From an uncultured Prevotellaceae bacterium (GTDB lineage: Bacteria; Bacteroidota; Bacteroidia; Bacteroidales; Bacteroidaceae): a stretch of 54,699 bases of DNA. The stretch covers positions 1 through 54,699 of the forward strand of contig CACXIP010000021.1 of the NCBI GenBank assembly GCA_902767775.1, written 5' to 3'. Below, piece after piece: positions 1 through 54,699 of the stretch. Every line of letters begins with the position of its first letter. The stretch's first letter is position 1. The notes under the pieces were generated by a model. The model was given only the letters and a program-made list of their open reading frames with translations. It searched no databases and was not told the origin of the DNA. The position numbers and the translations under genes were made by a program.

Positions 1-91
1 AAATCCTTACAATAAAAAACATACTACAACGGAGGCGACAGCCGACGTTCATTTGTTATATCCCATTTTTGTTTGCCTTATGGCAATGAGG

Positions 92-249
92 ACTTCGCTC
101 AGGAAAATGGATAAAAAGGATGAAAAAACTTGCGTATGGGGAAGCGAGAAAAAGTGCCAAGGCACTCACAAAAAAGAAGAAAAAATTCTTGAATTTTCCA
201 ATCTGTGATAATGATGAAACTCCCGAATTTTCGAATTAGAGAATTGTTG
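92..249. repeat. Direct repeat copy A (158 bp)
   Basis: This block recurs at 749-906, offset by 657 bases, with only scattered single-base differences (for example ctcaggaaaatgg against cttaggaaaaagg). It contains the stretch with 'gtgccaaggcactc' followed by a purine-rich run and ends in the same 'gaattttcgaatt' core as the minisatellite. A weaker relative of the 'gccaaggcactc...aaagaag' part is visible near 36033-36075. The function is unknown. Confidence 0.85.
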
Positions 250-496
250 TGGTGAGAAGAGAATTAAAAAACTTCGCTCAGGAATGAGGCACCTAAGGCG
301 GAAATGATAAGAAAAATGATAAGAAAATGATAAGATAATATTTTTTACAATTTTCTATTCTATTTTTTTGTCATTTGACTTCCCCTTCGGCCGTCGACCG
401 TTGGTTCTACCCGTAAGGCACTCTCTTTCTTGATTCCTTTGTTCCCTTGAAAAATACACCAATGATATTATAACAAAAGGGCAGTGCAACGTTGTA

Positions 497-518
497 GAGA
501 CGTGATACATCACGTCTC
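497..518. repeat. Palindromic 'gagacg' element 1
   Basis: GAGACGTGATACATCACGTCTC is an inverted repeat with 10-base arms round an imperfect AC/AC centre. It belongs to the same family as 555-576 and 46720-46739, since all three carry a GACG(T/C)(G/A)AT...arm. It resembles short dispersed palindromic repeats of Bacteroidota intergenic regions. Confidence 0.7.
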
Positions 519-554
519 CCACCAAGAATGTAATGAAAAAAACCGCATATCACT

Positions 555-576
555 GAGACGCAATATATTGCGTCTC
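555..576. repeat. Palindromic 'gagacg' element 2
   Basis: The 22 bases starting GAGACGCAAT are a perfect palindrome, flanked on the right by 'tac', which would extend the common 'gtagagacg' arm. It is 58 bases from element 1, and the pair could form a larger fold. Confidence 0.7.
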
Positions 577-748
577 TACAGACTGAGCACAAAATTCTTG
601 AATTTCTGCGTTCTTCGTGGGTCTTCGACAAACAAAGGTCGACGTGCGAAGCGGAAGTCAAATCTCTCTATAGAGTGAAAGATATAAATAACTCCCGAAT
701 TGGCGAATTAGAGAATTGTTGAGGTGGGAGATGATAGAATAAAAAAAC

Positions 749-906
749 GCTTCGCTTAGGAAAAAGGATAAAAAGGATGAAAAAACTTGCGTATGGGGAA
801 GCGAGAAAAAGTGCCAAGGCACTCACAAAAAAGAAGAAAAAATTCTTGAATTTTCTAATCTATGATAATGATGAAACTCCCGAATTTTCGAATTGGAGAA
901 TTGTTG
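749..906. repeat. Direct repeat copy B (158 bp)
   Basis: This is the second copy of the block at 92-249. It runs straight into the tandem minisatellite, so the minisatellite may have expanded from the 3' end of this element. Confidence 0.85.
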
Positions 907-1145
907 CTCGTGGCAGTGATAAGTTGCGAATTTTCGAATTGGAGAATTGTTGCTCGTGGCAGTGATGAAACTCCCGAATTTTCGAATTGGAGAATTGTTG
1001 CTCGTGACAGTGATAAAAAATCACGAATTTTCGAATTGGAGAATTGTTGCTCGTGACAGTGATAAAAAATCACGAATTTTCGAATTGGAGAATTGTTGCT
1101 CGTGGCAGTGATGAAACTCAGGAATTGGCGAATTGGAGAATGGTT
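881..1145. repeat. Tandem minisatellite, period 46-49 bp, about 5.5 copies
   Basis: Units start at 881, 927, 975, 1024, 1073 and 1121 with 'cgaattttcgaattggag' (the last as 'ggaattggcgaattggag'), followed by 'aattgttgctcgtg(g/a)cagtgat' and a variable 8-10-base tail (gaaactcc, aaaaatca or aagttg). Single related cores lie at 224-249 and 698-720. The array ends about 90 bases before the GH2 start. It is not a CRISPR, because the whole unit is repeated and there are no unique spacers. Confidence 0.9.
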
Positions 1146-1190
1146 GTACACTTTCTGCAACAGTTGAAACATAAAGTTCTTGAAAATAAA

Positions 1191-1222
1191 TGTGGTAAAA
1201 AGAAGTACTTATACTATCTTTG
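1191..1222 (+). promoter_or_regulatory. Bacteroidota promoter for the GH2 gene
   Basis: The -7 box TATCTTTG lies at 1215-1222, with a weak -33 (TGTG, 1191-1194) 20 bases upstream. A start site 5-7 bases after the -7 box would fall at about 1228-1230, only a few bases before the first ATG (1232). The mRNA would therefore be nearly leaderless unless ATG 1241 is used. Confidence 0.6.
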
Positions 1223-1231
1223 TAGGCAAAT

Positions 1232-4200
1232 ATGATGAACATGAAAAAATCTGTGATAATGTTTTGTCTACTTACTGCCACGATAGCAACATGGGCAGAT
1301 GGAACACGGGGAATCGGACAATATCCGGGTTCGCCAAGTGAGTATTATGCTCCAACTGTCAGTTGGTTGAGGGGCAATGGGGAACTCAGCAATGTAGCGC
1401 TGCACCGCGTGGCGTATGCCTCTTCAGCACTCGATTACAATCATGTGGCACATTTGGTGACAGACGGACTGTGTGACCAACGTGAGCCCGCGACACTATC
1501 GGTAAGCACGCCGAATGGGATCTTGCCTCGGAAGGAAGCGGAATGGGCAATTGATGGTGGTAAGTACTCACGGAATATCCTGATGGGAAGCCATTCCTGG
1601 CTGCAATACGACTGGAACGACAATGCTCCCGCCATCTGTCCGGCAAGACTCAAGATTCAGGGCATGGCGATATATGATGACAAGGTCGCAAAAAAAGGAT
1701 ATAGCCTACGTGTGCAGATGTCTGCTGACCAGAAGAACTGGCAGACCATTGGAGAGCTGAAGGGCAACGGTCTGCCAGGAGAGTTGCTGCATTACAAGCT
1801 TCACTCCGACCCCAACAAGCAGGAGGAACAAAACCTGTTGCCCGCCCGAGTATTGCAGGAGACCATCCGATTGAACACACCTTGTTTGGCCAATCACCTG
1901 CGGGTGTTGTTTGACATGGAGGGAACAGCCCACTGGGACATCCGCGAGTTGCAGTTCACAGATGCCGAAGGCAAAGAAGTGGAATTGCTGTCTTCTCGAC
2001 AGTTTTGCAGCATGTGGATAAGCAATGGTGGTGGTGAGCAGTGGCTTTATACCGACCTGGGCAGTGTCTTGCCTATCGAACAAGTGAAACTCCACTGGTA
2101 TCAGGCACCCAAACGGGGGCGTATCCAAGTGTCTGACGATGCCCATTCATGGACTACAATAGCAGACATCTCCGCAGAAGCCATTCCTAAAACCAACTGC
2201 CGCTATGTAAGGCTGCTGATGGAGGAAGCGGGAGAGGCTGGCTATTACGCATTGCGTGAGATGGAGGTGCTGTCGCGCCAGCAAAAGCAATATATCCCAC
2301 ATGCCGTAGCAGGCAAACGGGGTGACCGCTATGAACTGAGCGGTGGCAACTGGCGGTTGCAGCGAGCCTCGGAGGTGAATGCCACTGGTGAGGAAATAGC
2401 CACCAAGGGCTATGACACCAGCAAGTGGATAGTTGCCACAGTGCCCGGAACGGTGCTTGCCTCGTATATCAATATCGGTGCGGTACCGAATCCCAACTAT
2501 GCTGATGATGTGGACCAGATATCGGAGTCGTTTTTCCGTTCCAACTTCTGGTATCGTGATGAGTTTGAAGTCACTGAACTCGCAGAAAACGGTCAGCAAT
2601 GGCTCAATTTCGACGGCATCAACTGGAAGGCCAACGTCTTTCTGAACGGGCAGTATCTGGGACGCATCGAAGGAGCCTTCATGCGGGGAAAATTCAACGT
2701 GACAGGGCTGCTTCACAAGGGTGCCAACTATCTCGCCGTGGAGATCATCTGCAATGACCACTTTGCTGCCATCAAGGAGAAAGACGAGAACACGACACAG
2801 TTCAACGGCGGCATTCTTGGAGCAGACAATCCAACATTCCACGCATCAGTGGGGTGGGATTGGATTACTACCGTCCGTGGCCGTGAGTCAGGTATTTGGA
2901 ATGAGGTGTATCTGACTTCTACGGGTATGGTGTCTGTCAGCGACCCCTATGTCAGAACGGTGATTTCGGAAGACCACAAGGCGGTTGCCTTGCATCCGTC
3001 AGTTTTTGTTCGCAACAGCGGCAGCAAGGCCGTCAAAGGTACGTTGAGCGGATACATCGGCGATGTGCGTTTTGAAAAGACCGTCACCTTGCCAGCCCAA
3101 GCAGAACAGGAAATAACCTTTGCCCCGGAGCAGTTCCCCCAACTGACGGGCGGCAACTTCCGGCTATGGTGGCCCAACGGCTATGGCGAGCCTTATCTCT
3201 ATGATGCAGGCTTCGCATTCACCCCAGAAGCCACCTCCGTCTCCACCGCCATCAGTTACAAGACCGGACTGAGAGAGATGAAGTATGTGGATGCGAAGGA
3301 CTCCCTGCGCATCTACGTGAATGGCCGCCGCTTCATACCGCTCGGTGGCAACTGGGGATTTGACGAACACAACCTGCTCTATCGTTCACGTGAATATGAC
3401 ATCGCAGTGGGGTATCACCGTGACATGAACTTCACGATGATACGCAACTGGGTGGGGCAGATAGGTGACGAGGCATTCTATGACGCCTGCGACCGCCACG
3501 GCATCATGATATGGCAGGACTTCTGGCTGGCCAATCCCGCAGACGGACCAGACCCATACGACGACGCCCTCTTTCTCTGCAACGCCTACGACTACACCCG
3601 CCGTATGCGTTCTCATGCCAGCATCGGACTCTATTGCGGCCGCAACGAGGGATTCCCGCCCGATGCCATCGACCGCAAACTGCGTGAATATGTCTATCAG
3701 CTTGCACCAGGCATGGAGTATATCTCGCACTCTTCTTCCGAGGGTGTCAGCGGCGGCGGTCCATACCGAGCCTTGACGATGAAGGAGTATTTCGGGAAGC
3801 AGAGCGGCAAGATACACTCTGAACGAGGCATGCCCAACGTGATGAACATAGAGAGTCTGCGCCGCACGTTCAGTCCTGATGCCCTCTGGCCCCAGTCGCT
3901 CCAGTGGGGACAGCATGACTTCACGCTGCAGGGAGCACAGCGCGCATCGGAATTCAACCGGTTGGTCAAGGAAGGATTTGGTGAGGCGAAGAGTGCCGAG
4001 GAGTTCAGCCGTTGGGCGCAACTCATCAACTACAATGGCTATCGCGGCATGTTTGAGTCGACGAGCAAGAGCCGTGCTGGTCTGCTGCTTTGGATGAGCC
4101 ATCCCTGTTGGCCGTCGATGGTGTGGCAAATCTACGATTACTATTTTGAACCAACAGCCGCATACTTCGGAGCGAAGAAAGCCTGTGAACCGCTCCACAT

Positions 4201-4759
4201 CCAGTACAACGCCCTGACAGACAGCATAGAGATGGTGAATCATTCTGCCGGCAACCAGACGAAAATCAATGCCACAGCCACCATCTTCGACCTCAACGGA
4301 AAGCGTGTCAGTCAGAAGAAGACTCAAGTGAACAGTGCTGACGACAGCACCCAGGCATGGCTGAAACTGTCAGAATTGATGCCCAGAGTGACGACGGATG
4401 TCTATTTCCTGCGTTTGCAACTGTCTGACAAGAACGGCATCTTGTCAGAGAATCTCTATATCATGGGACGCAAGGAGAATGATTACCGCGCACTGTCGTC
4501 CCTGCCAAAGCCCATGTTGCACCAACAGGTAAAAATCAGCGGCGAACAAGCAGAAGTGATACTTAAGAATACGGGAAAGACACCCGCCGTATTCCTTCGC
4601 CTGAACCTGAAAGGCGAGGACGGCGAACAAATCCTGCCCGTCGTCTACAGTGACAACTACCTGACCTTGATGCCCGGTGAGCAGCGCACTGTCACCATCA
4701 CATGGAAACGACAGGACACCCGCGGTCAGCAACCCCGTATTGAAATCACATCCCTCTAA
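1232..4759 (+). CDS. Secreted GH2 exo-glycosidase (glucosaminidase/mannosidase-like) with discoidin-like domains
   Basis: 1175 aa with a signal peptide ending near TWA (residues 4-22). Residues about 50-360 hold two discoidin (F5/8 type C)-like stretches, with motifs such as NVALHRVAYASSA and RYVRLLMEEAG. Then comes a GH2 sugar-binding jelly roll, an Ig-like domain, a TIM barrel (about 690-930) and a C-terminal beta domain. E806 in CGRNEGFPP is the likely acid/base and E864 in HSERGMPN the likely nucleophile. The PGTVLASYINIGAVPNPNYAD motif places it with the exo-beta-D-glucosaminidase or mannosidase-like branch of GH2 rather than classic beta-galactosidases. The exact substrate is not readable from sequence. 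Three in-frame ATGs (1232, 1235, 1241) exist; 1241 begins the most typical signal peptide. It converges with the beta-galactosidase operon 23 bases downstream. Confidence 0.88.
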   Translation: MMNMKKSVIMFCLLTATIATWADGTRGIGQYPGSPSEYYAPTVSWLRGNGELSNVALHRVAYASSALDYNHVAHLVTDGLCDQREPATLSVSTPNGILPRKEAEWAIDGGKYSRNILMGSHSWLQYDWNDNAPAICPARLKIQGMAIYDDKVAKKGYSLRVQMSADQKNWQTIGELKGNGLPGELLHYKLHSDPNKQEEQNLLPARVLQETIRLNTPCLANHLRVLFDMEGTAHWDIRELQFTDAEGKEVELLSSRQFCSMWISNGGGEQWLYTDLGSVLPIEQVKLHWYQAPKRGRIQVSDDAHSWTTIADISAEAIPKTNCRYVRLLMEEAGEAGYYALREMEVLSRQQKQYIPHAVAGKRGDRYELSGGNWRLQRASEVNATGEEIATKGYDTSKWIVATVPGTVLASYINIGAVPNPNYADDVDQISESFFRSNFWYRDEFEVTELAENGQQWLNFDGINWKANVFLNGQYLGRIEGAFMRGKFNVTGLLHKGANYLAVEIICNDHFAAIKEKDENTTQFNGGILGADNPTFHASVGWDWITTVRGRESGIWNEVYLTSTGMVSVSDPYVRTVISEDHKAVALHPSVFVRNSGSKAVKGTLSGYIGDVRFEKTVTLPAQAEQEITFAPEQFPQLTGGNFRLWWPNGYGEPYLYDAGFAFTPEATSVSTAISYKTGLREMKYVDAKDSLRIYVNGRRFIPLGGNWGFDEHNLLYRSREYDIAVGYHRDMNFTMIRNWVGQIGDEAFYDACDRHGIMIWQDFWLANPADGPDPYDDALFLCNAYDYTRRMRSHASIGLYCGRNEGFPPDAIDRKLREYVYQLAPGMEYISHSSSEGVSGGGPYRALTMKEYFGKQSGKIHSERGMPNVMNIESLRRTFSPDALWPQSLQWGQHDFTLQGAQRASEFNRLVKEGFGEAKSAEEFSRWAQLINYNGYRGMFESTSKSRAGLLLWMSHPCWPSMVWQIYDYYFEPTAAYFGAKKACEPLHIQYNALTDSIEMVNHSAGNQTKINATATIFDLNGKRVSQKKTQVNSADDSTQAWLKLSELMPRVTTDVYFLRLQLSDKNGILSENLYIMGRKENDYRALSSLPKPMLHQQVKISGEQAEVILKNTGKTPAVFLRLNLKGEDGEQILPVVYSDNYLTLMPGEQRTVTITWKRQDTRGQQPRIEITSL

Positions 4760-4782
4760 AACAGCTGTATCCTACAGGTCGT

Positions 4783-7218
4783 TTACTCTGCAACAATTGA
4801 CATGCTGCCGGCAGTCAAGCCATCAGACTGGACCGTAAGGGTGAGTGTCGATGGCTGTCGGTTGCTCTGGATGAGAACCTGAGCCAGACCGTTGAAGGCG
4901 GGGATGCTGAAATCGTGACAGTCTCGCTGCTTGGGATGGTCCTCTCCCAAAAATGAGGGGTCGCCATTGCCGGCTCCGAGGATATGGCCTTCGCCCTCCA
5001 GCCGGAATTTGAGCATGGGACAGGCATCGGGCACGACACGTCCCTTGGCATCCTGCACCTCGATGGTTACCACAGCCATATCGCGACCGTCGGCAGTGAT
5101 AGCGGTGCGGTCGGCCTTCACAATGATTTTGCTGGCGGGTTTGGTGGTCTCGATGGTCTGAGTCATCACACGTCTGCCGTTTTTATAGCCGACAGCAACC
5201 ACCTTGCCCGGTTTGTAGGTGGCTTTCCATTTCAGGTGCCCATTCTTGGGCATCGGCTGGCGGCCCATTTTTTTGCCATTTACCATCAGTTCCACTTCAT
5301 CGCAGTTGCTGTATGCCCACAATTCCACCTCTTCTCCCTCGTGACCAGCCAGGTTCCAGTGAGGGAAGATGTGCAGCACGGGTTCGTCCGTCCACCATGA
5401 CTTCAGATACCATGCCTCGTCTTTCCAAAATCCGCAATAGTCCATGATGCCGAACTCCGAGTCATGGGCAGGGAACGAGAGCGGGTTGGGCTCACCCCGG
5501 TAGTCGAAGCCTGTCCAGTAGAAGATACCGGCAGCCCATGGGCGCTCAGCATAGAATTTCCATCCGCGTTCGATGACATTTTCCACATGATGGTGGGTAG
5601 TGTCGCGGTTCATGGAAACCATGTGACCTGGCACATCCTTTGAATTGAAATAGATGCCGCGTGTGCCACAGCCCGTGGTCTCCTCAGTGCCCACAATCTT
5701 CCACGAGGGATTTTGCTGCTTGCGCACATCGACATTGTTTTGCTGGATGTAGTTGAATCCCACCACGTCAAGGCCTTTAATCATCTCGCCACCACCGGCG
5801 TTGGCAATGGTGGAGTGACGTGTCGGGTCGAGCAGACGGGTATACTCGCGCATTGCCTCTGCCACCCGGCGTCCGGTCACCGTGTTCTCCATGCCCCATT
5901 CCTCGTTGCCGTCGCTCCATAAGATAACCGATGGGTGATTGCGGTCGCGCTTAATCATGTTCTCCAGCAGACGCTGATGCTCGGCATTGATGCCGGAGAG
6001 GCGGTTCTCGTCAATGACCAAAATACCCTCGCGGTCGCAAATGTCGAGCAGGGCAGGGGTCATGGGGTTGTGCGAGGCACGATAGGCGTTGCAACCCAAT
6101 TCTTTCAGTTTTTTGATGCGCCATGCCTGCAAGGCATTGGGGATGGCGGCCCCCACACCGGCATGGTCTTGGTGCAGGTTGACGCCTTTCAGTTTCAGCT
6201 GCTTCCCGTTGAGCAGGAAGCCACGGTCGGCATCGAACTCAACCTGGCGAATGCCCATAGTGGTCTCATATACATCATTGACCTTGCCATCCACCATGAC
6301 CGTTGTCTCCACCTTATACAGATAGGGGTCGGTCGTACTCCAGAGATGCGGATGGCTGATGTCGAACTGCTGTTTGCAACCGAGGGTTTCCTTCGGCTTC
6401 AGCGTCAGCGATTCCATATTGCTCTTCGCCACCTCACGCCCCTCAGCATCCAGCAGGCGCTGGCTCACCTGACAGGTCTGGGAGGTCAGCGAACTGTTGC
6501 TGACTTCTGTCTCAACGTGCAGTGTAGCCTTGGCATAAGGTTGTGTCAGGTCGGCATAGACAAAGGTGCCGAAAGGAGCCACACTGACGGCAGCGGTTTT
6601 CAAGAGCCAGGCATCGCGGTAGATGCCAGCCCCCTCATAAAACCACCCTTCCTCAAGGGAGGCATCGGCGCGGACACAAATCAGGTTGTCGCCACCATAG
6701 TTCACATACTCGGTCACGTCGTATACCTGCGTGGCATAGCCGCTGGGTTCTGTTCCCATGTAAAAGCCGTTGAACCAGATACGGGCATTGCGGAAGATGC
6801 CGTCGAATTGCAGGGCGATATGCTTTCCAAGGTCTTCTGCGGGAATCTGAATCACCTTGCGATACCATCCCACGCTGGTCTCCGGATATTTATAGCCAAC
6901 AGTTTTGTATCCATGCGAGTGACTTGCCGACTGTGCATAGGGCAGAATGGTCACCCAGTCATGTGGCACCTCTACCGTCTGCCATGCTGTGTCATCAAAC
7001 TTGCTGGAATAGGGACCCTCATTGTGAATGGAGTTGGCCTTCGTCAGATAGTTGAAATACTCCGTGCCACAGCCAAAGTCCTTGGCGGGGTCGGCTGCGT
7101 TGCCAAAAGCGAACTTCCAATCCTCATTAAGAAGGATTTTCTCTCTCACGTTTTGTGCATTGATGCCAATGGCAACCATCCATGTCACCACTGCAAACAG
7201 GATTCTTCTGCTGGTCAT
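4783..7218 (-). CDS. Secreted GH2 beta-galactosidase-like enzyme
   Basis: 811 aa with signal peptide MTSRRILFAVVTWMVAIGINAQ. The domain order is jelly roll (about 25-190), Ig-like domain (200-310), TIM barrel (315-600), a DUF4982-type domain starting at WTDEPVLHIFPHW, and a C-terminal Ig-like domain (PASKIIVKADR onward). E439 in SDGNEEWG is the predicted acid/base and E512 in VGTEETTG the predicted nucleophile. RASHNP and VPHDW are the usual GH2 signatures. It lies 12 bases downstream of the GH27 gene on the same strand, so the pair is probably one transcript removing beta- and alpha-linked galactose from the same glycan. Activity on beta-galactosides is inferred from the family; other GH2 specificities are possible. 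Confidence 0.9.
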   Translation of the reverse strand: MTSRRILFAVVTWMVAIGINAQNVREKILLNEDWKFAFGNAADPAKDFGCGTEYFNYLTKANSIHNEGPYSSKFDDTAWQTVEVPHDWVTILPYAQSASHSHGYKTVGYKYPETSVGWYRKVIQIPAEDLGKHIALQFDGIFRNARIWFNGFYMGTEPSGYATQVYDVTEYVNYGGDNLICVRADASLEEGWFYEGAGIYRDAWLLKTAAVSVAPFGTFVYADLTQPYAKATLHVETEVSNSSLTSQTCQVSQRLLDAEGREVAKSNMESLTLKPKETLGCKQQFDISHPHLWSTTDPYLYKVETTVMVDGKVNDVYETTMGIRQVEFDADRGFLLNGKQLKLKGVNLHQDHAGVGAAIPNALQAWRIKKLKELGCNAYRASHNPMTPALLDICDREGILVIDENRLSGINAEHQRLLENMIKRDRNHPSVILWSDGNEEWGMENTVTGRRVAEAMREYTRLLDPTRHSTIANAGGGEMIKGLDVVGFNYIQQNNVDVRKQQNPSWKIVGTEETTGCGTRGIYFNSKDVPGHMVSMNRDTTHHHVENVIERGWKFYAERPWAAGIFYWTGFDYRGEPNPLSFPAHDSEFGIMDYCGFWKDEAWYLKSWWTDEPVLHIFPHWNLAGHEGEEVELWAYSNCDEVELMVNGKKMGRQPMPKNGHLKWKATYKPGKVVAVGYKNGRRVMTQTIETTKPASKIIVKADRTAITADGRDMAVVTIEVQDAKGRVVPDACPMLKFRLEGEGHILGAGNGDPSFLGEDHPKQRDCHDFSIPAFNGLAQVLIQSNRQPSTLTLTVQSDGLTAGSMSIVAE

Positions 7219-7230
7219 AAGGCTATCTTT

Positions 7231-8463
7231 TTATAGGTCCAATCTGTATGCCACGACATCATGGCTCTTGACGGTGATTTTCCGTTCAGTCTTGTTTTTT
7301 ACAGAAGTCTTGCCCTCCTGCTTGTGCGTCCACAGGTTGTAGACTTTATATACTTGGGTATCCAGTTTGGTGCTGCGTCCACTCACCTCCTTGTCCGTCA
7401 GGTTAAGGTCCTGCCAGTTGAGTTCGCACGTGATATCCTGCTGAGTGGGGTTCAGAATGGTGAAAGCCCAGCTGCCGTTTGCCAATGGCTTGAGCCAGAA
7501 CTGCAAGCCGCCGCGGTCCATGCAGTGCCAACCTTGCACGCCCAATGCGTCTTGGTCGATGGCTATCATCTCCTTGTTCATCAGAATGTTGCGAGTTGCC
7601 TCACTCATATTGCGCAGGTCATTGCCGAGAATCAGCGGACTTGCCATCATGCACCACATCGTGAAGTGGGCGCGGTCTTCATTCTCCGACATCCCATTGC
7701 CCACCTCCAGCATGTCGGGGTCGTTCCAATAGCCAGGACCGGCATACTGGCGGAGGCTGTCGTTGAAGGCGATGCACTGCATGACACCAAACTGGCTGTA
7801 ACCAGCCTCGAAGACGCGGAGCGAGTCGAAACTGCACCAGATGTCAGGTGTGGTCCGCCACGAATGGCCTATCTCGCGAGCCCATTTCCAAGGCTTGCTG
7901 TTGCCCCATTCGCACATGCTCAGGAATATGGGGCGCCCACTTGCCCGCAGGGCATCGCTGATGAGTTGGTACGCTCCCTGGGGATTGACATTGGTGGTGT
8001 TGCACCAGTCATATTTCAGATAGTCCACTCCCCATCGGGCATACTGCAGGGCATCCTGATACTCATGTCCCAATGAGCCAGGCATATTGGCGCAGGTGCC
8101 TGTACCAGCATCGCTGTAGATGCCCAGTTTCAGACCTTTTGAATGAACGTAGTCGGCTAAGGCTTTCATGCCGTTGGGAAACTTCTTGGGGTCAGCCTGG
8201 ATGAACCCATCCTTGTCGCGTTGCCCATGCCAGCAGTCATCGATATTGATGTAGGTATACCCAGCATCGCGAAGGCCGCTTTCCACCATTGCATCGGCAA
8301 TGCCTTTGATGATGTCTTCGGAAATGTTTCCCTGAAACTTGTTCCAAGTGCTCCAACCCATCTGTGGCGTGTCTGCCAGATGTTCCCATTTCTGTGCCTT
8401 TACCGGCATCGCCATCAGTCCGAGCAAAGCGATGACGATGGCCATACGATTCATTTTTCCCAT
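7231..8463 (-). CDS. Secreted GH27 alpha-galactosidase
   Basis: 410 aa, the usual GH27 size. The signal peptide ends at VKAQ (residue 24). The (beta/alpha)8 barrel starts at LADTPQMGWSTWNKF. INIDDCWHG, YLKYDWC with nucleophile D152, WRTTPDI with acid/base D207, and WNDPDMLEVGN are all present, followed by the C-terminal beta domain. It releases terminal alpha-galactose, from galactomannan, raffinose-type sugars or galactosylated hemicellulose. It is the first gene of a two-gene operon with the GH2 beta-galactosidase and has its own promoter at about 8537-8544. The divergent neighbour is the remnant of a GH92 mannosidase gene. Confidence 0.95.
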   Translation of the reverse strand: MGKMNRMAIVIALLGLMAMPVKAQKWEHLADTPQMGWSTWNKFQGNISEDIIKGIADAMVESGLRDAGYTYINIDDCWHGQRDKDGFIQADPKKFPNGMKALADYVHSKGLKLGIYSDAGTGTCANMPGSLGHEYQDALQYARWGVDYLKYDWCNTTNVNPQGAYQLISDALRASGRPIFLSMCEWGNSKPWKWAREIGHSWRTTPDIWCSFDSLRVFEAGYSQFGVMQCIAFNDSLRQYAGPGYWNDPDMLEVGNGMSENEDRAHFTMWCMMASPLILGNDLRNMSEATRNILMNKEMIAIDQDALGVQGWHCMDRGGLQFWLKPLANGSWAFTILNPTQQDITCELNWQDLNLTDKEVSGRSTKLDTQVYKVYNLWTHKQEGKTSVKNKTERKITVKSHDVVAYRLDL

Positions 8464-8536
8464 GATAAGTGTTTGTTATGCTTTAAATTTGTCCGAGAAG
8501 ATTCTCGCATTTAATAAAATAGATTTAGTAGTGGTG

Positions 8537-8544
8537 CAAAGGTA
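8537..8544 (-). promoter_or_regulatory. -7 promoter box for the GH27-GH2 operon
   Basis: On the minus strand this reads TACCTTTG, matching TAnnTTTG. No good -33 TTTG lies at the ideal 19-base spacing. The predicted leader to the GH27 start is about 65 bases. A forward TATCTTTG at 8577-8584 could serve the divergent GH92 remnant, so the two promoters would be back to back. Confidence 0.55.
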
Positions 8545-8626
8545 GCAAAAAAAGAGAAAATGTTGCACAAAAAGAGTATCTTTGCAAATATTTTTCAATG
8601 GCAGTTGAACTGTTTTTACATGTAAG

Positions 8627-9024
8627 ATGATGAAACCCATAAAAACTCTATTGATGTTTGCCTGCATGATGGGCGCCATGGCAAGTTGTGATACCCCTGA
8701 GACCATTGCCCAATGGTATCCTCGATATGTGGAGCCGCGTATCGGTACGGCTCATTGCCGCTATTTCCACTTCGCTCCCGGAGCCATGCCCTTCGGAATG
8801 GCCAAGCCCGGACCCAGTACCAACGGCCATCTGGGCAACAAGGATGGTTGGGAGGCAACGGGCTATGATTACCGCGATGGTTCCATCGAGGGTTTCCCCT
8901 GCACGTGCAGGAGTACCGCCTCAACGGCAAGAAACTCAAAGAGCCGCACATCCCCTTTGCCGATGTGGTCAAGGGAGGCAAATTAAAGATAAAGATGGGT
9001 GCGGAACCGGTGGATAAATACTAA
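8627..9024 (+). pseudogene. GH92 alpha-1,2-mannosidase remnant: N-terminus joined to C-terminus by an internal deletion
   Basis: The frame starting at 8627 gives a lipoprotein-like signal (MFACMMGAMASC) and a clear GH92 N-terminus (YVEPRIGTAHCRYFHFAPGA, PFGMAKPGP, GWEATGYDYRDGSIEGFP) up to about residue 92. After 8899 the sequence continues in the -1 frame as LHVQEYRLNGKKLKEPHIPF, then DVVKGGKLKIKMGAEPVDKY and a stop at 9022-9024. That is the C-terminal end motif of GH92 enzymes (KGGxLxxxMGxxP). A full GH92 has about 700-750 residues, so the roughly 600-residue middle has been lost at the junction near 8897-8910, which is also a perfect palindrome (CTGCACGTGCAG). The end overlaps the stop of the C10 peptidase gene by four bases. 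Confidence 0.85.
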
Positions 9025-12000
9025 AGGTTCTCTTCCGCTTGTGTTTTTGCTGCCATGTCCTCACCGCCGAGGATGTCGGTGATGGTTGCGGTGACATCGG
9101 TGACGTCAATGATGCCGTTGCCATCGTAGTCGGCATTGATTTCGTTGAAGGGCTCGGGATGCTCCTCCATGATATAGCGCACGATGAGCATGATGTCGGC
9201 GATGTTGACCTTTTCATCAACATTGGCGTCGCCCGGCAATTTCACAAAGGGAATCTCAGGGATAGGATTGTCGATGTCTATCGCCAGCAGTTCGGGTGAG
9301 TCGGCGCTGCTGCCGGTGAGGTAGGCACGGAACGAAGCCACGCTGCTGGCTTCCTCATTATGGCGGAGGCGGTTGCCGTCGAAAGTGTAGATGTTGGCAA
9401 GTGAGTTTTCGACATTCGTGCCGTGCAACGTGTAGTTGCCAGCCACCACCTGAATACTATCTGCGATGGTGGGGGAGACGGTGCACCTCTGAGCCTCGAA
9501 GGTCAGTTTCTTACCCACAAGAACGGTGTCGTAAGCCATGAGGTATGGAGTGTATTCCTCCAGTTCGGTGATGAAGGCGGTTGCCACGATGGTGTCATTC
9601 ACCCCAGTCATTTCAAGGATGCGCAGATGGCTGTCGACGTCTTTCTCGTTGACTCTTGGTAGGATGCTCTCATCGTCGGCCTTGATTTCGGCAGGCTTGA
9701 AAGGCAGGGCAATGGTGGTCCACACCAGGGAGTCGCTGTCGCTGAGCTCACGTGAATAGGTCACCTTGCCAAATGTCATCTCACGCGGTATGAGGTAGTC
9801 GTAACCATCGGTAAGGGTAAGGTTGCGGCCCTGTCCAGAACCATCCACGTAGTTCGTCTCCTTCAGACTCTTGGGCATGGTGGTGTTGAGCATGTAGATG
9901 GTGTTGGGGTTGCTGTTGGGTTTCACATCCTTGGTGTAGGAGTTGGCAAGGATGATGGCAAGCGCGTCCTCGGGCACCTGGAAAGTGGCTGACGTCGATT
10001 TGATGACGCTCATCTCTCCCGTCTTGGTCCAGTAGATGGCACCTTTGGCTATCTCATAGACATCCGTACTGTCGCACACCCATGAATAGTTTCCTGTTTG
10101 GTGGATGCTGAGGATACGGAAATCCTCGGTGTTGTCCAGCATATGCTCAATGGGGATGACGATGCTGTCGCCAGCGGCGATGCTCACCGTGTCGCTCCAC
10201 AATGGGGTGATGTTGTCCAGTTTGTCACCCATATTGAACTTAACCACTCCGTTGTAGGCAGTCTTGCCCTTGTTGCTCACAACGAGCCTTCCCATCAGGC
10301 GGTCGCCCACGATGGTGGTGTTGTCTTCGTCAAGGTTGTCGATGTCGACGCGCTTGCTGAGGCTCACCTGTGTGGTCTTGTCGTTGGTATAGAAGTACTG
10401 GCTGTCGTATTCATCGACGGACAGATAGAAACGGTCTTTTGACAGGTTGAGTGTCTGGTCCTCGGGAATGAACAACTCGTAGTGCATATGCGCCTGTGGG
10501 ACAACAGAAAGGTCGTCATGGCAAACTTCCGTGATGACTTTGGTCTTGGAATTGTATTTCCTGAGGTAGATGGGACCGAAAAACTCCTCATCGTTGTTGT
10601 CGAAGTCGATATGGAGGAATGACTTGTCAATCCACAGTGCGTTGACAGTGAAATCGGCCTTGGGAACCGGTGTAAGTGTGAGTTGTGTGCCGTTGATGAC
10701 CACGTCGATATAGTTCTTGTCAGTTCCGCCCATAGGAGTCCACTCAGCAGAGTTTTTTTCCTTGTAAATAGCCTTGATGGTGTAATGTCCTTCGGAGATA
10801 TTGGCACCAATGCTGGCTGAGGTCACCTCAAGTTCTTTTTTCCTGCCAGCGGTGAATGTGCTGGTGATGGTGGTAGGCTTCAGTACGGAGACAAGGGTAC
10901 CCATGTCGTCGAAGAGTCCAAAGGCATGATAGAATGCTTTCTGGTCGGGGAGGGTGTTGATGACCGACTGTTGGAAAATAATGTCTGTGAAGGCGGACTT
11001 GTTGTCTGCACGGGTGTACAGACGACCGTTTTTCAAACTTGGACGGCTATATGCTCTCAGTTCCTCTGCTGGCAGCACATATCCGTCCTCGCCAACAGCC
11101 TGGATGCCTATCACAGCGGCTTGGTTGAGGGTGAGGTGGTAGTTCTTCACATTGGGATTGAGGCCTTCGCCTTTGGCATGGGCTGAGGTCAGCAGATAGT
11201 AGCCGTCGCCTGCTCCCAGCCAGCCCCAGTTGATGTGGAAGAAACCCTTTCCATCATAGCCGTCGCAGATGAAAGCATGGCCTGCATTGATGTTGGTGTT
11301 GGCAGAGTAGATGACGGGTCGGTTGTTCTTGAGTTCGTTCACAAGCAGGTTGTCCCAACCCTCTATATCGTATGATTCACGCAGCACATAGTGCATGGTG
11401 TTGGCATAGCCAAAATACTTGGTCAGACTCTCCGGAACATCGAAGACATACGAGCTCGATGTGTTTTCCTTATAGTCCATGTTGACGGAGTGGCCGCAGT
11501 AGACCATCAGCTTGGCAATCTCGTCAGTGACTTCCTCAGGGGTGGTCTCCGTCACTTCGGGGGTAATCAGGTCCCAGTTGAAGGAGGTGGCGGACAGTTG
11601 GGGAATGGACTGCTTTGCCGTAGTCGTCACATAGGAGGGAATGGTGGTTGTGTTGCCGGTGGGGTGGCGGTGAAAATACAGTAACTGAGCCATTGCCGTT
11701 GCTGTACAGCCAGTGGGACTTTGAACACCATTGATGGTTGGACAGTATTTGTTGTAGGGAGCCCCTTGTCCCCACTGGGTGGTGATAAGCGGTTCGATAA
11801 CATCGGTGGGATGGATATTTTGTGCCTTGGCTTTGAGAGGTCTTGATGCCAGCTGGATGTCGGCAGAAAGGGTAGCGTCAATATCTGTTGTCCATTGGTT
11901 CAGCCATGCCCGCATATTGTCGGGCATCTGCTCGGCATCGAAATCTCCGTTGTCGCTGTAACCGATGACCTCGTCGGTGCTGTCGTCGCCAGAAAGGACG

Positions 12001-12218
12001 ACAAAACCACCGCCATGCCCCATATTGACGACATAGAGGCATGGTTCACCAGAAGCCCTTTTAGTTTGATAGGCTATCTTGATGTCAGTCGGTTTTCCGG
12101 CAAGGCGCTTACCCGCCATCAGACGGGCTTTACTCAGTGCCTGAGTGGGTGATATAGGATTGGCTATCATGTACAAAGAAAACAGTGTCATGACTGCCAT
12201 AAGGAATATCCTTCTCAT
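9021..12218 (-). CDS. Secreted C10 (streptopain/SpeB-type) cysteine peptidase with C-terminal dockerin
   Basis: 1065 aa. The signal peptide is near residues 1-20 and the SpeB-type propeptide (AYQTKRASGEPCLYVVN, GFVVLSGDDSTDEVIGYSD) is followed by the catalytic domain. Cys171 lies in PTGCTATAMAQ and His314 in NAGHAFICDGYDG, with NWGWLGAGDGYY after it. About 570 residues of repetitive beta-rich sequence follow. The protein ends in a dockerin-type pair of calcium-loop repeats, LPGDANVDEKVNIADI and NADYDGNGIIDVTDVT (about 990-1055). The peptidase would be secreted and self-activated by propeptide cleavage. No cohesin partner gene is visible. Substrate and role (nutrition or virulence-like) are unknown. 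Confidence 0.92.
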   Translation of the reverse strand: MRRIFLMAVMTLFSLYMIANPISPTQALSKARLMAGKRLAGKPTDIKIAYQTKRASGEPCLYVVNMGHGGGFVVLSGDDSTDEVIGYSDNGDFDAEQMPDNMRAWLNQWTTDIDATLSADIQLASRPLKAKAQNIHPTDVIEPLITTQWGQGAPYNKYCPTINGVQSPTGCTATAMAQLLYFHRHPTGNTTTIPSYVTTTAKQSIPQLSATSFNWDLITPEVTETTPEEVTDEIAKLMVYCGHSVNMDYKENTSSSYVFDVPESLTKYFGYANTMHYVLRESYDIEGWDNLLVNELKNNRPVIYSANTNINAGHAFICDGYDGKGFFHINWGWLGAGDGYYLLTSAHAKGEGLNPNVKNYHLTLNQAAVIGIQAVGEDGYVLPAEELRAYSRPSLKNGRLYTRADNKSAFTDIIFQQSVINTLPDQKAFYHAFGLFDDMGTLVSVLKPTTITSTFTAGRKKELEVTSASIGANISEGHYTIKAIYKEKNSAEWTPMGGTDKNYIDVVINGTQLTLTPVPKADFTVNALWIDKSFLHIDFDNNDEEFFGPIYLRKYNSKTKVITEVCHDDLSVVPQAHMHYELFIPEDQTLNLSKDRFYLSVDEYDSQYFYTNDKTTQVSLSKRVDIDNLDEDNTTIVGDRLMGRLVVSNKGKTAYNGVVKFNMGDKLDNITPLWSDTVSIAAGDSIVIPIEHMLDNTEDFRILSIHQTGNYSWVCDSTDVYEIAKGAIYWTKTGEMSVIKSTSATFQVPEDALAIILANSYTKDVKPNSNPNTIYMLNTTMPKSLKETNYVDGSGQGRNLTLTDGYDYLIPREMTFGKVTYSRELSDSDSLVWTTIALPFKPAEIKADDESILPRVNEKDVDSHLRILEMTGVNDTIVATAFITELEEYTPYLMAYDTVLVGKKLTFEAQRCTVSPTIADSIQVVAGNYTLHGTNVENSLANIYTFDGNRLRHNEEASSVASFRAYLTGSSADSPELLAIDIDNPIPEIPFVKLPGDANVDEKVNIADIMLIVRYIMEEHPEPFNEINADYDGNGIIDVTDVTATITDILGGEDMAAKTQAEENL

Positions 12219-12239
12219 TCAATTTTGTTTAAACGGCTG

Positions 12240-12247
12240 CAAATTTA
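12240..12247 (-). promoter_or_regulatory. -7 promoter box for the C10 peptidase
   Basis: The minus strand reads TAAATTTG (TAnnTTTG) 22 bases upstream of the ATG. The -33 region is weak (TTTC at about 17-18 bases). The predicted leader is short, about 15 bases. Confidence 0.5.
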
Positions 12248-12374
12248 GCAATAATTATTGAGAAACATCCCCCATCACTTTCATAAAAATGATTAAACGC
12301 CACTACTTTGATTACTTTTCACGTGTAATTACGTCATTATTATGATTTTTTTCCTCATAAACACATCAAAATCA

Positions 12375-13277
12375 ATGAAGAACAAGAAATACCATGGTGT
12401 GGTGGTGCCAATGGTCACTCCCGTAAACGAAAATGGCAAAGTCGACACTGCTGCTACGCAAAAAATAGTGAGATTCCTGGCTGTGAATCATGTGGCACCG
12501 CTGCTGATGGGCACAACAGGAGAGGGCAATTCGCTGGAACGCAGAGAAGGATTGCTCTTCGTGCAAAAGGCGGTGGAGGCAGCCGACGGGCAAGTGAAGG
12601 TGTACGCAGGACTTACAGGCAATTGTTTCGCAGACCAAGTCTCTTCCGCCAAGGAATATGTCAGTGCGGGGGCAGATGTCATCGTGGCGACATTGCCCAC
12701 ATACTATGCGCTCACACCCGAACAGATGTATGGATATTACATGGCTCTTGCCGACAGCATCCCCGGACCGCTGATGCTCTACAACATCCTTGCCACGACA
12801 CACATGAGCATCCCCATCGACATCATCAAACGCCTTGCCGACCATCCCAACATAGTGGGACTCAAAGACTCGGAGCGCAACCTGCCAAGGATGAAGGAAA
12901 TCATCGAGTTTGCGAAAGACCGTGAGGACTTCTCGTTCTTCTGCGGGTGTGCCGCCTTGTCGGCGGAGACGCTCGCCTTGGGTGCTGATGGTATCGTGCC
13001 ATCGGGTGGCAATTTTGTGCCGCATCTTTATCAGCAACTCTATGAGGTTGGTGTCAATGGGGAAAAGGAGAAGGCAGAGCAACTCCAGCAATTGACAGCC
13101 GACATCTGCTCGGTCTATCAGAAAGACCATACGTTGGGGGAGAGTCTGGCAGCCCTCAAGGTGATGATGACAACCCTTGACCTCTGTGAACCATGGATGC
13201 TCTTGCCGCTCACCCGTCTTTCCAAAGAGGAAGAGGAAGTGATAGCCCAAAAAGCAAAAAACCTCAATGGGAAGTAG
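12375..13277 (+). CDS. DapA-family lyase/aldolase (N-acetylneuraminate lyase or dihydrodipicolinate synthase-like)
   Basis: 300 aa from the ATG at 12375. The frame is open upstream to 12342, but the extra MIFFLINTSKS has no support. It is a class I aldolase barrel: GTTGEGNSL for substrate binding, Y136 in LMLYNI and Schiff-base K164 in GLKDSERN. The family splits or joins pyruvate and an aldehyde or sugar acid. Together with the transporter, PdxA2 and acid-sugar kinase downstream, a catabolic keto-sugar-acid aldolase is more likely than lysine synthesis. This is an inference from context. There is a 120-base gap to the symporter gene, filled by a repeated element. Confidence 0.85.
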   Translation: MKNKKYHGVVVPMVTPVNENGKVDTAATQKIVRFLAVNHVAPLLMGTTGEGNSLERREGLLFVQKAVEAADGQVKVYAGLTGNCFADQVSSAKEYVSAGADVIVATLPTYYALTPEQMYGYYMALADSIPGPLMLYNILATTHMSIPIDIIKRLADHPNIVGLKDSERNLPRMKEIIEFAKDREDFSFFCGCAALSAETLALGADGIVPSGGNFVPHLYQQLYEVGVNGEKEKAEQLQQLTADICSVYQKDHTLGESLAALKVMMTTLDLCEPWMLLPLTRLSKEEEEVIAQKAKNLNGK

Positions 13278-13291
13278 ATAGTCCGACAAAC

Positions 13292-13378
13292 CTCAATTGT
13301 CGTGCCAACCGAGTGCAGACTAAAGCTTGCTTTCAGTATGCCGAGGTGCAGCCGACAATCAAGCGAAGCTTAAATCTC
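13292..13378. repeat. 87-bp dispersed element, copy 1
   Basis: It is identical to 15156-15242 except for one base (t13321 against g15185). The ends of its core are ATTGTCG and CGACAAT, an inverted repeat. Inside, CCGAG(G)TGCAG occurs twice as a direct repeat, and AAAGCTTGCTTT forms a small hairpin. Both copies have the same orientation and stand just upstream of a start codon, flanking the symporter gene. Confidence 0.93.
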
Positions 13379-13397
13379 CAACCTCAAACCTCAATAG

Positions 13398-14942
13398 ATG
13401 CATTGGATTGACTATATCATCGTTATTGTGTCGGTGCTCCTCGCCATTGGCATGGGAATGTGGTTCGCCCACCGACAGAAAGACACAGACACCTATTTCG
13501 CAGGAGGCGGGAAAATCCCCGCATGGGCGGTAGGTATCTCCATCTTCGCCACGCTCATCTCGAGTGTCACCTTCCTGGCATACCCGGGAGCAGCCTACGA
13601 GGGCAACTGGATTCTGCTCGTGCAAGGTCTCATGGTGCCTGTCGTGCTGGTTGCGCTTATCGGTGTTATCGTGCCGCTGTTCAGAAGAGTCATCAAGCTA
13701 TCCACCTACGAGTATTTCGAAAGGCGCTTCGGACTCTTCGCCAGACTGTACAGTTCGCTGGCATTCACCCTGGGTCACTTCTCCAAGGCAGGTACGGTAT
13801 TCTTCCTCGTATCCATGGCACTCGCTACCTTCCTGCAAATCAATATCTATACGGTCGTCATCGTATTGGGCATCACCATCATCATTCTCACCCTGTTGGG
13901 TGGCATGGAAGCGATAGTGTGGATGGATGTGGTGCAGGGGGCACTGCTCATAGGAGGCGGTATCATCTGCGTGGTGCTGCTGCTCTTCCTGCCTGAGGGC
14001 GGACCGGCAGAGGCGATGCGCATCGCAGGGGAATACAACAAGATAGACTTCGGTCCCTATACATGGGACTTCACGGAGTGTACGTTTGTGGTGATGGTGC
14101 TCAACGGTATCTTCTACGCACTCCAGAAATATGGCACCGACCAAACCATCGTGCAGCGGTATCTCACAGCACGCAGCGACAAGGAGGCGAAAAAGGCTGC
14201 CTTCATCGGGGTGCTCATGAGCGTGCCCATCTGGGCGATGTTTATGTTCATCGGAACGTTGCTCTTCGCCTACTACCACTCAGCCGGTGCTCCTGTGCTG
14301 CCTGCCGATATCAAGGCCGACGAGGTGTTCCCCTATTTTATCGGCAACCAACTGCCGGTGGGTGTTAGGGGACTGATTATCGCGGCACTCGCGGCGGCAG
14401 CCATATCGAGTCTCGACGCAGACCTTAACTGCCTGTCGGCCATTGCGGTGCAGGACTACTACGCACGGTTCCGCCCCAACAGTACAGACAAGGAAAAACT
14501 GAGGTTTGGAAAATGGATGGTCGTTGTGGCTGGAATAGCTGCCGTGGGAGTGGCATGTCTCTATGTCTCATGGGGCGGAGAAGGGGTGCTTGGTGCGCTG
14601 TTCTCGCTTTATGCCATTTTCTCGGCGGGCATCGTGGGTATCTTCCTGCTCGGACTGTTCAGCAGAAGGGCCAACAAACAAGGACTGTATATCGGCATCG
14701 CCGTGGCGGTCATCTTCACTGCCTATGCGGTGCTGACCTCCACCAAGGTGGACCTCGACGGCGACGGAACCAAGAACACCTTGTTGGACCTTGGCGACTG
14801 GAACTTCAAACAGCATAAATACATGCTGGGAGTATACAGCCACCTCATCGTACTTGTGGTGGGCTATCTCGCCAGTTTCCTCTTCAAGACTCCTCTTGCG
14901 GATATCAATCTTACGATTTATAAGATGAAGGAAGAGAAGTGA
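13398..14942 (+). CDS. Sodium:solute symporter (SSS/SLC5 family)
   Basis: 514 aa, typical for the family. There are about 13 hydrophobic segments from residue 5 to 500. GGGKIPAWAVGISIFATLIS near residues 36-56 is the usual SSS TM1-TM2 region with the sodium-site serine/threonines, and KYGTDQTIVQRYLTAR is the intracellular signature loop. The cargo is probably a sugar acid or sugar, judged from the neighbouring catabolic genes. The 5' spacer and the 3' spacer each contain a copy of an 87-bp element, so recombination between them would delete exactly this gene. It is likely co-transcribed with the DapA-like gene and perhaps with pdxA2. Confidence 0.92.
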   Translation: MHWIDYIIVIVSVLLAIGMGMWFAHRQKDTDTYFAGGGKIPAWAVGISIFATLISSVTFLAYPGAAYEGNWILLVQGLMVPVVLVALIGVIVPLFRRVIKLSTYEYFERRFGLFARLYSSLAFTLGHFSKAGTVFFLVSMALATFLQINIYTVVIVLGITIIILTLLGGMEAIVWMDVVQGALLIGGGIICVVLLLFLPEGGPAEAMRIAGEYNKIDFGPYTWDFTECTFVVMVLNGIFYALQKYGTDQTIVQRYLTARSDKEAKKAAFIGVLMSVPIWAMFMFIGTLLFAYYHSAGAPVLPADIKADEVFPYFIGNQLPVGVRGLIIAALAAAAISSLDADLNCLSAIAVQDYYARFRPNSTDKEKLRFGKWMVVVAGIAAVGVACLYVSWGGEGVLGALFSLYAIFSAGIVGIFLLGLFSRRANKQGLYIGIAVAVIFTAYAVLTSTKVDLDGDGTKNTLLDLGDWNFKQHKYMLGVYSHLIVLVVGYLASFLFKTPLADINLTIYKMKEEK

Positions 14943-14943
14943 G

Positions 14944-15098
14944 AGTTGGTGGGTTGGTCGTTTGGTGGTTTAGGAGTTTAGGAGTTTAGACATATGACTG
15001 ATTTTTAGGAGCTTAGGAGTATAGGAGTCTAGGAGTTTAGACATATGATTTTTCAGGAGTTTAGGAGATTAGGAGTCTAGGAGTTTAGACATGTGATT
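14944..15098. repeat. 'TTTAGGAG' degenerate tandem element, copy 1
   Basis: It begins just after the symporter stop with 'ggttggtcgtttggtggtttaggag', then many 10-base-like units (ttaggagttt, taggagtcta, taggagctta), and three 'gtttagacat(a/g)tga' segments. The same architecture occurs inverted at 22808-22945 and in part at 35903-35970. Confidence 0.9.
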
Positions 15099-15155
15099 GA
15101 AAGGGATGGTCGCTGTGGTACAGCGACATACCGAACATAAAAGGCGGGATAAAAT

Positions 15156-15242
15156 CTCAATTGTCGTGCCAACCGAGTGCAGACGAAAGCTTGCTTTCAG
15201 TATGCCGAGGTGCAGCCGACAATCAAGCGAAGCTTAAATCTC
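15156..15242. repeat. 87-bp dispersed element, copy 2
   Basis: Direct copy of 13292-13378 (86 of 87 bases the same), 35 bases before the pdxA2 start. See copy 1 for structure. Confidence 0.93.
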
Positions 15243-15277
15243 AAATTTAAAATCTCAAATCTCAAAAATAAAAAAAT

Positions 15278-16309
15278 ATGAAACCAATATTAGCGATAAC
15301 GATGGGTGACCCTGCAGGAATAGGACCCGAAATCGTGGTGAAGGCACTCAGCCATCAGGAAACGTATGAGAAATGCAGACCTATTGTCACAGGCGACGCC
15401 AAGGTCATCAGGAAAGCGGTTGACCTGCTGGGATTTGATATGCAGGTGAATGCAGTCAGCAACGTGGAGGATGCCCGTTTTACCTTTGGCGTTATCGATG
15501 TCTATGACCTGAATTGCGTGGATATCGACCAACTGGAATACGGACAGGTGGCTGCGCAGTGCGGCAATGCCGCCTTTGTCTCCGTGCGCAAGGCGATTGA
15601 CCTGGCGATGGAGGGAAAGGTAGACGGTACGGTGACGGCACCGCTCAATAAAGAGGCTCTCAATCTGGCAGGACACCACTACGACGGGCATACTGAGATT
15701 TACGCCACTTTCACCCACACCAAGAAATATGCCATGCTGTTGGCAGACGAGCATCTGAGGGTTATCCACGTGTCTACCCATGTGCCGCTGAGGAAGGCAT
15801 GCGACCTGGTGAAGAAAGCGCGCATCATCGAGGTGACCGAACTGATAGATGATGCGTGCAGGCAGTTTTGTATCCAGAACCCACGTATCGGTATCGCAGG
15901 ACTCAATCCCCATTCATCGGACAACGGATTGTTTGGTGATGAGGAGGCACTGGAAATCACCCCGGCAGTGGAGGAACTCATAGCCCGGGGATTCAACGTG
16001 GTGGGACCTGTGCCGCCTGACACCCTCTTCGCCAAAGCGAAATGCGGACAGTTTGACGGATGTGTGGCGATGTATCACGACCAGGGACATATCCCGTTCA
16101 AGGTGGTGGGATTCAACTGGAATGCAGAGACCGGAAAGATGGATAGCGTCAAGGGTGTCAACATCACACTCGGACTGCCCATCATCCGTGTGTCGGTGGA
16201 CCACGGTACCGCTTTCGATGTGGCAGGAAAGGGAATCGCAAGTGAGGATGCCCTGATGGTGTCTGTAGATTATGCCACCAAGATGGCACTCAACAGGATG
16301 AACCGCTGA
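15278..16309 (+). CDS. pdxA2: PdxA2-type 4-phospho-threonate/erythronate dehydrogenase
   Basis: 343 aa of the PdxA family. The metal-binding histidines are in DGHTEIYA, LNPHSSDNG and MYHDQGHIPFK, and ITMGDPAGIGPE is the N-terminal signature. PdxA of vitamin B6 synthesis and PdxA2 of acid-sugar breakdown are hard to separate by motif. The 1-base overlap (TGATG at 16307-16311) with a DUF1537 kinase gene argues strongly for PdxA2. Known PdxA2 enzymes oxidise and decarboxylate 4-phospho-D-threonate or D-erythronate to dihydroxyacetone phosphate. The overlap suggests translational coupling with the kinase. Confidence 0.88.
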   Translation: MKPILAITMGDPAGIGPEIVVKALSHQETYEKCRPIVTGDAKVIRKAVDLLGFDMQVNAVSNVEDARFTFGVIDVYDLNCVDIDQLEYGQVAAQCGNAAFVSVRKAIDLAMEGKVDGTVTAPLNKEALNLAGHHYDGHTEIYATFTHTKKYAMLLADEHLRVIHVSTHVPLRKACDLVKKARIIEVTELIDDACRQFCIQNPRIGIAGLNPHSSDNGLFGDEEALEITPAVEELIARGFNVVGPVPPDTLFAKAKCGQFDGCVAMYHDQGHIPFKVVGFNWNAETGKMDSVKGVNITLGLPIIRVSVDHGTAFDVAGKGIASEDALMVSVDYATKMALNRMNR

Positions 16310-17391
16310 TGTGGAAAAAGATTGTCGTCATAGCCGATGACCTGACGGGGGCTGCTGAGATGGCAGGCCTTGCCAGCGGATGCGGACTGAGCGTGGACTT
16401 ACTGACGGCGATGCCAGAAGGACCTCTGAAGATAGAAAAAAAGGTGACCGTGCTGGCAACGGATACCCGTTCTGCCGACGAGAGTGAGGCGGTGGACGTG
16501 ACACGCCGCGTGGCGCAGGCACTGCCCGAGGATGTCGTGCTGTTTAAAAAAACAGACTCAGCGCTGCGTGGACATATCATAGCGGAATTGCTGACCTTGC
16601 TGGAAGTGACGGGAATGCAGCGAGCTCTTTTCATCCCTGCCAATCCCTCGAAGGGAAGAGTCATCAGAGAGGGTATCTATTATATCAATGACGTTCCCAT
16701 CAGCCTGACGAAATTTGCTGCTGACCCAGAGTTTCCTGCGAGGTCTTCTTCACTGCGTATGCGGTTTCCTGAGGCGGATGATATGGGCATCATGATGCCG
16801 GACATCTCTTCTGAGGATGATGTGAGACATTGGGTGGAAAAGGCTGATGGCCAAACACTTCTGGCAGGTGCAGCGGATATGTTCTCGGCTCTCCTGCAGC
16901 AATTGGCGGCTCCGACAGGTCCGACGAGTCTGACGGGTCCGACGGATATGCCAGCTTTTCCGAAGGAGGATGTGCTGGTGGTGTGTGGGAGTACGCAGAG
17001 CAAACCTGAGGCACTGCCTATGACCACGGCCTATATGCCGCTGGCGCTATACAATGGTGAGATTTCCGCTGATGAGTGGACAGAGGAGTTAGTATCGCAG
17101 TATGCCGCCCATCATGCATTAGCATTGGCTGTCGCCCACCATCACCTGACAGGCAAAGAGGTGGCGGTGCGGATACGTGAGACCATGGCGGAAATCGTCG
17201 GAAAGATAGTGAGATGTCATTGTCCCCAACAACTGATTATAGAGGGAGGTGCGACGGCATCCGCCTGTTGCCGTGCGCTGTGCTTTTCACATTTCTGCGA
17301 AATATGCCAACTGGCGCCAGGTGTGGTGAGGATGAAGGCAGACAACGGGATGCTTGTCACACTGAAGCCCGGCAGTTATCCGTGGAAATAA
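16309..17391 (+). CDS. Four-carbon acid-sugar kinase (DUF1537/DtnK family)
   Basis: 360 aa, somewhat shorter than the usual 400-470. The N-terminal sugar-binding domain has IADDLTGAAEMAG (residues 7-19) and KKTDSALRGH; the C-terminal nucleotide-binding domain has IIEGGATASACCRAL. It would phosphorylate a C4 sugar acid such as D-threonate or D-erythronate for PdxA2. Residues 202-213 are a three-residue repeat PTG-PTS-LTG-PTD encoded by a 9-bp DNA satellite and lie in the linker between the domains. The same 20 bases recur outside the gene at 17700-17719. The stop is directly followed by the stop of a convergent gene. Confidence 0.87.
   Translation: MWKKIVVIADDLTGAAEMAGLASGCGLSVDLLTAMPEGPLKIEKKVTVLATDTRSADESEAVDVTRRVAQALPEDVVLFKKTDSALRGHIIAELLTLLEVTGMQRALFIPANPSKGRVIREGIYYINDVPISLTKFAADPEFPARSSSLRMRFPEADDMGIMMPDISSEDDVRHWVEKADGQTLLAGAADMFSALLQQLAAPTGPTSLTGPTDMPAFPKEDVLVVCGSTQSKPEALPMTTAYMPLALYNGEISADEWTEELVSQYAAHHALALAVAHHHLTGKEVAVRIRETMAEIVGKIVRCHCPQQLIIEGGATASACCRALCFSHFCEICQLAPGVVRMKADNGMLVTLKPGSYPWK
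16912..16947. repeat. In-frame 9-bp satellite inside the acid-sugar kinase
   Basis: Four 9-base units: CCGACAGGT, CCGACGAGT, CTGACGGGT and CCGACGGAT. They encode PTG, PTS, LTG and PTD. The first two units plus a flanking base on each side (16911-16930) are identical to 17700-17719, which is non-coding. Confidence 0.9.
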
Positions 17392-17685
17392 TCACGTCCA
17401 GAACTCCTTTTCGCCCGTCTCCTGCATCTCACCCTGACACTTGGGGCATGTCTTTTTGTTCCACACCTTGATGTCGGCACTGCCGCAGCGGAGGCACAAA
17501 CGTCCCACCTCACTGCGGAAGGAAGGGGCGACATCGGCGATGATGCCACCCACCACAATGTTTTGAATCGTATGGCAATCTGGACAATACATCGCACTGA
17601 TCTGTTGGCGGAACAGACCACGTCCCTCATATACCTCAGCCTCATAGCCGCATGAGGAACAACGATATTTCTTTTTCCAAGCCAT
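17392..17685 (-). CDS. Double zinc-ribbon protein
   Basis: 97 aa with four CxxC knuckles: C9-C12, C34-C37, C64-C67 and C80-C83. This is enough for two zinc ribbons joined by a short linker. There is no signal peptide, so it is cytoplasmic. Zinc ribbons of this kind bind nucleic acid or protein, but the specific role cannot be read. The gene converges with the acid-sugar kinase with no gap, and its start is followed upstream by no clear promoter. Confidence 0.8.
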   Translation of the reverse strand: MAWKKKYRCSSCGYEAEVYEGRGLFRQQISAMYCPDCHTIQNIVVGGIIADVAPSFRSEVGRLCLRCGSADIKVWNKKTCPKCQGEMQETGEKEFWT

Positions 17686-17699
17686 AAGTTTTTTCTTAG

Positions 17700-17719
17700 T
17701 CCGACAGGTCCGACGAGTC
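17700..17719. repeat. Intergenic copy of the 9-bp satellite (two units)
   Basis: The 20 bases TCCGACAGGTCCGACGAGTC match 16911-16930 exactly. They lie just upstream of the zinc-ribbon start and after the stop of the 17722-20250 gene. Confidence 0.88.
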
Positions 17720-17721
17720 GA

Positions 17722-20250
17722 TTATTCTCCGTTTTGCACCATTTTGACGATGCACATCACATCAGAAATGGTGATGTCGCTGTCGTTGTTGGCGTTGGCG
17801 GCGACATGGTCAAATTTGAATGGCTCCTCATTGTCTTGGCCCATGACGATGTTCAGCGTCGCCATGATGTCGGACACGTTGATGATTCCGTCTCTGTTCA
17901 CATCGCCAAGCAATGGTTTGACATCACCCGATTTGACGCAGGCAAACTCCACTACGACAGGTTTGTGGTCGCCCAAGGGATTGCCGTTGTCTGAACCATC
18001 CACCTCGGCATAGATGTAGTCGCGCTCAATCTTGAAACTCTTGGCAGATAGTTGGACAGTGTTGTCAGCTTTGGGGTTGAGGTAGATGATTTTGTCCACA
18101 ACCTCGTAGTTGGCATATGCGGTGGGGTCCTCGTTGTTGGTGATGTCGTTCATTGACGTAGTGGGGTATTCGTTGTTGCGGCAGAGCTGCACCCAGGCAT
18201 CTGAGATGTTGTATTGTGGCAGCAAGTCGAAGAAATGGCCCTTGATATCCTCGCGGGTCCAACGGCTGTTGGTGTCGCCGATGACGAGTTTGGGGCGGTT
18301 GTTGTCAGCATTGCCAATGGCCTCTGCCAGTTGTTCCCATTGTGATTCGCGCGAACCGACGGACTTGTCGCCGGCATCCATGTGGAGCACATAGACATCA
18401 ATCACCATGCCCTCGGCAGGAGTCATCTCGTAATGGCGGAATCCTTTCTTCACATATTGGTTGCCATCGGTCGATGTGGTGGTGTTCCATCTCGTCCAAC
18501 TTTCAGTGCCTTTGTCCACCAGTCCTTTCTTCCAAAGGAGATTGAGGCCATCGGTGTCGAAGGGGATGCTGAGGTCTGTCAGACTGAGTGTGGCGCGCAA
18601 GGTGCCACAATCGTAATTGTCTTCAAGGGCACTCATCAGTGAACCATGATAGTTGAAGTCCTCGCTGACCCCGATGATGTCGTATCCTTTTTTTGCCAGA
18701 TACTTGCTGATGAGTTTGGTGCCGTCGCTGCCTGGACCGTCTTCATTGAGAGTGACAAACGCAACTTTCTGTGGCAGACCATCTACATTGAGGGCGGTGG
18801 CAGTGAATGTAGTCTCCTCCATCTCACGGTCAAGGGAGATGCTCAGCGTGGCGTCGCTGCGGGTGGTTTTGAAATATACACGCCCTGTCGCCAAGGTCAG
18901 TTTCTTTTTAGCGGGTTGTGTGGATATGTCACCGAGCAATGAGAAGCCGTCGGTGCTGTAAACCATGTCGTTGATGTTGCCCTTCAGCCGGTATTGGGTG
19001 TGGTATCCCACTTCGTAATAGTACCATTGACCGGGGGAGAGTAGGGTGTTGTCGTCATCGGGCAGGGGCAATGCCGCACCGTCGAGGAAAATACCATGGC
19101 AGACGAGTCGCACGTTGTCTATCTTGAAGAAGGTCTGTGTCTCCTCGTTGTGTCCTTCAATCCACCACTGTCCGGTGCTTCCTGCGCTGATGGTGAGTTT
19201 ATTGTCTGTGATGGTGAGAGGGATGCTCACCGGGATGCCCGTGGCATCGTCGATTCCGGTCTTGGTCACCGAATTGAAATTGCCTTTGAGTGTTACCTCA
19301 CGGCCTCCCCAGGTGCAGATAACGGCCGATAGTTCGTAGCGGCCGCTGGGCGCATGCTCTATGGTCTGGGTAACTCCAATGTTGGACCCCCACCACTGAT
19401 AGGCGTTGAAGAGATAGCCTCCCTCCTTGCCACTCATGCCATAGTCGCGGGTGGTGAATTCATCGTCATCTGTTACGTTGGGTACACGAGTCCAACCTGT
19501 CACGTCGCCACTCTCAAAAGAGGGGTTGACAATCAGCCATGTCGCATCAGCGGGATGGTCGGCAGTGGCAGAGAAGAGTTCTTGGTACCTCAACTCTTGG
19601 TATTGTCTCTCATAGTCGGTTTTGGCGATGCGGAAGATGCGGTATCGTCCAGCCTCGTCGCCAGCTGTGTTCTTGCGGTTGAGGGCGACAGCCTCTCCTT
19701 CCTCCACCTTGTTGTTCCATGGTCCGAGGTAGCCTGAATACAAATCACCTTCTGCCAAGGGATATTTTCCACTCTCCAACAGCCAGTAGCCGTCTTGGTA
19801 GGTGGGGGTGAGATAACTCCATTCATCGAGGTTTTTGTCGGTGAAGGTGTTCACATACATGAAGCCTGCTTCATTGTGGGTTTGGAAAAGGTCTGCGCTG
19901 TACACGATGTTGCGCAGTCCGATATAAGAGCCGTCGCGCTCAATGGTGAAGTAGTTGGAGCGCTCCAGCATCGGGTCGGATGACGCTTCTTTGTAGCGCA
20001 GCGCCTTGGAATCCTCGCTCGCCCATCCTGGTTTGGCTTCATAGGCACCGATGCCTACAATCAGTCCGTTGTCCTCGGCAGAGGTAAGGATATAGTAATA
20101 GCTGTTGCCCGCAGCGAGGTCATTTGTTTGGGTGACCTCCACATATCCTCTCTCCGGGGTGAGATAGGTGAGATAGTCGGATGCGGCGGCAGGCAGGATG
20201 CCCATCAACACAATAGCTATGGCGGCGATAAAACGGAGTGTTTTCATCAT
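17722..20250 (-). CDS. Secreted EEP-fold (endonuclease/phosphatase-like) protein with carbohydrate-binding-like domain and dockerin
   Basis: 842 aa from the ATG at 20250, which begins MMKTLRFIAAIAIVLMGILP. The frame is open 25 codons further, but that extension lacks signal-peptide character and contains the promoter. Residues about 25-230 are a beta-rich unknown region. About 245-390 resembles a CBM4/9-type jelly roll (NPSFESGDVTGW). Residues 500-770 look like an endonuclease/exonuclease/phosphatase fold (VAFVTLNEDG, DVYVLHMDAG, LVIGDTNSRW and GDHKPVVVEF). The end is a dockerin (GDVNRDGIINVSDI, NANNDSDITISDV). A secreted nuclease or phosphodiesterase is plausible but unproven. Confidence 0.8.
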   Translation of the reverse strand: MMKTLRFIAAIAIVLMGILPAAASDYLTYLTPERGYVEVTQTNDLAAGNSYYYILTSAEDNGLIVGIGAYEAKPGWASEDSKALRYKEASSDPMLERSNYFTIERDGSYIGLRNIVYSADLFQTHNEAGFMYVNTFTDKNLDEWSYLTPTYQDGYWLLESGKYPLAEGDLYSGYLGPWNNKVEEGEAVALNRKNTAGDEAGRYRIFRIAKTDYERQYQELRYQELFSATADHPADATWLIVNPSFESGDVTGWTRVPNVTDDDEFTTRDYGMSGKEGGYLFNAYQWWGSNIGVTQTIEHAPSGRYELSAVICTWGGREVTLKGNFNSVTKTGIDDATGIPVSIPLTITDNKLTISAGSTGQWWIEGHNEETQTFFKIDNVRLVCHGIFLDGAALPLPDDDNTLLSPGQWYYYEVGYHTQYRLKGNINDMVYSTDGFSLLGDISTQPAKKKLTLATGRVYFKTTRSDATLSISLDREMEETTFTATALNVDGLPQKVAFVTLNEDGPGSDGTKLISKYLAKKGYDIIGVSEDFNYHGSLMSALEDNYDCGTLRATLSLTDLSIPFDTDGLNLLWKKGLVDKGTESWTRWNTTTSTDGNQYVKKGFRHYEMTPAEGMVIDVYVLHMDAGDKSVGSRESQWEQLAEAIGNADNNRPKLVIGDTNSRWTREDIKGHFFDLLPQYNISDAWVQLCRNNEYPTTSMNDITNNEDPTAYANYEVVDKIIYLNPKADNTVQLSAKSFKIERDYIYAEVDGSDNGNPLGDHKPVVVEFACVKSGDVKPLLGDVNRDGIINVSDIMATLNIVMGQDNEEPFKFDHVAANANNDSDITISDVMCIVKMVQNGE

Positions 20251-20295
20251 TGTTAGGGTGTAGTAGTTTGGTTTTTCAAAACAGTTTTTGCGGAG

Positions 20296-20326
20296 CAAAG
20301 ATAATGAATAATGGACATAATGCAAA
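20296..20326 (-). promoter_or_regulatory. Full-consensus Bacteroidota promoter for the EEP-dockerin gene
   Basis: On the minus strand TTTG (20326-20323) is followed by exactly 19 bases and TATCTTTG (20303-20296). The predicted leader to ATG 20250 is about 40 bases. This supports the choice of the downstream start. Confidence 0.85.
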
Positions 20327-20377
20327 ACAAGAGGATAAGTTTTTCTGCATTTTTCATTTCATGTCATTTCTTTTTGT

Positions 20378-20385
20378 TAACTTTG
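20378..20385 (+). promoter_or_regulatory. -7 promoter box for the TGS nucleoside kinase
   Basis: TAACTTTG, 26 bases before the ATG. It has no clear -33 at 19 bases. It is divergent from the promoter at 20296-20326, with a shared spacer of about 50 bases. Confidence 0.6.
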
Positions 20386-20410
20386 TAGCATCAAACAATC
20401 TATAAGCCTC

Positions 20411-22090
20411 ATGTTACAAATTCGCTGCAAGAATATCAACATTACAAAGAGTTTTCCGGAGGGCACGTCGCTGCTCGATGTCTATCAAGCTTTTGCTGAT
20501 GAAATCAAGTTGCCATACCCCGTGGTGTCGGCCAAGGTGAACAACACCTCTCAAGGGCTGAAATTCAGACTGTTTCAAAATCGTGATGTGGAGTTCCTCG
20601 ACGCGAGTTCGGGTGCTGGGCTAAGGGCATATGTGCGCTCGTTGTGCTTCGTGCTGTACAAGGCGACAAGCGACCTCTTCCCGGGAAGCAAGCTCTTCAT
20701 CGAGCACTCTTTGTCGGGAGGATACTACTGCAACTTCAAGAAAAAGGGCAATGACGCTCTGACTGAGCACGATATACAACTTATCCGTGACCGCATGCAG
20801 GAAATCGTCAACCTTGACATTCCATTCAGGAGGACAGAGGCGACGACAGAGGAGGCCATCAGGGTGTTCAAGGAAAGGGGATTTGCCGACAAGGTCAAAC
20901 TCCTGGAGACGAGCGGTCAAATCTACAGCGACTATTATATGTTGGGCGACACCGCCGACTATTACTATGGACCATTAGTGCCGTCGGCAGGGTATCTGAA
21001 AGTATGGGGACTGGAGCTTCTCAACGACGGTATGCTGCTGAGGGTGCCAGACAACCACAACCCGCTCCAGTTGGCAGAGAAAAGGGAGATGACCAACACC
21101 TTTGAGATGTTTGCAGAGAAGGTGAGATGGGACATCATCATGAGGCTGTCGAATGCCGGAGATGTCAACAAGGCGATACTCAAGGGACATGCCTCAGAGC
21201 TGATACAGGTGAGCGAGGCGCTTCAGGAGAAGAAAATCGTGCAGATAGCAGAGGAAATCGACCGTCGCTTCAGAAGGGAGGAAAACCCAGTGAGAATCGT
21301 GCTCATCACCGGACCGTCAAGTTCGGGAAAGACGACATTCACCAAACGACTCTCCGTGCAGTTGCTCGCCTGCGGACTGAGGCCGATTTCGTTCTCCACA
21401 GATGATTATTTCGTCAACCGTGTCGACACGCCGCTGCTTCCCAACGGACAATATGACTTCGACAATATCAAGGCGGTGGACTGCGCCTTGCTGGAGGAAC
21501 ATCTGACCAAACTGATGAAAGGAGAGCGTGTGGAGGTGCCTGAGTACAACTTTGTCACCGGCATGCGTGAGTATAACGGCAAGAAGCTGAAGTTGCAGGG
21601 CGACAATGTGCTCATCATTGAGGGAATACATGCGCTCAACCCCTTGCTCACGGAGAGCATCCCCAAGTCGGCAAGTTTCAGGATTTTTGTGTCTGCTCTC
21701 ACCAGTGTCTCACTCGACGACCACAACTGGATACCCACCCGCGACAACCGCCTGCTGCGAAGAATCATCAGAGATTACAACAAGGGCGCGTATACAGCGA
21801 AGGAAACCATCAGCATGTGGCCCAATGTGTGTGAGGCAGAGGAAAAATGGATTCTTCCGTTCCAGGAGTCGGCAGACGTCATGTTCAACTCAGCGCTCAA
21901 CATTGAGTTTGCCGTTCTCCGAACCAATGCGGAGATTATTCTCTCCACTGTTCCCAAAAACTGTCCGGAGTATGCCGAGGCCCACAGGCTGCTGAAGTTC
22001 ATCCATTATTTTTTGCCTGTCAGCGACAAAGAAATTCCGCCGACAAGCATCATGCGTGAGTTCGTCGGCGGATCCAGTTTCAAATATTAG
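20411..22090 (+). CDS. TGS-domain nucleoside (uridine kinase-like) kinase
   Basis: 559 aa. The N-terminal ubiquitin-like TGS domain (about 1-65) and a threonyl-tRNA-synthetase SAD-like region (about 70-270) are followed by a P-loop phosphoribulokinase/uridine kinase domain. The Walker A motif GPSSSGKTT is at 301-309, with FSTDDYFVNR and IIEGIHALNP in the same domain. This three-part architecture is widespread in Bacteroidota and some Firmicutes and is usually annotated as nucleoside kinase. The natural substrate is not settled. It is cytoplasmic and monocistronic, with its own promoter. Confidence 0.9.
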   Translation: MLQIRCKNINITKSFPEGTSLLDVYQAFADEIKLPYPVVSAKVNNTSQGLKFRLFQNRDVEFLDASSGAGLRAYVRSLCFVLYKATSDLFPGSKLFIEHSLSGGYYCNFKKKGNDALTEHDIQLIRDRMQEIVNLDIPFRRTEATTEEAIRVFKERGFADKVKLLETSGQIYSDYYMLGDTADYYYGPLVPSAGYLKVWGLELLNDGMLLRVPDNHNPLQLAEKREMTNTFEMFAEKVRWDIIMRLSNAGDVNKAILKGHASELIQVSEALQEKKIVQIAEEIDRRFRREENPVRIVLITGPSSSGKTTFTKRLSVQLLACGLRPISFSTDDYFVNRVDTPLLPNGQYDFDNIKAVDCALLEEHLTKLMKGERVEVPEYNFVTGMREYNGKKLKLQGDNVLIIEGIHALNPLLTESIPKSASFRIFVSALTSVSLDDHNWIPTRDNRLLRRIIRDYNKGAYTAKETISMWPNVCEAEEKWILPFQESADVMFNSALNIEFAVLRTNAEIILSTVPKNCPEYAEAHRLLKFIHYFLPVSDKEIPPTSIMREFVGGSSFKY

Positions 22091-22124
22091 GGTTAATCAA
22101 TTAGTGGAGGAGTTTATAGTTGAG

Positions 22125-22580
22125 TTAGTTGTTGACTAAAGCGAGGGATTTGTCGGGCAGAATCTGATATGCCACCTTGTTGATGGGTTTGCTGTATTGG
22201 TGTTTGTTCTCGTTCCATTTGCGTGTTTCCACTGTGAAACTGTCGGCAGTGTAGGTGTAGTCGAGGCGGCTGTCGGTATTCCATTTCCTGGAGACATTGT
22301 CCCAGCGTAGTTTGGTGCGTGAGAGAAGACGGTCGGCTGAGTCATATTCATATTGGTATTGGATGCTGGGCCTCAGTTCGGTGCCGTTGTCGCCTACCTT
22401 GCGATAGACATACTGAGTGGTGATGCGACCTTCGTTCATTTCGACATTGTAGCAGAAGTCGCTGTTTTCATTCTGGGTTGCATTTTGATAGTTCTCAATA
22501 ATGCTGTTTGCGGTGATGACTTGTGCGTTGGCGATGATGGTCATCATGCTGATGATAAGGAGGTGGATTAATTTTTTCAT
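22125..22580 (-). CDS. Small secreted DUF3836-like protein
   Basis: 151 aa with signal peptide MKKLIHLLIISMMTIIANAQ. The mature part is rich in aromatic and charged beta-strand repeats (YQYEYDSADRLLSRTKLRWD, RLDYTYTADSFTVETRKWN), as in DUF3836 proteins known mainly from Prevotella. The YD-like strands recall RHS/YD repeats in miniature. Function unknown. It converges with the nucleoside kinase; no strong promoter was found in the 60 bases upstream. Confidence 0.75.
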   Translation of the reverse strand: MKKLIHLLIISMMTIIANAQVITANSIIENYQNATQNENSDFCYNVEMNEGRITTQYVYRKVGDNGTELRPSIQYQYEYDSADRLLSRTKLRWDNVSRKWNTDSRLDYTYTADSFTVETRKWNENKHQYSKPINKVAYQILPDKSLALVNN

Positions 22581-22945
22581 TGTTTTGGTTTTTTATTGAT
22601 GTTGATTGAACTGTTTCTGCTCTTTAGTCGTTCAATACCCACAATTAACTACATGGAAAATGAAAAAAATCTTCTTTTTTTGTAAATTTGCAATTTGAAA
22701 TCAAAAACACCTATTTATAAATTAAAGATGAAAGATTAAAGATGAAAGATGAATTTAAATGAAGGTAGTTAAGATGTTAAAGAAGTTAAGTAGTTAAGCC
22801 ATATAATTCATACGTCTAAACTCCTATACTCCCAAACTCCTAAGCTCCTATAAATCAGTCATATGTCTAAACTCCTAATCTCCTAGACTCCTAAACTCCT
22901 AAACCACCAAACGACCAAACGACCAAACGACCAAACAACCAACCC
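22581..22945. other. Gene-free spacer before the acetyltransferase
   Basis: 365 bases without a gene. It holds a forward TAAATTTG at 22683-22690 without a -33 partner, an 'aaagatgaaagat' tandem stretch (22725-22755), 'gttaagtagttaag' repeats, and the inverted 'TTTAGGAG' element up to the start codon. Confidence 0.7.
22808..22945. repeat. 'TTTAGGAG' degenerate element, copy 2 (inverted)
   Basis: The reverse complement reproduces copy 1 (14944-15098): ggttggt..cgtttggtggtttaggag, taggag units, 'gtttagacatatgactgattt'. The 'cgtttggt' segment is itself repeated here three times. The element ends exactly at the ATG of the acetyltransferase, so it forms that gene's 5' leader. Confidence 0.9.
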
Positions 22946-23518
22946 ATGACCGAAAAAGAGAAAATGCTGGCAGGTGAACTTTATTCTGCTGTCGATGAGG
23001 AATTGCTTAGAGAACTGAATGAGGTGAAGGAAATCATCCATGACTACAACAATCTCAGGCCTTCGCAGACCGAGGAGCGACTGAAAATATTGAAAGGATT
23101 GCTGGGTCATATCGCAGACGACCATATCATTATCAACCAGCCGTTCTACTGTGACTATGGCAAGCAAATCAGTGTAGGGAAAAGATTTTTCGCCAACTTC
23201 TCCTTCACAGTGCTGGATGAGGCGAGGGTGACCATCGGCGACGACTGTTTCATCGGTCCCAATGTGAGCATCTATACAGCCTGTCACAGCACCGACCCCG
23301 TGGAGAGAAACTCGAGGAGGGAGTGGGCGCTGCCTGTGTCAATCGGCAACAGTGTATGGATAGGTGGTGCGGTGACCATTCTGCCAGGCGTGACCATTGG
23401 CGACAATGTGACCATAGGCGCCGGTTCGGTAGTCGTCAGCGACATCCCGTCCAACTGTATTGCGGTGGGCAACCCATGCAGGGTGGTAAGATACCTATCC
23501 TCCTGGTCGAAGGCATAG
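22946..23518 (+). CDS. Maltose O-acetyltransferase-type sugar acetyltransferase
   Basis: 190 aa. The Mac domain (MTEKEKMLAGELYSAVDEEL) is followed by a left-handed beta-helix of hexapeptide repeats (VTIGDDCFIGPNVSIYTACH, VSIGNSVWIGGAVTILPGVT). The conserved catalytic histidine is the one in YTACHSTD. The enzyme would transfer acetyl from acetyl-CoA to a sugar hydroxyl in the cytoplasm. The start directly follows a dispersed repeat element, so expression signals may lie within the repeat. A strong hairpin terminator follows. Confidence 0.92.
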   Translation: MTEKEKMLAGELYSAVDEELLRELNEVKEIIHDYNNLRPSQTEERLKILKGLLGHIADDHIIINQPFYCDYGKQISVGKRFFANFSFTVLDEARVTIGDDCFIGPNVSIYTACHSTDPVERNSRREWALPVSIGNSVWIGGAVTILPGVTIGDNVTIGAGSVVVSDIPSNCIAVGNPCRVVRYLSSWSKA

Positions 23519-23535
23519 AAGTCGAAGGTATAGAA

Positions 23536-23571
23536 AAAGAGGCACAGCCATCACAGCGGCTGTGCCTCTTT
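23536..23571. terminator. Bidirectional terminator between acetyltransferase and GH51
   Basis: A 14-bp perfect stem (AAAGAGGCACAGCC with GGCTGTGCCTCTTT) round an 8-base loop, with A-rich sequence on the left and T-rich on the right, between convergent genes. Confidence 0.88.
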
Positions 23572-23591
23572 ATTATTGATAAGTCTTTTGT

Positions 23592-25574
23592 CTATAGAGA
23601 AATCTGCAGCATCACCATCGAGTAGGGTGCAAGGTCAAGGTCCATCTTCTTTGAGACCTTGATGGTGGATGTCTGCGGTGCGATGGGCTGCTGGTCGTAG
23701 TTGTTCTCATCCTCGGGTTGACCAGAGATGACGGTCTTGGTGGCAGACTTCATCCCCTTGAACCTTGAGAGGTCGAGGTGCGCCTTCTTGCCATCAGCGC
23801 TGGCATTGCACATTTTGACGAAGAGTTGGCGGGTCTTGACATTGAGCACCACCGATTGTCCCTGGAGATTGGTTGCCCCGTCTATCGTCACGCAGTCGCC
23901 GTAGTAATACTGTCCTGCCGACAGGCCAAACATTTGCTGTACGTAGTAGCTGCAGGTGAGGAAAGGACGCTCGTTGTCAAAATAGATGAGGTCGGGATTC
24001 CAGTTGGTGGCATTTTTGCGTGCGAAGAGCGGGGCATATGATGTCATGCACACCACATCGCCGTTGCGCTCCACGTGGAGCAAGTAAAGACCTTCTGCCA
24101 GTGCATCAATCAATTTTTTGTCCTTGGCAGCATATTCTCCGAGATACACCTTTGTCTTGCGGTCGCGAGGGTAGTCGTCGTATTGGCGCTTGTTGAGGAA
24201 ATAGTCGCGCGGTTCATAGTAATGCTCATCGAGGATGGGAAGTCCAATCTCATCGGCAAGTTTCCATCCAGCCTCGAAGTCACGGTTGCCGGGGTGTGAG
24301 CCAGGACCAGCTGTGCCGACGATGACAATCTCGGGATGTGCGGCACGAACCTTCTCGTAGATATACTTGAAACGCTCGATGAACTCAGGGGAGATGCGCT
24401 CCTCGTTGCCCAGGCCGAGGTACTTCAGGTTGAAGGGCTTCGGATGGCCTGCCTCTGCACGCAGACGGCCCCAGCGGGTATTCACGTCACCGTTTGCCCA
24501 TTCGATGAGGTCAAGGGCTTCGTCAACCCATTCGTCCATCTCCTCCATGGGGACCACATCCTGTGCCTGGTCGCGCATGCTCCATCCGCCATTGGTGCCC
24601 TGGCAGCTCACTCCGCAGGGGAGGATGGGCAGCGGCTCCATGCCGAGGTCCTCACAAAATTGGAAATATTCGAAGTAGCCCAATCCCATCGACTGGTGGT
24701 AGCCCCAGGTGTTCTTGAGACCACGGCGCTGCTCTTTCGGACCGACAGTGGTCTTCCAGCGATAGGTGTCCCAGAATCCGTCGCCACCGCCATGCACCAC
24801 GCAACCGCCGGGGAAGCGCATGAATTTCGGATGGAGGTCGGCCAATGCCTGAGCCAGGTCTTTCCTCATGCCGTGGCCCTTGTAGGTATCCTCCGGCATC
24901 AGCGACACCATGTCGACATCCAAGATGCCCGTTGTCAGTGAGAGAATCTGAAGGTTCGCCTTGCTGGCATCTTCTTTGGCAGTCAGCTGTGCCTCGTATT
25001 TCTGCCATCCGTTGCCGCTCACCTGGAATTCCGCGTCGGCAATGAGTTTCGGAGGACGTCCCCATCCCTGCTGTGGCTCAGACAAGGCTATGCGAACTTT
25101 CTTGGCGTCGCCCTTCACATTGCGGAGGTAGATGGAGAGATTGTATTTGGCTCCCGCCTTCACGCTGATACCGTCGAAACCATCGTTTTGGATGCCAAAG
25201 CCAGTCCAACCATTGAAGTCGTAGTAATGTCCGACACGCTCGGTATGAAGACGCATATAGGTCGGGTTGTTGGAGTTGAGGGGCTGCTCGGTGCCGTAGG
25301 CAATCCAACCGAGGGAGTGTCCGGGACGTGTGAGGCGCCAGGCTGTTCCGGGTCCCCAGCCGTCGCGCTCTGTGGGGTTGTACTCAAAAGAGCCGTTTTG
25401 GATGAGTTCGGCATACAGGCCGCCATCAGCAGCACTGCTGATGTCCTCAAAGAAAATGCCGAGCAATTCGTCACTGATGGCCTTGCCTCCCGCAGGGGCT
25501 TTCATGGTTTTTTGGGCATAGATGCCCATACAGGCAACCAACATGGCTGCTAATAATGTCATTCGTCTTTTCAT
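23592..25574 (-). CDS. Secreted GH51 alpha-L-arabinofuranosidase
   Basis: 660 aa with signal peptide MKRRMTLLAAMLVACMGIYAQ. The N-terminal region (about 95-260) contains a CBM4/9-like jelly roll (YDFNGWTGFGIQNDGFDGIS, VSGNGWQKYEAQLTA). The GH51 barrel follows with FMRFPGGCVVHGGG, acid/base E391 in LGLGNEER and nucleophile E480 in YLGEYAAK. A C-terminal beta domain completes it. It removes alpha-L-arabinofuranose from arabinoxylan or arabinan. It is monocistronic and lies back to back with the GH8 gene, giving an arabinoxylan-related pair. Confidence 0.94.
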   Translation of the reverse strand: MKRRMTLLAAMLVACMGIYAQKTMKAPAGGKAISDELLGIFFEDISSAADGGLYAELIQNGSFEYNPTERDGWGPGTAWRLTRPGHSLGWIAYGTEQPLNSNNPTYMRLHTERVGHYYDFNGWTGFGIQNDGFDGISVKAGAKYNLSIYLRNVKGDAKKVRIALSEPQQGWGRPPKLIADAEFQVSGNGWQKYEAQLTAKEDASKANLQILSLTTGILDVDMVSLMPEDTYKGHGMRKDLAQALADLHPKFMRFPGGCVVHGGGDGFWDTYRWKTTVGPKEQRRGLKNTWGYHQSMGLGYFEYFQFCEDLGMEPLPILPCGVSCQGTNGGWSMRDQAQDVVPMEEMDEWVDEALDLIEWANGDVNTRWGRLRAEAGHPKPFNLKYLGLGNEERISPEFIERFKYIYEKVRAAHPEIVIVGTAGPGSHPGNRDFEAGWKLADEIGLPILDEHYYEPRDYFLNKRQYDDYPRDRKTKVYLGEYAAKDKKLIDALAEGLYLLHVERNGDVVCMTSYAPLFARKNATNWNPDLIYFDNERPFLTCSYYVQQMFGLSAGQYYYGDCVTIDGATNLQGQSVVLNVKTRQLFVKMCNASADGKKAHLDLSRFKGMKSATKTVISGQPEDENNYDQQPIAPQTSTIKVSKKMDLDLAPYSMVMLQISL

Positions 25575-25721
25575 TGTTGATAAAAATGGTTTGTTGAAAT
25601 TTTCTGCTAAATTAACAATAAAATCTTAATGCCAGGGCCATTTTGTATTAAATGGTTCCCCAAAAATACAATTTGAAAACAATGTGATACAATTATAGGC
25701 TCATCCTCTGAATTTGTTTCG

Positions 25722-25729
25722 TACCTTTG
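25722..25729 (+). promoter_or_regulatory. -7 promoter box for the GH8 gene
   Basis: TACCTTTG, 42 bases before the ATG at 25771. No TTTG lies at the usual -33 spacing. No equally good box was found for the divergent GH51 gene (TAATTTAG on the minus strand is a near match). Confidence 0.55.
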
Positions 25730-25770
25730 TTCCCAAATCGTAAACTAACTTATTAAAATATTTAGTGGAA

Positions 25771-27147
25771 ATGAGAAAAATACTCGTATTGATGATGGCA
25801 TTCATGATGTCGGCAGGCGTATCAGCCTACACGCCTTGGAAAAAAGGTGCATTTGAAACCAAGAAATACAGGAACCTGCTTGTGGAGATGGGTTATGGCA
25901 AAAAGGAGGTCGACCAGAAACTCAAGGAGGTATTCAATGATGTCTTCTATGGTCCCAACAAGGTGTATTTTGAGGTGGGCGACTCCATGGGGTACATCTC
26001 CGACATCAAAAACCACGATGCTCGCACCGAGGGCATGTCCTACGGTCTGATGATAGCCGTGCAGTTTGACAAGAAAGATATTTTTGACAGGCTTTGGAGA
26101 TGGAGCAAGAAATATATGCAGCATCAGTCTGGAAGAAGGGAAGGCTACTTCGCATGGAGCTGCAGGACGGATGGCACACGCAATTCGGATGGCGCTGCCT
26201 CGGATGGCGAACTCTACTTCATCACCTCGCTCATCTTTGCCTCCAACCGTTGGGGCGACGACACGGGCATCAACTACAAGGCAGAGGCAAAGCATATCCT
26301 TGACTGCATACAGCCACGTGAATATGAGGAAGTTCAACGTGGTGGATTCTGGGGCGGATTCGGAGGTCAGGCGCAGGGTCAGCAGGCCCAGCAGAACCAG
26401 CAGCCACAAAAAGCGATGCAGTATCTCATCGACCCCGAGACAAAACTCATCACCTTCACCCCTGATGGATTTGGCCAGCGCTTCACCGACCCCTCCTACC
26501 ACATCCCCGCATTTTATGAGGTTTGGGCTAAATGGGGCGATGATGGCCGTGCCGACTTCTGGAAGGAATGTGCCGTGAAGAGCAGGGAGTTCCTTCACAA
26601 GTGCATCAATGAGAAGACAGGTCTGAATGGTGACCAGTGCCAGTATGACGGCAGTGAGATGCAGGCACCGCGTTTCCCGGGCATGCGTCAGGGACAGCAG
26701 GGTGCTCCCCGTCGTAACGGCAACAACAATTTCCGGTACGACTCATGGCGTGTGCCGATGAACATCACGCTCGACTATGAGTGGAGCTGTGCCGACCGGG
26801 AGTGGCAGCAGCAGTATGGCGAGAAGATTCAGAATTTCTTCTATTCGCAGGGAGTCAACGACTTTATGGACCAGTACCGCACGGACGGCAGCCTGCCCGA
26901 GGAGGGAGAAATCATTCCCGCAGGAGGATTCCGCAAACTCCGCCATTCCATCGGTTTGGTCTCCACAGTGGCAGCCGCCTCAATGTTGTGCAGCCACGAC
27001 AAGAGCAAGGAGTTTGTCGATGCATTGTGGAACGCCAAGCATGTGCCCTTCGAGGATGGCTATTTTGATGCTTATTATGACGGACTGCTGAGGCTCTTCG
27101 CCTTCATGCACCTCAGTGGAAATTACCGTATCATCTTCCCCAAATAA
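25771..27147 (+). CDS. Secreted GH8 reducing-end xylose-releasing exo-oligoxylanase
   Basis: 458 aa from ATG 25771; an upstream GTG at 25765 would add two residues. The signal peptide MRKILVLMMAFMMSAGVSA is followed by an (alpha/alpha)6 barrel. General acid E87 lies in ARTEGMSYG and a likely base D335 in NITLDYEW. These features fit the Rex-type branch of GH8, which clips xylose from the reducing ends of xylo-oligosaccharides. Two loops carry glutamine/glycine-rich low-complexity inserts (GGQAQGQQAQQNQQPQ at about 200-215; RQGQQGAPRRNGNNN near 310-325). Two hairpins follow the gene. Confidence 0.9.
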   Translation: MRKILVLMMAFMMSAGVSAYTPWKKGAFETKKYRNLLVEMGYGKKEVDQKLKEVFNDVFYGPNKVYFEVGDSMGYISDIKNHDARTEGMSYGLMIAVQFDKKDIFDRLWRWSKKYMQHQSGRREGYFAWSCRTDGTRNSDGAASDGELYFITSLIFASNRWGDDTGINYKAEAKHILDCIQPREYEEVQRGGFWGGFGGQAQGQQAQQNQQPQKAMQYLIDPETKLITFTPDGFGQRFTDPSYHIPAFYEVWAKWGDDGRADFWKECAVKSREFLHKCINEKTGLNGDQCQYDGSEMQAPRFPGMRQGQQGAPRRNGNNNFRYDSWRVPMNITLDYEWSCADREWQQQYGEKIQNFFYSQGVNDFMDQYRTDGSLPEEGEIIPAGGFRKLRHSIGLVSTVAAASMLCSHDKSKEFVDALWNAKHVPFEDGYFDAYYDGLLRLFAFMHLSGNYRIIFPK

Positions 27148-27151
27148 AAAG

Positions 27152-27198
27152 ATTGCCGTGTAGCCTTCCCGTAATGACAGGTTAGACTACACGGCAAT
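27152..27198 (+). terminator. Hairpin downstream of GH8
   Basis: A 12-bp perfect stem (ATTGCCGTGTAG with CTACACGGCAAT) round a 23-base loop. It lacks an immediate T-run on the plus strand, but on the minus strand it is followed by TCTTTTTATTT. Confidence 0.6.
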
Positions 27199-27215
27199 GA
27201 GATTTGTCTGATAAG

Positions 27216-27240
27216 GCGGTGGCTTTGGTCACCGCTTTTT
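27216..27240 (+). terminator. Terminator after GH8 (second hairpin)
   Basis: GCGGTG with CACCGC round an 8-base loop, extended by G-U/A-U pairs and followed by TTTTT. This is a standard intrinsic terminator for the GH8 transcript. Confidence 0.75.
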
Positions 27241-27253
27241 ACATGCTTGTTTT

Positions 27254-28729
27254 TTACATGGTTGGCGATGAGACGATGATTTTCGCCTCAGTGTTGGAGT
27301 AGATGGAAGGGATGGTGAACGTCACCCCGTCGTATGACAGCGTCTGACCACCTTTCACATTCACATCCTTGTATTTCTTGCTCCCGTGGGTGGAACTCTT
27401 GGCACCTGTGGTGGCCTTGCCGCCGATGCCCATCAGAGTGGCACCGTTGGTCAATACCTCATAGTCGGTCTTGAAAGCCGTCCCGCTGTCCTCAGAAGCA
27501 CATGAGAGGATGGTGCCGCCGCTGAGTGTGATGGATTGGTCGCTCTTGATGGCCTGAGGTTTGGTGTCCAGTGTGCCGTATTCAAATACTTTTCCTGTGG
27601 TCACCACGGTCAGTGTGCCGCCGCTGATGGTGATGGCACCAGTAGAGTTGATGCCCTTGCCGCCCGCTCCGGTGCTCGTCAGCGACATCGTGCCGCCCGA
27701 CATGGTGAATGTGCCGTCGCATTTGGCAGCAGCATTGCTGGATATGTCGGCGACATCAGCCTCGTAGATGGCGGTGCCACTTGTCGTGGCGGTGATGACG
27801 CCACCCGTCACTATCATGTTGCTGTCGCATTTCATTGCCTTTGTGGCGTTGCCGGTGGTCGTCACGGTGAGTGTGCCTCCGGAAATGGTCAGGTAGCCAT
27901 TGTCGGTCTTGTCGCTCTTCTTCATCTCCACATCGATGCCGTCGCCAGCAGCGGTGATGTTCAATGTGCCTCCCAACATCTTGAAATACTGGTTGATATG
28001 GAACCCATCGCCGACAGCATTCACTGTAATGGTGCCGAGGCCCTCGTTGAGCAGCGTATACTCATCGCTGTCGTAGGCATGCTTCACATTGCCGGTGATG
28101 GTCAGGCTGCCAGCGCCGGTCCATGACGAATGGCCATCGATGTAGAAGGCTGCCTTGTGTCCGTCGCTGTCGTCATCAGCAGCATTGGTCAAACCGTCGG
28201 TCAGGCTGTTGCTTGTGCCATCAGCGAGTTCCACACCGATCATCTTGCCGTTCTGGATGTTGATGGCGGCACTGTCGGGATTGGTGAGTGAGAGGTTGCT
28301 GAGCACCAACTGCATGGCATGGCTGCCCTCCATGTAGAACGAGCCATTGCTGCTGTTGCCGCTGAGGGTATAGGTCACATTTTGTGCAAGATAGTCACTG
28401 GCTGCGACACACACATGGGCACCATTCACCTTGGCAGTGATGAAAGGAGCAATGTTTCCAGAAATCTCCACCTTGGCAGAATTGCCGGAATAGTTCACGA
28501 CCACACAGTTGTCGCTGACGCTTCTGTTGTCGATGGTGATGTTGGTGATGTCGCTCAGGGAATAGACTTTATCACCTATTTTCAGGGAGGTCCCCTCTTG
28601 ATAAAGCATGTCGCCGGTTTGAGATGCCGGGATGGCGTATGTCACGTCGCCCATGTTGACACGCAGTGTCTGTGCATGGGTTGTCAAGGTGAGCACAGAC
28701 AGGATGGCTATGGTGAGTATCTTCTTCAT
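27254..28729 (-). CDS. Secreted beta-helix carbohydrate-binding protein (Cthe_2159/DUF4353-like)
   Basis: 491 aa with signal peptide MKKILTIAILSVLTLTTHAQ. A small N-terminal domain (about 20-75: TLRVNMGDVTYAIPASQTGD, VYSLSDITNITID) is followed by regular parallel beta-helix turns with GGTL, GAITISGGTLTVVTTG and SGGTMSLTSTG motifs (about 85-450). Proteins of this family, such as Cthe_2159, bind cellulose or polygalacturonate and resemble polysaccharide lyases. Catalysis is not shown for this one. The start overlaps the stop of the upstream gene as ATGA, so the two proteins are probably made together. Confidence 0.85.
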   Translation of the reverse strand: MKKILTIAILSVLTLTTHAQTLRVNMGDVTYAIPASQTGDMLYQEGTSLKIGDKVYSLSDITNITIDNRSVSDNCVVVNYSGNSAKVEISGNIAPFITAKVNGAHVCVAASDYLAQNVTYTLSGNSSNGSFYMEGSHAMQLVLSNLSLTNPDSAAINIQNGKMIGVELADGTSNSLTDGLTNAADDDSDGHKAAFYIDGHSSWTGAGSLTITGNVKHAYDSDEYTLLNEGLGTITVNAVGDGFHINQYFKMLGGTLNITAAGDGIDVEMKKSDKTDNGYLTISGGTLTVTTTGNATKAMKCDSNMIVTGGVITATTSGTAIYEADVADISSNAAAKCDGTFTMSGGTMSLTSTGAGGKGINSTGAITISGGTLTVVTTGKVFEYGTLDTKPQAIKSDQSITLSGGTILSCASEDSGTAFKTDYEVLTNGATLMGIGGKATTGAKSSTHGSKKYKDVNVKGGQTLSYDGVTFTIPSIYSNTEAKIIVSSPTM

Positions 28730-29118
28730 CTTACTGCAGTTTTGAGGATGTTGCCTTTGGTGTCCCTAATCACGTAGAATCCTTTGGGAAGTCGGTTTAG
28801 GGCATCCCGAGTGTCGCCGAATGTCCCTACATGTATGCCCGATGGAGTATAGGCGTCGACCGCACCTTCCGGAAGGTTTGCCTGGACGGTCGCGATGCCG
28901 GACGTCTCAGTGAAAAACATCTTGCTCAGGCTTGACAGTGGGATGGTTGTGCCGTCGCTTGACACAAGATTGCCGTCTGCGAAGGTAAGTGTCAGTCCCT
29001 CGGCAGGAATGGATACCAATGTGCCGTCGGCCTTCTCGAAGGTGAGGTATTCAAAACTCTGTGCCCTGCACGTCATGATGGCGGCCAGGACAAATGCGGT
29101 CAATAGTGCTCTCTTCAT
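28726..29118 (-). CDS. Small secreted protein coupled to the beta-helix protein
   Basis: 130 aa with signal peptide MKRALLTAFVLAAIMTCRAQ. The first mature half (FEYLTFEKADGTLVSIPAEG, LTFADGNLVSSDGTTIPLSS, LSKMFFTE) resembles the N-terminal domain of the following gene (VTYAIPA, LSDITNITID). The last 50 residues (AVDAYTPSGIHVGTFGDTRD then LPKGFYVIRDTKGNILKTAV) look like a T9SS-type C-terminal sorting core. The family is not named here. It is the first gene of the pair, with ATGA overlap at 28726-28729, and has its own promoter. Likely a surface partner or delivery module for the beta-helix protein. Confidence 0.75.
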   Translation of the reverse strand: MKRALLTAFVLAAIMTCRAQSFEYLTFEKADGTLVSIPAEGLTLTFADGNLVSSDGTTIPLSSLSKMFFTETSGIATVQANLPEGAVDAYTPSGIHVGTFGDTRDALNRLPKGFYVIRDTKGNILKTAVR

Positions 29119-29161
29119 GTTATTTTTTAGTTATATTCAATTCTTTGTGCATTTACACCAA

Positions 29162-29193
29162 CAAAAGTAAATAAAAACACGGAAACACACAAA
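29162..29193 (-). promoter_or_regulatory. Promoter of the small-secreted/beta-helix operon
   Basis: On the minus strand TTTG (29193-29190), then 20 bases, then TACTTTTG (29169-29162). The leader is about 37 bases. Confidence 0.7.
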
Positions 29194-29219
29194 ATTTTAA
29201 CCATTATTGCATAAAAAAA

Positions 29220-29249
29220 CATGGAAATTGTCTCCCGACAACTTCCATG
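29220..29249. terminator. Hairpin between divergent promoters
   Basis: CATGGAAATTGTC and GACAACTTCCATG form a 13-bp stem with one A/C mismatch and a tccc loop. T-rich runs stand on both outer sides (TTTTTT downstream on each strand). It lies upstream of both neighbouring transcripts, so it does not end either gene. It may act as an insulator or mark a lost gene. Confidence 0.6.
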
Positions 29250-29360
29250 ATTAGTTTTTTCTAACTAACTTATTATCAACTATTCATTACTCTTCCTAAT
29301 TCTGCTGCAAAGGTAAGGGTTTTCCTGCAAATAAATAGAATAATAAGTGCAAAAACATAA

Positions 29361-29399
29361 CGTAAACGTTTGCGAAACGAACTTTTTTCATTATCTTTG
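29361..29399 (+). promoter_or_regulatory. LacI promoter with overlapping operator palindrome
   Basis: The promoter is TTTG (29369-29372), exactly 19 bases, then TATCTTTG (29392-29399). The -33 TTTG sits inside CGTAAACGTTTGCG (29361-29374), a palindrome in 12 of 14 bases with the central AACGTT typical of LacI-family operators. Binding there would block its own promoter and the whole LacI-GH31-GH2 operon. Confidence 0.75.
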
Positions 29400-29470
29400 C
29401 ACCAAGTATTGACGATATTTTCATTATTTAACAGATTTGTGGAGTATCAACCCACCTTAACTGATATGAC

Positions 29471-30493
29471 ATGAAACAGCACAGAGTTTCACTTAAAGAC
29501 CTCGCAGACCAACTTGGGGTGTCTATCGCAACAGTGTCAAGGGCACTGAGGGGCAGCCATGAGGTGGGAGAGGAGATGAGAGCGAAAGTCAAGGCATTGG
29601 CCAAGCAACTCAATTACAGACCCAATCCGTTTGCCCAGAGCCTGAGAAAAGAGGCTCCGCGCGTCATCGGTGTCGTAGTGCCCAATCTCGTCACACATTA
29701 TTTCGCCGCAGTGCTTGACGGTATAGAGGAATACGCCTTGCAGCAAGGCTATTCGGTCTTCAGTTCCAACAGCCATGAGAATCATGAGCGTGAGAAACAG
29801 GCCATCGACAACTTTATCTCCATGCATGTGGAAGGCATCATCGCATGCCTTGCCCAGGACACGGTCGACTATGCTCATTTCAAGGAAATCCATGAAATGG
29901 GCATCCCGCTTGTGTTCTTCGCCAGGACATGTCTTCCCGAACTGTTCTCACAGGTGGTGGCCAACGGCGACATTGCCGCACAAGAGGCCACCCAGCACCT
30001 CATAGACAACGGCTGCCGCCGAATCGCCTTCATCGGAGGCCCCAATCATCTTGATATGGTGAAACGGCGCAAACACGGCTATCTGGAGGCGCTGCGTGAA
30101 AACCGGATACCGATAGAGAGGGAATTGGTGGCATGTGGGAAAATCGACTTCGACGTGGCCAGAAACGCTACGCTTGCCCTGCTCGACAGCCCCAATCCCC
30201 CTGACGCCATCCTCGCCTTCAACGACATCGTCACCTACGCTGCCTTTGATGCTATCAAGAGCAGGGGCTTGAATATTCCTGATGATGTGGCCATCATCGG
30301 ATTCACCGATGGCGACACAGCCGCATTTGTGACACCAAAGTTGTCTGCCATCATGGACCAGGCGCATGTTCAGGGCATGAAGGCTTGCGAACTGCTGATG
30401 AAAAACATCAACGGTGACCATAAAATCTATAAGGAGGTCATCCCGATGATTCTCAAGATAAGGGACAGCAGTGTCAAGCATTCAGCACAATAG
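29471..30493 (+). CDS. LacI-family transcriptional regulator
   Basis: 340 aa. The helix-turn-helix and hinge are at residues 5-60 (RVSLKDLADQLGVSIATVSR, LNYRPNPFAQSLR), followed by a periplasmic-binding-protein-like effector domain (VIGVVVPNLVTHYFAAVLDG, IAFIGGP, AILAFNDIVTYAAF). It is the first gene of an operon with GH31 (gap of 40 bases) and GH2. The effector is probably a sugar or oligosaccharide freed by these enzymes. Its promoter carries a LacI-type palindrome, which suggests autoregulation. Confidence 0.94.
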   Translation: MKQHRVSLKDLADQLGVSIATVSRALRGSHEVGEEMRAKVKALAKQLNYRPNPFAQSLRKEAPRVIGVVVPNLVTHYFAAVLDGIEEYALQQGYSVFSSNSHENHEREKQAIDNFISMHVEGIIACLAQDTVDYAHFKEIHEMGIPLVFFARTCLPELFSQVVANGDIAAQEATQHLIDNGCRRIAFIGGPNHLDMVKRRKHGYLEALRENRIPIERELVACGKIDFDVARNATLALLDSPNPPDAILAFNDIVTYAAFDAIKSRGLNIPDDVAIIGFTDGDTAAFVTPKLSAIMDQAHVQGMKACELLMKNINGDHKIYKEVIPMILKIRDSSVKHSAQ

Positions 30494-30533
30494 TAAAAAA
30501 CAGATATCACAAACAATCTCAAAAACAATATCA

Positions 30534-33473
30534 ATGAAAAATCTAAAGTTATTCTTCTCGGCCATCCTATTGTTGATGACAACAGTAGCGGGTGCCGCTG
30601 GTTTTACACGCAATGGCAACACCGTCACCATACAGGTGGCGAATCCTCAGAATGATGGCGCACGGGTGGTGTGCCTGGAGGTAGTCAATGACAACATCAT
30701 TCGCGTTAGGGCAACATCGGAACAGGTGCTGCCTGAGAAAAAAAGCCTCATCATCGTGCCTCAGAAGGCAAAGCCCCAATTTGAGGTCACCGAAGACACC
30801 CAAAGCATCCGTGTGAAGGCAGCCAATGTCAGCGCCACCATCGACAAGCAGTCGGGCGATGTGTCTTTTTATGACGCACAAGGCAAACAACTGCTCAAAG
30901 AAGCCAAAAACGGAAAGACATTCAAGCATTTCAGGATGCCAGAGCGAGAGCTCGGCGTGCCTCAGCGCCAACTCTCAGAGAGTGAGCTGAATGGGCTGTC
31001 ATGGCAGCTGCAGTTCGACCGCAACCCCGCCTTGAAGGCAGTCTATGGACTTGGCCAGCATCAGGCAGAGGAATACAACATGCTGGAGAAGAACGAGGAG
31101 CTCTACCAATACAACACCAAGGTAAGCGTGCCGTTCGTCATGACCAACCTCAACTTCGGTCTGCTGTGGGACAGCTACAGCCTTGGCAGGTGGGGCAATC
31201 CCAACGACTACATCCAGCTCAACAGGGCTTTCAAACTCTATGACAAGAATGGAAAGGAAGGCCATCTCACCGGAACATATGTTGACAGAAACGGCAAAAA
31301 GCTTGTCCGCGACGAAGACTCTCTGTATTTCGAGTTTGACTGTCCGAATACATCCAAGATAGGCAATGCCACGGAAGACGGAGGCATCAAGAACCTGCCC
31401 AAGGGATTCAACCTCGATGGCGCACAGGTGGTGTATGATGGTTTTGTAGAGGCTCCAGAATCGGATGTCTACCATTTCATCCTCTATTATGCCGGATACA
31501 TGCGGGTGTATGTCGGTGGCAAGGAAGTGGTGCCCGAGAGGTGGCGCACTGCGTGGAACCCCAACTCATGGAAATTCACGGCTCCCCTTCAGAAAGGAAA
31601 ACGTACACAACTGCGTGTAGAGTGGAAGCCAGACGGCGGCACGAGCTATTGCGGTCTGCGTGTGGCTCAGCCGTTCGACTCCAAGAAAACCCTCAGCATC
31701 TGGAGTGAGATGAGCCGCGACATGGACTATTATTTCATCGCCGGCAATAATATGGATGAGGTCATCAGCGGATACCGTACGCTGACCGGAAAGGCATCGC
31801 TCTATCCCAAATGGGTGCTGGGATTCTGGCAGAGCAGGGAGAGATACAAGAGCAGCGCAGAGATAGAAGAGACGCTGGCTGAGTTCAGAAAGCGCCATAT
31901 CCCCATCGACAATATCGTGCAGGACTGGAACTACTGGCCCCTGCCCGACTGGGGCAGCCATGAGTTTGAGACATCCCGTTTCCCCAACCCGCAGGCGATG
32001 CTCGACAGCGTTCACCAGATGAATGGCAGGTTCATGATATCGGTGTGGCCGAAATTCTACGAGACGGTGGACAACTACAAGGAACTCGACGGCAAGGGAT
32101 GGATATATCGTCAGGCCATCACCGACGACATCCACGACTGGTTGGGCTACAAAGGTTCTTTCTATGACGCATACGATGCAGGAGCCAGAAAGGTGTTCTG
32201 GAGGCAGATGAACGAGAAGCTCTACAGCAAATATAAGTTTGGTATCGATGCTTGGTGGATGGATGCCTCCGAGCCCAATGTGAGGGACTGCACACCGGTG
32301 TGGTACCGCAAGGCGCTGAGCGGACCGACAGCCCTCGGCACCTCAACGGAGTATTTCAATGCCTATTCCATCGTCAATGCAGACGCCATCTACAACGGAC
32401 AGCGCTCTGTCAACCCCAACCAGCGCGTGTTCCTGCTCACAAGAAGCGGATTCGCAGGCGAGCAGAGATATTCTACCGCCACATGGTCGGGCGATATCGG
32501 CACCCGCTGGGAGGACATGAGGTCACAGATGACCGCCGGACTCAACTACTCGATGAGCGGACTTCCCTTCTGGGGGATGGACCAGGGTGGCTTCTCCGTA
32601 GAGAACAGGTATGTGAAGGCACAACAGGAATTCGACAGGACGGGCGTGGAAACCGCCGACCTCACCGAGTGGCGTGAACTCCAAGCCCGGTGGAACCAGT
32701 TTGGTTGCTTCATCCCGCTTTACCGTGCCCACGGACAGTGGCCGCTGCGCGAGGTGTGGAACATCGCCCCCGACAACCATCCGGCATACAAAACCATCGT
32801 GTGGTATGACAAGCTTCGCTATCATCTGATGCCGTATCTCTATTCCATGGCAGGATGGGTACACTTCAAGGATTATACCATGATGCGTGGTCTGTCAATG
32901 GACTTCACCAGCGACCAGAATGTATATGACATACCCGACCAATGGATGTTCGGCCCCGCCTTCATGGCTTGTCCTGTGGGCTACTACAAAGCCCGCAACC
33001 GCAGCGTCTATTTCCCGCAGACCTGTGGATGGTATGACCTGTATACCGGTGAGCATGTGGACGGCGGACAGACACTCGTGGTGGATGCGCCCTACGAGCG
33101 GATTCCCGTTTATGTCAGGGAAGGCAGCATCGTGCCTTTCGGACCCGAGATGGAGTGGTGCGACCAAAAGCCGGCAGAACTCATCAATCTTTATGTCTAT
33201 CAAGGCAAGGACGGCGAGTTCCAGCTCTATGAGGATGAGGGCACCAACTACAATTATGAGAAGGGAAAATACGCCACCATCGATATGAAATATGAGGAGG
33301 CATCAAAGACCCTCACCATAGGACAACGCAGCGGTTCGTTCAAGGGCATGCTCAAGAACAGACAGTTCAATGTCGTGGTCATCTCTAAGGACAAGCCCCA
33401 GCCGCTCAACCTGGTGAACCCAGAGGGGCAGTTGGTCAACTACACCGGAAAAGAAATCAAAATCAAACTCTGA
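30534..33473 (+). CDS. Secreted GH31 alpha-xylosidase-like enzyme with PA14 insert
   Basis: 979 aa from ATG 30534, which opens the signal peptide MKNLKLFFSAILLLMTTVAG. The frame is open upstream into the LacI stop, without signal character. The N-terminal beta domain (about 25-215) is interrupted by a PA14-like insert (about 245-385: GFNLDGAQVVYDGFVEAPES, YHFILYYAGYMRVYVGGKE). The GH31 barrel follows, with nucleophile D577 in WWMDASEPN and acid/base D654 in WSGDIGTRW. PA14 inserts are known in bacterial xyloglucan alpha-xylosidases. It probably removes alpha-xylose from xyloglucan oligosaccharides; alpha-glucosidase activity is the alternative. The next gene starts 4 bases after the stop. Confidence 0.9.
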   Translation: MKNLKLFFSAILLLMTTVAGAAGFTRNGNTVTIQVANPQNDGARVVCLEVVNDNIIRVRATSEQVLPEKKSLIIVPQKAKPQFEVTEDTQSIRVKAANVSATIDKQSGDVSFYDAQGKQLLKEAKNGKTFKHFRMPERELGVPQRQLSESELNGLSWQLQFDRNPALKAVYGLGQHQAEEYNMLEKNEELYQYNTKVSVPFVMTNLNFGLLWDSYSLGRWGNPNDYIQLNRAFKLYDKNGKEGHLTGTYVDRNGKKLVRDEDSLYFEFDCPNTSKIGNATEDGGIKNLPKGFNLDGAQVVYDGFVEAPESDVYHFILYYAGYMRVYVGGKEVVPERWRTAWNPNSWKFTAPLQKGKRTQLRVEWKPDGGTSYCGLRVAQPFDSKKTLSIWSEMSRDMDYYFIAGNNMDEVISGYRTLTGKASLYPKWVLGFWQSRERYKSSAEIEETLAEFRKRHIPIDNIVQDWNYWPLPDWGSHEFETSRFPNPQAMLDSVHQMNGRFMISVWPKFYETVDNYKELDGKGWIYRQAITDDIHDWLGYKGSFYDAYDAGARKVFWRQMNEKLYSKYKFGIDAWWMDASEPNVRDCTPVWYRKALSGPTALGTSTEYFNAYSIVNADAIYNGQRSVNPNQRVFLLTRSGFAGEQRYSTATWSGDIGTRWEDMRSQMTAGLNYSMSGLPFWGMDQGGFSVENRYVKAQQEFDRTGVETADLTEWRELQARWNQFGCFIPLYRAHGQWPLREVWNIAPDNHPAYKTIVWYDKLRYHLMPYLYSMAGWVHFKDYTMMRGLSMDFTSDQNVYDIPDQWMFGPAFMACPVGYYKARNRSVYFPQTCGWYDLYTGEHVDGGQTLVVDAPYERIPVYVREGSIVPFGPEMEWCDQKPAELINLYVYQGKDGEFQLYEDEGTNYNYEKGKYATIDMKYEEASKTLTIGQRSGSFKGMLKNRQFNVVVISKDKPQPLNLVNPEGQLVNYTGKEIKIKL

Positions 33474-33477
33474 GGAA

Positions 33478-35910
33478 ATGAGAAAACTGCTGTTCATCAT
33501 TTTGTGCGTCTCAGCCTTGACAGCAAGAGCACGCGACCGCCAATGCTTTGATGAGGGATGGCGATTCATCCTCGCCGACTCCGCCAAGATGGCAGAGACC
33601 GGATACAATGATGCTTCTTGGAGGACCCTCGACTTGCCCCACGACTGGGCAATAGAGGGTGACTTCTCCCCGTCGAACCCCTCTGGAGCAGGCGGTGGCG
33701 CATTGCCAGGCGGAGTGGGGTGGTACCGCAAGCATTTCCGTGTTGGTGATGCCGACTGCTATTTCATTGAGTTTGACGGTGTCTATATGAATGCGGCAGT
33801 ATATATCAACGGACATCGCCTCGGACAGCGTCCGTATGGCTACAGCTCGTTTGAGTATGACCTCACCCCATACCTCAACCGCGGAGGCGACAATGTGGTG
33901 GCAGTGAGGGTGGACAACAGCGACCAGCCCAACTCCAGGTGGTACAGCGGGTGTGGCATCTACCGCCATGTGTGGCTGACTGCCACGGAGAAGGTGCATG
34001 TTGCACATTGGGGCATCCATGTGCAGACCACGGCGAAGGGTGATGTCACCATTGCAACGGAAGTCGTTGGACAGGAAAGAGGGCAGCGACCCACCGTCCG
34101 CCACACCATCCTCGATGCCAACGGCAAGGTGGTGGCAAAGGGTTCGGGAGTGAATGCCCAGCTGAAGGTGCGGCGCCCCCAGTTGTGGTCGGTCGACAAC
34201 CCGTATGTCTATCAGGTGCAGACAGAAGTGCTGGTGGCAGGTAAGGTGACAGATGCAGTCACCACCACCACAGGTTTCCGCTCGTTTGTCTTCGACCCGC
34301 AGAATGGCTTCTCGCTGAATGGAAAGTCAATGAAAATCAACGGAGTATGTGAGCACCACGACTTAGGTTGCCTCGGTGCCGCCATCGCAGAGGATGCGCT
34401 GCACAGAAAACTGACCATCCTGCGAGACATGGGTGTGAATGCGGTGCGCTGCTCACACAACCCTCCAGCACCCGAACTGCTGAATATGTGCGACACCATG
34501 GGACTCATCGTCATGGACGAGTCGTTTGATATGTGGCGGCGCAAAAAGACTCAGAACGACTATGCCCGTTTCTTTGACGAATGGCATGAGCGCGACTTGG
34601 CCGACCTCATCCTGCGCGACCGCAACCATCCCTGCATCCTCATGTGGAGCATAGGAAATGAGGTGCTCGAACAGTGGTCGTCGGCAGAAGCAGACACGCT
34701 GACGCTCGAACAGGCCAACCTCATCCTGAATGCGGGGCACGACGCCTCGACATTAGCGAAGGAAGGAGAGCTGAGCGTCAACTCACTGCTCACCCGTCAT
34801 CTGGCTGAAATCGTGAGAAAATATGACACCTCACGACCCATCACGGCGGGGTGCAATGAGCCTTCTCCCAACAACCACCTCTTCAAGAGCGGAGCCATAG
34901 ACATCATCGGGTTCAACTATCACCACCAGTGGATTAAGGATGTGCCCAAGAACTTCCCGGGAAAACCATTCATTATGAGTGAGAGCGTAAGCGCATTGCA
35001 GACACGGAGTTACTATATGATGCCCAGCGACACGGTCTACAAGGCGCCCAAGGAGTGGTGGCTGCCCTATACAGACCCGTCGTTCAAATGCAGCGCATAC
35101 GACAACATGCATGCCTCTTGGAGCAGCACGCATGAGGAGACATGGGACGTGGTGAAGCACAACGATTTTGTGGGTGGGCAGTTCATCTGGACGGGTTTCG
35201 ATTATATCGGCGAACCCACACCTTATGCCTATCCCGCCAGGAGTAGTTATTTCGGCATCATCGACTTGGCAGGCTTCCCCAAGGACACCTATTATATGTA
35301 TCAGAGCGAGTGGACCGACAAGCCCGTGCTGCACCTCTTCCCCCATTGGAACTGGATAGAAGGTCAGACCATTGACATGTGGTGCTATTACAACCAGGCC
35401 GATGAGGTGGAGTTGTATATCAACGGGCGCAGTCAGGGTGTAAGGCGGAAGGCAGATTCCCATCAGTATCATGTGATGTGGAGGGTTGTCTTCGAACCAG
35501 GAGAGGTGAAGGTCGTGGCAAGAAAGGACGGAAAGGATGTGAGGGAGCAAACCATCCGCACTGCTGGGGCGCCCCATCATCTCAGACTCACCACCAACCG
35601 CCAGTCGATGCCTGCCGACGGCAAGAGCCTGGCATTCGTTACCGTAGAGGTGGTGGACCGTGATGGCAACCTGTGTCCGAGGGCCGACAACCAGGTGTTC
35701 TTCCAACTCAAAGGTGCGACAATTGCCGGTGTTGACAATGGGTGCCAGACATCGCTTGAGCGCTTCAAGGCAGACAACAGGCATGCCTTCAACGGCAAAT
35801 GCCTCGTCGTGGTCCGTGCCGACCGCACACCCGGCAGCATCACCCTCACCGCCAAGGCACACGACCTACAGTCGGCATCCCTCACGCTTGAGGATAAGGA
35901 AACTTTTTAG
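33478..35910 (+). CDS. Secreted GH2 beta-galactosidase
   Basis: 810 aa with signal peptide MRKLLFIILCVSALTARA. The domain order is jelly roll (20-180), Ig-like (185-280), TIM barrel (285-600), DUF4982-like (WTDKPVLHLFPHWNW) and a C-terminal Ig-like domain (HHLRLTTNRQSMPADG). Acid/base E395 is in SIGNEVLEQ and nucleophile E502 in FIMSESVSA. It would remove beta-galactose, for example the cap on xylose in xyloglucan, before the GH31 enzyme acts. It is the third gene of the LacI operon. Its stop TAG (35908-35910) falls within a 'TTTAGGAG' repeat, so the last few residues may come from inserted repeat DNA. Confidence 0.93.
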   Translation: MRKLLFIILCVSALTARARDRQCFDEGWRFILADSAKMAETGYNDASWRTLDLPHDWAIEGDFSPSNPSGAGGGALPGGVGWYRKHFRVGDADCYFIEFDGVYMNAAVYINGHRLGQRPYGYSSFEYDLTPYLNRGGDNVVAVRVDNSDQPNSRWYSGCGIYRHVWLTATEKVHVAHWGIHVQTTAKGDVTIATEVVGQERGQRPTVRHTILDANGKVVAKGSGVNAQLKVRRPQLWSVDNPYVYQVQTEVLVAGKVTDAVTTTTGFRSFVFDPQNGFSLNGKSMKINGVCEHHDLGCLGAAIAEDALHRKLTILRDMGVNAVRCSHNPPAPELLNMCDTMGLIVMDESFDMWRRKKTQNDYARFFDEWHERDLADLILRDRNHPCILMWSIGNEVLEQWSSAEADTLTLEQANLILNAGHDASTLAKEGELSVNSLLTRHLAEIVRKYDTSRPITAGCNEPSPNNHLFKSGAIDIIGFNYHHQWIKDVPKNFPGKPFIMSESVSALQTRSYYMMPSDTVYKAPKEWWLPYTDPSFKCSAYDNMHASWSSTHEETWDVVKHNDFVGGQFIWTGFDYIGEPTPYAYPARSSYFGIIDLAGFPKDTYYMYQSEWTDKPVLHLFPHWNWIEGQTIDMWCYYNQADEVELYINGRSQGVRRKADSHQYHVMWRVVFEPGEVKVVARKDGKDVREQTIRTAGAPHHLRLTTNRQSMPADGKSLAFVTVEVVDRDGNLCPRADNQVFFQLKGATIAGVDNGCQTSLERFKADNRHAFNGKCLVVVRADRTPGSITLTAKAHDLQSASLTLEDKETF

Positions 35911-35970
35911 GAGTTTAGGAGTCTAGGAGTATAGGAGTTTAGACATATGACTCTTTTTTAGGAGTTTAGA
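35903..35970. repeat. 'TTTAGGAG' degenerate element, copy 3 (partial)
   Basis: Starts with 'tttttaggagtttaggagtc' and carries one 'gtttagacatatgact' segment as in copies 1 and 2, without the 'cgtttggt' end. The stop codon of the GH2 gene lies in its first unit. Confidence 0.85.
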
Positions 35971-36192
35971 CGATACTCCTACAAGAATGGCGGTTCAATA
36001 TAGAAGAGGCGGCCATATATGGCGTTTGTCCGCCATGCCAAGACACTCGAAAAAAGAAGGAAAAAATTGATGATAAAATTCATGAGCGTAGAGGGAATTC
36101 ATATTTTTTTCTTTCAACATATAATTGCCATCAATTATTCATTTATCATTCAAGTTCAACTTTCATGTGGTTAACTACTATAACTACTTAAC

Positions 36193-36235
36193 TTTTTCAG
36201 TAAGCGGCGGTTTTGCCACCGCTTACTGAAAAAAA
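36193..36235. terminator. Strong terminator upstream of TetR
   Basis: A 15-bp perfect stem (TTTTTCAGTAAGCGG with CCGCTTACTGAAAAA) round an 11-base loop that can close further (GG/CC). T-runs are on the left and A-runs on the right, so it can work in both directions. It separates the glycan operon from the envelope operon. Confidence 0.85.
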
Positions 36236-36246
36236 AGCCGCCAATG

Positions 36247-36309
36247 CTTGTTTATTCCAAATAATTCCCCTAATTTTGCACACATTATTGGTAATGTGCA
36301 AAAAGGAGG
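36247..36309 (+). promoter_or_regulatory. TetR promoter, operator palindrome and strong ribosome site
   Basis: CTTG (36247-36250), 20 bases, then the -7 box TAATTTTG (36271-36278). The palindrome TTTTGCACA (36274-36282) and TGTGCAAAA (36295-36303), with a 12-base spacer, covers the -7 box and the start site. It is the likely autoregulatory site of the TetR protein. AGGAGG at 36304-36309, six bases before the ATG, is a full Shine-Dalgarno, unusual for Bacteroidota. Confidence 0.75.
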
Positions 36310-36315
36310 CGGAAT

Positions 36316-36909
36316 ATGTCAATTTCTAAAACAAGGCAACTGCTCGTAGATGTGGCAAGGCAACTCTTTGCCAAAAAAGGGCTTGAGAACACGACAATGA
36401 ATGATATTGCCGTCGCTTCCAATAAGGGACGGCGCACACTCTATACCTATTTTAAAAGTAAGGAGGACATCTATTCGGCGGTCATCGCATCAGAGTTGGA
36501 AAGGCTTTCCGACAAGTTGGATGAGGTGGCTGCAAAGAAAATCCAGCCTCAGGACAAAATCATCGAACTGATTTATACCCACCTGAATATGATTAAGGAG
36601 ACGGTGGTCAGAAACGGAAACCTGAGGGCTGAGTTTTTCCGTAATATCTGGATGGTGGAGAAAATTCGCAAGAATTTTGATGCCGACGAGATAGAGTTGT
36701 TCCGTAAGGTATATGCCGAAGGCAAGGCAGACGGTGAGTTTGACATCGACAATGTGGAATTGGTGGCAGACATCACGCACTACTGTGTCAAAGGTTTGGA
36801 GGTGCCTTATATCTACGGACGACTCGGACACGGACTGACCGAGGAAACCAGCAGGCCGCTGGTGGCGAAGGTGGTCTATGGCGCTCTCGGTAAGAGCATC
36901 AACAAATAA
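36316..36909 (+). CDS. TetR-family transcriptional regulator
   Basis: 197 aa. The N-terminal helix-turn-helix is at about 5-52 (ARQLFAKKGLENTTMNDIAV, GRRTLYTYFKSKEDIYSAVI), followed by a helical ligand domain. It heads an apparent operon with fabG (32-base gap), an RluA-type synthase, tamB and tamL. In other bacteria TetR proteins next to fabG often sense acyl groups; here a role in tuning lipid synthesis and envelope assembly is inference. Confidence 0.9.
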   Translation: MSISKTRQLLVDVARQLFAKKGLENTTMNDIAVASNKGRRTLYTYFKSKEDIYSAVIASELERLSDKLDEVAAKKIQPQDKIIELIYTHLNMIKETVVRNGNLRAEFFRNIWMVEKIRKNFDADEIELFRKVYAEGKADGEFDIDNVELVADITHYCVKGLEVPYIYGRLGHGLTEETSRPLVAKVVYGALGKSINK

Positions 36910-36941
36910 AAACGAAAACCCAACAAACACTATTTTATATT

Positions 36942-37688
36942 ATGAAATTATTGGAAGGAAAGACGGCACTCATCACTGGTGCCGCACGTGGTATCGGCAA
37001 GGCCATCGCCTTGAAGTTTGCCCAGGAGGGCGCCAACATCGCATTCACCGACCTCGTCATTGACGAGATGGGCAAGGCCACAGAGGACGAAATCGCCGCC
37101 CTCGGTGTCAAGGCCAAGGGATATGCCAGCAATGCTGCTGACTTCGCCCAGACCGAGGAGGTGGTCAAGCAGATACAGGCAGACTTCGGAAGCATCGACA
37201 TCCTGGTCAACAATGCCGGCATCACCAAGGACGGACTCATGCTGCGCATGACAGAGGGGCAGTGGGATGCCGTCATCAACGTCAACCTCAAATCAGCATT
37301 CAACTTCATCCACGCATGCACCCCGATTATGATGAGGCAGCGCAAGGGCTCCATTATCAATATGTCGTCGGTGGTGGGTGTGCATGGAAACGCAGGACAG
37401 TGCAACTATGCAGCATCAAAGGCAGGACTCATCGCCCTTGCGAAGAGCATCGGTCAGGAGGTGGGAAGCCGTGGCATCCGCGCCAACGCCATCGCTCCTG
37501 GATTCATCGACACTGCCATGACCCAGCAACTGCCTGAGGACGTGCGCAAGGAATGGATTAGCAAAATTCCTCTTCGCAGGGGAGGCACCGTGGAGGACAT
37601 CGCCAATGTCGCCACATTCCTCGCCAGCGACATGTCGTCGTATGTCACCGGACAGGTCATACAGGTAGACGGCGGAATGAATATGTGA
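36942..37688 (+). CDS. fabG: 3-oxoacyl-ACP reductase FabG
   Basis: 248 aa short-chain dehydrogenase. TGAARGIG at 12-19 binds NADP(H); NNAG, a catalytic Ser in INMSSVVG, Y156 and K160 of YAASK make the active site; APGFIDTAMT and the QVIQVDGGMNM end are typical of FabG. It reduces 3-oxoacyl-ACP in fatty acid elongation in the cytoplasm. It is placed between a TetR regulator and RNA/envelope genes, and is probably part of their operon. Confidence 0.93.
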   Translation: MKLLEGKTALITGAARGIGKAIALKFAQEGANIAFTDLVIDEMGKATEDEIAALGVKAKGYASNAADFAQTEEVVKQIQADFGSIDILVNNAGITKDGLMLRMTEGQWDAVINVNLKSAFNFIHACTPIMMRQRKGSIINMSSVVGVHGNAGQCNYAASKAGLIALAKSIGQEVGSRGIRANAIAPGFIDTAMTQQLPEDVRKEWISKIPLRRGGTVEDIANVATFLASDMSSYVTGQVIQVDGGMNM

Positions 37689-37717
37689 TTTTTTTCTTTT
37701 CGTAACAATACTTTCTT

Positions 37718-38425
37718 ATGAAAGTTCTTTACGAAGACAACCACGTCATCATTGTGTCGAAAGCAAGTGGTGAAATCGTCCAGGGAGACAAGACGGGAGA
37801 CCAGCCACTGTCTGACACGGTGAAAGATTACATCAAGGTGGAGCACGGCAAGCCTGGCAATGTGTTTCTTGGCGTCGTGCACCGCCTTGACCGGCCTGTT
37901 GCCGGAGTGGTTGTCTTCGCCAAGACTTCCAAGGCACTGTCGCGGCTCAACGACATGTTCAGGGATGGCAGCGTACACAAGACCTACTGGGCTGTCGTGC
38001 AGGGACGGCCTGAGATAGAAGAGGCCACCCTTGAGGGCTGGCTCACCCGAAACGAGAAGCAAAACAAGAGTTATTTGCACTCTCGTGAGGTGCCCGGTTC
38101 AAAAAAGGCGGTGCTCAGTTATCGCCTTCTCTCCACCACCGAGCGCTACAGCCTGTTGGAGGTGAAATTGCTCACAGGGCGCCATCACCAGATCAGGTGC
38201 CAGCTTGCAGGTATCGGTTGCCCCATCAAGGGTGACCTGAAATATGGTGCCCGAAGGTCAAATCCTGACGGTAGCATCTCGCTGCTCGCCCGAAAGGTGG
38301 AGCTTGAACACCCCGTTTCTCATATCACCGTCGTGGCAGAGGCACCTGTTCCTGAAGACAACCTCTGGCGCGACCTCGTGGCTTCCATCAACACACCAAC
38401 CGATTCTTCTGGCTTGACGACATGA
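37718..38425 (+). CDS. RluA-family pseudouridine synthase
   Basis: 235 aa. The catalytic Asp58 is in HRLDRPVAG; KTYWAVVQG and TGRHHQIRCQLA are the other RluA signatures. There is no N-terminal S4 domain. It isomerises uridine in rRNA or tRNA; the exact site cannot be told. The stop overlaps the tamB start as ATGA (38422-38425), so the two are translationally coupled. Confidence 0.92.
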   Translation: MKVLYEDNHVIIVSKASGEIVQGDKTGDQPLSDTVKDYIKVEHGKPGNVFLGVVHRLDRPVAGVVVFAKTSKALSRLNDMFRDGSVHKTYWAVVQGRPEIEEATLEGWLTRNEKQNKSYLHSREVPGSKKAVLSYRLLSTTERYSLLEVKLLTGRHHQIRCQLAGIGCPIKGDLKYGARRSNPDGSISLLARKVELEHPVSHITVVAEAPVPEDNLWRDLVASINTPTDSSGLTT

Positions 38426-41400
38426 AAAAGGCGATGAAATGGCTGGCCATTCTGTTGGTCACTCCCATACTGCTCTTCTTGCTGCTCACGCTGCTCTTGT
38501 ATCTGCCACCTGTGCAGAACTGGGCGGTGGACAAGGTGGCGGCATATGCCTCAGAGCAGACGGGAATGGACATTTCGGTCGGTCATGTCGCCCTCAGGTT
38601 CCCCCTCGACCTTACTGCAGATGATGTGCGTGTCATCAAGGACAATGACTCCATCCCGGGAGTGCGCGATACCATCGCCGATGTGGGAAAGTTGTATGTA
38701 GACATCCAACTCAAGCCTTTGTTCAAGAAACAGGTCGAAATCGATGCGCTGGGTTTTGAGCGTCTGCGGCTCAATACCGACGGCCTCATCCCCGATGTGA
38801 GGGTGAAAGGCAACGTGGAGAAGGTCGACCTGCAATGCCACGGGGTGAATCTGAAGGAGTCGCTCGCCAATGTTGACCATGCTTTGCTCGACAGTGCAAA
38901 GCTGGAGATATGCCTTGCCGACACCATGCCGCCTGATACGACAGAGACAGAGAACAACTGGCGCATCAGAGTGGCAGACCTTCAATTGAAACGCACCCAA
39001 ATTGACTTGCGGATGCCAGGAGATACCATGCACGTAAGTGGGTATATCGCTGAGGCAAAGGCAAAAGAGGGAGACATCGATTTGGGACAGGGCAAATATG
39101 AGGTGGGACAACTCGACTGCCAGATTTCGAAACTGCAGTATGACAACCGTTTCCAACCCGCAACCGACGGACTGGACGCCAATCACATAGAAGTGTCCGA
39201 CATGGCGGTGAGGGTCGACTCTGTCTCTTACTCAGACAGCGGACTGAACCTCGCGCTGCGCTCATGCTCCTTCAAGGAGAAAAGCGGACTGCAGGTAGAT
39301 GAACTCACCGCCAAGGTGGCATTGGATTCCGCAGCCGTCCATGTGAAGGACCTGAACCTGCGCACACCCGACTCCCAGCTCACAGCTTCTGCCGACATGG
39401 ACTTCAATGCCTTCGACGACGACCATCCCGGAAAGATATGGGCAGATGTCGACGGCTATTTCGGAAAACAGGATGTCATGAGGGTGATGGGGAACATGCC
39501 TCAGGACTTCAAACGCAAATGGCCCAACCAGCCGCTGGCGGTCAAGGGCAAGGCTACGGGAAACATGAAGCGGATGGAACTGCGCAATTTCCATGTCTCG
39601 TTGCCTACGGCGCTGCAGATGAGTGGCGACGGATATGTGGCCAACCTCAACGACCCCGCCAACCTCAAGGCGGACATGCATCTGAAAGGCAACACCGCCG
39701 ACCTCGGCTTCGTGACGGCAGCCCTCGACCCCTCTATCACAGAGAAGGTAAAGATACCCAAGGGAATCAACATCGACGGAGATTTCAAGGTCAACGGACA
39801 TCAGTATGGAGCCGACTTCACGGCCACGGAGGGTGGGGGAAAGATGAAGGCACTTGTGGCTTTCGACTCCGACAAGATGAAATACTCCGCCACCGTGGAC
39901 GCAGAGGCTTTCCCACTGCAGCATTTTGTTCCCAACATGGGACTGAGTCCGTTGACAGCCCATGTGGAAGCCGACGGACAGGGGACCGACTTCCTCTCGC
40001 CTTCCACCCAGATGAGGGCAAGGGCCGACATCAAGCGATTCCGTTATGGTCAGTATGACCTGGACGGGATGAAGGGAGAAGCCACACTGAGCAAGGGAAG
40101 GCTGCATGCCGACATCGACAGCCGAAACAAATTGGTCGACGGCCGTGTCTCCTTCGACGCGCTCATGAACACCAAACGCCTGCAGGGAACCTTCGCATGC
40201 GACCTCAACCACGCAGACTTCTACAACCTGCGGCTCTTCGACAAACCCCTCACGGCATCAGGATGTGCGCATCTTGACATCGACTCCGATTTCAAGGACT
40301 ATTACAAGGTGGTGGGTTCGATGGGCGACATGTCGATTACCTACAACAATACCCTTTTCCGTCCCGACGACCTCACCCTCGATGTGCTCACCCGGCGCGA
40401 CACCACTTACGCCAGGGTGGACTGCGGCGACTTCCATCTCGACATGAACGGACGAGGCGGATACAAGAAGATGCTCAGTCAGGCAGAGAATTTCTCAAAG
40501 GAACTAACCAATCAGATGAAGGATAAGCATTTTGACCAAATGCTCCTTCGCGACAAACTGCCCGACGCCAATATCTACCTCACCAGCGGACGCGAAAATT
40601 TCTTTGTCAACCTCATCCAGGAACAAGGCTATTCTTTCGACAATCTGCTGGTCGATATGAGGTCATCGCATGTCAACGGCCTCAACGGACATATTGCAGT
40701 CGACCATCTCATAGCCGACAGCATACAGCTCGACAGCATCAATTTTGCCATCCTCACCGACAGCACGGGATTCAAATACAACGCAAGGGTTCGCAACGGC
40801 CCCGACAATCCTCAGTATTGCTTTGACGCCTATGTCGATGGCTCCATCCTCGAGCAGGGAGCAGATGCCAATGTCAAGCTCTACGATAAGGACAACAGAC
40901 TGGCCTTTGACCTTGGTGCTGTCGCCTCCATCGAACAGAATGGAGTCATGATGCACCTCACCAGGGACAATCCCATTCTGGGATACATCCCATTCACGGC
41001 AAACAAGGACAACTATGTCTATCTGGGAGATGACAAACGCCTGTCGGCCGACCTCAAACTGAAGTCCGACGACGGCATGCTGATACAGGTGTATACCAAT
41101 GATGACAACCGCGAAGCCCTGCAGGACCTGACGCTGACAGTGGGAAAACTCGACCTGGCGCGCATCGTGGCGCAACTGCCGTACATGCCTGATGTGGCAG
41201 GTATCGCCGATGGTGACTTCCACATTCTCCAAACGGAGTCCGACCTGTCGGTGTCCAGTTCCGTCAGCATCAAGGACCTCACTTATCAGCGCATGCCGAT
41301 GGGTGACCTGGGTACTGACTTCGTTTATCTGCCCAATGATGACGGGTCGCATCATGTCGACGGCGTGCTCTTCAGCAACGGGGAAGAGGTAGGTGCACTG

Positions 41401-43110
41401 GTGGGAACATACAACCCCAAGGGAGAGGGGCATATCGATGCCAAGCTGACCATGAACAGGTTGCCACTGTCGCTTGCCAACGGCTTCATTCCCGACCAGA
41501 TATTCGGTCTGCGCGGATATGGAGAGGGCGACCTCACCATCAAGGGCTCACTCTCCCGTCCGGATGTCAACGGCGAGGTTTATCTCGATGACTCATATGT
41601 CTTCAGCATCCCTTATGGCGTGGAGATGCGCATAGCCAACGACCCCGTGCGTATAGTGGGAAGCAACCTGCTCTTTGAGAATTTCGAAATCCTCGACCAG
41701 AACAACACGCCTCTCAATATCACCGGGCATTTCGACTTCTCCAATCTCAATCGTATGATGCTTGATATGCGCATGACAGCGAGAAATTTCCAAATCATCA
41801 ATGCCAAGGAGAATCCCAAGTCAGAGGCATTCGGAAAGGCTTTCGTCAATTTCTTCGGCAACATGAGGGGGCCGGTGGATGCCCTTACCATGAGGGGTAA
41901 GGTGGATGTGCTGGGCTCTACCGACATGACCTACGTGCTGCGTGACTCACCCCTGGCAGCAGACAACCGGCTTGACGAATTGGTGAGATTTGTCGACTTC
42001 AGCGACTCAACAGTACAAGTGGTCAACCGTCCGCCGCTGACCGGCTTCAACATGGACCTCTCGCTGAGTGTTGACGAGGGAGCACGCATCAAGTGTGACC
42101 TCAATGCCGACCACAGCAACTACATCGACCTGATGGGCGGTGGTGACCTGCGCATGAGATACAATGTGGTGGACAACCTTCGCCTCACGGGCAGATATGT
42201 GCTTAACGAGGCTGAGATGAAATACTCGCTGCCCGTCATTCCACTCAAGACCTTCACCATTCAGGAGGGCAGTTACATAGAGTTCAAGGGCGAACCCATG
42301 AACCCCACCCTGCATATCACGGCAACAGAGAGCAGGAAGGCCACTGTGGAGGACGAGGGCGGTGGCACGAGAAGTGTCAACTTCGTCTGTGGTGTGGTCA
42401 TCACGCAGACACTTGAAAACATGGGTGTGGAGTTCATCATCGACGCCCCCGAGGATATGGCGATTGGCACCGAACTCGCCAGCATGACCACAGAGGAAAG
42501 GGCAAAGGTGGCTGTCACCATGCTCACCACAGGCATGTATCTTGCCGACGGCAATACCAGCGGATTCACCATGAACGGCGCTCTCAGTTCGTTCCTCCAG
42601 AGCGAGATCAACAACATCACGGGAAATGCGCTTCGCTCGCTCGACTTCTCTGTGGGAGTTGACAACGCCACCGATGCGTCAGGCAGCATGCATACCGACT
42701 ATTCGTTCAAGTTTGCCAAGAGGTTCTGGAACAACCGTCTCCGCATCGTCCTCGGTGGAAAGGTCTCCACAGGTTCAGATGCACAGACAACCAACCAGTC
42801 GTTCTTCACCAATGTGGCTTTCGAATACCGTCTGAGTGCGACTTCCAACCAATATATCAAACTCTTCTATGACCGTGACTCCTATGATTGGCTTGAAGGC
42901 GAGATAGGTGAATATGGAGTTGGTTTCCTCTGGCGGCGCAAACTGCAGCATTTCAAGGATATCTTCCGCTTCAAAGCAGACAAGCAACCGACACTGCTTC
43001 CTACCGGGAGAATGAATGGCGACTCTCCCTTCTACCCAGGCAACAGACCACTTTCCACCGACTCTGTTGTCATCAAGGAGGCACTCCCTGCAGACTCTGT
43101 AAAACAGTAA
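38422..43110 (+). CDS. tamB: TamB-like translocation and assembly module protein
   Basis: 1562 aa. An N-terminal membrane anchor (about 7-30, LAILLVTPILLFLLLTLLLY) is followed by a long beta-strand repeat region that forms a periplasmic hydrophobic groove. The TamB (DUF490) C-terminal domain is at about 1180-1500, with motifs such as GEVYLDDSYVFSIPYGVEM and YSLPVIPLKTFTIQEGSYIE. It spans from the inner membrane to TamL in the outer membrane and supports outer-membrane protein or lipid traffic. tamL starts 13 bases downstream. Confidence 0.92.
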   Translation: MKKAMKWLAILLVTPILLFLLLTLLLYLPPVQNWAVDKVAAYASEQTGMDISVGHVALRFPLDLTADDVRVIKDNDSIPGVRDTIADVGKLYVDIQLKPLFKKQVEIDALGFERLRLNTDGLIPDVRVKGNVEKVDLQCHGVNLKESLANVDHALLDSAKLEICLADTMPPDTTETENNWRIRVADLQLKRTQIDLRMPGDTMHVSGYIAEAKAKEGDIDLGQGKYEVGQLDCQISKLQYDNRFQPATDGLDANHIEVSDMAVRVDSVSYSDSGLNLALRSCSFKEKSGLQVDELTAKVALDSAAVHVKDLNLRTPDSQLTASADMDFNAFDDDHPGKIWADVDGYFGKQDVMRVMGNMPQDFKRKWPNQPLAVKGKATGNMKRMELRNFHVSLPTALQMSGDGYVANLNDPANLKADMHLKGNTADLGFVTAALDPSITEKVKIPKGINIDGDFKVNGHQYGADFTATEGGGKMKALVAFDSDKMKYSATVDAEAFPLQHFVPNMGLSPLTAHVEADGQGTDFLSPSTQMRARADIKRFRYGQYDLDGMKGEATLSKGRLHADIDSRNKLVDGRVSFDALMNTKRLQGTFACDLNHADFYNLRLFDKPLTASGCAHLDIDSDFKDYYKVVGSMGDMSITYNNTLFRPDDLTLDVLTRRDTTYARVDCGDFHLDMNGRGGYKKMLSQAENFSKELTNQMKDKHFDQMLLRDKLPDANIYLTSGRENFFVNLIQEQGYSFDNLLVDMRSSHVNGLNGHIAVDHLIADSIQLDSINFAILTDSTGFKYNARVRNGPDNPQYCFDAYVDGSILEQGADANVKLYDKDNRLAFDLGAVASIEQNGVMMHLTRDNPILGYIPFTANKDNYVYLGDDKRLSADLKLKSDDGMLIQVYTNDDNREALQDLTLTVGKLDLARIVAQLPYMPDVAGIADGDFHILQTESDLSVSSSVSIKDLTYQRMPMGDLGTDFVYLPNDDGSHHVDGVLFSNGEEVGALVGTYNPKGEGHIDAKLTMNRLPLSLANGFIPDQIFGLRGYGEGDLTIKGSLSRPDVNGEVYLDDSYVFSIPYGVEMRIANDPVRIVGSNLLFENFEILDQNNTPLNITGHFDFSNLNRMMLDMRMTARNFQIINAKENPKSEAFGKAFVNFFGNMRGPVDALTMRGKVDVLGSTDMTYVLRDSPLAADNRLDELVRFVDFSDSTVQVVNRPPLTGFNMDLSLSVDEGARIKCDLNADHSNYIDLMGGGDLRMRYNVVDNLRLTGRYVLNEAEMKYSLPVIPLKTFTIQEGSYIEFKGEPMNPTLHITATESRKATVEDEGGGTRSVNFVCGVVITQTLENMGVEFIIDAPEDMAIGTELASMTTEERAKVAVTMLTTGMYLADGNTSGFTMNGALSSFLQSEINNITGNALRSLDFSVGVDNATDASGSMHTDYSFKFAKRFWNNRLRIVLGGKVSTGSDAQTTNQSFFTNVAFEYRLSATSNQYIKLFYDRDSYDWLEGEIGEYGVGFLWRRKLQHFKDIFRFKADKQPTLLPTGRMNGDSPFYPGNRPLSTDSVVIKEALPADSVKQ

Positions 43111-43123
43111 AAACAAAACAAAG

Positions 43124-45514
43124 ATGAAGTTCATGAAGTCATACCATTCAGTCATCAGTCACCTCCCCTCTGCACTTTCACAGTGGGGTGCCCTGCCTTC
43201 ATCCTTCATCCTTTTGTGCTCATCTTTTGTCCTCCTTCTTTCATGCTCCACCACGAGCAGTGTTCCCGATGGAGACAGGCTCTACACAGGCATCGACAAG
43301 GTGACCTACACCAACTATGAGAAAAACGACCATTTCACCATCACCCAGGAAGAGGTGGCTGCCGCCCTCGACTGTCCGCCAAATGGAGCACTGTTTGGCA
43401 GTTCCTATTATCGCACCCCTCTGCAGTGGCGGCTTTGGATATGGAATGCTTTCTCCGACAAGGAGAGTGATTTCGCCAAGTGGATGACGCGTTCCTTCGG
43501 AAAGGCTCCTGTGCTCATGAGCAAGGTCAATCCCGAACTGAGGGCATCGGTAGCTCAGTCGGCACTCAACGTGCATGGCTATTTCAGAGGTAAGGTGACG
43601 TCGCATGAGGTGGACACCCGCAACCCCAAAAAAGCAAAGGTAGGCTATCTCGTGGACATGGGCCATCTGTTCACCATCGATACCTTGCATTACGACAAAT
43701 TCCCGCCCGAGGCAATGGCTTTGATTGACAGTACGAGAGAAGAGGCGCTTGTAAGACGGGATGTGCCTTTCGATGTGTCTACGCTTGACGGCGAGCGAAC
43801 CCGTATTTCCACGCTCTTCCGCGACAATGGCTTTTTTTATTATCAGAAAGGATACGCCTCCTATCTCGCCGATACACTGGCCGTGCCAGGCAAGGTGCAA
43901 ATGCGGCTGCAGTTGGCCGACAGCCTTCCCGATGTCGCCATGCGCAAATGGTATATCGGCAAAATAGACATCAGCCTCAAGAAGTCATTTATGGAGCAGA
44001 CCACCAACTCTACGGGAAGAGGGCGTTATACTGTGCATTTCAATGGAAAGAAGTCACCCATCCGCACAAGAGTCATCATGAAGGACATGAAACTGCGGCC
44101 GGGCCGGCTCTACAATTATACAGACTACATGGAGTCGGCCAACAAGCTGAGTACCAATGGTCTCTTCAGCATGGTGGACTTCAATTTCACTCCACGCGAC
44201 TCAGCCACCTGCGACTCACTTGACCTCAATCTCAACTGTGTTTTCGACAAACCCTACGACTTTTATGTGGAGACCAATCTCAAAGGTAAAACGACAGGTT
44301 TTCTCGGTCCGCAACTGATTGTGGGTTTCACCAAGAGAAATGCTTTCAGGGGAGGCGAGAACCTCAACATCAACCTCCATGGCGCCTATGAGTGGCAGAC
44401 GGGACATGCCTTCGACCACAGTTCGTCGGAAATCAATTCCTATGAGTATGGCGGCGACGTGTCGATAGATTTTCCGAGACTATTGCGGCCATGGAACCTC
44501 AACGACCGGCGGAGGCCCCGTCGTGGTCGCAGGCGCTATTTCTATACGCCGACCACCACGGTCAAGGCTTCCAGCAATGTGGTCAACCGCTCCGGATTCT
44601 TCAAACGGCATATCGTATCGGGCGAACTGACCTACAAATACCAGTTCGGTCCCAATTGGCGTCATCAGTTCACGCCGCTGTCAGTGGAATACAACTATCT
44701 CAAAAACGGTACAGAGAAGTTCAATGAACTGCTCAGCGAGCATCCTTATCTCATGGCGACGATGTCCGACCTCTTCATTCCAAAAATGAAATATACGCTC
44801 ACCTATACCAGTCCTTCCACGGAGCGCAATCCCATCTTCTGGCAGACATCCGTGAGCGAATCCGCCAACCTGTTGTCCCTTGCCTACACAGCTTTTGGAA
44901 AGGGTTGGAATGAGAAGAACAAGGAACTGTTTAAGAATCCTTACGCACAGTTTCTGAAAGTGGAGACAGACTTCACCAAGACATGGCGACTTGATGAGCA
45001 TTCTCAGCTCGTTGGCCATCTCAGCACGGGATATGCCTGGGCTTTTGGTAACTCCTCCTACATACCCTATACGGAGAATTTCTGGGTGGGTGGTGCCAAC
45101 AGCATCAGGGCGTTCACTGTGAGAAGCATCGGACCGGGCAACTACCGCTCATCTGTCAAGAGATGGCGTTTTGTTGAGCAGATAGGCAATTTCAAGCTTC
45201 AAGCCAATCTTGAATACCGGCCACGTCTGTTCGGCAACCTCTATGGAGCCATTTTCCTCGATGCGGGCAATGTGTGGATGATGGGAGACTATGAGTATGA
45301 GCAAGGAACCAAGTTTGAGTTCTCCAAGCTGCACGACCAGATGGCACTTGGCACGGGAATAGGCCTGAGATACAATCTGGACTTTTTTGTGGTACGTCTC
45401 GACTGGGGCATCGCTCTTCACGCACCCTATGAAACAGGAAAGTCAGGCTATTTCAATATCCCCTCGCTCGGTGATGGCAACAGCATACACTTCGCCATAG
45501 GATATCCTTTCTGA
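43124..45514 (+). CDS. tamL: TamL, Omp85-type outer-membrane assembly lipoprotein
   Basis: 796 aa. An unusually long signal region leads to a lipobox with C41 (VLLLSC). POTRA-like periplasmic repeats (about 55-360) are followed by a 16-strand Omp85 barrel ending in F. GGANSIRAFTVRSIGPGNY carries the RGF/GPG-like signature of the family. In Bacteroidota the TamA counterpart is lipidated and is called TamL. It works with TamB just upstream. The signal region (43133-43250) is pyrimidine-rich, with tandem 'ttcatcc' units, and looks as if it was built from low-complexity DNA. Confidence 0.92.
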   Translation: MKFMKSYHSVISHLPSALSQWGALPSSFILLCSSFVLLLSCSTTSSVPDGDRLYTGIDKVTYTNYEKNDHFTITQEEVAAALDCPPNGALFGSSYYRTPLQWRLWIWNAFSDKESDFAKWMTRSFGKAPVLMSKVNPELRASVAQSALNVHGYFRGKVTSHEVDTRNPKKAKVGYLVDMGHLFTIDTLHYDKFPPEAMALIDSTREEALVRRDVPFDVSTLDGERTRISTLFRDNGFFYYQKGYASYLADTLAVPGKVQMRLQLADSLPDVAMRKWYIGKIDISLKKSFMEQTTNSTGRGRYTVHFNGKKSPIRTRVIMKDMKLRPGRLYNYTDYMESANKLSTNGLFSMVDFNFTPRDSATCDSLDLNLNCVFDKPYDFYVETNLKGKTTGFLGPQLIVGFTKRNAFRGGENLNINLHGAYEWQTGHAFDHSSSEINSYEYGGDVSIDFPRLLRPWNLNDRRRPRRGRRRYFYTPTTTVKASSNVVNRSGFFKRHIVSGELTYKYQFGPNWRHQFTPLSVEYNYLKNGTEKFNELLSEHPYLMATMSDLFIPKMKYTLTYTSPSTERNPIFWQTSVSESANLLSLAYTAFGKGWNEKNKELFKNPYAQFLKVETDFTKTWRLDEHSQLVGHLSTGYAWAFGNSSYIPYTENFWVGGANSIRAFTVRSIGPGNYRSSVKRWRFVEQIGNFKLQANLEYRPRLFGNLYGAIFLDAGNVWMMGDYEYEQGTKFEFSKLHDQMALGTGIGLRYNLDFFVVRLDWGIALHAPYETGKSGYFNIPSLGDGNSIHFAIGYPF

Positions 45515-45527
45515 TTTGGGGGAAATG

Positions 45528-46442
45528 TTAGCGTCTCTTTGATTGCGATGCGTATTTGCTGAGCGCTTTAATTGTTTTCTGCCGGCCAATGGCAATCAGT
45601 CTCTCGGATTTGTCATAATCAAAACCCCCATAGCGGCTCATCTGTATGTCGACCAGGATGTCGGGGTTCATCAACTGGCTCATCAGCTTGGCATTCTGAC
45701 GAATCATCATTGAGCTGGTGCGTGTGAGCATCGTGTAGTAGTTGAAATCGATATTGTCAGGAATCAACTTGTTGAGAATCTGTGTGGCCAGCGATTTGCT
45801 GCTCTTGCGGCGCTCGGAAATCTCATGCTTCATGTTCTCTTGTGCTTTGTAATCCTGTCCACAGACATCCACCCCCATCAGCAGGTCGTCTTTATGGCGC
45901 TCCACTCTGTTCAGTGGGATTGGGTTGACCACGCCTCCGTCGATGAGAATCATCCCGTCTCGTTGCACGGGCTTATAAAATGAAGGAAGGGAAATGCTGG
46001 CACGTATGGCTTTGAAGAGACTGCCGGTGCGGAATATCACTTCGCGCCCCGACACCCAGTCTGTTGCTACTGCACAATAGGGAATGGGGAGTTCTTCAAT
46101 GTCTACGTCAGGCACAAACTCCATGATGGCCTCAATGATACGGTCTCCTTTGACAATGTGGTTGAGTGACAAGGAGAAATCGGTCAGTTCCAACATCTTC
46201 TTGCGGTCAATGCCTTTCATCCACTCTCTGAATTCTTCCAATTTGCCAGCGGCATAGACTCCACCGATAAGGGCTCCCATGCTACAGCCGGCTATAGAGG
46301 TGATATGATACCCTTCCTCTTCCAGCACCTCAATGGCTCCGATATGTGCAAGGCCTCGGGCACCGCCACTTGAAAGCACCAATGCTACATCTTTCCTTTC
46401 GGGCTTGTCCTTGCCTGTTAATCTCAGCAGTTTATCAAACAT
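45528..46442 (-). CDS. Patatin-like phospholipase (RssA type)
   Basis: 304 aa. LVLSSGGARGLAHIG forms the oxyanion loop, Ser54 in GCSMG is the nucleophile, and Asp168 in ILIDGGVVNPIP completes the dyad. There is no signal peptide, so it is cytoplasmic or membrane-associated. It would hydrolyse acyl esters of phospholipids. It converges with tamL, 13 bases between stops. The promoter box is at 46472-46479. Confidence 0.92.
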   Translation of the reverse strand: MFDKLLRLTGKDKPERKDVALVLSSGGARGLAHIGAIEVLEEEGYHITSIAGCSMGALIGGVYAAGKLEEFREWMKGIDRKKMLELTDFSLSLNHIVKGDRIIEAIMEFVPDVDIEELPIPYCAVATDWVSGREVIFRTGSLFKAIRASISLPSFYKPVQRDGMILIDGGVVNPIPLNRVERHKDDLLMGVDVCGQDYKAQENMKHEISERRKSSKSLATQILNKLIPDNIDFNYYTMLTRTSSMMIRQNAKLMSQLMNPDILVDIQMSRYGGFDYDKSERLIAIGRQKTIKALSKYASQSKRR

Positions 46443-46471
46443 TCGTTTTAACTATAATCGCAAATCGACCA

Positions 46472-46479
46472 CAAAAATA
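46472..46479 (-). promoter_or_regulatory. -7 promoter box for the patatin-like gene
   Basis: TATTTTTG on the minus strand, with GTTG about 20 bases upstream as a weak -33. The leader is about 25 bases. Confidence 0.6.
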
Positions 46480-46719
46480 CATATAATAATCCATGAATTC
46501 AACAATTTTGGCTGGTTTTTGAAATCAAAGGTTGGAGGGAATGATGTAAATTTACAAGAATTGTGAATGCCAACCAATCTGGCACAGCTTACCAACTCAT
46601 AAAATTTGGAAGTTTCACTTTTTTTCCCTAACTTAGCGGCCTAAAGTTCCATCACCAAGGTTGGCATAGCCTTCTCCTCCAAGGAGCGCAACATCACGGA
46701 ATGGCAGTGTGACAAGTAG

Positions 46720-46739
46720 GGACGCGATGTATCGCGTCC
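46720..46739. repeat. Palindromic 'gagacg' element 3
   Basis: GGACGCGATGTATCGCGTCC: 9-base arms round a GT centre. It is related to the two elements at 497-518 and 555-576. Confidence 0.7.
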
Positions 46740-46795
46740 GAAAACCAAAAATGAGGAAAATGTATGGACATACTTGATGTCCGACCATAAACATC

Positions 46796-48523
46796 ATGCG
46801 GAAACTGTTATACATCATCGTCGCAACCATCCTGCTCGCTGCCTGTGTGGGCAACGGGAAGGAGCGTGCTGCGCTCGACGCGGCACAGGCAGTCATCAAC
46901 GACAGGCCTGATTCTGCCCTCGCCATCCTTGACTCCTTTGAGCCGTCATCTCAGGATTTCTCACGTAAAAATCTCCGTCGTTGGCAACTTCTGCGTCTCA
47001 TGGCACAGAACAAATGCGACACAGTCTTCCGCTCCGACAGCCTCCAACTCGTCCTCACCGACTATTATGACCACCATGGCACACCCAACGAGAAGATGTT
47101 GGCGCATTACCTCCTCGGAAGGGCTTATTATGACATGGGGGAGATGCCAAAATCACAGCGTGAATACCAATCAGCATTAGAATATGCTGATACAAATGCA
47201 ATGGATTGTGACAATCATCTTCTTTCTATCATACATCTTCAGATGGGTTATATGTTTTTCAAACAGTATTTGCCCCTGGAAGCAATTGCTCACCAAGAAA
47301 AAGCCGCGAGAATAGCAAAATACCATCAGGATTCCATATTATATCTAAATGCAGAAGAACAAAAAGCCCTTTCACTTTGTGAACTTAACAGAATCAATGA
47401 GGCAGACAGCATTCTATTGTTGATTCACAATGAATATAAGAAAAAAGGGGAAAATGTCAAAGCTACCAGAGCGCTAAGTCCTTGTATTCTTCATGCTTTG
47501 AGAGCAAACAAAACAGAAAAGGTGAGAGATTATATCAACATAGTTGAAAACACCGTTTCATGTTTTAAGGGCGATAGAAGTTGGGATGTGTTTGAATTAT
47601 ATCGAGGAGATTATTATTTTGCCATCAACATGATGGATTCCGCAGAATGCGCATACCGCTCCATAATGGGGCAGAGAAATGATGTCTATTACAAGGTATA
47701 TGCTTATCGCGGTCTGTTGGACGTATATGAAAAAAAGAATATCCCAGATTCTGTGGCCAAATACTCAAGACTGTATTGTGAAGCCAATGATTCATCCAAT
47801 TTATTCAAATATCAGGGGATATTGTCAAAAACTCAGGCTGCTTACAACAATGATCAACTGTATTTCATGCTTTCGGACAAGGAGAAGGAATCATCAGTCA
47901 AGTCTATCATTATCACGATGATTTTGGTTATTTCCATTCTAACTTTTGTCATCCTGCTTTTGCTCTACAACAAGAAGAAAAAGGAGAATGAAGATAAACT
48001 TATTAAACAGAGTACTGATTACAACCTTCTTATGTATGAATATGAGATGATTAAAAGTGATTTGGCATTATTGAAGGATGAGAACTCTGGATTCAGGAAT
48101 CTTCTTCAAACTAAAGAAAGCCAGCTTGAAGGATTACGAATCAAAATGAAAGAACATGATGCAATGCCTATTGCTTTCCCTGAAAACAGCTTGGAAAGAA
48201 GCAATAAGGTGAAAGAATTGCATTCATTGGCTATTCATGGCTATAAAGCTGATAATTTGCAATTGAACGAGTTGCATGAATTAATGCTTGAACAGCATAA
48301 AACATTTATCAATCGACTACAAGATAAAAATAGAGCCTTGTCACAAAGAGAAATCAGGATCTGCATATTGATAAGGCTTGGCTTTTCTGCATCCGAAATA
48401 TCTATCTTGCTTGGAATCTCACCTCAAGTCCTGTCTAATTCAAAGAGAACTATTTTGAAAAAGTTATTCGAAATTGAAGGGAAAGCATCAGATTTAAATA
48501 ATTACATTTTAAGTATGAACTAA
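46796..48523 (+). CDS. Lipobox-TPR-transmembrane-HTH protein (candidate transmembrane regulator)
   Basis: 575 aa. The N-terminus is a lipoprotein signal (LLAAC, C17). Residues about 20-340 are helical TPR-like repeats (HYLLGRAYYDMGEMPKSQRE, HLQMGYMFFKQYLPLEAIAH). A single transmembrane segment (about 371-392) and a basic stop (NKKKK) follow. After that comes a coiled coil (about 395-470) and a LuxR-like helix-turn-helix (LSQREIRICILIRLGFSASE and ISILLGISPQVLSNSKRTIL, about 515-558). The predicted topology is periplasmic TPR sensor and cytoplasmic DNA-binding end in one chain. The first 360 bases are GC-rich and the rest AT-rich, a sharp break near 47160. It is followed by secreted and peptidase genes that it may control. 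Confidence 0.82.
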   Translation: MRKLLYIIVATILLAACVGNGKERAALDAAQAVINDRPDSALAILDSFEPSSQDFSRKNLRRWQLLRLMAQNKCDTVFRSDSLQLVLTDYYDHHGTPNEKMLAHYLLGRAYYDMGEMPKSQREYQSALEYADTNAMDCDNHLLSIIHLQMGYMFFKQYLPLEAIAHQEKAARIAKYHQDSILYLNAEEQKALSLCELNRINEADSILLLIHNEYKKKGENVKATRALSPCILHALRANKTEKVRDYINIVENTVSCFKGDRSWDVFELYRGDYYFAINMMDSAECAYRSIMGQRNDVYYKVYAYRGLLDVYEKKNIPDSVAKYSRLYCEANDSSNLFKYQGILSKTQAAYNNDQLYFMLSDKEKESSVKSIIITMILVISILTFVILLLLYNKKKKENEDKLIKQSTDYNLLMYEYEMIKSDLALLKDENSGFRNLLQTKESQLEGLRIKMKEHDAMPIAFPENSLERSNKVKELHSLAIHGYKADNLQLNELHELMLEQHKTFINRLQDKNRALSQREIRICILIRLGFSASEISILLGISPQVLSNSKRTILKKLFEIEGKASDLNNYILSMN

Positions 48524-48603
48524 TCTAACGAATTATCATATTGCATTTTAGCAAACTATGAAAAATATGAAATGAACAAATGAAAAATATGAAATAGGTC
48601 TGC

Positions 48604-48634
48604 TTGTAGCATTGCATTTTAATTTCTATCTTTG
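48604..48634 (+). promoter_or_regulatory. Promoter of the DUF3244-like gene
   Basis: TTGT (48604-48607), 19 bases, then TATCTTTG (48627-48634). The leader is about 30 bases. A strong separate promoter directly after the regulator gene fits a regulated target. Confidence 0.7.
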
Positions 48635-48670
48635 AATTGAATTTGTTTAACACTAAACTTTTTTAAGGAT

Positions 48671-49048
48671 ATGAAAAAAATGCATTTCTTACTTGTTGCC
48701 GTTCTTTTCTCTTTTTCATTCTTTTCGAGTATTACGGCCAAAATCAATGATGACCCTACAACTCCTTTGCAACTTGATTTGACATGGGAAGATCCTTCTC
48801 TTGGAAGCAACGGCCCAATGAAGCAACCAATTCTTGCCCCAACAGTATATCAGATTGGTCATGAGTTACTTTTTGGAGAAACACATTCTGATTACATACT
48901 CCAAATACTTGATGATGACCAAGTATTGTTCGAAACGACTGTTTTGAGTGCAGAATCTACTACTATTCTACCTAGTGCTCTTTCAGGTACATATGAGTTA
49001 AGACTATTTGTTGGTATCTATTGTTTTGTGGGAGAAATCACCTTATAA
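48671..49048 (+). CDS. Small secreted DUF3244-like Ig-fold protein
   Basis: 125 aa with signal peptide MKKMHFLLVAVLFSFSFFSSITA. The C-terminal half (YILQILDDDQVLFETTVLSA, LPSALSGTYELRLFVG, GEITL) matches the strand pattern and SGTYELRL ending of DUF3244-like beta-sandwich proteins of Bacteroidota. Function unknown; such proteins are often near secreted peptidases. It has its own promoter and a strong terminator. AT-rich composition. Confidence 0.7.
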   Translation: MKKMHFLLVAVLFSFSFFSSITAKINDDPTTPLQLDLTWEDPSLGSNGPMKQPILAPTVYQIGHELLFGETHSDYILQILDDDQVLFETTVLSAESTTILPSALSGTYELRLFVGIYCFVGEITL

Positions 49049-49050
49049 TA

Positions 49051-49080
49051 AAAAAGAGGGTGTGACACCCTCTTTTTTTC
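49051..49080 (+). terminator. Terminator after the DUF3244-like gene
   Basis: AAAAAGAGGGTG and CACCCTCTTTTT form a 12-bp stem with a 3-base loop, then TTT. Some read-through into the next gene is possible, since no new promoter was found in the 40 bases before it. Confidence 0.85.
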
Positions 49081-49120
49081 CTCAAGAATAAACGATTCAC
49101 ACATAAAAACATTAAAGACA

Positions 49121-50326
49121 ATGAAAAAACTCTTTTTGTTATCCATATTCATTCTGGCATCTGTTTTCAATGCCCATGCACAGTTGAAAGTGAATTCGAA
49201 TGGCAATGTAGTAGTTGGCACAACCAATACAGATTTTGTCCCAAACTTATCTGTAGGGCAAAATCCCTATTATATGGGTGGTTACTCTAGTATCAAAAAA
49301 ATCGCTTTTGCCGCTAAACCAACAGCTAGTTCTGGATATAATATAGGGGTTGAAGGATATGTTAACCCTAATCAAAACGATACTACCGATACAAATTTCG
49401 GTGTCCTCGGTGTTGCGGAGATCAATCGGAACCATGGTCGTAATTATGGAGTGAGCGGAATGATAGGATACTCCAGCCCAAACCAATATTTGGGAGGTGC
49501 CGGTATATATGGCACTTGCTATACATACATGTATGGTCATCCAGACAATATTTTAGGCCTTTATGCAGGTTATTTCCATGGCGGCGTATATGTTTCTGCA
49601 GGAATAACGTCCAATGGGTATTACTCACCTGCAGTTTCCGAACTTAACGAGAATGTTAGGCCTATGGCCCAGAATGACAAGTACGGAATACAGACGCTTG
49701 ACAATCTTCTCAGGATGAATGTTCTTGAATACAATCTCAAAAACCTGACAAGTGAAAGAACCCCTGAGGAAATAGGTGAGATGACAGAAGAGGTGAGGGC
49801 TTCTTATGAGATGATGAAAAAAGACGAGGAAGAATTAGCCACCCGCCTCCATTTCGGACTCTCAGCCCAAGAACTTCAGGAGATATATCCCAATTTGGTA
49901 TTGGAAGGGACGGATGGGCAACTTTCAGTGAACTATATTGAAATGGTTCCCTTGCTTATCAGGTCCATCCAGGTATTGAAGCAGGAGCTGGATGAACTGA
50001 AATCCGAAGATGCAAATCTCAAAAAGCAGCCACAAACCACTGATACGTATGCTGCCAGTTCAGCAAGCAAAAGCATCCTGTACCAGAACACGCCCAATCC
50101 TTTCAGGGAGAAGACAGTTATTCGATTCAAGTTGTCAGACGATGCCAAGGAAGCATCCGTATGTATCTTTGACATGACGGGAAAGCAACTCAAGAAACTT
50201 CCCGTCTCAAAAGGCATGGAAAGCGTTTCTGTAAACGGCTATGAATTGGGTGAGGGTATGTTCCTGTATTCACTCATTGTCAATGGACAGGAAATCGACA
50301 CCAAGAGAATGATTGTGTCCAAATGA
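49121..50326 (+). CDS. Secreted S74-like fibre protein with T9SS sorting tail
   Basis: 401 aa with signal peptide MKKLFLLSIFILASVFNAHAQ. Residues about 22-180 are a glycine/tyrosine-rich beta region. Residues 185-290 look like a peptidase S74 (tail-fibre intramolecular chaperone) domain: KYGIQTLDNLLRMNVLEYNL and HFGLSAQELQEIYPNLV. A short coiled coil (about 280-297) follows. The end (about 318-401: LYQNTPNPFREKTVIRFKLS, VCIFDMTGKQLKKL, YSLIVNGQEIDTKRMIVSK) is a T9SS type A sorting domain. The usual S74 Ser/Lys catalytic stretch is degenerate (VSELNENVRPM), so self-cleavage may be lost. The 5' half is AT-rich and the 3' half GC-normal. Confidence 0.82.
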   Translation: MKKLFLLSIFILASVFNAHAQLKVNSNGNVVVGTTNTDFVPNLSVGQNPYYMGGYSSIKKIAFAAKPTASSGYNIGVEGYVNPNQNDTTDTNFGVLGVAEINRNHGRNYGVSGMIGYSSPNQYLGGAGIYGTCYTYMYGHPDNILGLYAGYFHGGVYVSAGITSNGYYSPAVSELNENVRPMAQNDKYGIQTLDNLLRMNVLEYNLKNLTSERTPEEIGEMTEEVRASYEMMKKDEEELATRLHFGLSAQELQEIYPNLVLEGTDGQLSVNYIEMVPLLIRSIQVLKQELDELKSEDANLKKQPQTTDTYAASSASKSILYQNTPNPFREKTVIRFKLSDDAKEASVCIFDMTGKQLKKLPVSKGMESVSVNGYELGEGMFLYSLIVNGQEIDTKRMIVSK

Positions 50327-50534
50327 GAGTAAGGCACATTATTGTCACTTGAAAGGTTGTGGAGAAAAGGAGGATGTTGCTTACAACGAATTAATAATCA
50401 ATAACAATATGGATCAGGCCTATTATATATCTGATATGAATGTCTATGCATTGTCAATGTAATGTCAATATGCCACCGCCATCGGACGGGAGAGCTTCAG
50501 ACATACAGATTGAAACACTTTATCAAAAGATATT

Positions 50535-52817
50535 ATGAGAAAGATTATATTTTTATCTTATTTGCTTGTACCTATGTGCCTCTTTGCACAAAAGTCAAGA
50601 GTTTTCTCTATTAACTTTAGCGAGAAAGACTTTTCTTTTACAAAAGATGGTGACATTTTGAATATTGTTTCAACAGATGGTAAGGCTGTCATTTGGGGTA
50701 ATGCTTTTGACCCGGCATTGCCTTGTCTTGGTGTAAACATATTGATTAGTCCAACTGATGATTATGTTGGCTTTTCCTGTGAAGAGAAAGAGACACTCGT
50801 GGAGTCAAATGTTATCGTTAATTATATCCCAGAAGATATGCCATCTAATATTGATCAAAATGTTATACGCACTGGGCAGACCAATTACACTAAGAAAACA
50901 TATCCTGATGAAAATGTGCAGTTTACGGGAACACATATGATGGACGGATACAAGTATCTTTCCTTTATTGTTTGCCCTTTCAGATATGACGTAGAAAACA
51001 AGAACCTATATCTGAAGAAGGATTTCAGTCTGCATCTAAATTTAAAGTCTGTGTATTCAAAAGGTTCTTCAAAGAGTAAAGGTTGTAATATGCGTGATAT
51101 CGTTAAGGATATGACTATAAATGGAAATGAAATAGAAACATTATATCCAAACTTGACTAAAACCGTTTCGTCGACAGAAACAACAATTTACAAATACATC
51201 ATTGTTACAAACGAGGCACTGAAGCCAGTTTTTGAGAAACTTGCCCATTGGAAGACAATGAAAGGAGTGAGAACAAAAGTAATTACCGTAGAGGATTGCT
51301 TTGACGTTTATCCTAATCTTTCTCCACATCTGGCGATAAAGACTGTATTGGCCAGTTATTATTATAATAATGATATGGAATATGCTCTCCTTGCCGGTGA
51401 TACTGATGTTGTCCCAGCACAAATATGCTATCTACCTACCGATTTGACAAATAGCGATGACACCACAGATACCCCTGCCGACCTCTATTATTCATGTCTT
51501 GATAATTGCTTTTCCTGGGATTCTAATGGAAATAACGTGTATGCAGAATTAAATGACAACATTGATTTGGATCCAGAATATATTATAACGAGATGTTCTG
51601 TATCCACACTTTCAGAAGCAGAGATTTTTGTTAACCGTATTATTGAATATGAAAGTTACCCAAAAACGGATGGGTGGACGAGTAAAATGCTGAGTTGTGG
51701 AAATTTGAGATATACCTATACAATGAAGAACCACGAATTAATAAGTGATAGTCAGTATCAAGGGGAATATGTCTATGAGCATGGTGTCCAACCATATTGG
51801 GGTAGTAATACATTTTTTGAACTTTTTGACACATATTCAGACCATCCAGATGGAATCAATTATGATGCAACTGGAGATCATTTCCAAACAGAATTGGAGA
51901 AAGGATACACTTTTGTTGACGAGTACTCCCATGCTTGGGCAAATAAATGGGGCTTTTTAGAAAACGGGACTTTATACAAATTAGACAAAGCAAGCAGTTT
52001 AGTAAACAGTGGTTATTCTATAATAACCACCATATCTTGTTATTCAAATGCATTTGATAAGATATCCACTGATTTCCCTGATGAAACAGATTATTATACG
52101 ACCTGCCTTAGTGAATCTTTTATGAGGAATCCAAATAGTGGTATCTTGGCATATTATGGTTGTTCTCGTGAAGGATTTACTTATTCCACTTACTATTTTA
52201 TAGAAAAATTCTATGAACACATCTTATCCAGTTATGACAGACAATTCGGCAGGGCTGCCATGTCTGCAAAAAATGCATTTACAACTCAAGCCCAAGATAC
52301 TATTTATAATCAATATCGATGGCTCATAATGACTTTGAATCCTTTGGGTGACCCAGAGACGCCTATTTTTATTCAAACCCCACAAACATTTAATGACGTT
52401 TCAGTTTCTTTCTCCAATGGAAACCTTAGCATTTCTTCGGGAATCAGTGACTGTACAATCTGCATCTCCAGTGCCGCTGATTATGGAGAAAGCTATTACA
52501 AATTATATAATAATGTTAACGGAATAAGTCTCAGTGATGTCTATGCAGACTGCTATTTGTGCATAACGAAACAAGGCTATATACCTTACATTGCCCGTGT
52601 TGGCAATTCAGTGTATTTGCAAAATGAAGATATTGTTAGAAATCTTTCTGTTTTTTCCACGAATACCTATGTTGGCAGTAACGTCAATAGCTCTTTATCA
52701 CTTGGTCCTGTTACCATCCATAAAGGAAAAGTCACAAATAAAAGTGCAGGAGGCATAACTATTCAAAACGACTTTGAGGTTAAGAGCGGTACTGAACTGG
52801 AAATATTGCAGCCTTGA
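50535..52817 (+). CDS. Secreted C25 (gingipain-family) cysteine peptidase
   Basis: 760 aa with signal peptide MRKIIFLSYLLVPMCLFAQ. A propeptide-like region (20-200) precedes the C25 caspase-like domain (about 215-610: YKYIIVTNEALKPVFEKLAH, YALLAGDTDVVPAQ). His466 in VDEYSHAWANKWG and Cys502 in TTISCYSNAFD form the dyad. Near the end VTIHKGKVTNKSAGGITIQN and FEVKSGTELEI resemble a coat-hanger stack, which often precedes a T9SS tail. A clear full CTD is not seen here, so surface delivery is uncertain. The gene is strongly AT-rich compared with the first half of the window. Confidence 0.88.
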   Translation: MRKIIFLSYLLVPMCLFAQKSRVFSINFSEKDFSFTKDGDILNIVSTDGKAVIWGNAFDPALPCLGVNILISPTDDYVGFSCEEKETLVESNVIVNYIPEDMPSNIDQNVIRTGQTNYTKKTYPDENVQFTGTHMMDGYKYLSFIVCPFRYDVENKNLYLKKDFSLHLNLKSVYSKGSSKSKGCNMRDIVKDMTINGNEIETLYPNLTKTVSSTETTIYKYIIVTNEALKPVFEKLAHWKTMKGVRTKVITVEDCFDVYPNLSPHLAIKTVLASYYYNNDMEYALLAGDTDVVPAQICYLPTDLTNSDDTTDTPADLYYSCLDNCFSWDSNGNNVYAELNDNIDLDPEYIITRCSVSTLSEAEIFVNRIIEYESYPKTDGWTSKMLSCGNLRYTYTMKNHELISDSQYQGEYVYEHGVQPYWGSNTFFELFDTYSDHPDGINYDATGDHFQTELEKGYTFVDEYSHAWANKWGFLENGTLYKLDKASSLVNSGYSIITTISCYSNAFDKISTDFPDETDYYTTCLSESFMRNPNSGILAYYGCSREGFTYSTYYFIEKFYEHILSSYDRQFGRAAMSAKNAFTTQAQDTIYNQYRWLIMTLNPLGDPETPIFIQTPQTFNDVSVSFSNGNLSISSGISDCTICISSAADYGESYYKLYNNVNGISLSDVYADCYLCITKQGYIPYIARVGNSVYLQNEDIVRNLSVFSTNTYVGSNVNSSLSLGPVTIHKGKVTNKSAGGITIQNDFEVKSGTELEILQP

Positions 52818-52874
52818 AAATTAGTCTAATATGAATTTCTGACTCTATATATTTTATAATTCTATATATTTTTA

Positions 52875-52882
52875 TAATTTTG
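52875..52882 (+). promoter_or_regulatory. -7 promoter box for the 264-aa-type secreted protein
   Basis: TAATTTTG, 25 bases before the chosen ATG. It lies at the end of a tandem 'tctatatatttttataat' duplication (52843-52880). The -33 is weak. Confidence 0.5.
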
Positions 52883-52907
52883 AAAGCGGAAAGTTTAATT
52901 GTTTTTT

Positions 52908-53693
52908 ATGATGAACAAATATCTGTTATTATTGTTTGCCATTGCCATTAGGATGACTTCTGCGGCTCAGGACACTATGTTGCCAATGCTTGTCGATGGC
53001 CGGGTCTGGAATGTGGTGAGTATCCATCCGGCAGAGCCGCCAGAGTCTGATTCCACCCCCGGCTACTTCAAAGACATCAAGGGACGATGGGGTGTAGGCT
53101 GGCCTTCCACCTTTTTGCTGAAGGGCGACACCATCATGGGTGGAAAAACTTACAAAAAACTGTTTCGTGACGGTAGTTTTATCTGTGGCCTTCGTGAAGA
53201 GGATGGCCGCATATACAAATGCTCTCTGGATTTTATTTCAGAGATACTGACCTTTGACATCAACCTCTGGACTGGTGACATTTTCAAGGATGAGGTCAAT
53301 GACCATTCCCAGATGGAGGTGAAGCAGGTGAGGACGTTCTGCATCAGTGGAACAAACCGCAGGTGTTTGGATATGTGGGTTTATGAAGAAGATCTTGAGA
53401 TCATAGACGGCTTGGTGGATTATTGGATAGAGGGAATTGGATGCATGGCTGGCCCTCCTTACGTCCCATTTTGGTGGGAAGCATCCAGCGGGAGTCTGTT
53501 GCTGTCGTGCTATGACGGTGACAAATGTATCTTTTCTATCGAGGACCTCAACCAAATCACAAACATTCAACCTGCAATCACAAATAGTTTTTCTGATAGC
53601 TGCCAGGAAATATATGACCTCCAAGGCCTTCGTCTAAAAGGCGTTCCTCAGAAAGGTGTCTACATACAGAACGGCAGGAAATATGTGAAGTAG
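52908..53693 (+). CDS. Secreted protein of unknown function with short C-terminal sorting-like motif
   Basis: 261 aa from ATG 52908; the frame begins with a TTG three codons earlier. The signal peptide MMNKYLLLLFAIAIRMTSAAQ is followed by a compact domain rich in Trp, Gly and Cys (RWGVGWPSTFLLKGDTIMGG, GSFICGLREEDGR, YWIEGIGCMAGPPYVP). The end (EIYDLQGLRLKGVPQKGVYI then QNGRKYVK) is a short form common at the C-terminus of Prevotella secreted proteins. No family is recognised. The base composition returns to normal. Confidence 0.75.
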   Translation: MMNKYLLLLFAIAIRMTSAAQDTMLPMLVDGRVWNVVSIHPAEPPESDSTPGYFKDIKGRWGVGWPSTFLLKGDTIMGGKTYKKLFRDGSFICGLREEDGRIYKCSLDFISEILTFDINLWTGDIFKDEVNDHSQMEVKQVRTFCISGTNRRCLDMWVYEEDLEIIDGLVDYWIEGIGCMAGPPYVPFWWEASSGSLLLSCYDGDKCIFSIEDLNQITNIQPAITNSFSDSCQEIYDLQGLRLKGVPQKGVYIQNGRKYVK

Positions 53694-53727
53694 TTCATAA
53701 TTCATAGTTCATAGTTCATAATTCATG
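53694..53727. repeat. 'ttcatagttcataatt' short tandem run
   Basis: Five or so 'ttcata(g/a)' units between the previous stop and the next start, with 'attcatgg' making the first ATG (53725). The repeat thus affects which start codon is present. Confidence 0.75.
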
Positions 53728-53733
53728 GTTTAT

Positions 53734-54507
53734 ATGAAAACAAATATATTGACCCTTGCATTGGTGTTGATGACAGTCACAGCCAATGCCCAGCAGAAAG
53801 CGAAGACGTTTTCCATCACACCGAAGGCAGGTGTTACAGCAAGCAGTTTCTCAGGGAAAATGCCGGCAACAATCTCATACGTCATTATTCCGGAAGGTCA
53901 TTATGTAGATGGTGGTATAGACGAACTCCGACCAGTCGACGAAAGCACGTTGATTCGGGCTGGAGCCATGGGGTTCGGCGACATGAATAACAAAGTGGGT
54001 TTCACCATAGGCGCAGAAGGGCAGTACCAATTCACGTCTGTTGTCGGCCTCTCTCTCGGTGCCTTCTATACACAAGAGGGAGCCGCCTACAACACCAAGG
54101 GGCATTCCTCGGATTTCGACGGTGTGAAGGTCAGCATCAAAGATGATTTGAAAATCCATCTCAACTGCTTCACCGTGCCTGTCCTGGCCAATGTATATGT
54201 GTGGAAAGGACTTGCCCTTAAAGCCGGCTTGCAACCGGAATTTGCCATTGGGAAAAAGACCAAGGGTGATGTGACGATGGAGTTTGAAGGACAGGCATTC
54301 AAGGCTGAGTCGTCAGATGCCGATATCAAGTCATTCTCCCTTTCCCTTCCCATAGGCATGAGTTATGAATACAAGCATGTGGTGGCAGACCTCAGATACT
54401 CTTTTGGACTAACCGACCTGCATAAAAACAAAGATGCAGGCATTGGCGGGTACTCCTTCGCCCACAACCGCGTGCTGACTTTCACACTTGGATACAAGTT
54501 CCCGTAA
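53734..54507 (+). CDS. Outer-membrane beta-barrel protein (PorT/opacity-like)
   Basis: 257 aa from ATG 53734; a start at 53725 would add three residues and lies in a repeat. The signal peptide MKTNILTLALVLMTVTANAQ is followed by alternating amphipathic strands with GAEGQYQFTSVVGLSLGAFY, LALKAGLQPEFAIGKK and a C-terminal strand ending LTFTLGYKFP with terminal aromatic/Pro. This is a small (8-strand) barrel as in the PorT family. Role unknown; it ends the secreted-protein series. Confidence 0.8.
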   Translation: MKTNILTLALVLMTVTANAQQKAKTFSITPKAGVTASSFSGKMPATISYVIIPEGHYVDGGIDELRPVDESTLIRAGAMGFGDMNNKVGFTIGAEGQYQFTSVVGLSLGAFYTQEGAAYNTKGHSSDFDGVKVSIKDDLKIHLNCFTVPVLANVYVWKGLALKAGLQPEFAIGKKTKGDVTMEFEGQAFKAESSDADIKSFSLSLPIGMSYEYKHVVADLRYSFGLTDLHKNKDAGIGGYSFAHNRVLTFTLGYKFP

Positions 54508-54699
54508 TCTGAAGAGGACGGAGAATCAAGGGACTGTCCCCATGATTTTAGTCACGTGAAAAATTCCACCGAAAGGGGTAAGTCTTTCAGATTTTATGAT
54601 AAATGCGAACGTTCGCATTTAGCATAAAATGCGAACTTTCCAAAAATGCGAACCTTTTTGTGACGATACCGATAGTAAAAGGCATTGCGGTTGCAAAAG
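54508..54699. promoter_or_regulatory. Terminal region with an AAATGCGAAC array
   Basis: 192 bases without a gene. GGGACtGTCCC lies at 54530-54540. AAATGCGAACGTTCGCATTT at 54601-54620 is a perfect 20-base palindrome; the same 10-mer recurs at 54627-54636 and 54644-54653. A clustered site of one palindrome and two half-sites looks like an operator or a recognition array for the gene beyond the window edge. Confidence 0.6.

Follow-up and report, generated by a model that had tools for sequence, protein, structure and literature searches.

A membrane-spanning TPR protein with a DUF3244-like neighbour and a direct-repeat promoter recurs before exchangeable secreted-protein genes in Bacteroidales

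The window analysed here is a whole stretch of 54,699 nucleotides from an uncultured Prevotellaceae bacterium. Towards its end, six open reading frames lie on the forward strand at 46796-48523, 48671-49048, 49121-50326, 50535-52817, 52899-53693, and 53725-54507, the positions given for them in the original prediction. Gene calls came from a purpose-written ORF script, not from a trained gene finder.

The first gene (46796-48523) encodes a protein of 575 aa, called the regulator here, that consists of a putative lipobox with a cysteine at position 17 (C17), a TPR solenoid, a membrane span, a cytoplasmic linker, and a helix-turn-helix (HTH). Hydropathy, AlphaFold modelling, and alignment place the TPR domain at about aa 21-314, the span at aa 371-389, and the HTH at about aa 505-575. 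C17 is kept in at least 90% of sequences in alignments of 41 and of 68 members, and the LPAM_1 profile scores the window protein at 15.5 against a cut-off of 20. The TPR matches of the window regulator all fall under the Pfam cut-offs; among 41 relatives, 26 match TPR_2 at E<=0.01. The AlphaFold model and Foldseek matches to TPR structures give a helical solenoid, by which the regulator is predicted to be a TPR protein. Hydropathy marks the signal peptide and a strong span at 371-389; a further segment, at 522-540, is borderline. In the model (pLDDT 91.4), the solenoid is joined to a single long helix at 317-428, and the borderline segment falls among short helices at 502-573. The model thus bears out the predicted combination of periplasmic TPR repeats, one span, and an HTH in one protein, and the conserved C17 marks a putative lipobox. 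With the topology deduced from the signal sequence, the layout of a periplasmic sensor, a single span, and a cytoplasmic HTH is that of ToxR-like one-component activators. The HTH had also been described as LuxR-like. This label is weakly supported because GerE (PF00196) scores 18.4 bits against a gathering cut-off of 23.5 and is matched by one of 41 relatives at E<=0.01.

The regulator belongs to a divergent, multi-paralog family of Bacteroidales. A search of its own genome for close paralogs returned weak matches only. The NCBIfam profile BT3442_fam (NF053779) aligns over the full length (residues 1-571 on profile positions 1-559, E 5.3e-17), with 61.7 bits for the window regulator against a cut-off of 940, and 31 of 41 relatives match it at E<=0.01. 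Two of the 41 match HK_Porph_FimS, a likeness to FimS of Porphyromonas; FimS is a named histidine kinase, whereas the output of the regulator is an HTH. In the part of the report on B. thetaiotaomicron BT_3442-BT_3433 that was available (PMC2954219), a TPR protein is followed, as in the window, by an Ig-fold gene (a relative of 3d33) and a secreted cluster, which there includes a MACPF protein, and no regulatory role is proposed for BT_3442.

The second gene (48671-49048) encodes a predicted secreted Ig-fold protein. The window protein has no Pfam match at E<=1; its alignment has 27 members, 13 of which match PF11589 at E<=1 (best 1.3e-5). The family profile matches PDB 4g5a with an E-value of 0.0017. 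The four best PDB chains for the window model (pLDDT 82.7) are all DUF3244 structures (3d33 A and B, 3sd2, and 4g5a). The protein is therefore most probably homologous to DUF3244 members and shares their fold, in line with the DUF3244-like Ig fold proposed for it. A terminator-like hairpin with a T-run lies directly 3' of the gene (49050-49079, forward strand). A scan found such a hairpin in 4 of 97 loci; it is not kept in the family, and a conserved terminator at this place was dropped as a candidate.

How regularly do the two genes occur together? Regulator flanks were taken from 40 stretches out of 131 non-window matches, chosen by score, with four skipped as short contigs or partial matches; another 60 loci were selected by DUF3244 score. 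The adjacency count made from the DUF3244 side and the repeat counts cover 171 loci, without DUF3244 genes at contig ends, DUF3244 domains within proteins at least 200 aa long, and entries whose last 50 residues duplicate another. A DUF3244-like gene, recognised as such by visual inspection of the alignment, is the next gene at 26 of 42 regulator-selected loci of the same genus. In the reverse direction, a regulator lies directly upstream of 99 of 105 unique DUF3244-like genes; five of the six others have a small opposite-strand ORF in between and one is a tandem DUF3244. By coordinates alone, a regulator lies within 1.5 kb of the DUF3244-like gene in 51 of 69 cases. In a second, named set, DUF3244 is found within three genes of 31 of 82 regulators, and a contig end interrupts nine of the 82. 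Outside the genus it is the next gene in 7 of 22 regulator rows, four of the seven coming from one genome and two of the 22 being cut at the end of the region. The partner is not obligatory because about half of the regulators are without a DUF3244 neighbour. The Bacteroides locus L236 contains the two family members that exceed the cut-off, and the DUF3244 profile used did not recognise the genes that follow them. This result contrasts with the Ig-fold neighbour published for BT_3442 (PMC2954219, seen in part). A second DUF3244-like gene in the genome of the window (G000:C46) sits at a contig end, which hides any regulator.

The remaining genes encode mostly secreted products. The protein at 49121-50326, in the first cargo position, carries an S74 chaperone domain (PF13884, 32 bits) and a T9SS type A tail (PF18962, 27.9 vs 27 bits; TIGR04183, 25.6 vs 23 bits). 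By its tail it is predicted to be T9SS cargo; PorU and SprA are encoded in the same genome, and its protein cluster (cluster 0) is present in 25 of 99 loci. The second cargo position (50535-52817) holds a predicted C25 gingipain-family cysteine peptidase (PF01364, 155.7 vs 23 bits) of a class of about 760 aa. By the listed coordinates, 13 of 15 members of this class have DUF3244 nearby, as against 0 of 25 for the strong, mostly PorU-sized C25 class. The secreted protein at 52899-53693, with the C-terminus GVYIQNGRKYVK, has no family match in Pfam or NCBIfam profile searches and belongs to a cluster (cluster 3) found in 10 of 99 loci; an ATG at 52908 or 52911 is a likelier start than the listed TTG. 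The last gene (53725-54507) encodes an outer-membrane beta-barrel (OMP_b-brl_2, 75.1 bits) whose cluster (cluster 130) contains the window protein alone. As it does not recur downstream of other regulators, the barrel is probably not part of the module, contrary to the set first proposed. The S74, T9SS-tail, C25, and barrel identities were all recovered over their cut-offs, and the expected association across genomes of the regulator with DUF3244, S74-T9SS, and C25 genes holds; one profile used in assessing it was built from the tails of these same loci.

The cassettes behind the regulator are exchangeable. S74-T9SS, C25, papain, RHS, and radical-SAM/C39 cassettes were found, with RHS giants and radical-SAM/C39 peptide-export operons in the same slot as T9SS cargo. 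T9SS cargo occurs in many cassettes and C39 ABC export in several, and DUF3244 keeps the +1 slot whether the cassette is one of T9SS proteases, RHS giants, or peptide export. In other words, the regulator is not T9SS-specific. The proposal of a sensor switching a T9SS cargo set is thus strengthened in its regulatory part, by the recurrence and by the HTH-linked repeat described below, but not in its restriction to T9SS cargo.

Secreted anti-activators of type III secretion provide a model for secretion-coupled feedback. One possibility, which we consider improbable, is that DUF3244 looks like a stand-alone T9SS C-terminal domain (CTD) and that the TPR domain gauges how many CTDs are still awaiting export. 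In the list of PDB matches, T9SS CTDs do come next below the DUF3244 structures (8glk_D and 8qb1, E 0.03-0.05), and the PorU and SprA genes and the many T9SS cassettes are consistent with this idea. However, when DUF3244 and the CTDs of these loci were compared by profile, the match was weak (probability 18.6%). Furthermore, the Ig fold is common, and several cassettes use C39 export. B. thetaiotaomicron is not known to have a T9SS. The BT_3442/BT_3441 pair is nevertheless present in this species (PMC2954219, in the part available). A T9SS CTD identity for DUF3244 was accordingly set aside as a structural hint with a weak profile match, and kept as an alternative.

The intergenic region between the regulator and DUF3244 genes contains a predicted promoter and a repeat. 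A Bacteroidota-type -7 box, TATCTTTG, lies at 48627-48634 on the forward strand; it was assigned by TAnnTTTG, which we take to be the Bacteroidota -7 consensus. This predicted promoter agrees with the separate promoter claimed earlier for the DUF3244-like gene. Of 99 family promoters, 93 have TAnnTTTG 15-110 bp before the start, as do 36 of 82 controls. Upstream of the box, two candidate operator copies of the 16-mer ATGAAAAATATGAAAT lie on the forward strand at 48558-48573 and 48580-48595, with a start-to-start distance of 22 bp, about two helical turns. At <=1 mismatch these are its only two matches in the 4.64 Mb of its own genome (one match for the reversed-pattern control). Family promoters commonly have a direct repeat with a period of 9-12 bp whose word varies between paralogs. 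The window repeat is irregular in that the 16-mer, at a distance of 22 bp, is itself made of two ATGAAA-type words, whereas the common form is a pair at 9-12 bp; the two kinds share the same promoter region.

An exact direct repeat of at least 9 bp with a period of 8-13 was found in 34 of 98 promoters (of 99, those 100 bp or longer), in 1 of 82 controls, and in 26 of 1960 shuffles. It was also found in 5 of 19 previously unused promoters. These two are the unbiased counts. A -7 box was found in 111 of 120 promoters, and position and score in this set are not independent evidence because the best repeat pair was chosen with a preference near -62. The repeat starts 46-65 bp before the -7 box in 53 of 65 cases. 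This placement upstream of the promoter boxes is like that of activator sites. Repeats with a run of at least 8 were present at 33 of 54 loci with DUF3244 and 14 of 53 without it.

The repeat word follows the HTH. In 102 of the 111 promoters (pair matching at least 6/8), word similarity rose from 0.59 to 0.71 and 0.86 for HTH identities of <20%, 40-50%, and 60-75%, as against 0.60, 0.63, and 0.71 for the flanks. Over 91 of the 111, the word correlated with HTH identity at rho 0.17 (0.16 given TPR) and with TPR identity at 0.08 (0.05 given HTH). A repeat in the promoter whose word follows the HTH strengthens the regulatory link that had been proposed. The operator evidence is not clean, however, and appears mixed. 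The flanks, too, climb with HTH identity, to a lesser degree but further than in any of 2000 permutations (0.626 vs 0.601). A cruder operator measure gave 0.195 for TPR and 0.168 for HTH (partial 0.127 vs 0.137), sliding windows behaved likewise, and shared spacing tracks TPR slightly more than HTH (0.129 vs 0.080). This last result would fit repeats that are the site of another factor, with the regulator gene as a linked marker, as would their AT-richness and their occurrence (run of at least 8) upstream of the regulator gene itself in 14 of 110 cases. We give this explanation little credence, since the word follows HTH identity and since one genome (G116) has three different words at its regulator copies (L068/L070, L050, and L127).

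A different link joins DUF3244 to the sensor. Co-variation was measured over 88 of 99 loci, those with full-length regulators (77 with an operator segment). DUF3244 identity correlated with TPR identity (rho 0.38, Mantel p 0.001) and not with HTH identity (rho 0.03, p 0.2), yet the HTH coding sequence lies between the other two. The low value is not due to noisier HTH distances because their split-half reliability is higher (0.35 vs 0.26 for TPR). Correlation is no proof of contact, as a fast HTH together with slower TPR and DUF3244 divergence gives a similar pattern; it suggests that DUF3244 may physically touch the TPR domain.

Is DUF3244 instead the first cargo, a surface adhesin or effector accessory, with the regulator sensing something else and the co-variation reflecting shared descent? 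DUF3244 is secreted and promoter-proximal like cargo, and in the window the hairpin follows it. DUF3244 and TPR identity each depend slightly on cargo class (p 0.0015 and 0.015, respectively), and DUF-HTH correlations are above zero within cargo subsets (0.26, 0.21, and 0.20), with 0.31 against 0.32 for DUF-TPR in eight papain loci. Against this, over one set of 22 loci that carry S74, the value for DUF-TPR is 0.52 (0.50 given S74) and that for S74-TPR is 0.23. The constant +1 slot before unrelated cassettes and the unlinked HTH in between over all 88 loci also argue against a first cargo, which we regard as unlikely. That there is no functional system, but mere synteny of fast-evolving secreted genes, is very improbable. 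Regulators without DUF3244 are common, as such synteny would have it, but the promoter repeats and the co-variation exceed controls and the C25 classes separate by DUF3244, so this explanation is already disfavoured.

What would the locus do? We consider it probable that it combines a one-component membrane activator, its own operator, an exported DUF3244 partner, and exchangeable secreted-effector operons. The product of 46796-48523 would be a membrane-bound one-component transcription activator, with a lipid-anchored periplasmic TPR solenoid as its sensor and one helix through the inner membrane. Its cytoplasmic HTH would bind an operator of its own, a direct repeat some 30-70 bp before the -7 box, and the target promoter would be the one immediately downstream of the regulator's own gene. 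This promoter would drive the DUF3244 Ig-fold protein, which would be exported and act as a specific TPR partner, either a ligand or a feedback modulator. The same regulatory head would stand before exchangeable cassettes, here S74-T9SS, C25, and a further secreted protein, and a private operator word per paralog would insulate the paralogs of one genome. Activation rather than repression is inferred here, and so are the signal sensed and the sign of any feedback.

Such a system would resemble several known ones in part. ToxR/ToxS and TcpP/TcpH are one-component membrane activators with an exported partner encoded next door. They share with the regulator a single span, a cytoplasmic DNA-binding domain, and a periplasmic sensor, and with the locus an adjacent exported partner and secreted or surface genes as presumed targets. 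They differ in that the regulator has the reversed order (sensor N-terminal, HTH C-terminal) with a TPR sensor and a lipobox, and the locus has an Ig-fold DUF3244 partner, paralog-specific direct-repeat operators, and exchangeable cassettes. RNPP receptors such as Rap and NprR are cytoplasmic HTH-TPR proteins of quorum sensing that bind a processed peptide. Foldseek matches the regulator solenoid to Rap and NprR structures, and a secreted partner next door and private paralog specificity are further likenesses; the likeness is one of fold, and no sequence kinship is claimed. The regulator was rejected as an RNPP receptor because its TPR domain lies outside the cytoplasm, a span separates it from the HTH, and the order is reversed; the putative ligand, moreover, would be a folded domain instead of a short peptide. 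MalT is a soluble, ATP-dependent activator with a TPR-like sensor, a C-terminal GerE-type HTH, and direct-repeat sites. The regulator is similar in sensor, HTH position, and sites but has one membrane span, no ATPase domain found, and no GerE match over the cut-off. In Bacteroidales RiPP clusters, TPR-domain genes in BGC2 and BGC9 were named as possible regulators (PMC10352776); in the part of that paper available, the main text is without 'DUF' and 'LuxR', and there is no operator or T9SS/RHS link.

The recurrence in many relatives of a regulator, a small secreted putative partner, and a candidate switch-specific DNA site suggests a widespread and apparently undescribed control of secretion. 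To our knowledge, it is poorly understood how gut and rumen Bacteroidales control their secreted proteases, RHS proteins, and peptide exporters. In the portion of the open-licence PMC literature that was covered, nothing was found that describes the regulator and DUF3244 as a regulatory pair, or that describes its operators. A recognisable head and a readable operator would make the regulator, target promoter, and cargo predictable from sequence at many uncharacterised loci. A role would follow for DUF3244, still of 'unknown function' in Pfam, and the private operator words point to a naturally occurring set of membrane-bound switches that are orthogonal to one another. More tentatively, each set of regulator, operator, and DUF3244 may be a private channel, in which DUF3244 is a protein signal, released or periplasmic, for its own TPR receptor; receptor, ligand, and site would diversify into parallel channels per cell. 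If true, Gram-negative bacteria would have a membrane-spanning counterpart to the TPR pheromone receptors, with each channel controlling one interchangeable cassette (a protease, an RHS toxin-like protein, or a peptide).

A motif shared by the regions upstream of 48604 and 50535 had also been anticipated. In the window, the 16-mer occurs only at 48558 and 48580; allowing <=2 mismatches adds no further copy anywhere in the stretch, the region before the C25 gene (50535) included. A search of 50327-50534 for direct repeats gave none over the thresholds. By eye, a TGTCAAT pair that lies below these thresholds can be seen at about 50460-50485.

The regulator (575 aa, 46796-48523 (+)) has the TPR-TM-HTH layout that the original prediction gave it, preceded by a putative lipobox, and all six ORFs of that prediction are present where it placed them. 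The Cys in the lipobox region is kept by 90% or more of the sequences in the alignments. Hydropathy gives one strong membrane span at residues 371-389, and a second, borderline hydrophobic segment (522-540) falls in the HTH. In an AlphaFold model based on an alignment of 68 sequences (pLDDT 91.4), residues 21-314 form a TPR solenoid, residues 317-428 form a single continuous helix with the membrane segment inside it, and the C-terminal HTH region contains helices between 502 and 573. Structural matches of the model found by Foldseek include the TPR receptors LGN, Rap, and NprR. The description of the HTH as LuxR-like is weakly supported: it resembles GerE, but its score is below the Pfam cut-off. 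The sole full-length NCBIfam match of the regulator is BT3442_fam, with a score far under the cut-off of that family.

The small protein encoded next (48671-49048 (+)) had no Pfam match when searched alone. DUF3244 was matched at E<=1 by 13 of the 27 members of its alignment, and the best PDB matches of its model (pLDDT 82.7) were DUF3244 crystal structures. Its N-terminal segment carries an invariant proline (P53). The S74, T9SS tail, C25, and barrel domains named for the other genes of the window all scored above their Pfam cut-offs, and PorU and SprA are encoded in the same genome.

The regulator and the DUF3244-like gene recur as neighbors. Of 120 same-genus genomes, 66 matched the regulator (E<=1e-10). 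DUF3244-like matches (E<=1e-4) came from 37 genomes, of which 35 were also regulator-positive. In 40 flanks carrying 42 regulators, picked by descending regulator score with four passed over, a DUF3244-like gene lay immediately 3' of 26 regulators, as assigned by eye on the alignment. By coordinates only, a regulator match lay no more than 1.5 kb upstream of 51/69 DUF3244 matches. Across 171 loci, the regulator was the next upstream gene for 99 of 105 unique DUF3244-like genes. In a second, named collection (Prevotella, Prevotellaceae, and some Bacteroidaceae genomes, and Xylanibacter rodentium), DUF3244 was directly next to 28/82 regulators and within three genes of 31/82, with nine of the 82 cut by contig ends. 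Outside the genus, a DUF3244-like gene was found at 7 of 22 regulator rows. An excerpt of an earlier report places BT_3442 and BT_3441 of B. thetaiotaomicron VPI-5482 in the same order (PMC2954219). The genome of the window has a second module (L126:5371-6315 and 2-5374, on G000:C46) comprising a DUF3244-like gene and genes for a 166-aa secreted protein, whose tail by eye resembles a T9SS tail, and for a protein, 1791 aa or longer, that is RHS-like by eye; its regulator would lie past the contig end. In two loci of another genome (L142 and L145; G072:C16 and C41), DUF3244-like matches fall within open frames of ~750-770 aa, possibly a partner domain fused to larger proteins.

What follows the regulator and DUF3244 is exchangeable cargo. 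The proteins encoded downstream were clustered for 99 unique loci, of which 69 had at least 3 kb of sequence. An S74-T9SS cluster occurred in 25 loci. The C25-containing cluster and the RHS giant cluster were each present in 19, the papain-like one in 8, and those of radical SAM, outer-membrane barrel, and C39 ABC transporter proteins in 7-8 apiece; 35/99 loci fell outside every cassette class defined. Pfam domains, taken from one representative per cluster, were C25, papain C1, radical SAM, barrel, C39, and, for the RHS cluster, RHS and FG-GAP together with a Tae4-type domain at the C-terminus. S74-T9SS and C25 genes recur near the regulator, as the original prediction had expected of them and of DUF3244. 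The barrel at 53725-54507 probably does not belong with them, being the only member of its own cluster among the 99 loci. In 20 genomes selected for having DUF3244, a smaller, weaker-scoring class made up 15/40 C25 matches. In a coordinate comparison among the DUF3244 matches listed (six of G286, G313, and G340 fall outside these), 13/15 of this class had a DUF3244-like gene no more than 4 kb upstream, compared with 0/25 of the strong, mostly PorU-sized matches. Of 19 matches above 100 bits to an S74-type tail profile, made from these same loci, 18 were near DUF3244. In L067, a 2079-aa RHS/FG-GAP protein (2645-8884) occupies the cargo slot behind the same regulatory head; it has a TcdB-mid-like region and, at its C-terminus, a Tae4-type amidase domain. 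In eight loci (L040, L053, L054, L059, L065, L237, L242, and L248), the genes after the regulator and DUF3244 are radical-SAM-like and/or C39 ABC-transporter-like, with short peptides; these are candidate peptide natural-product clusters.

The promoter between the regulator and DUF3244 often has a tandem direct repeat, scored as an exact run at a period of 8-13. Runs of at least 9 bp were found in 34/98 DUF3244 promoters, 1/82 control promoters (other secreted genes within the same loci), and 26/1960 dinucleotide shuffles; for runs of at least 7 bp, the counts were 64/98, 14/82, and 169/1960. The result was replicated with 19 previously unused promoters, of which 12 had runs of >=7 and 5 runs of >=9. 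Runs of at least 8 bp followed the regulator in 33/54 loci with DUF3244 versus 14/53 without it, and lay upstream of the regulator gene in 14/110. A TAnnTTTG box 15-110 bp from the start was present in 93/99 DUF3244 promoters versus 36/82 controls, and 53 of 65 repeats started 46-65 bp upstream of it. The window repeat is ATGAAAAATATGAAAT, in two copies 22 bp apart (48558-48595), and a putative -7 box lies at 48627. A scan of its own 4.64 Mb genome that allowed one mismatch gave no further site, suggesting that the switch is local and dedicated. The L126 and L195 promoters share by eye a stretch upstream of DUF3244, AAAAGTGAAAAAGCAGTGTAAAA, a GTGAAAA/GTGTAAAA pair at a spacing of 11 bp.

What does the repeat word follow? 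It varies among paralogs (L061 and L102, for example, have other words than the window) yet tracks the HTH. Over four bins of HTH identity (<0.2, 0.3-0.4, 0.4-0.5, and 0.6-0.75), word similarity was 0.59, 0.64, 0.71, and 0.86, flank similarity 0.60, 0.61, 0.63, and 0.71, and shared spacing 0.29, 0.36, 0.54, and 0.86. For 390 pairs at HTH identity 0.35-0.75, word similarity was 0.70 against a null of 0.614 (sd 0.009), a value reached by 0/2000 permutations; the flanks rose less (0.626 versus 0.601, sd 0.006), also above all 2000 permutations. Word similarity correlated with the HTH at rho 0.170 and with the TPR control at 0.076 (partial 0.161 versus 0.052). Shared spacing correlated less with the HTH (0.080) than with the TPR (0.129), and a cruder operator measure tracked both (TPR 0.195, HTH 0.168; partial 0.127 and 0.137). 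The regulator would bind the repeat and activate transcription from this upstream position; activation is preferred because the repeats sit upstream of the promoter boxes, not over them.

DUF3244, in turn, would modulate the regulator. Over 88 loci, DUF3244 identity and periplasmic TPR identity were correlated (rho 0.38, Mantel p 0.001). HTH identity showed no such correlation with DUF3244 (rho 0.03, p 0.2), even though the HTH-coding end separates DUF3244 from the TPR. In equal windows of 50 residues, values were 0.13-0.30 as long as the window stayed inside residues 1-400; every window that began beyond 375 gave a value from -0.02 to 0.16 (376-425, 0.00; 451-500, 0.16; 501-550, -0.02; 526-575, 0.08). 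One possibility is that common descent and a quicker divergence of the HTH produced this pattern. HTH distances were no noisier than those of the TPR (split-half reliability 0.35 versus 0.26), and 60 random TPR columns still gave a mean of 0.28. DUF-TPR exceeded DUF-HTH in 300/300 subsamples and under each divergence limit tried. In the 22 S74 loci, DUF-TPR was 0.52 and S74-TPR 0.23, and DUF-TPR given S74 was 0.50. By cargo subset, DUF-HTH was 0.26 (S74), 0.21 (C25), 0.20 (RHS), and 0.31 (papain, n=8), the last equaling DUF-TPR (0.32). From these sequence comparisons, the pattern is as would be expected of a receptor-partner pair.

Each component is of a known kind: one-component membrane activators whose exported partner is encoded alongside, receptors of the TPR type, and direct-repeat operators. 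The portions of the open-licence literature consulted contained no description of this combination, of such a role for DUF3244, or of the private-operator logic. In the sections seen, TPR genes near peptide clusters are named as possible regulators (PMC10352776), and the B. thetaiotaomicron DUF3244 genes BT2221 and BT3221 appear in iron-dependent expression tables (PMC10434189).

Elsewhere in the window, a TamB-like protein (1562 aa) and then an Omp85/POTRA protein (796 aa) are encoded at 38422-45514, a TAM-like pair. At 17722-20325 lies an endonuclease/phosphatase-like protein whose C-terminus is weakly dockerin-like; all of these matches are under the Pfam cut-offs. Consecutive sodium:solute symporter, PdxA-family, and SBD_N/NBD_C genes lie at 13398-17391 and may form a four-carbon acid sugar pathway.
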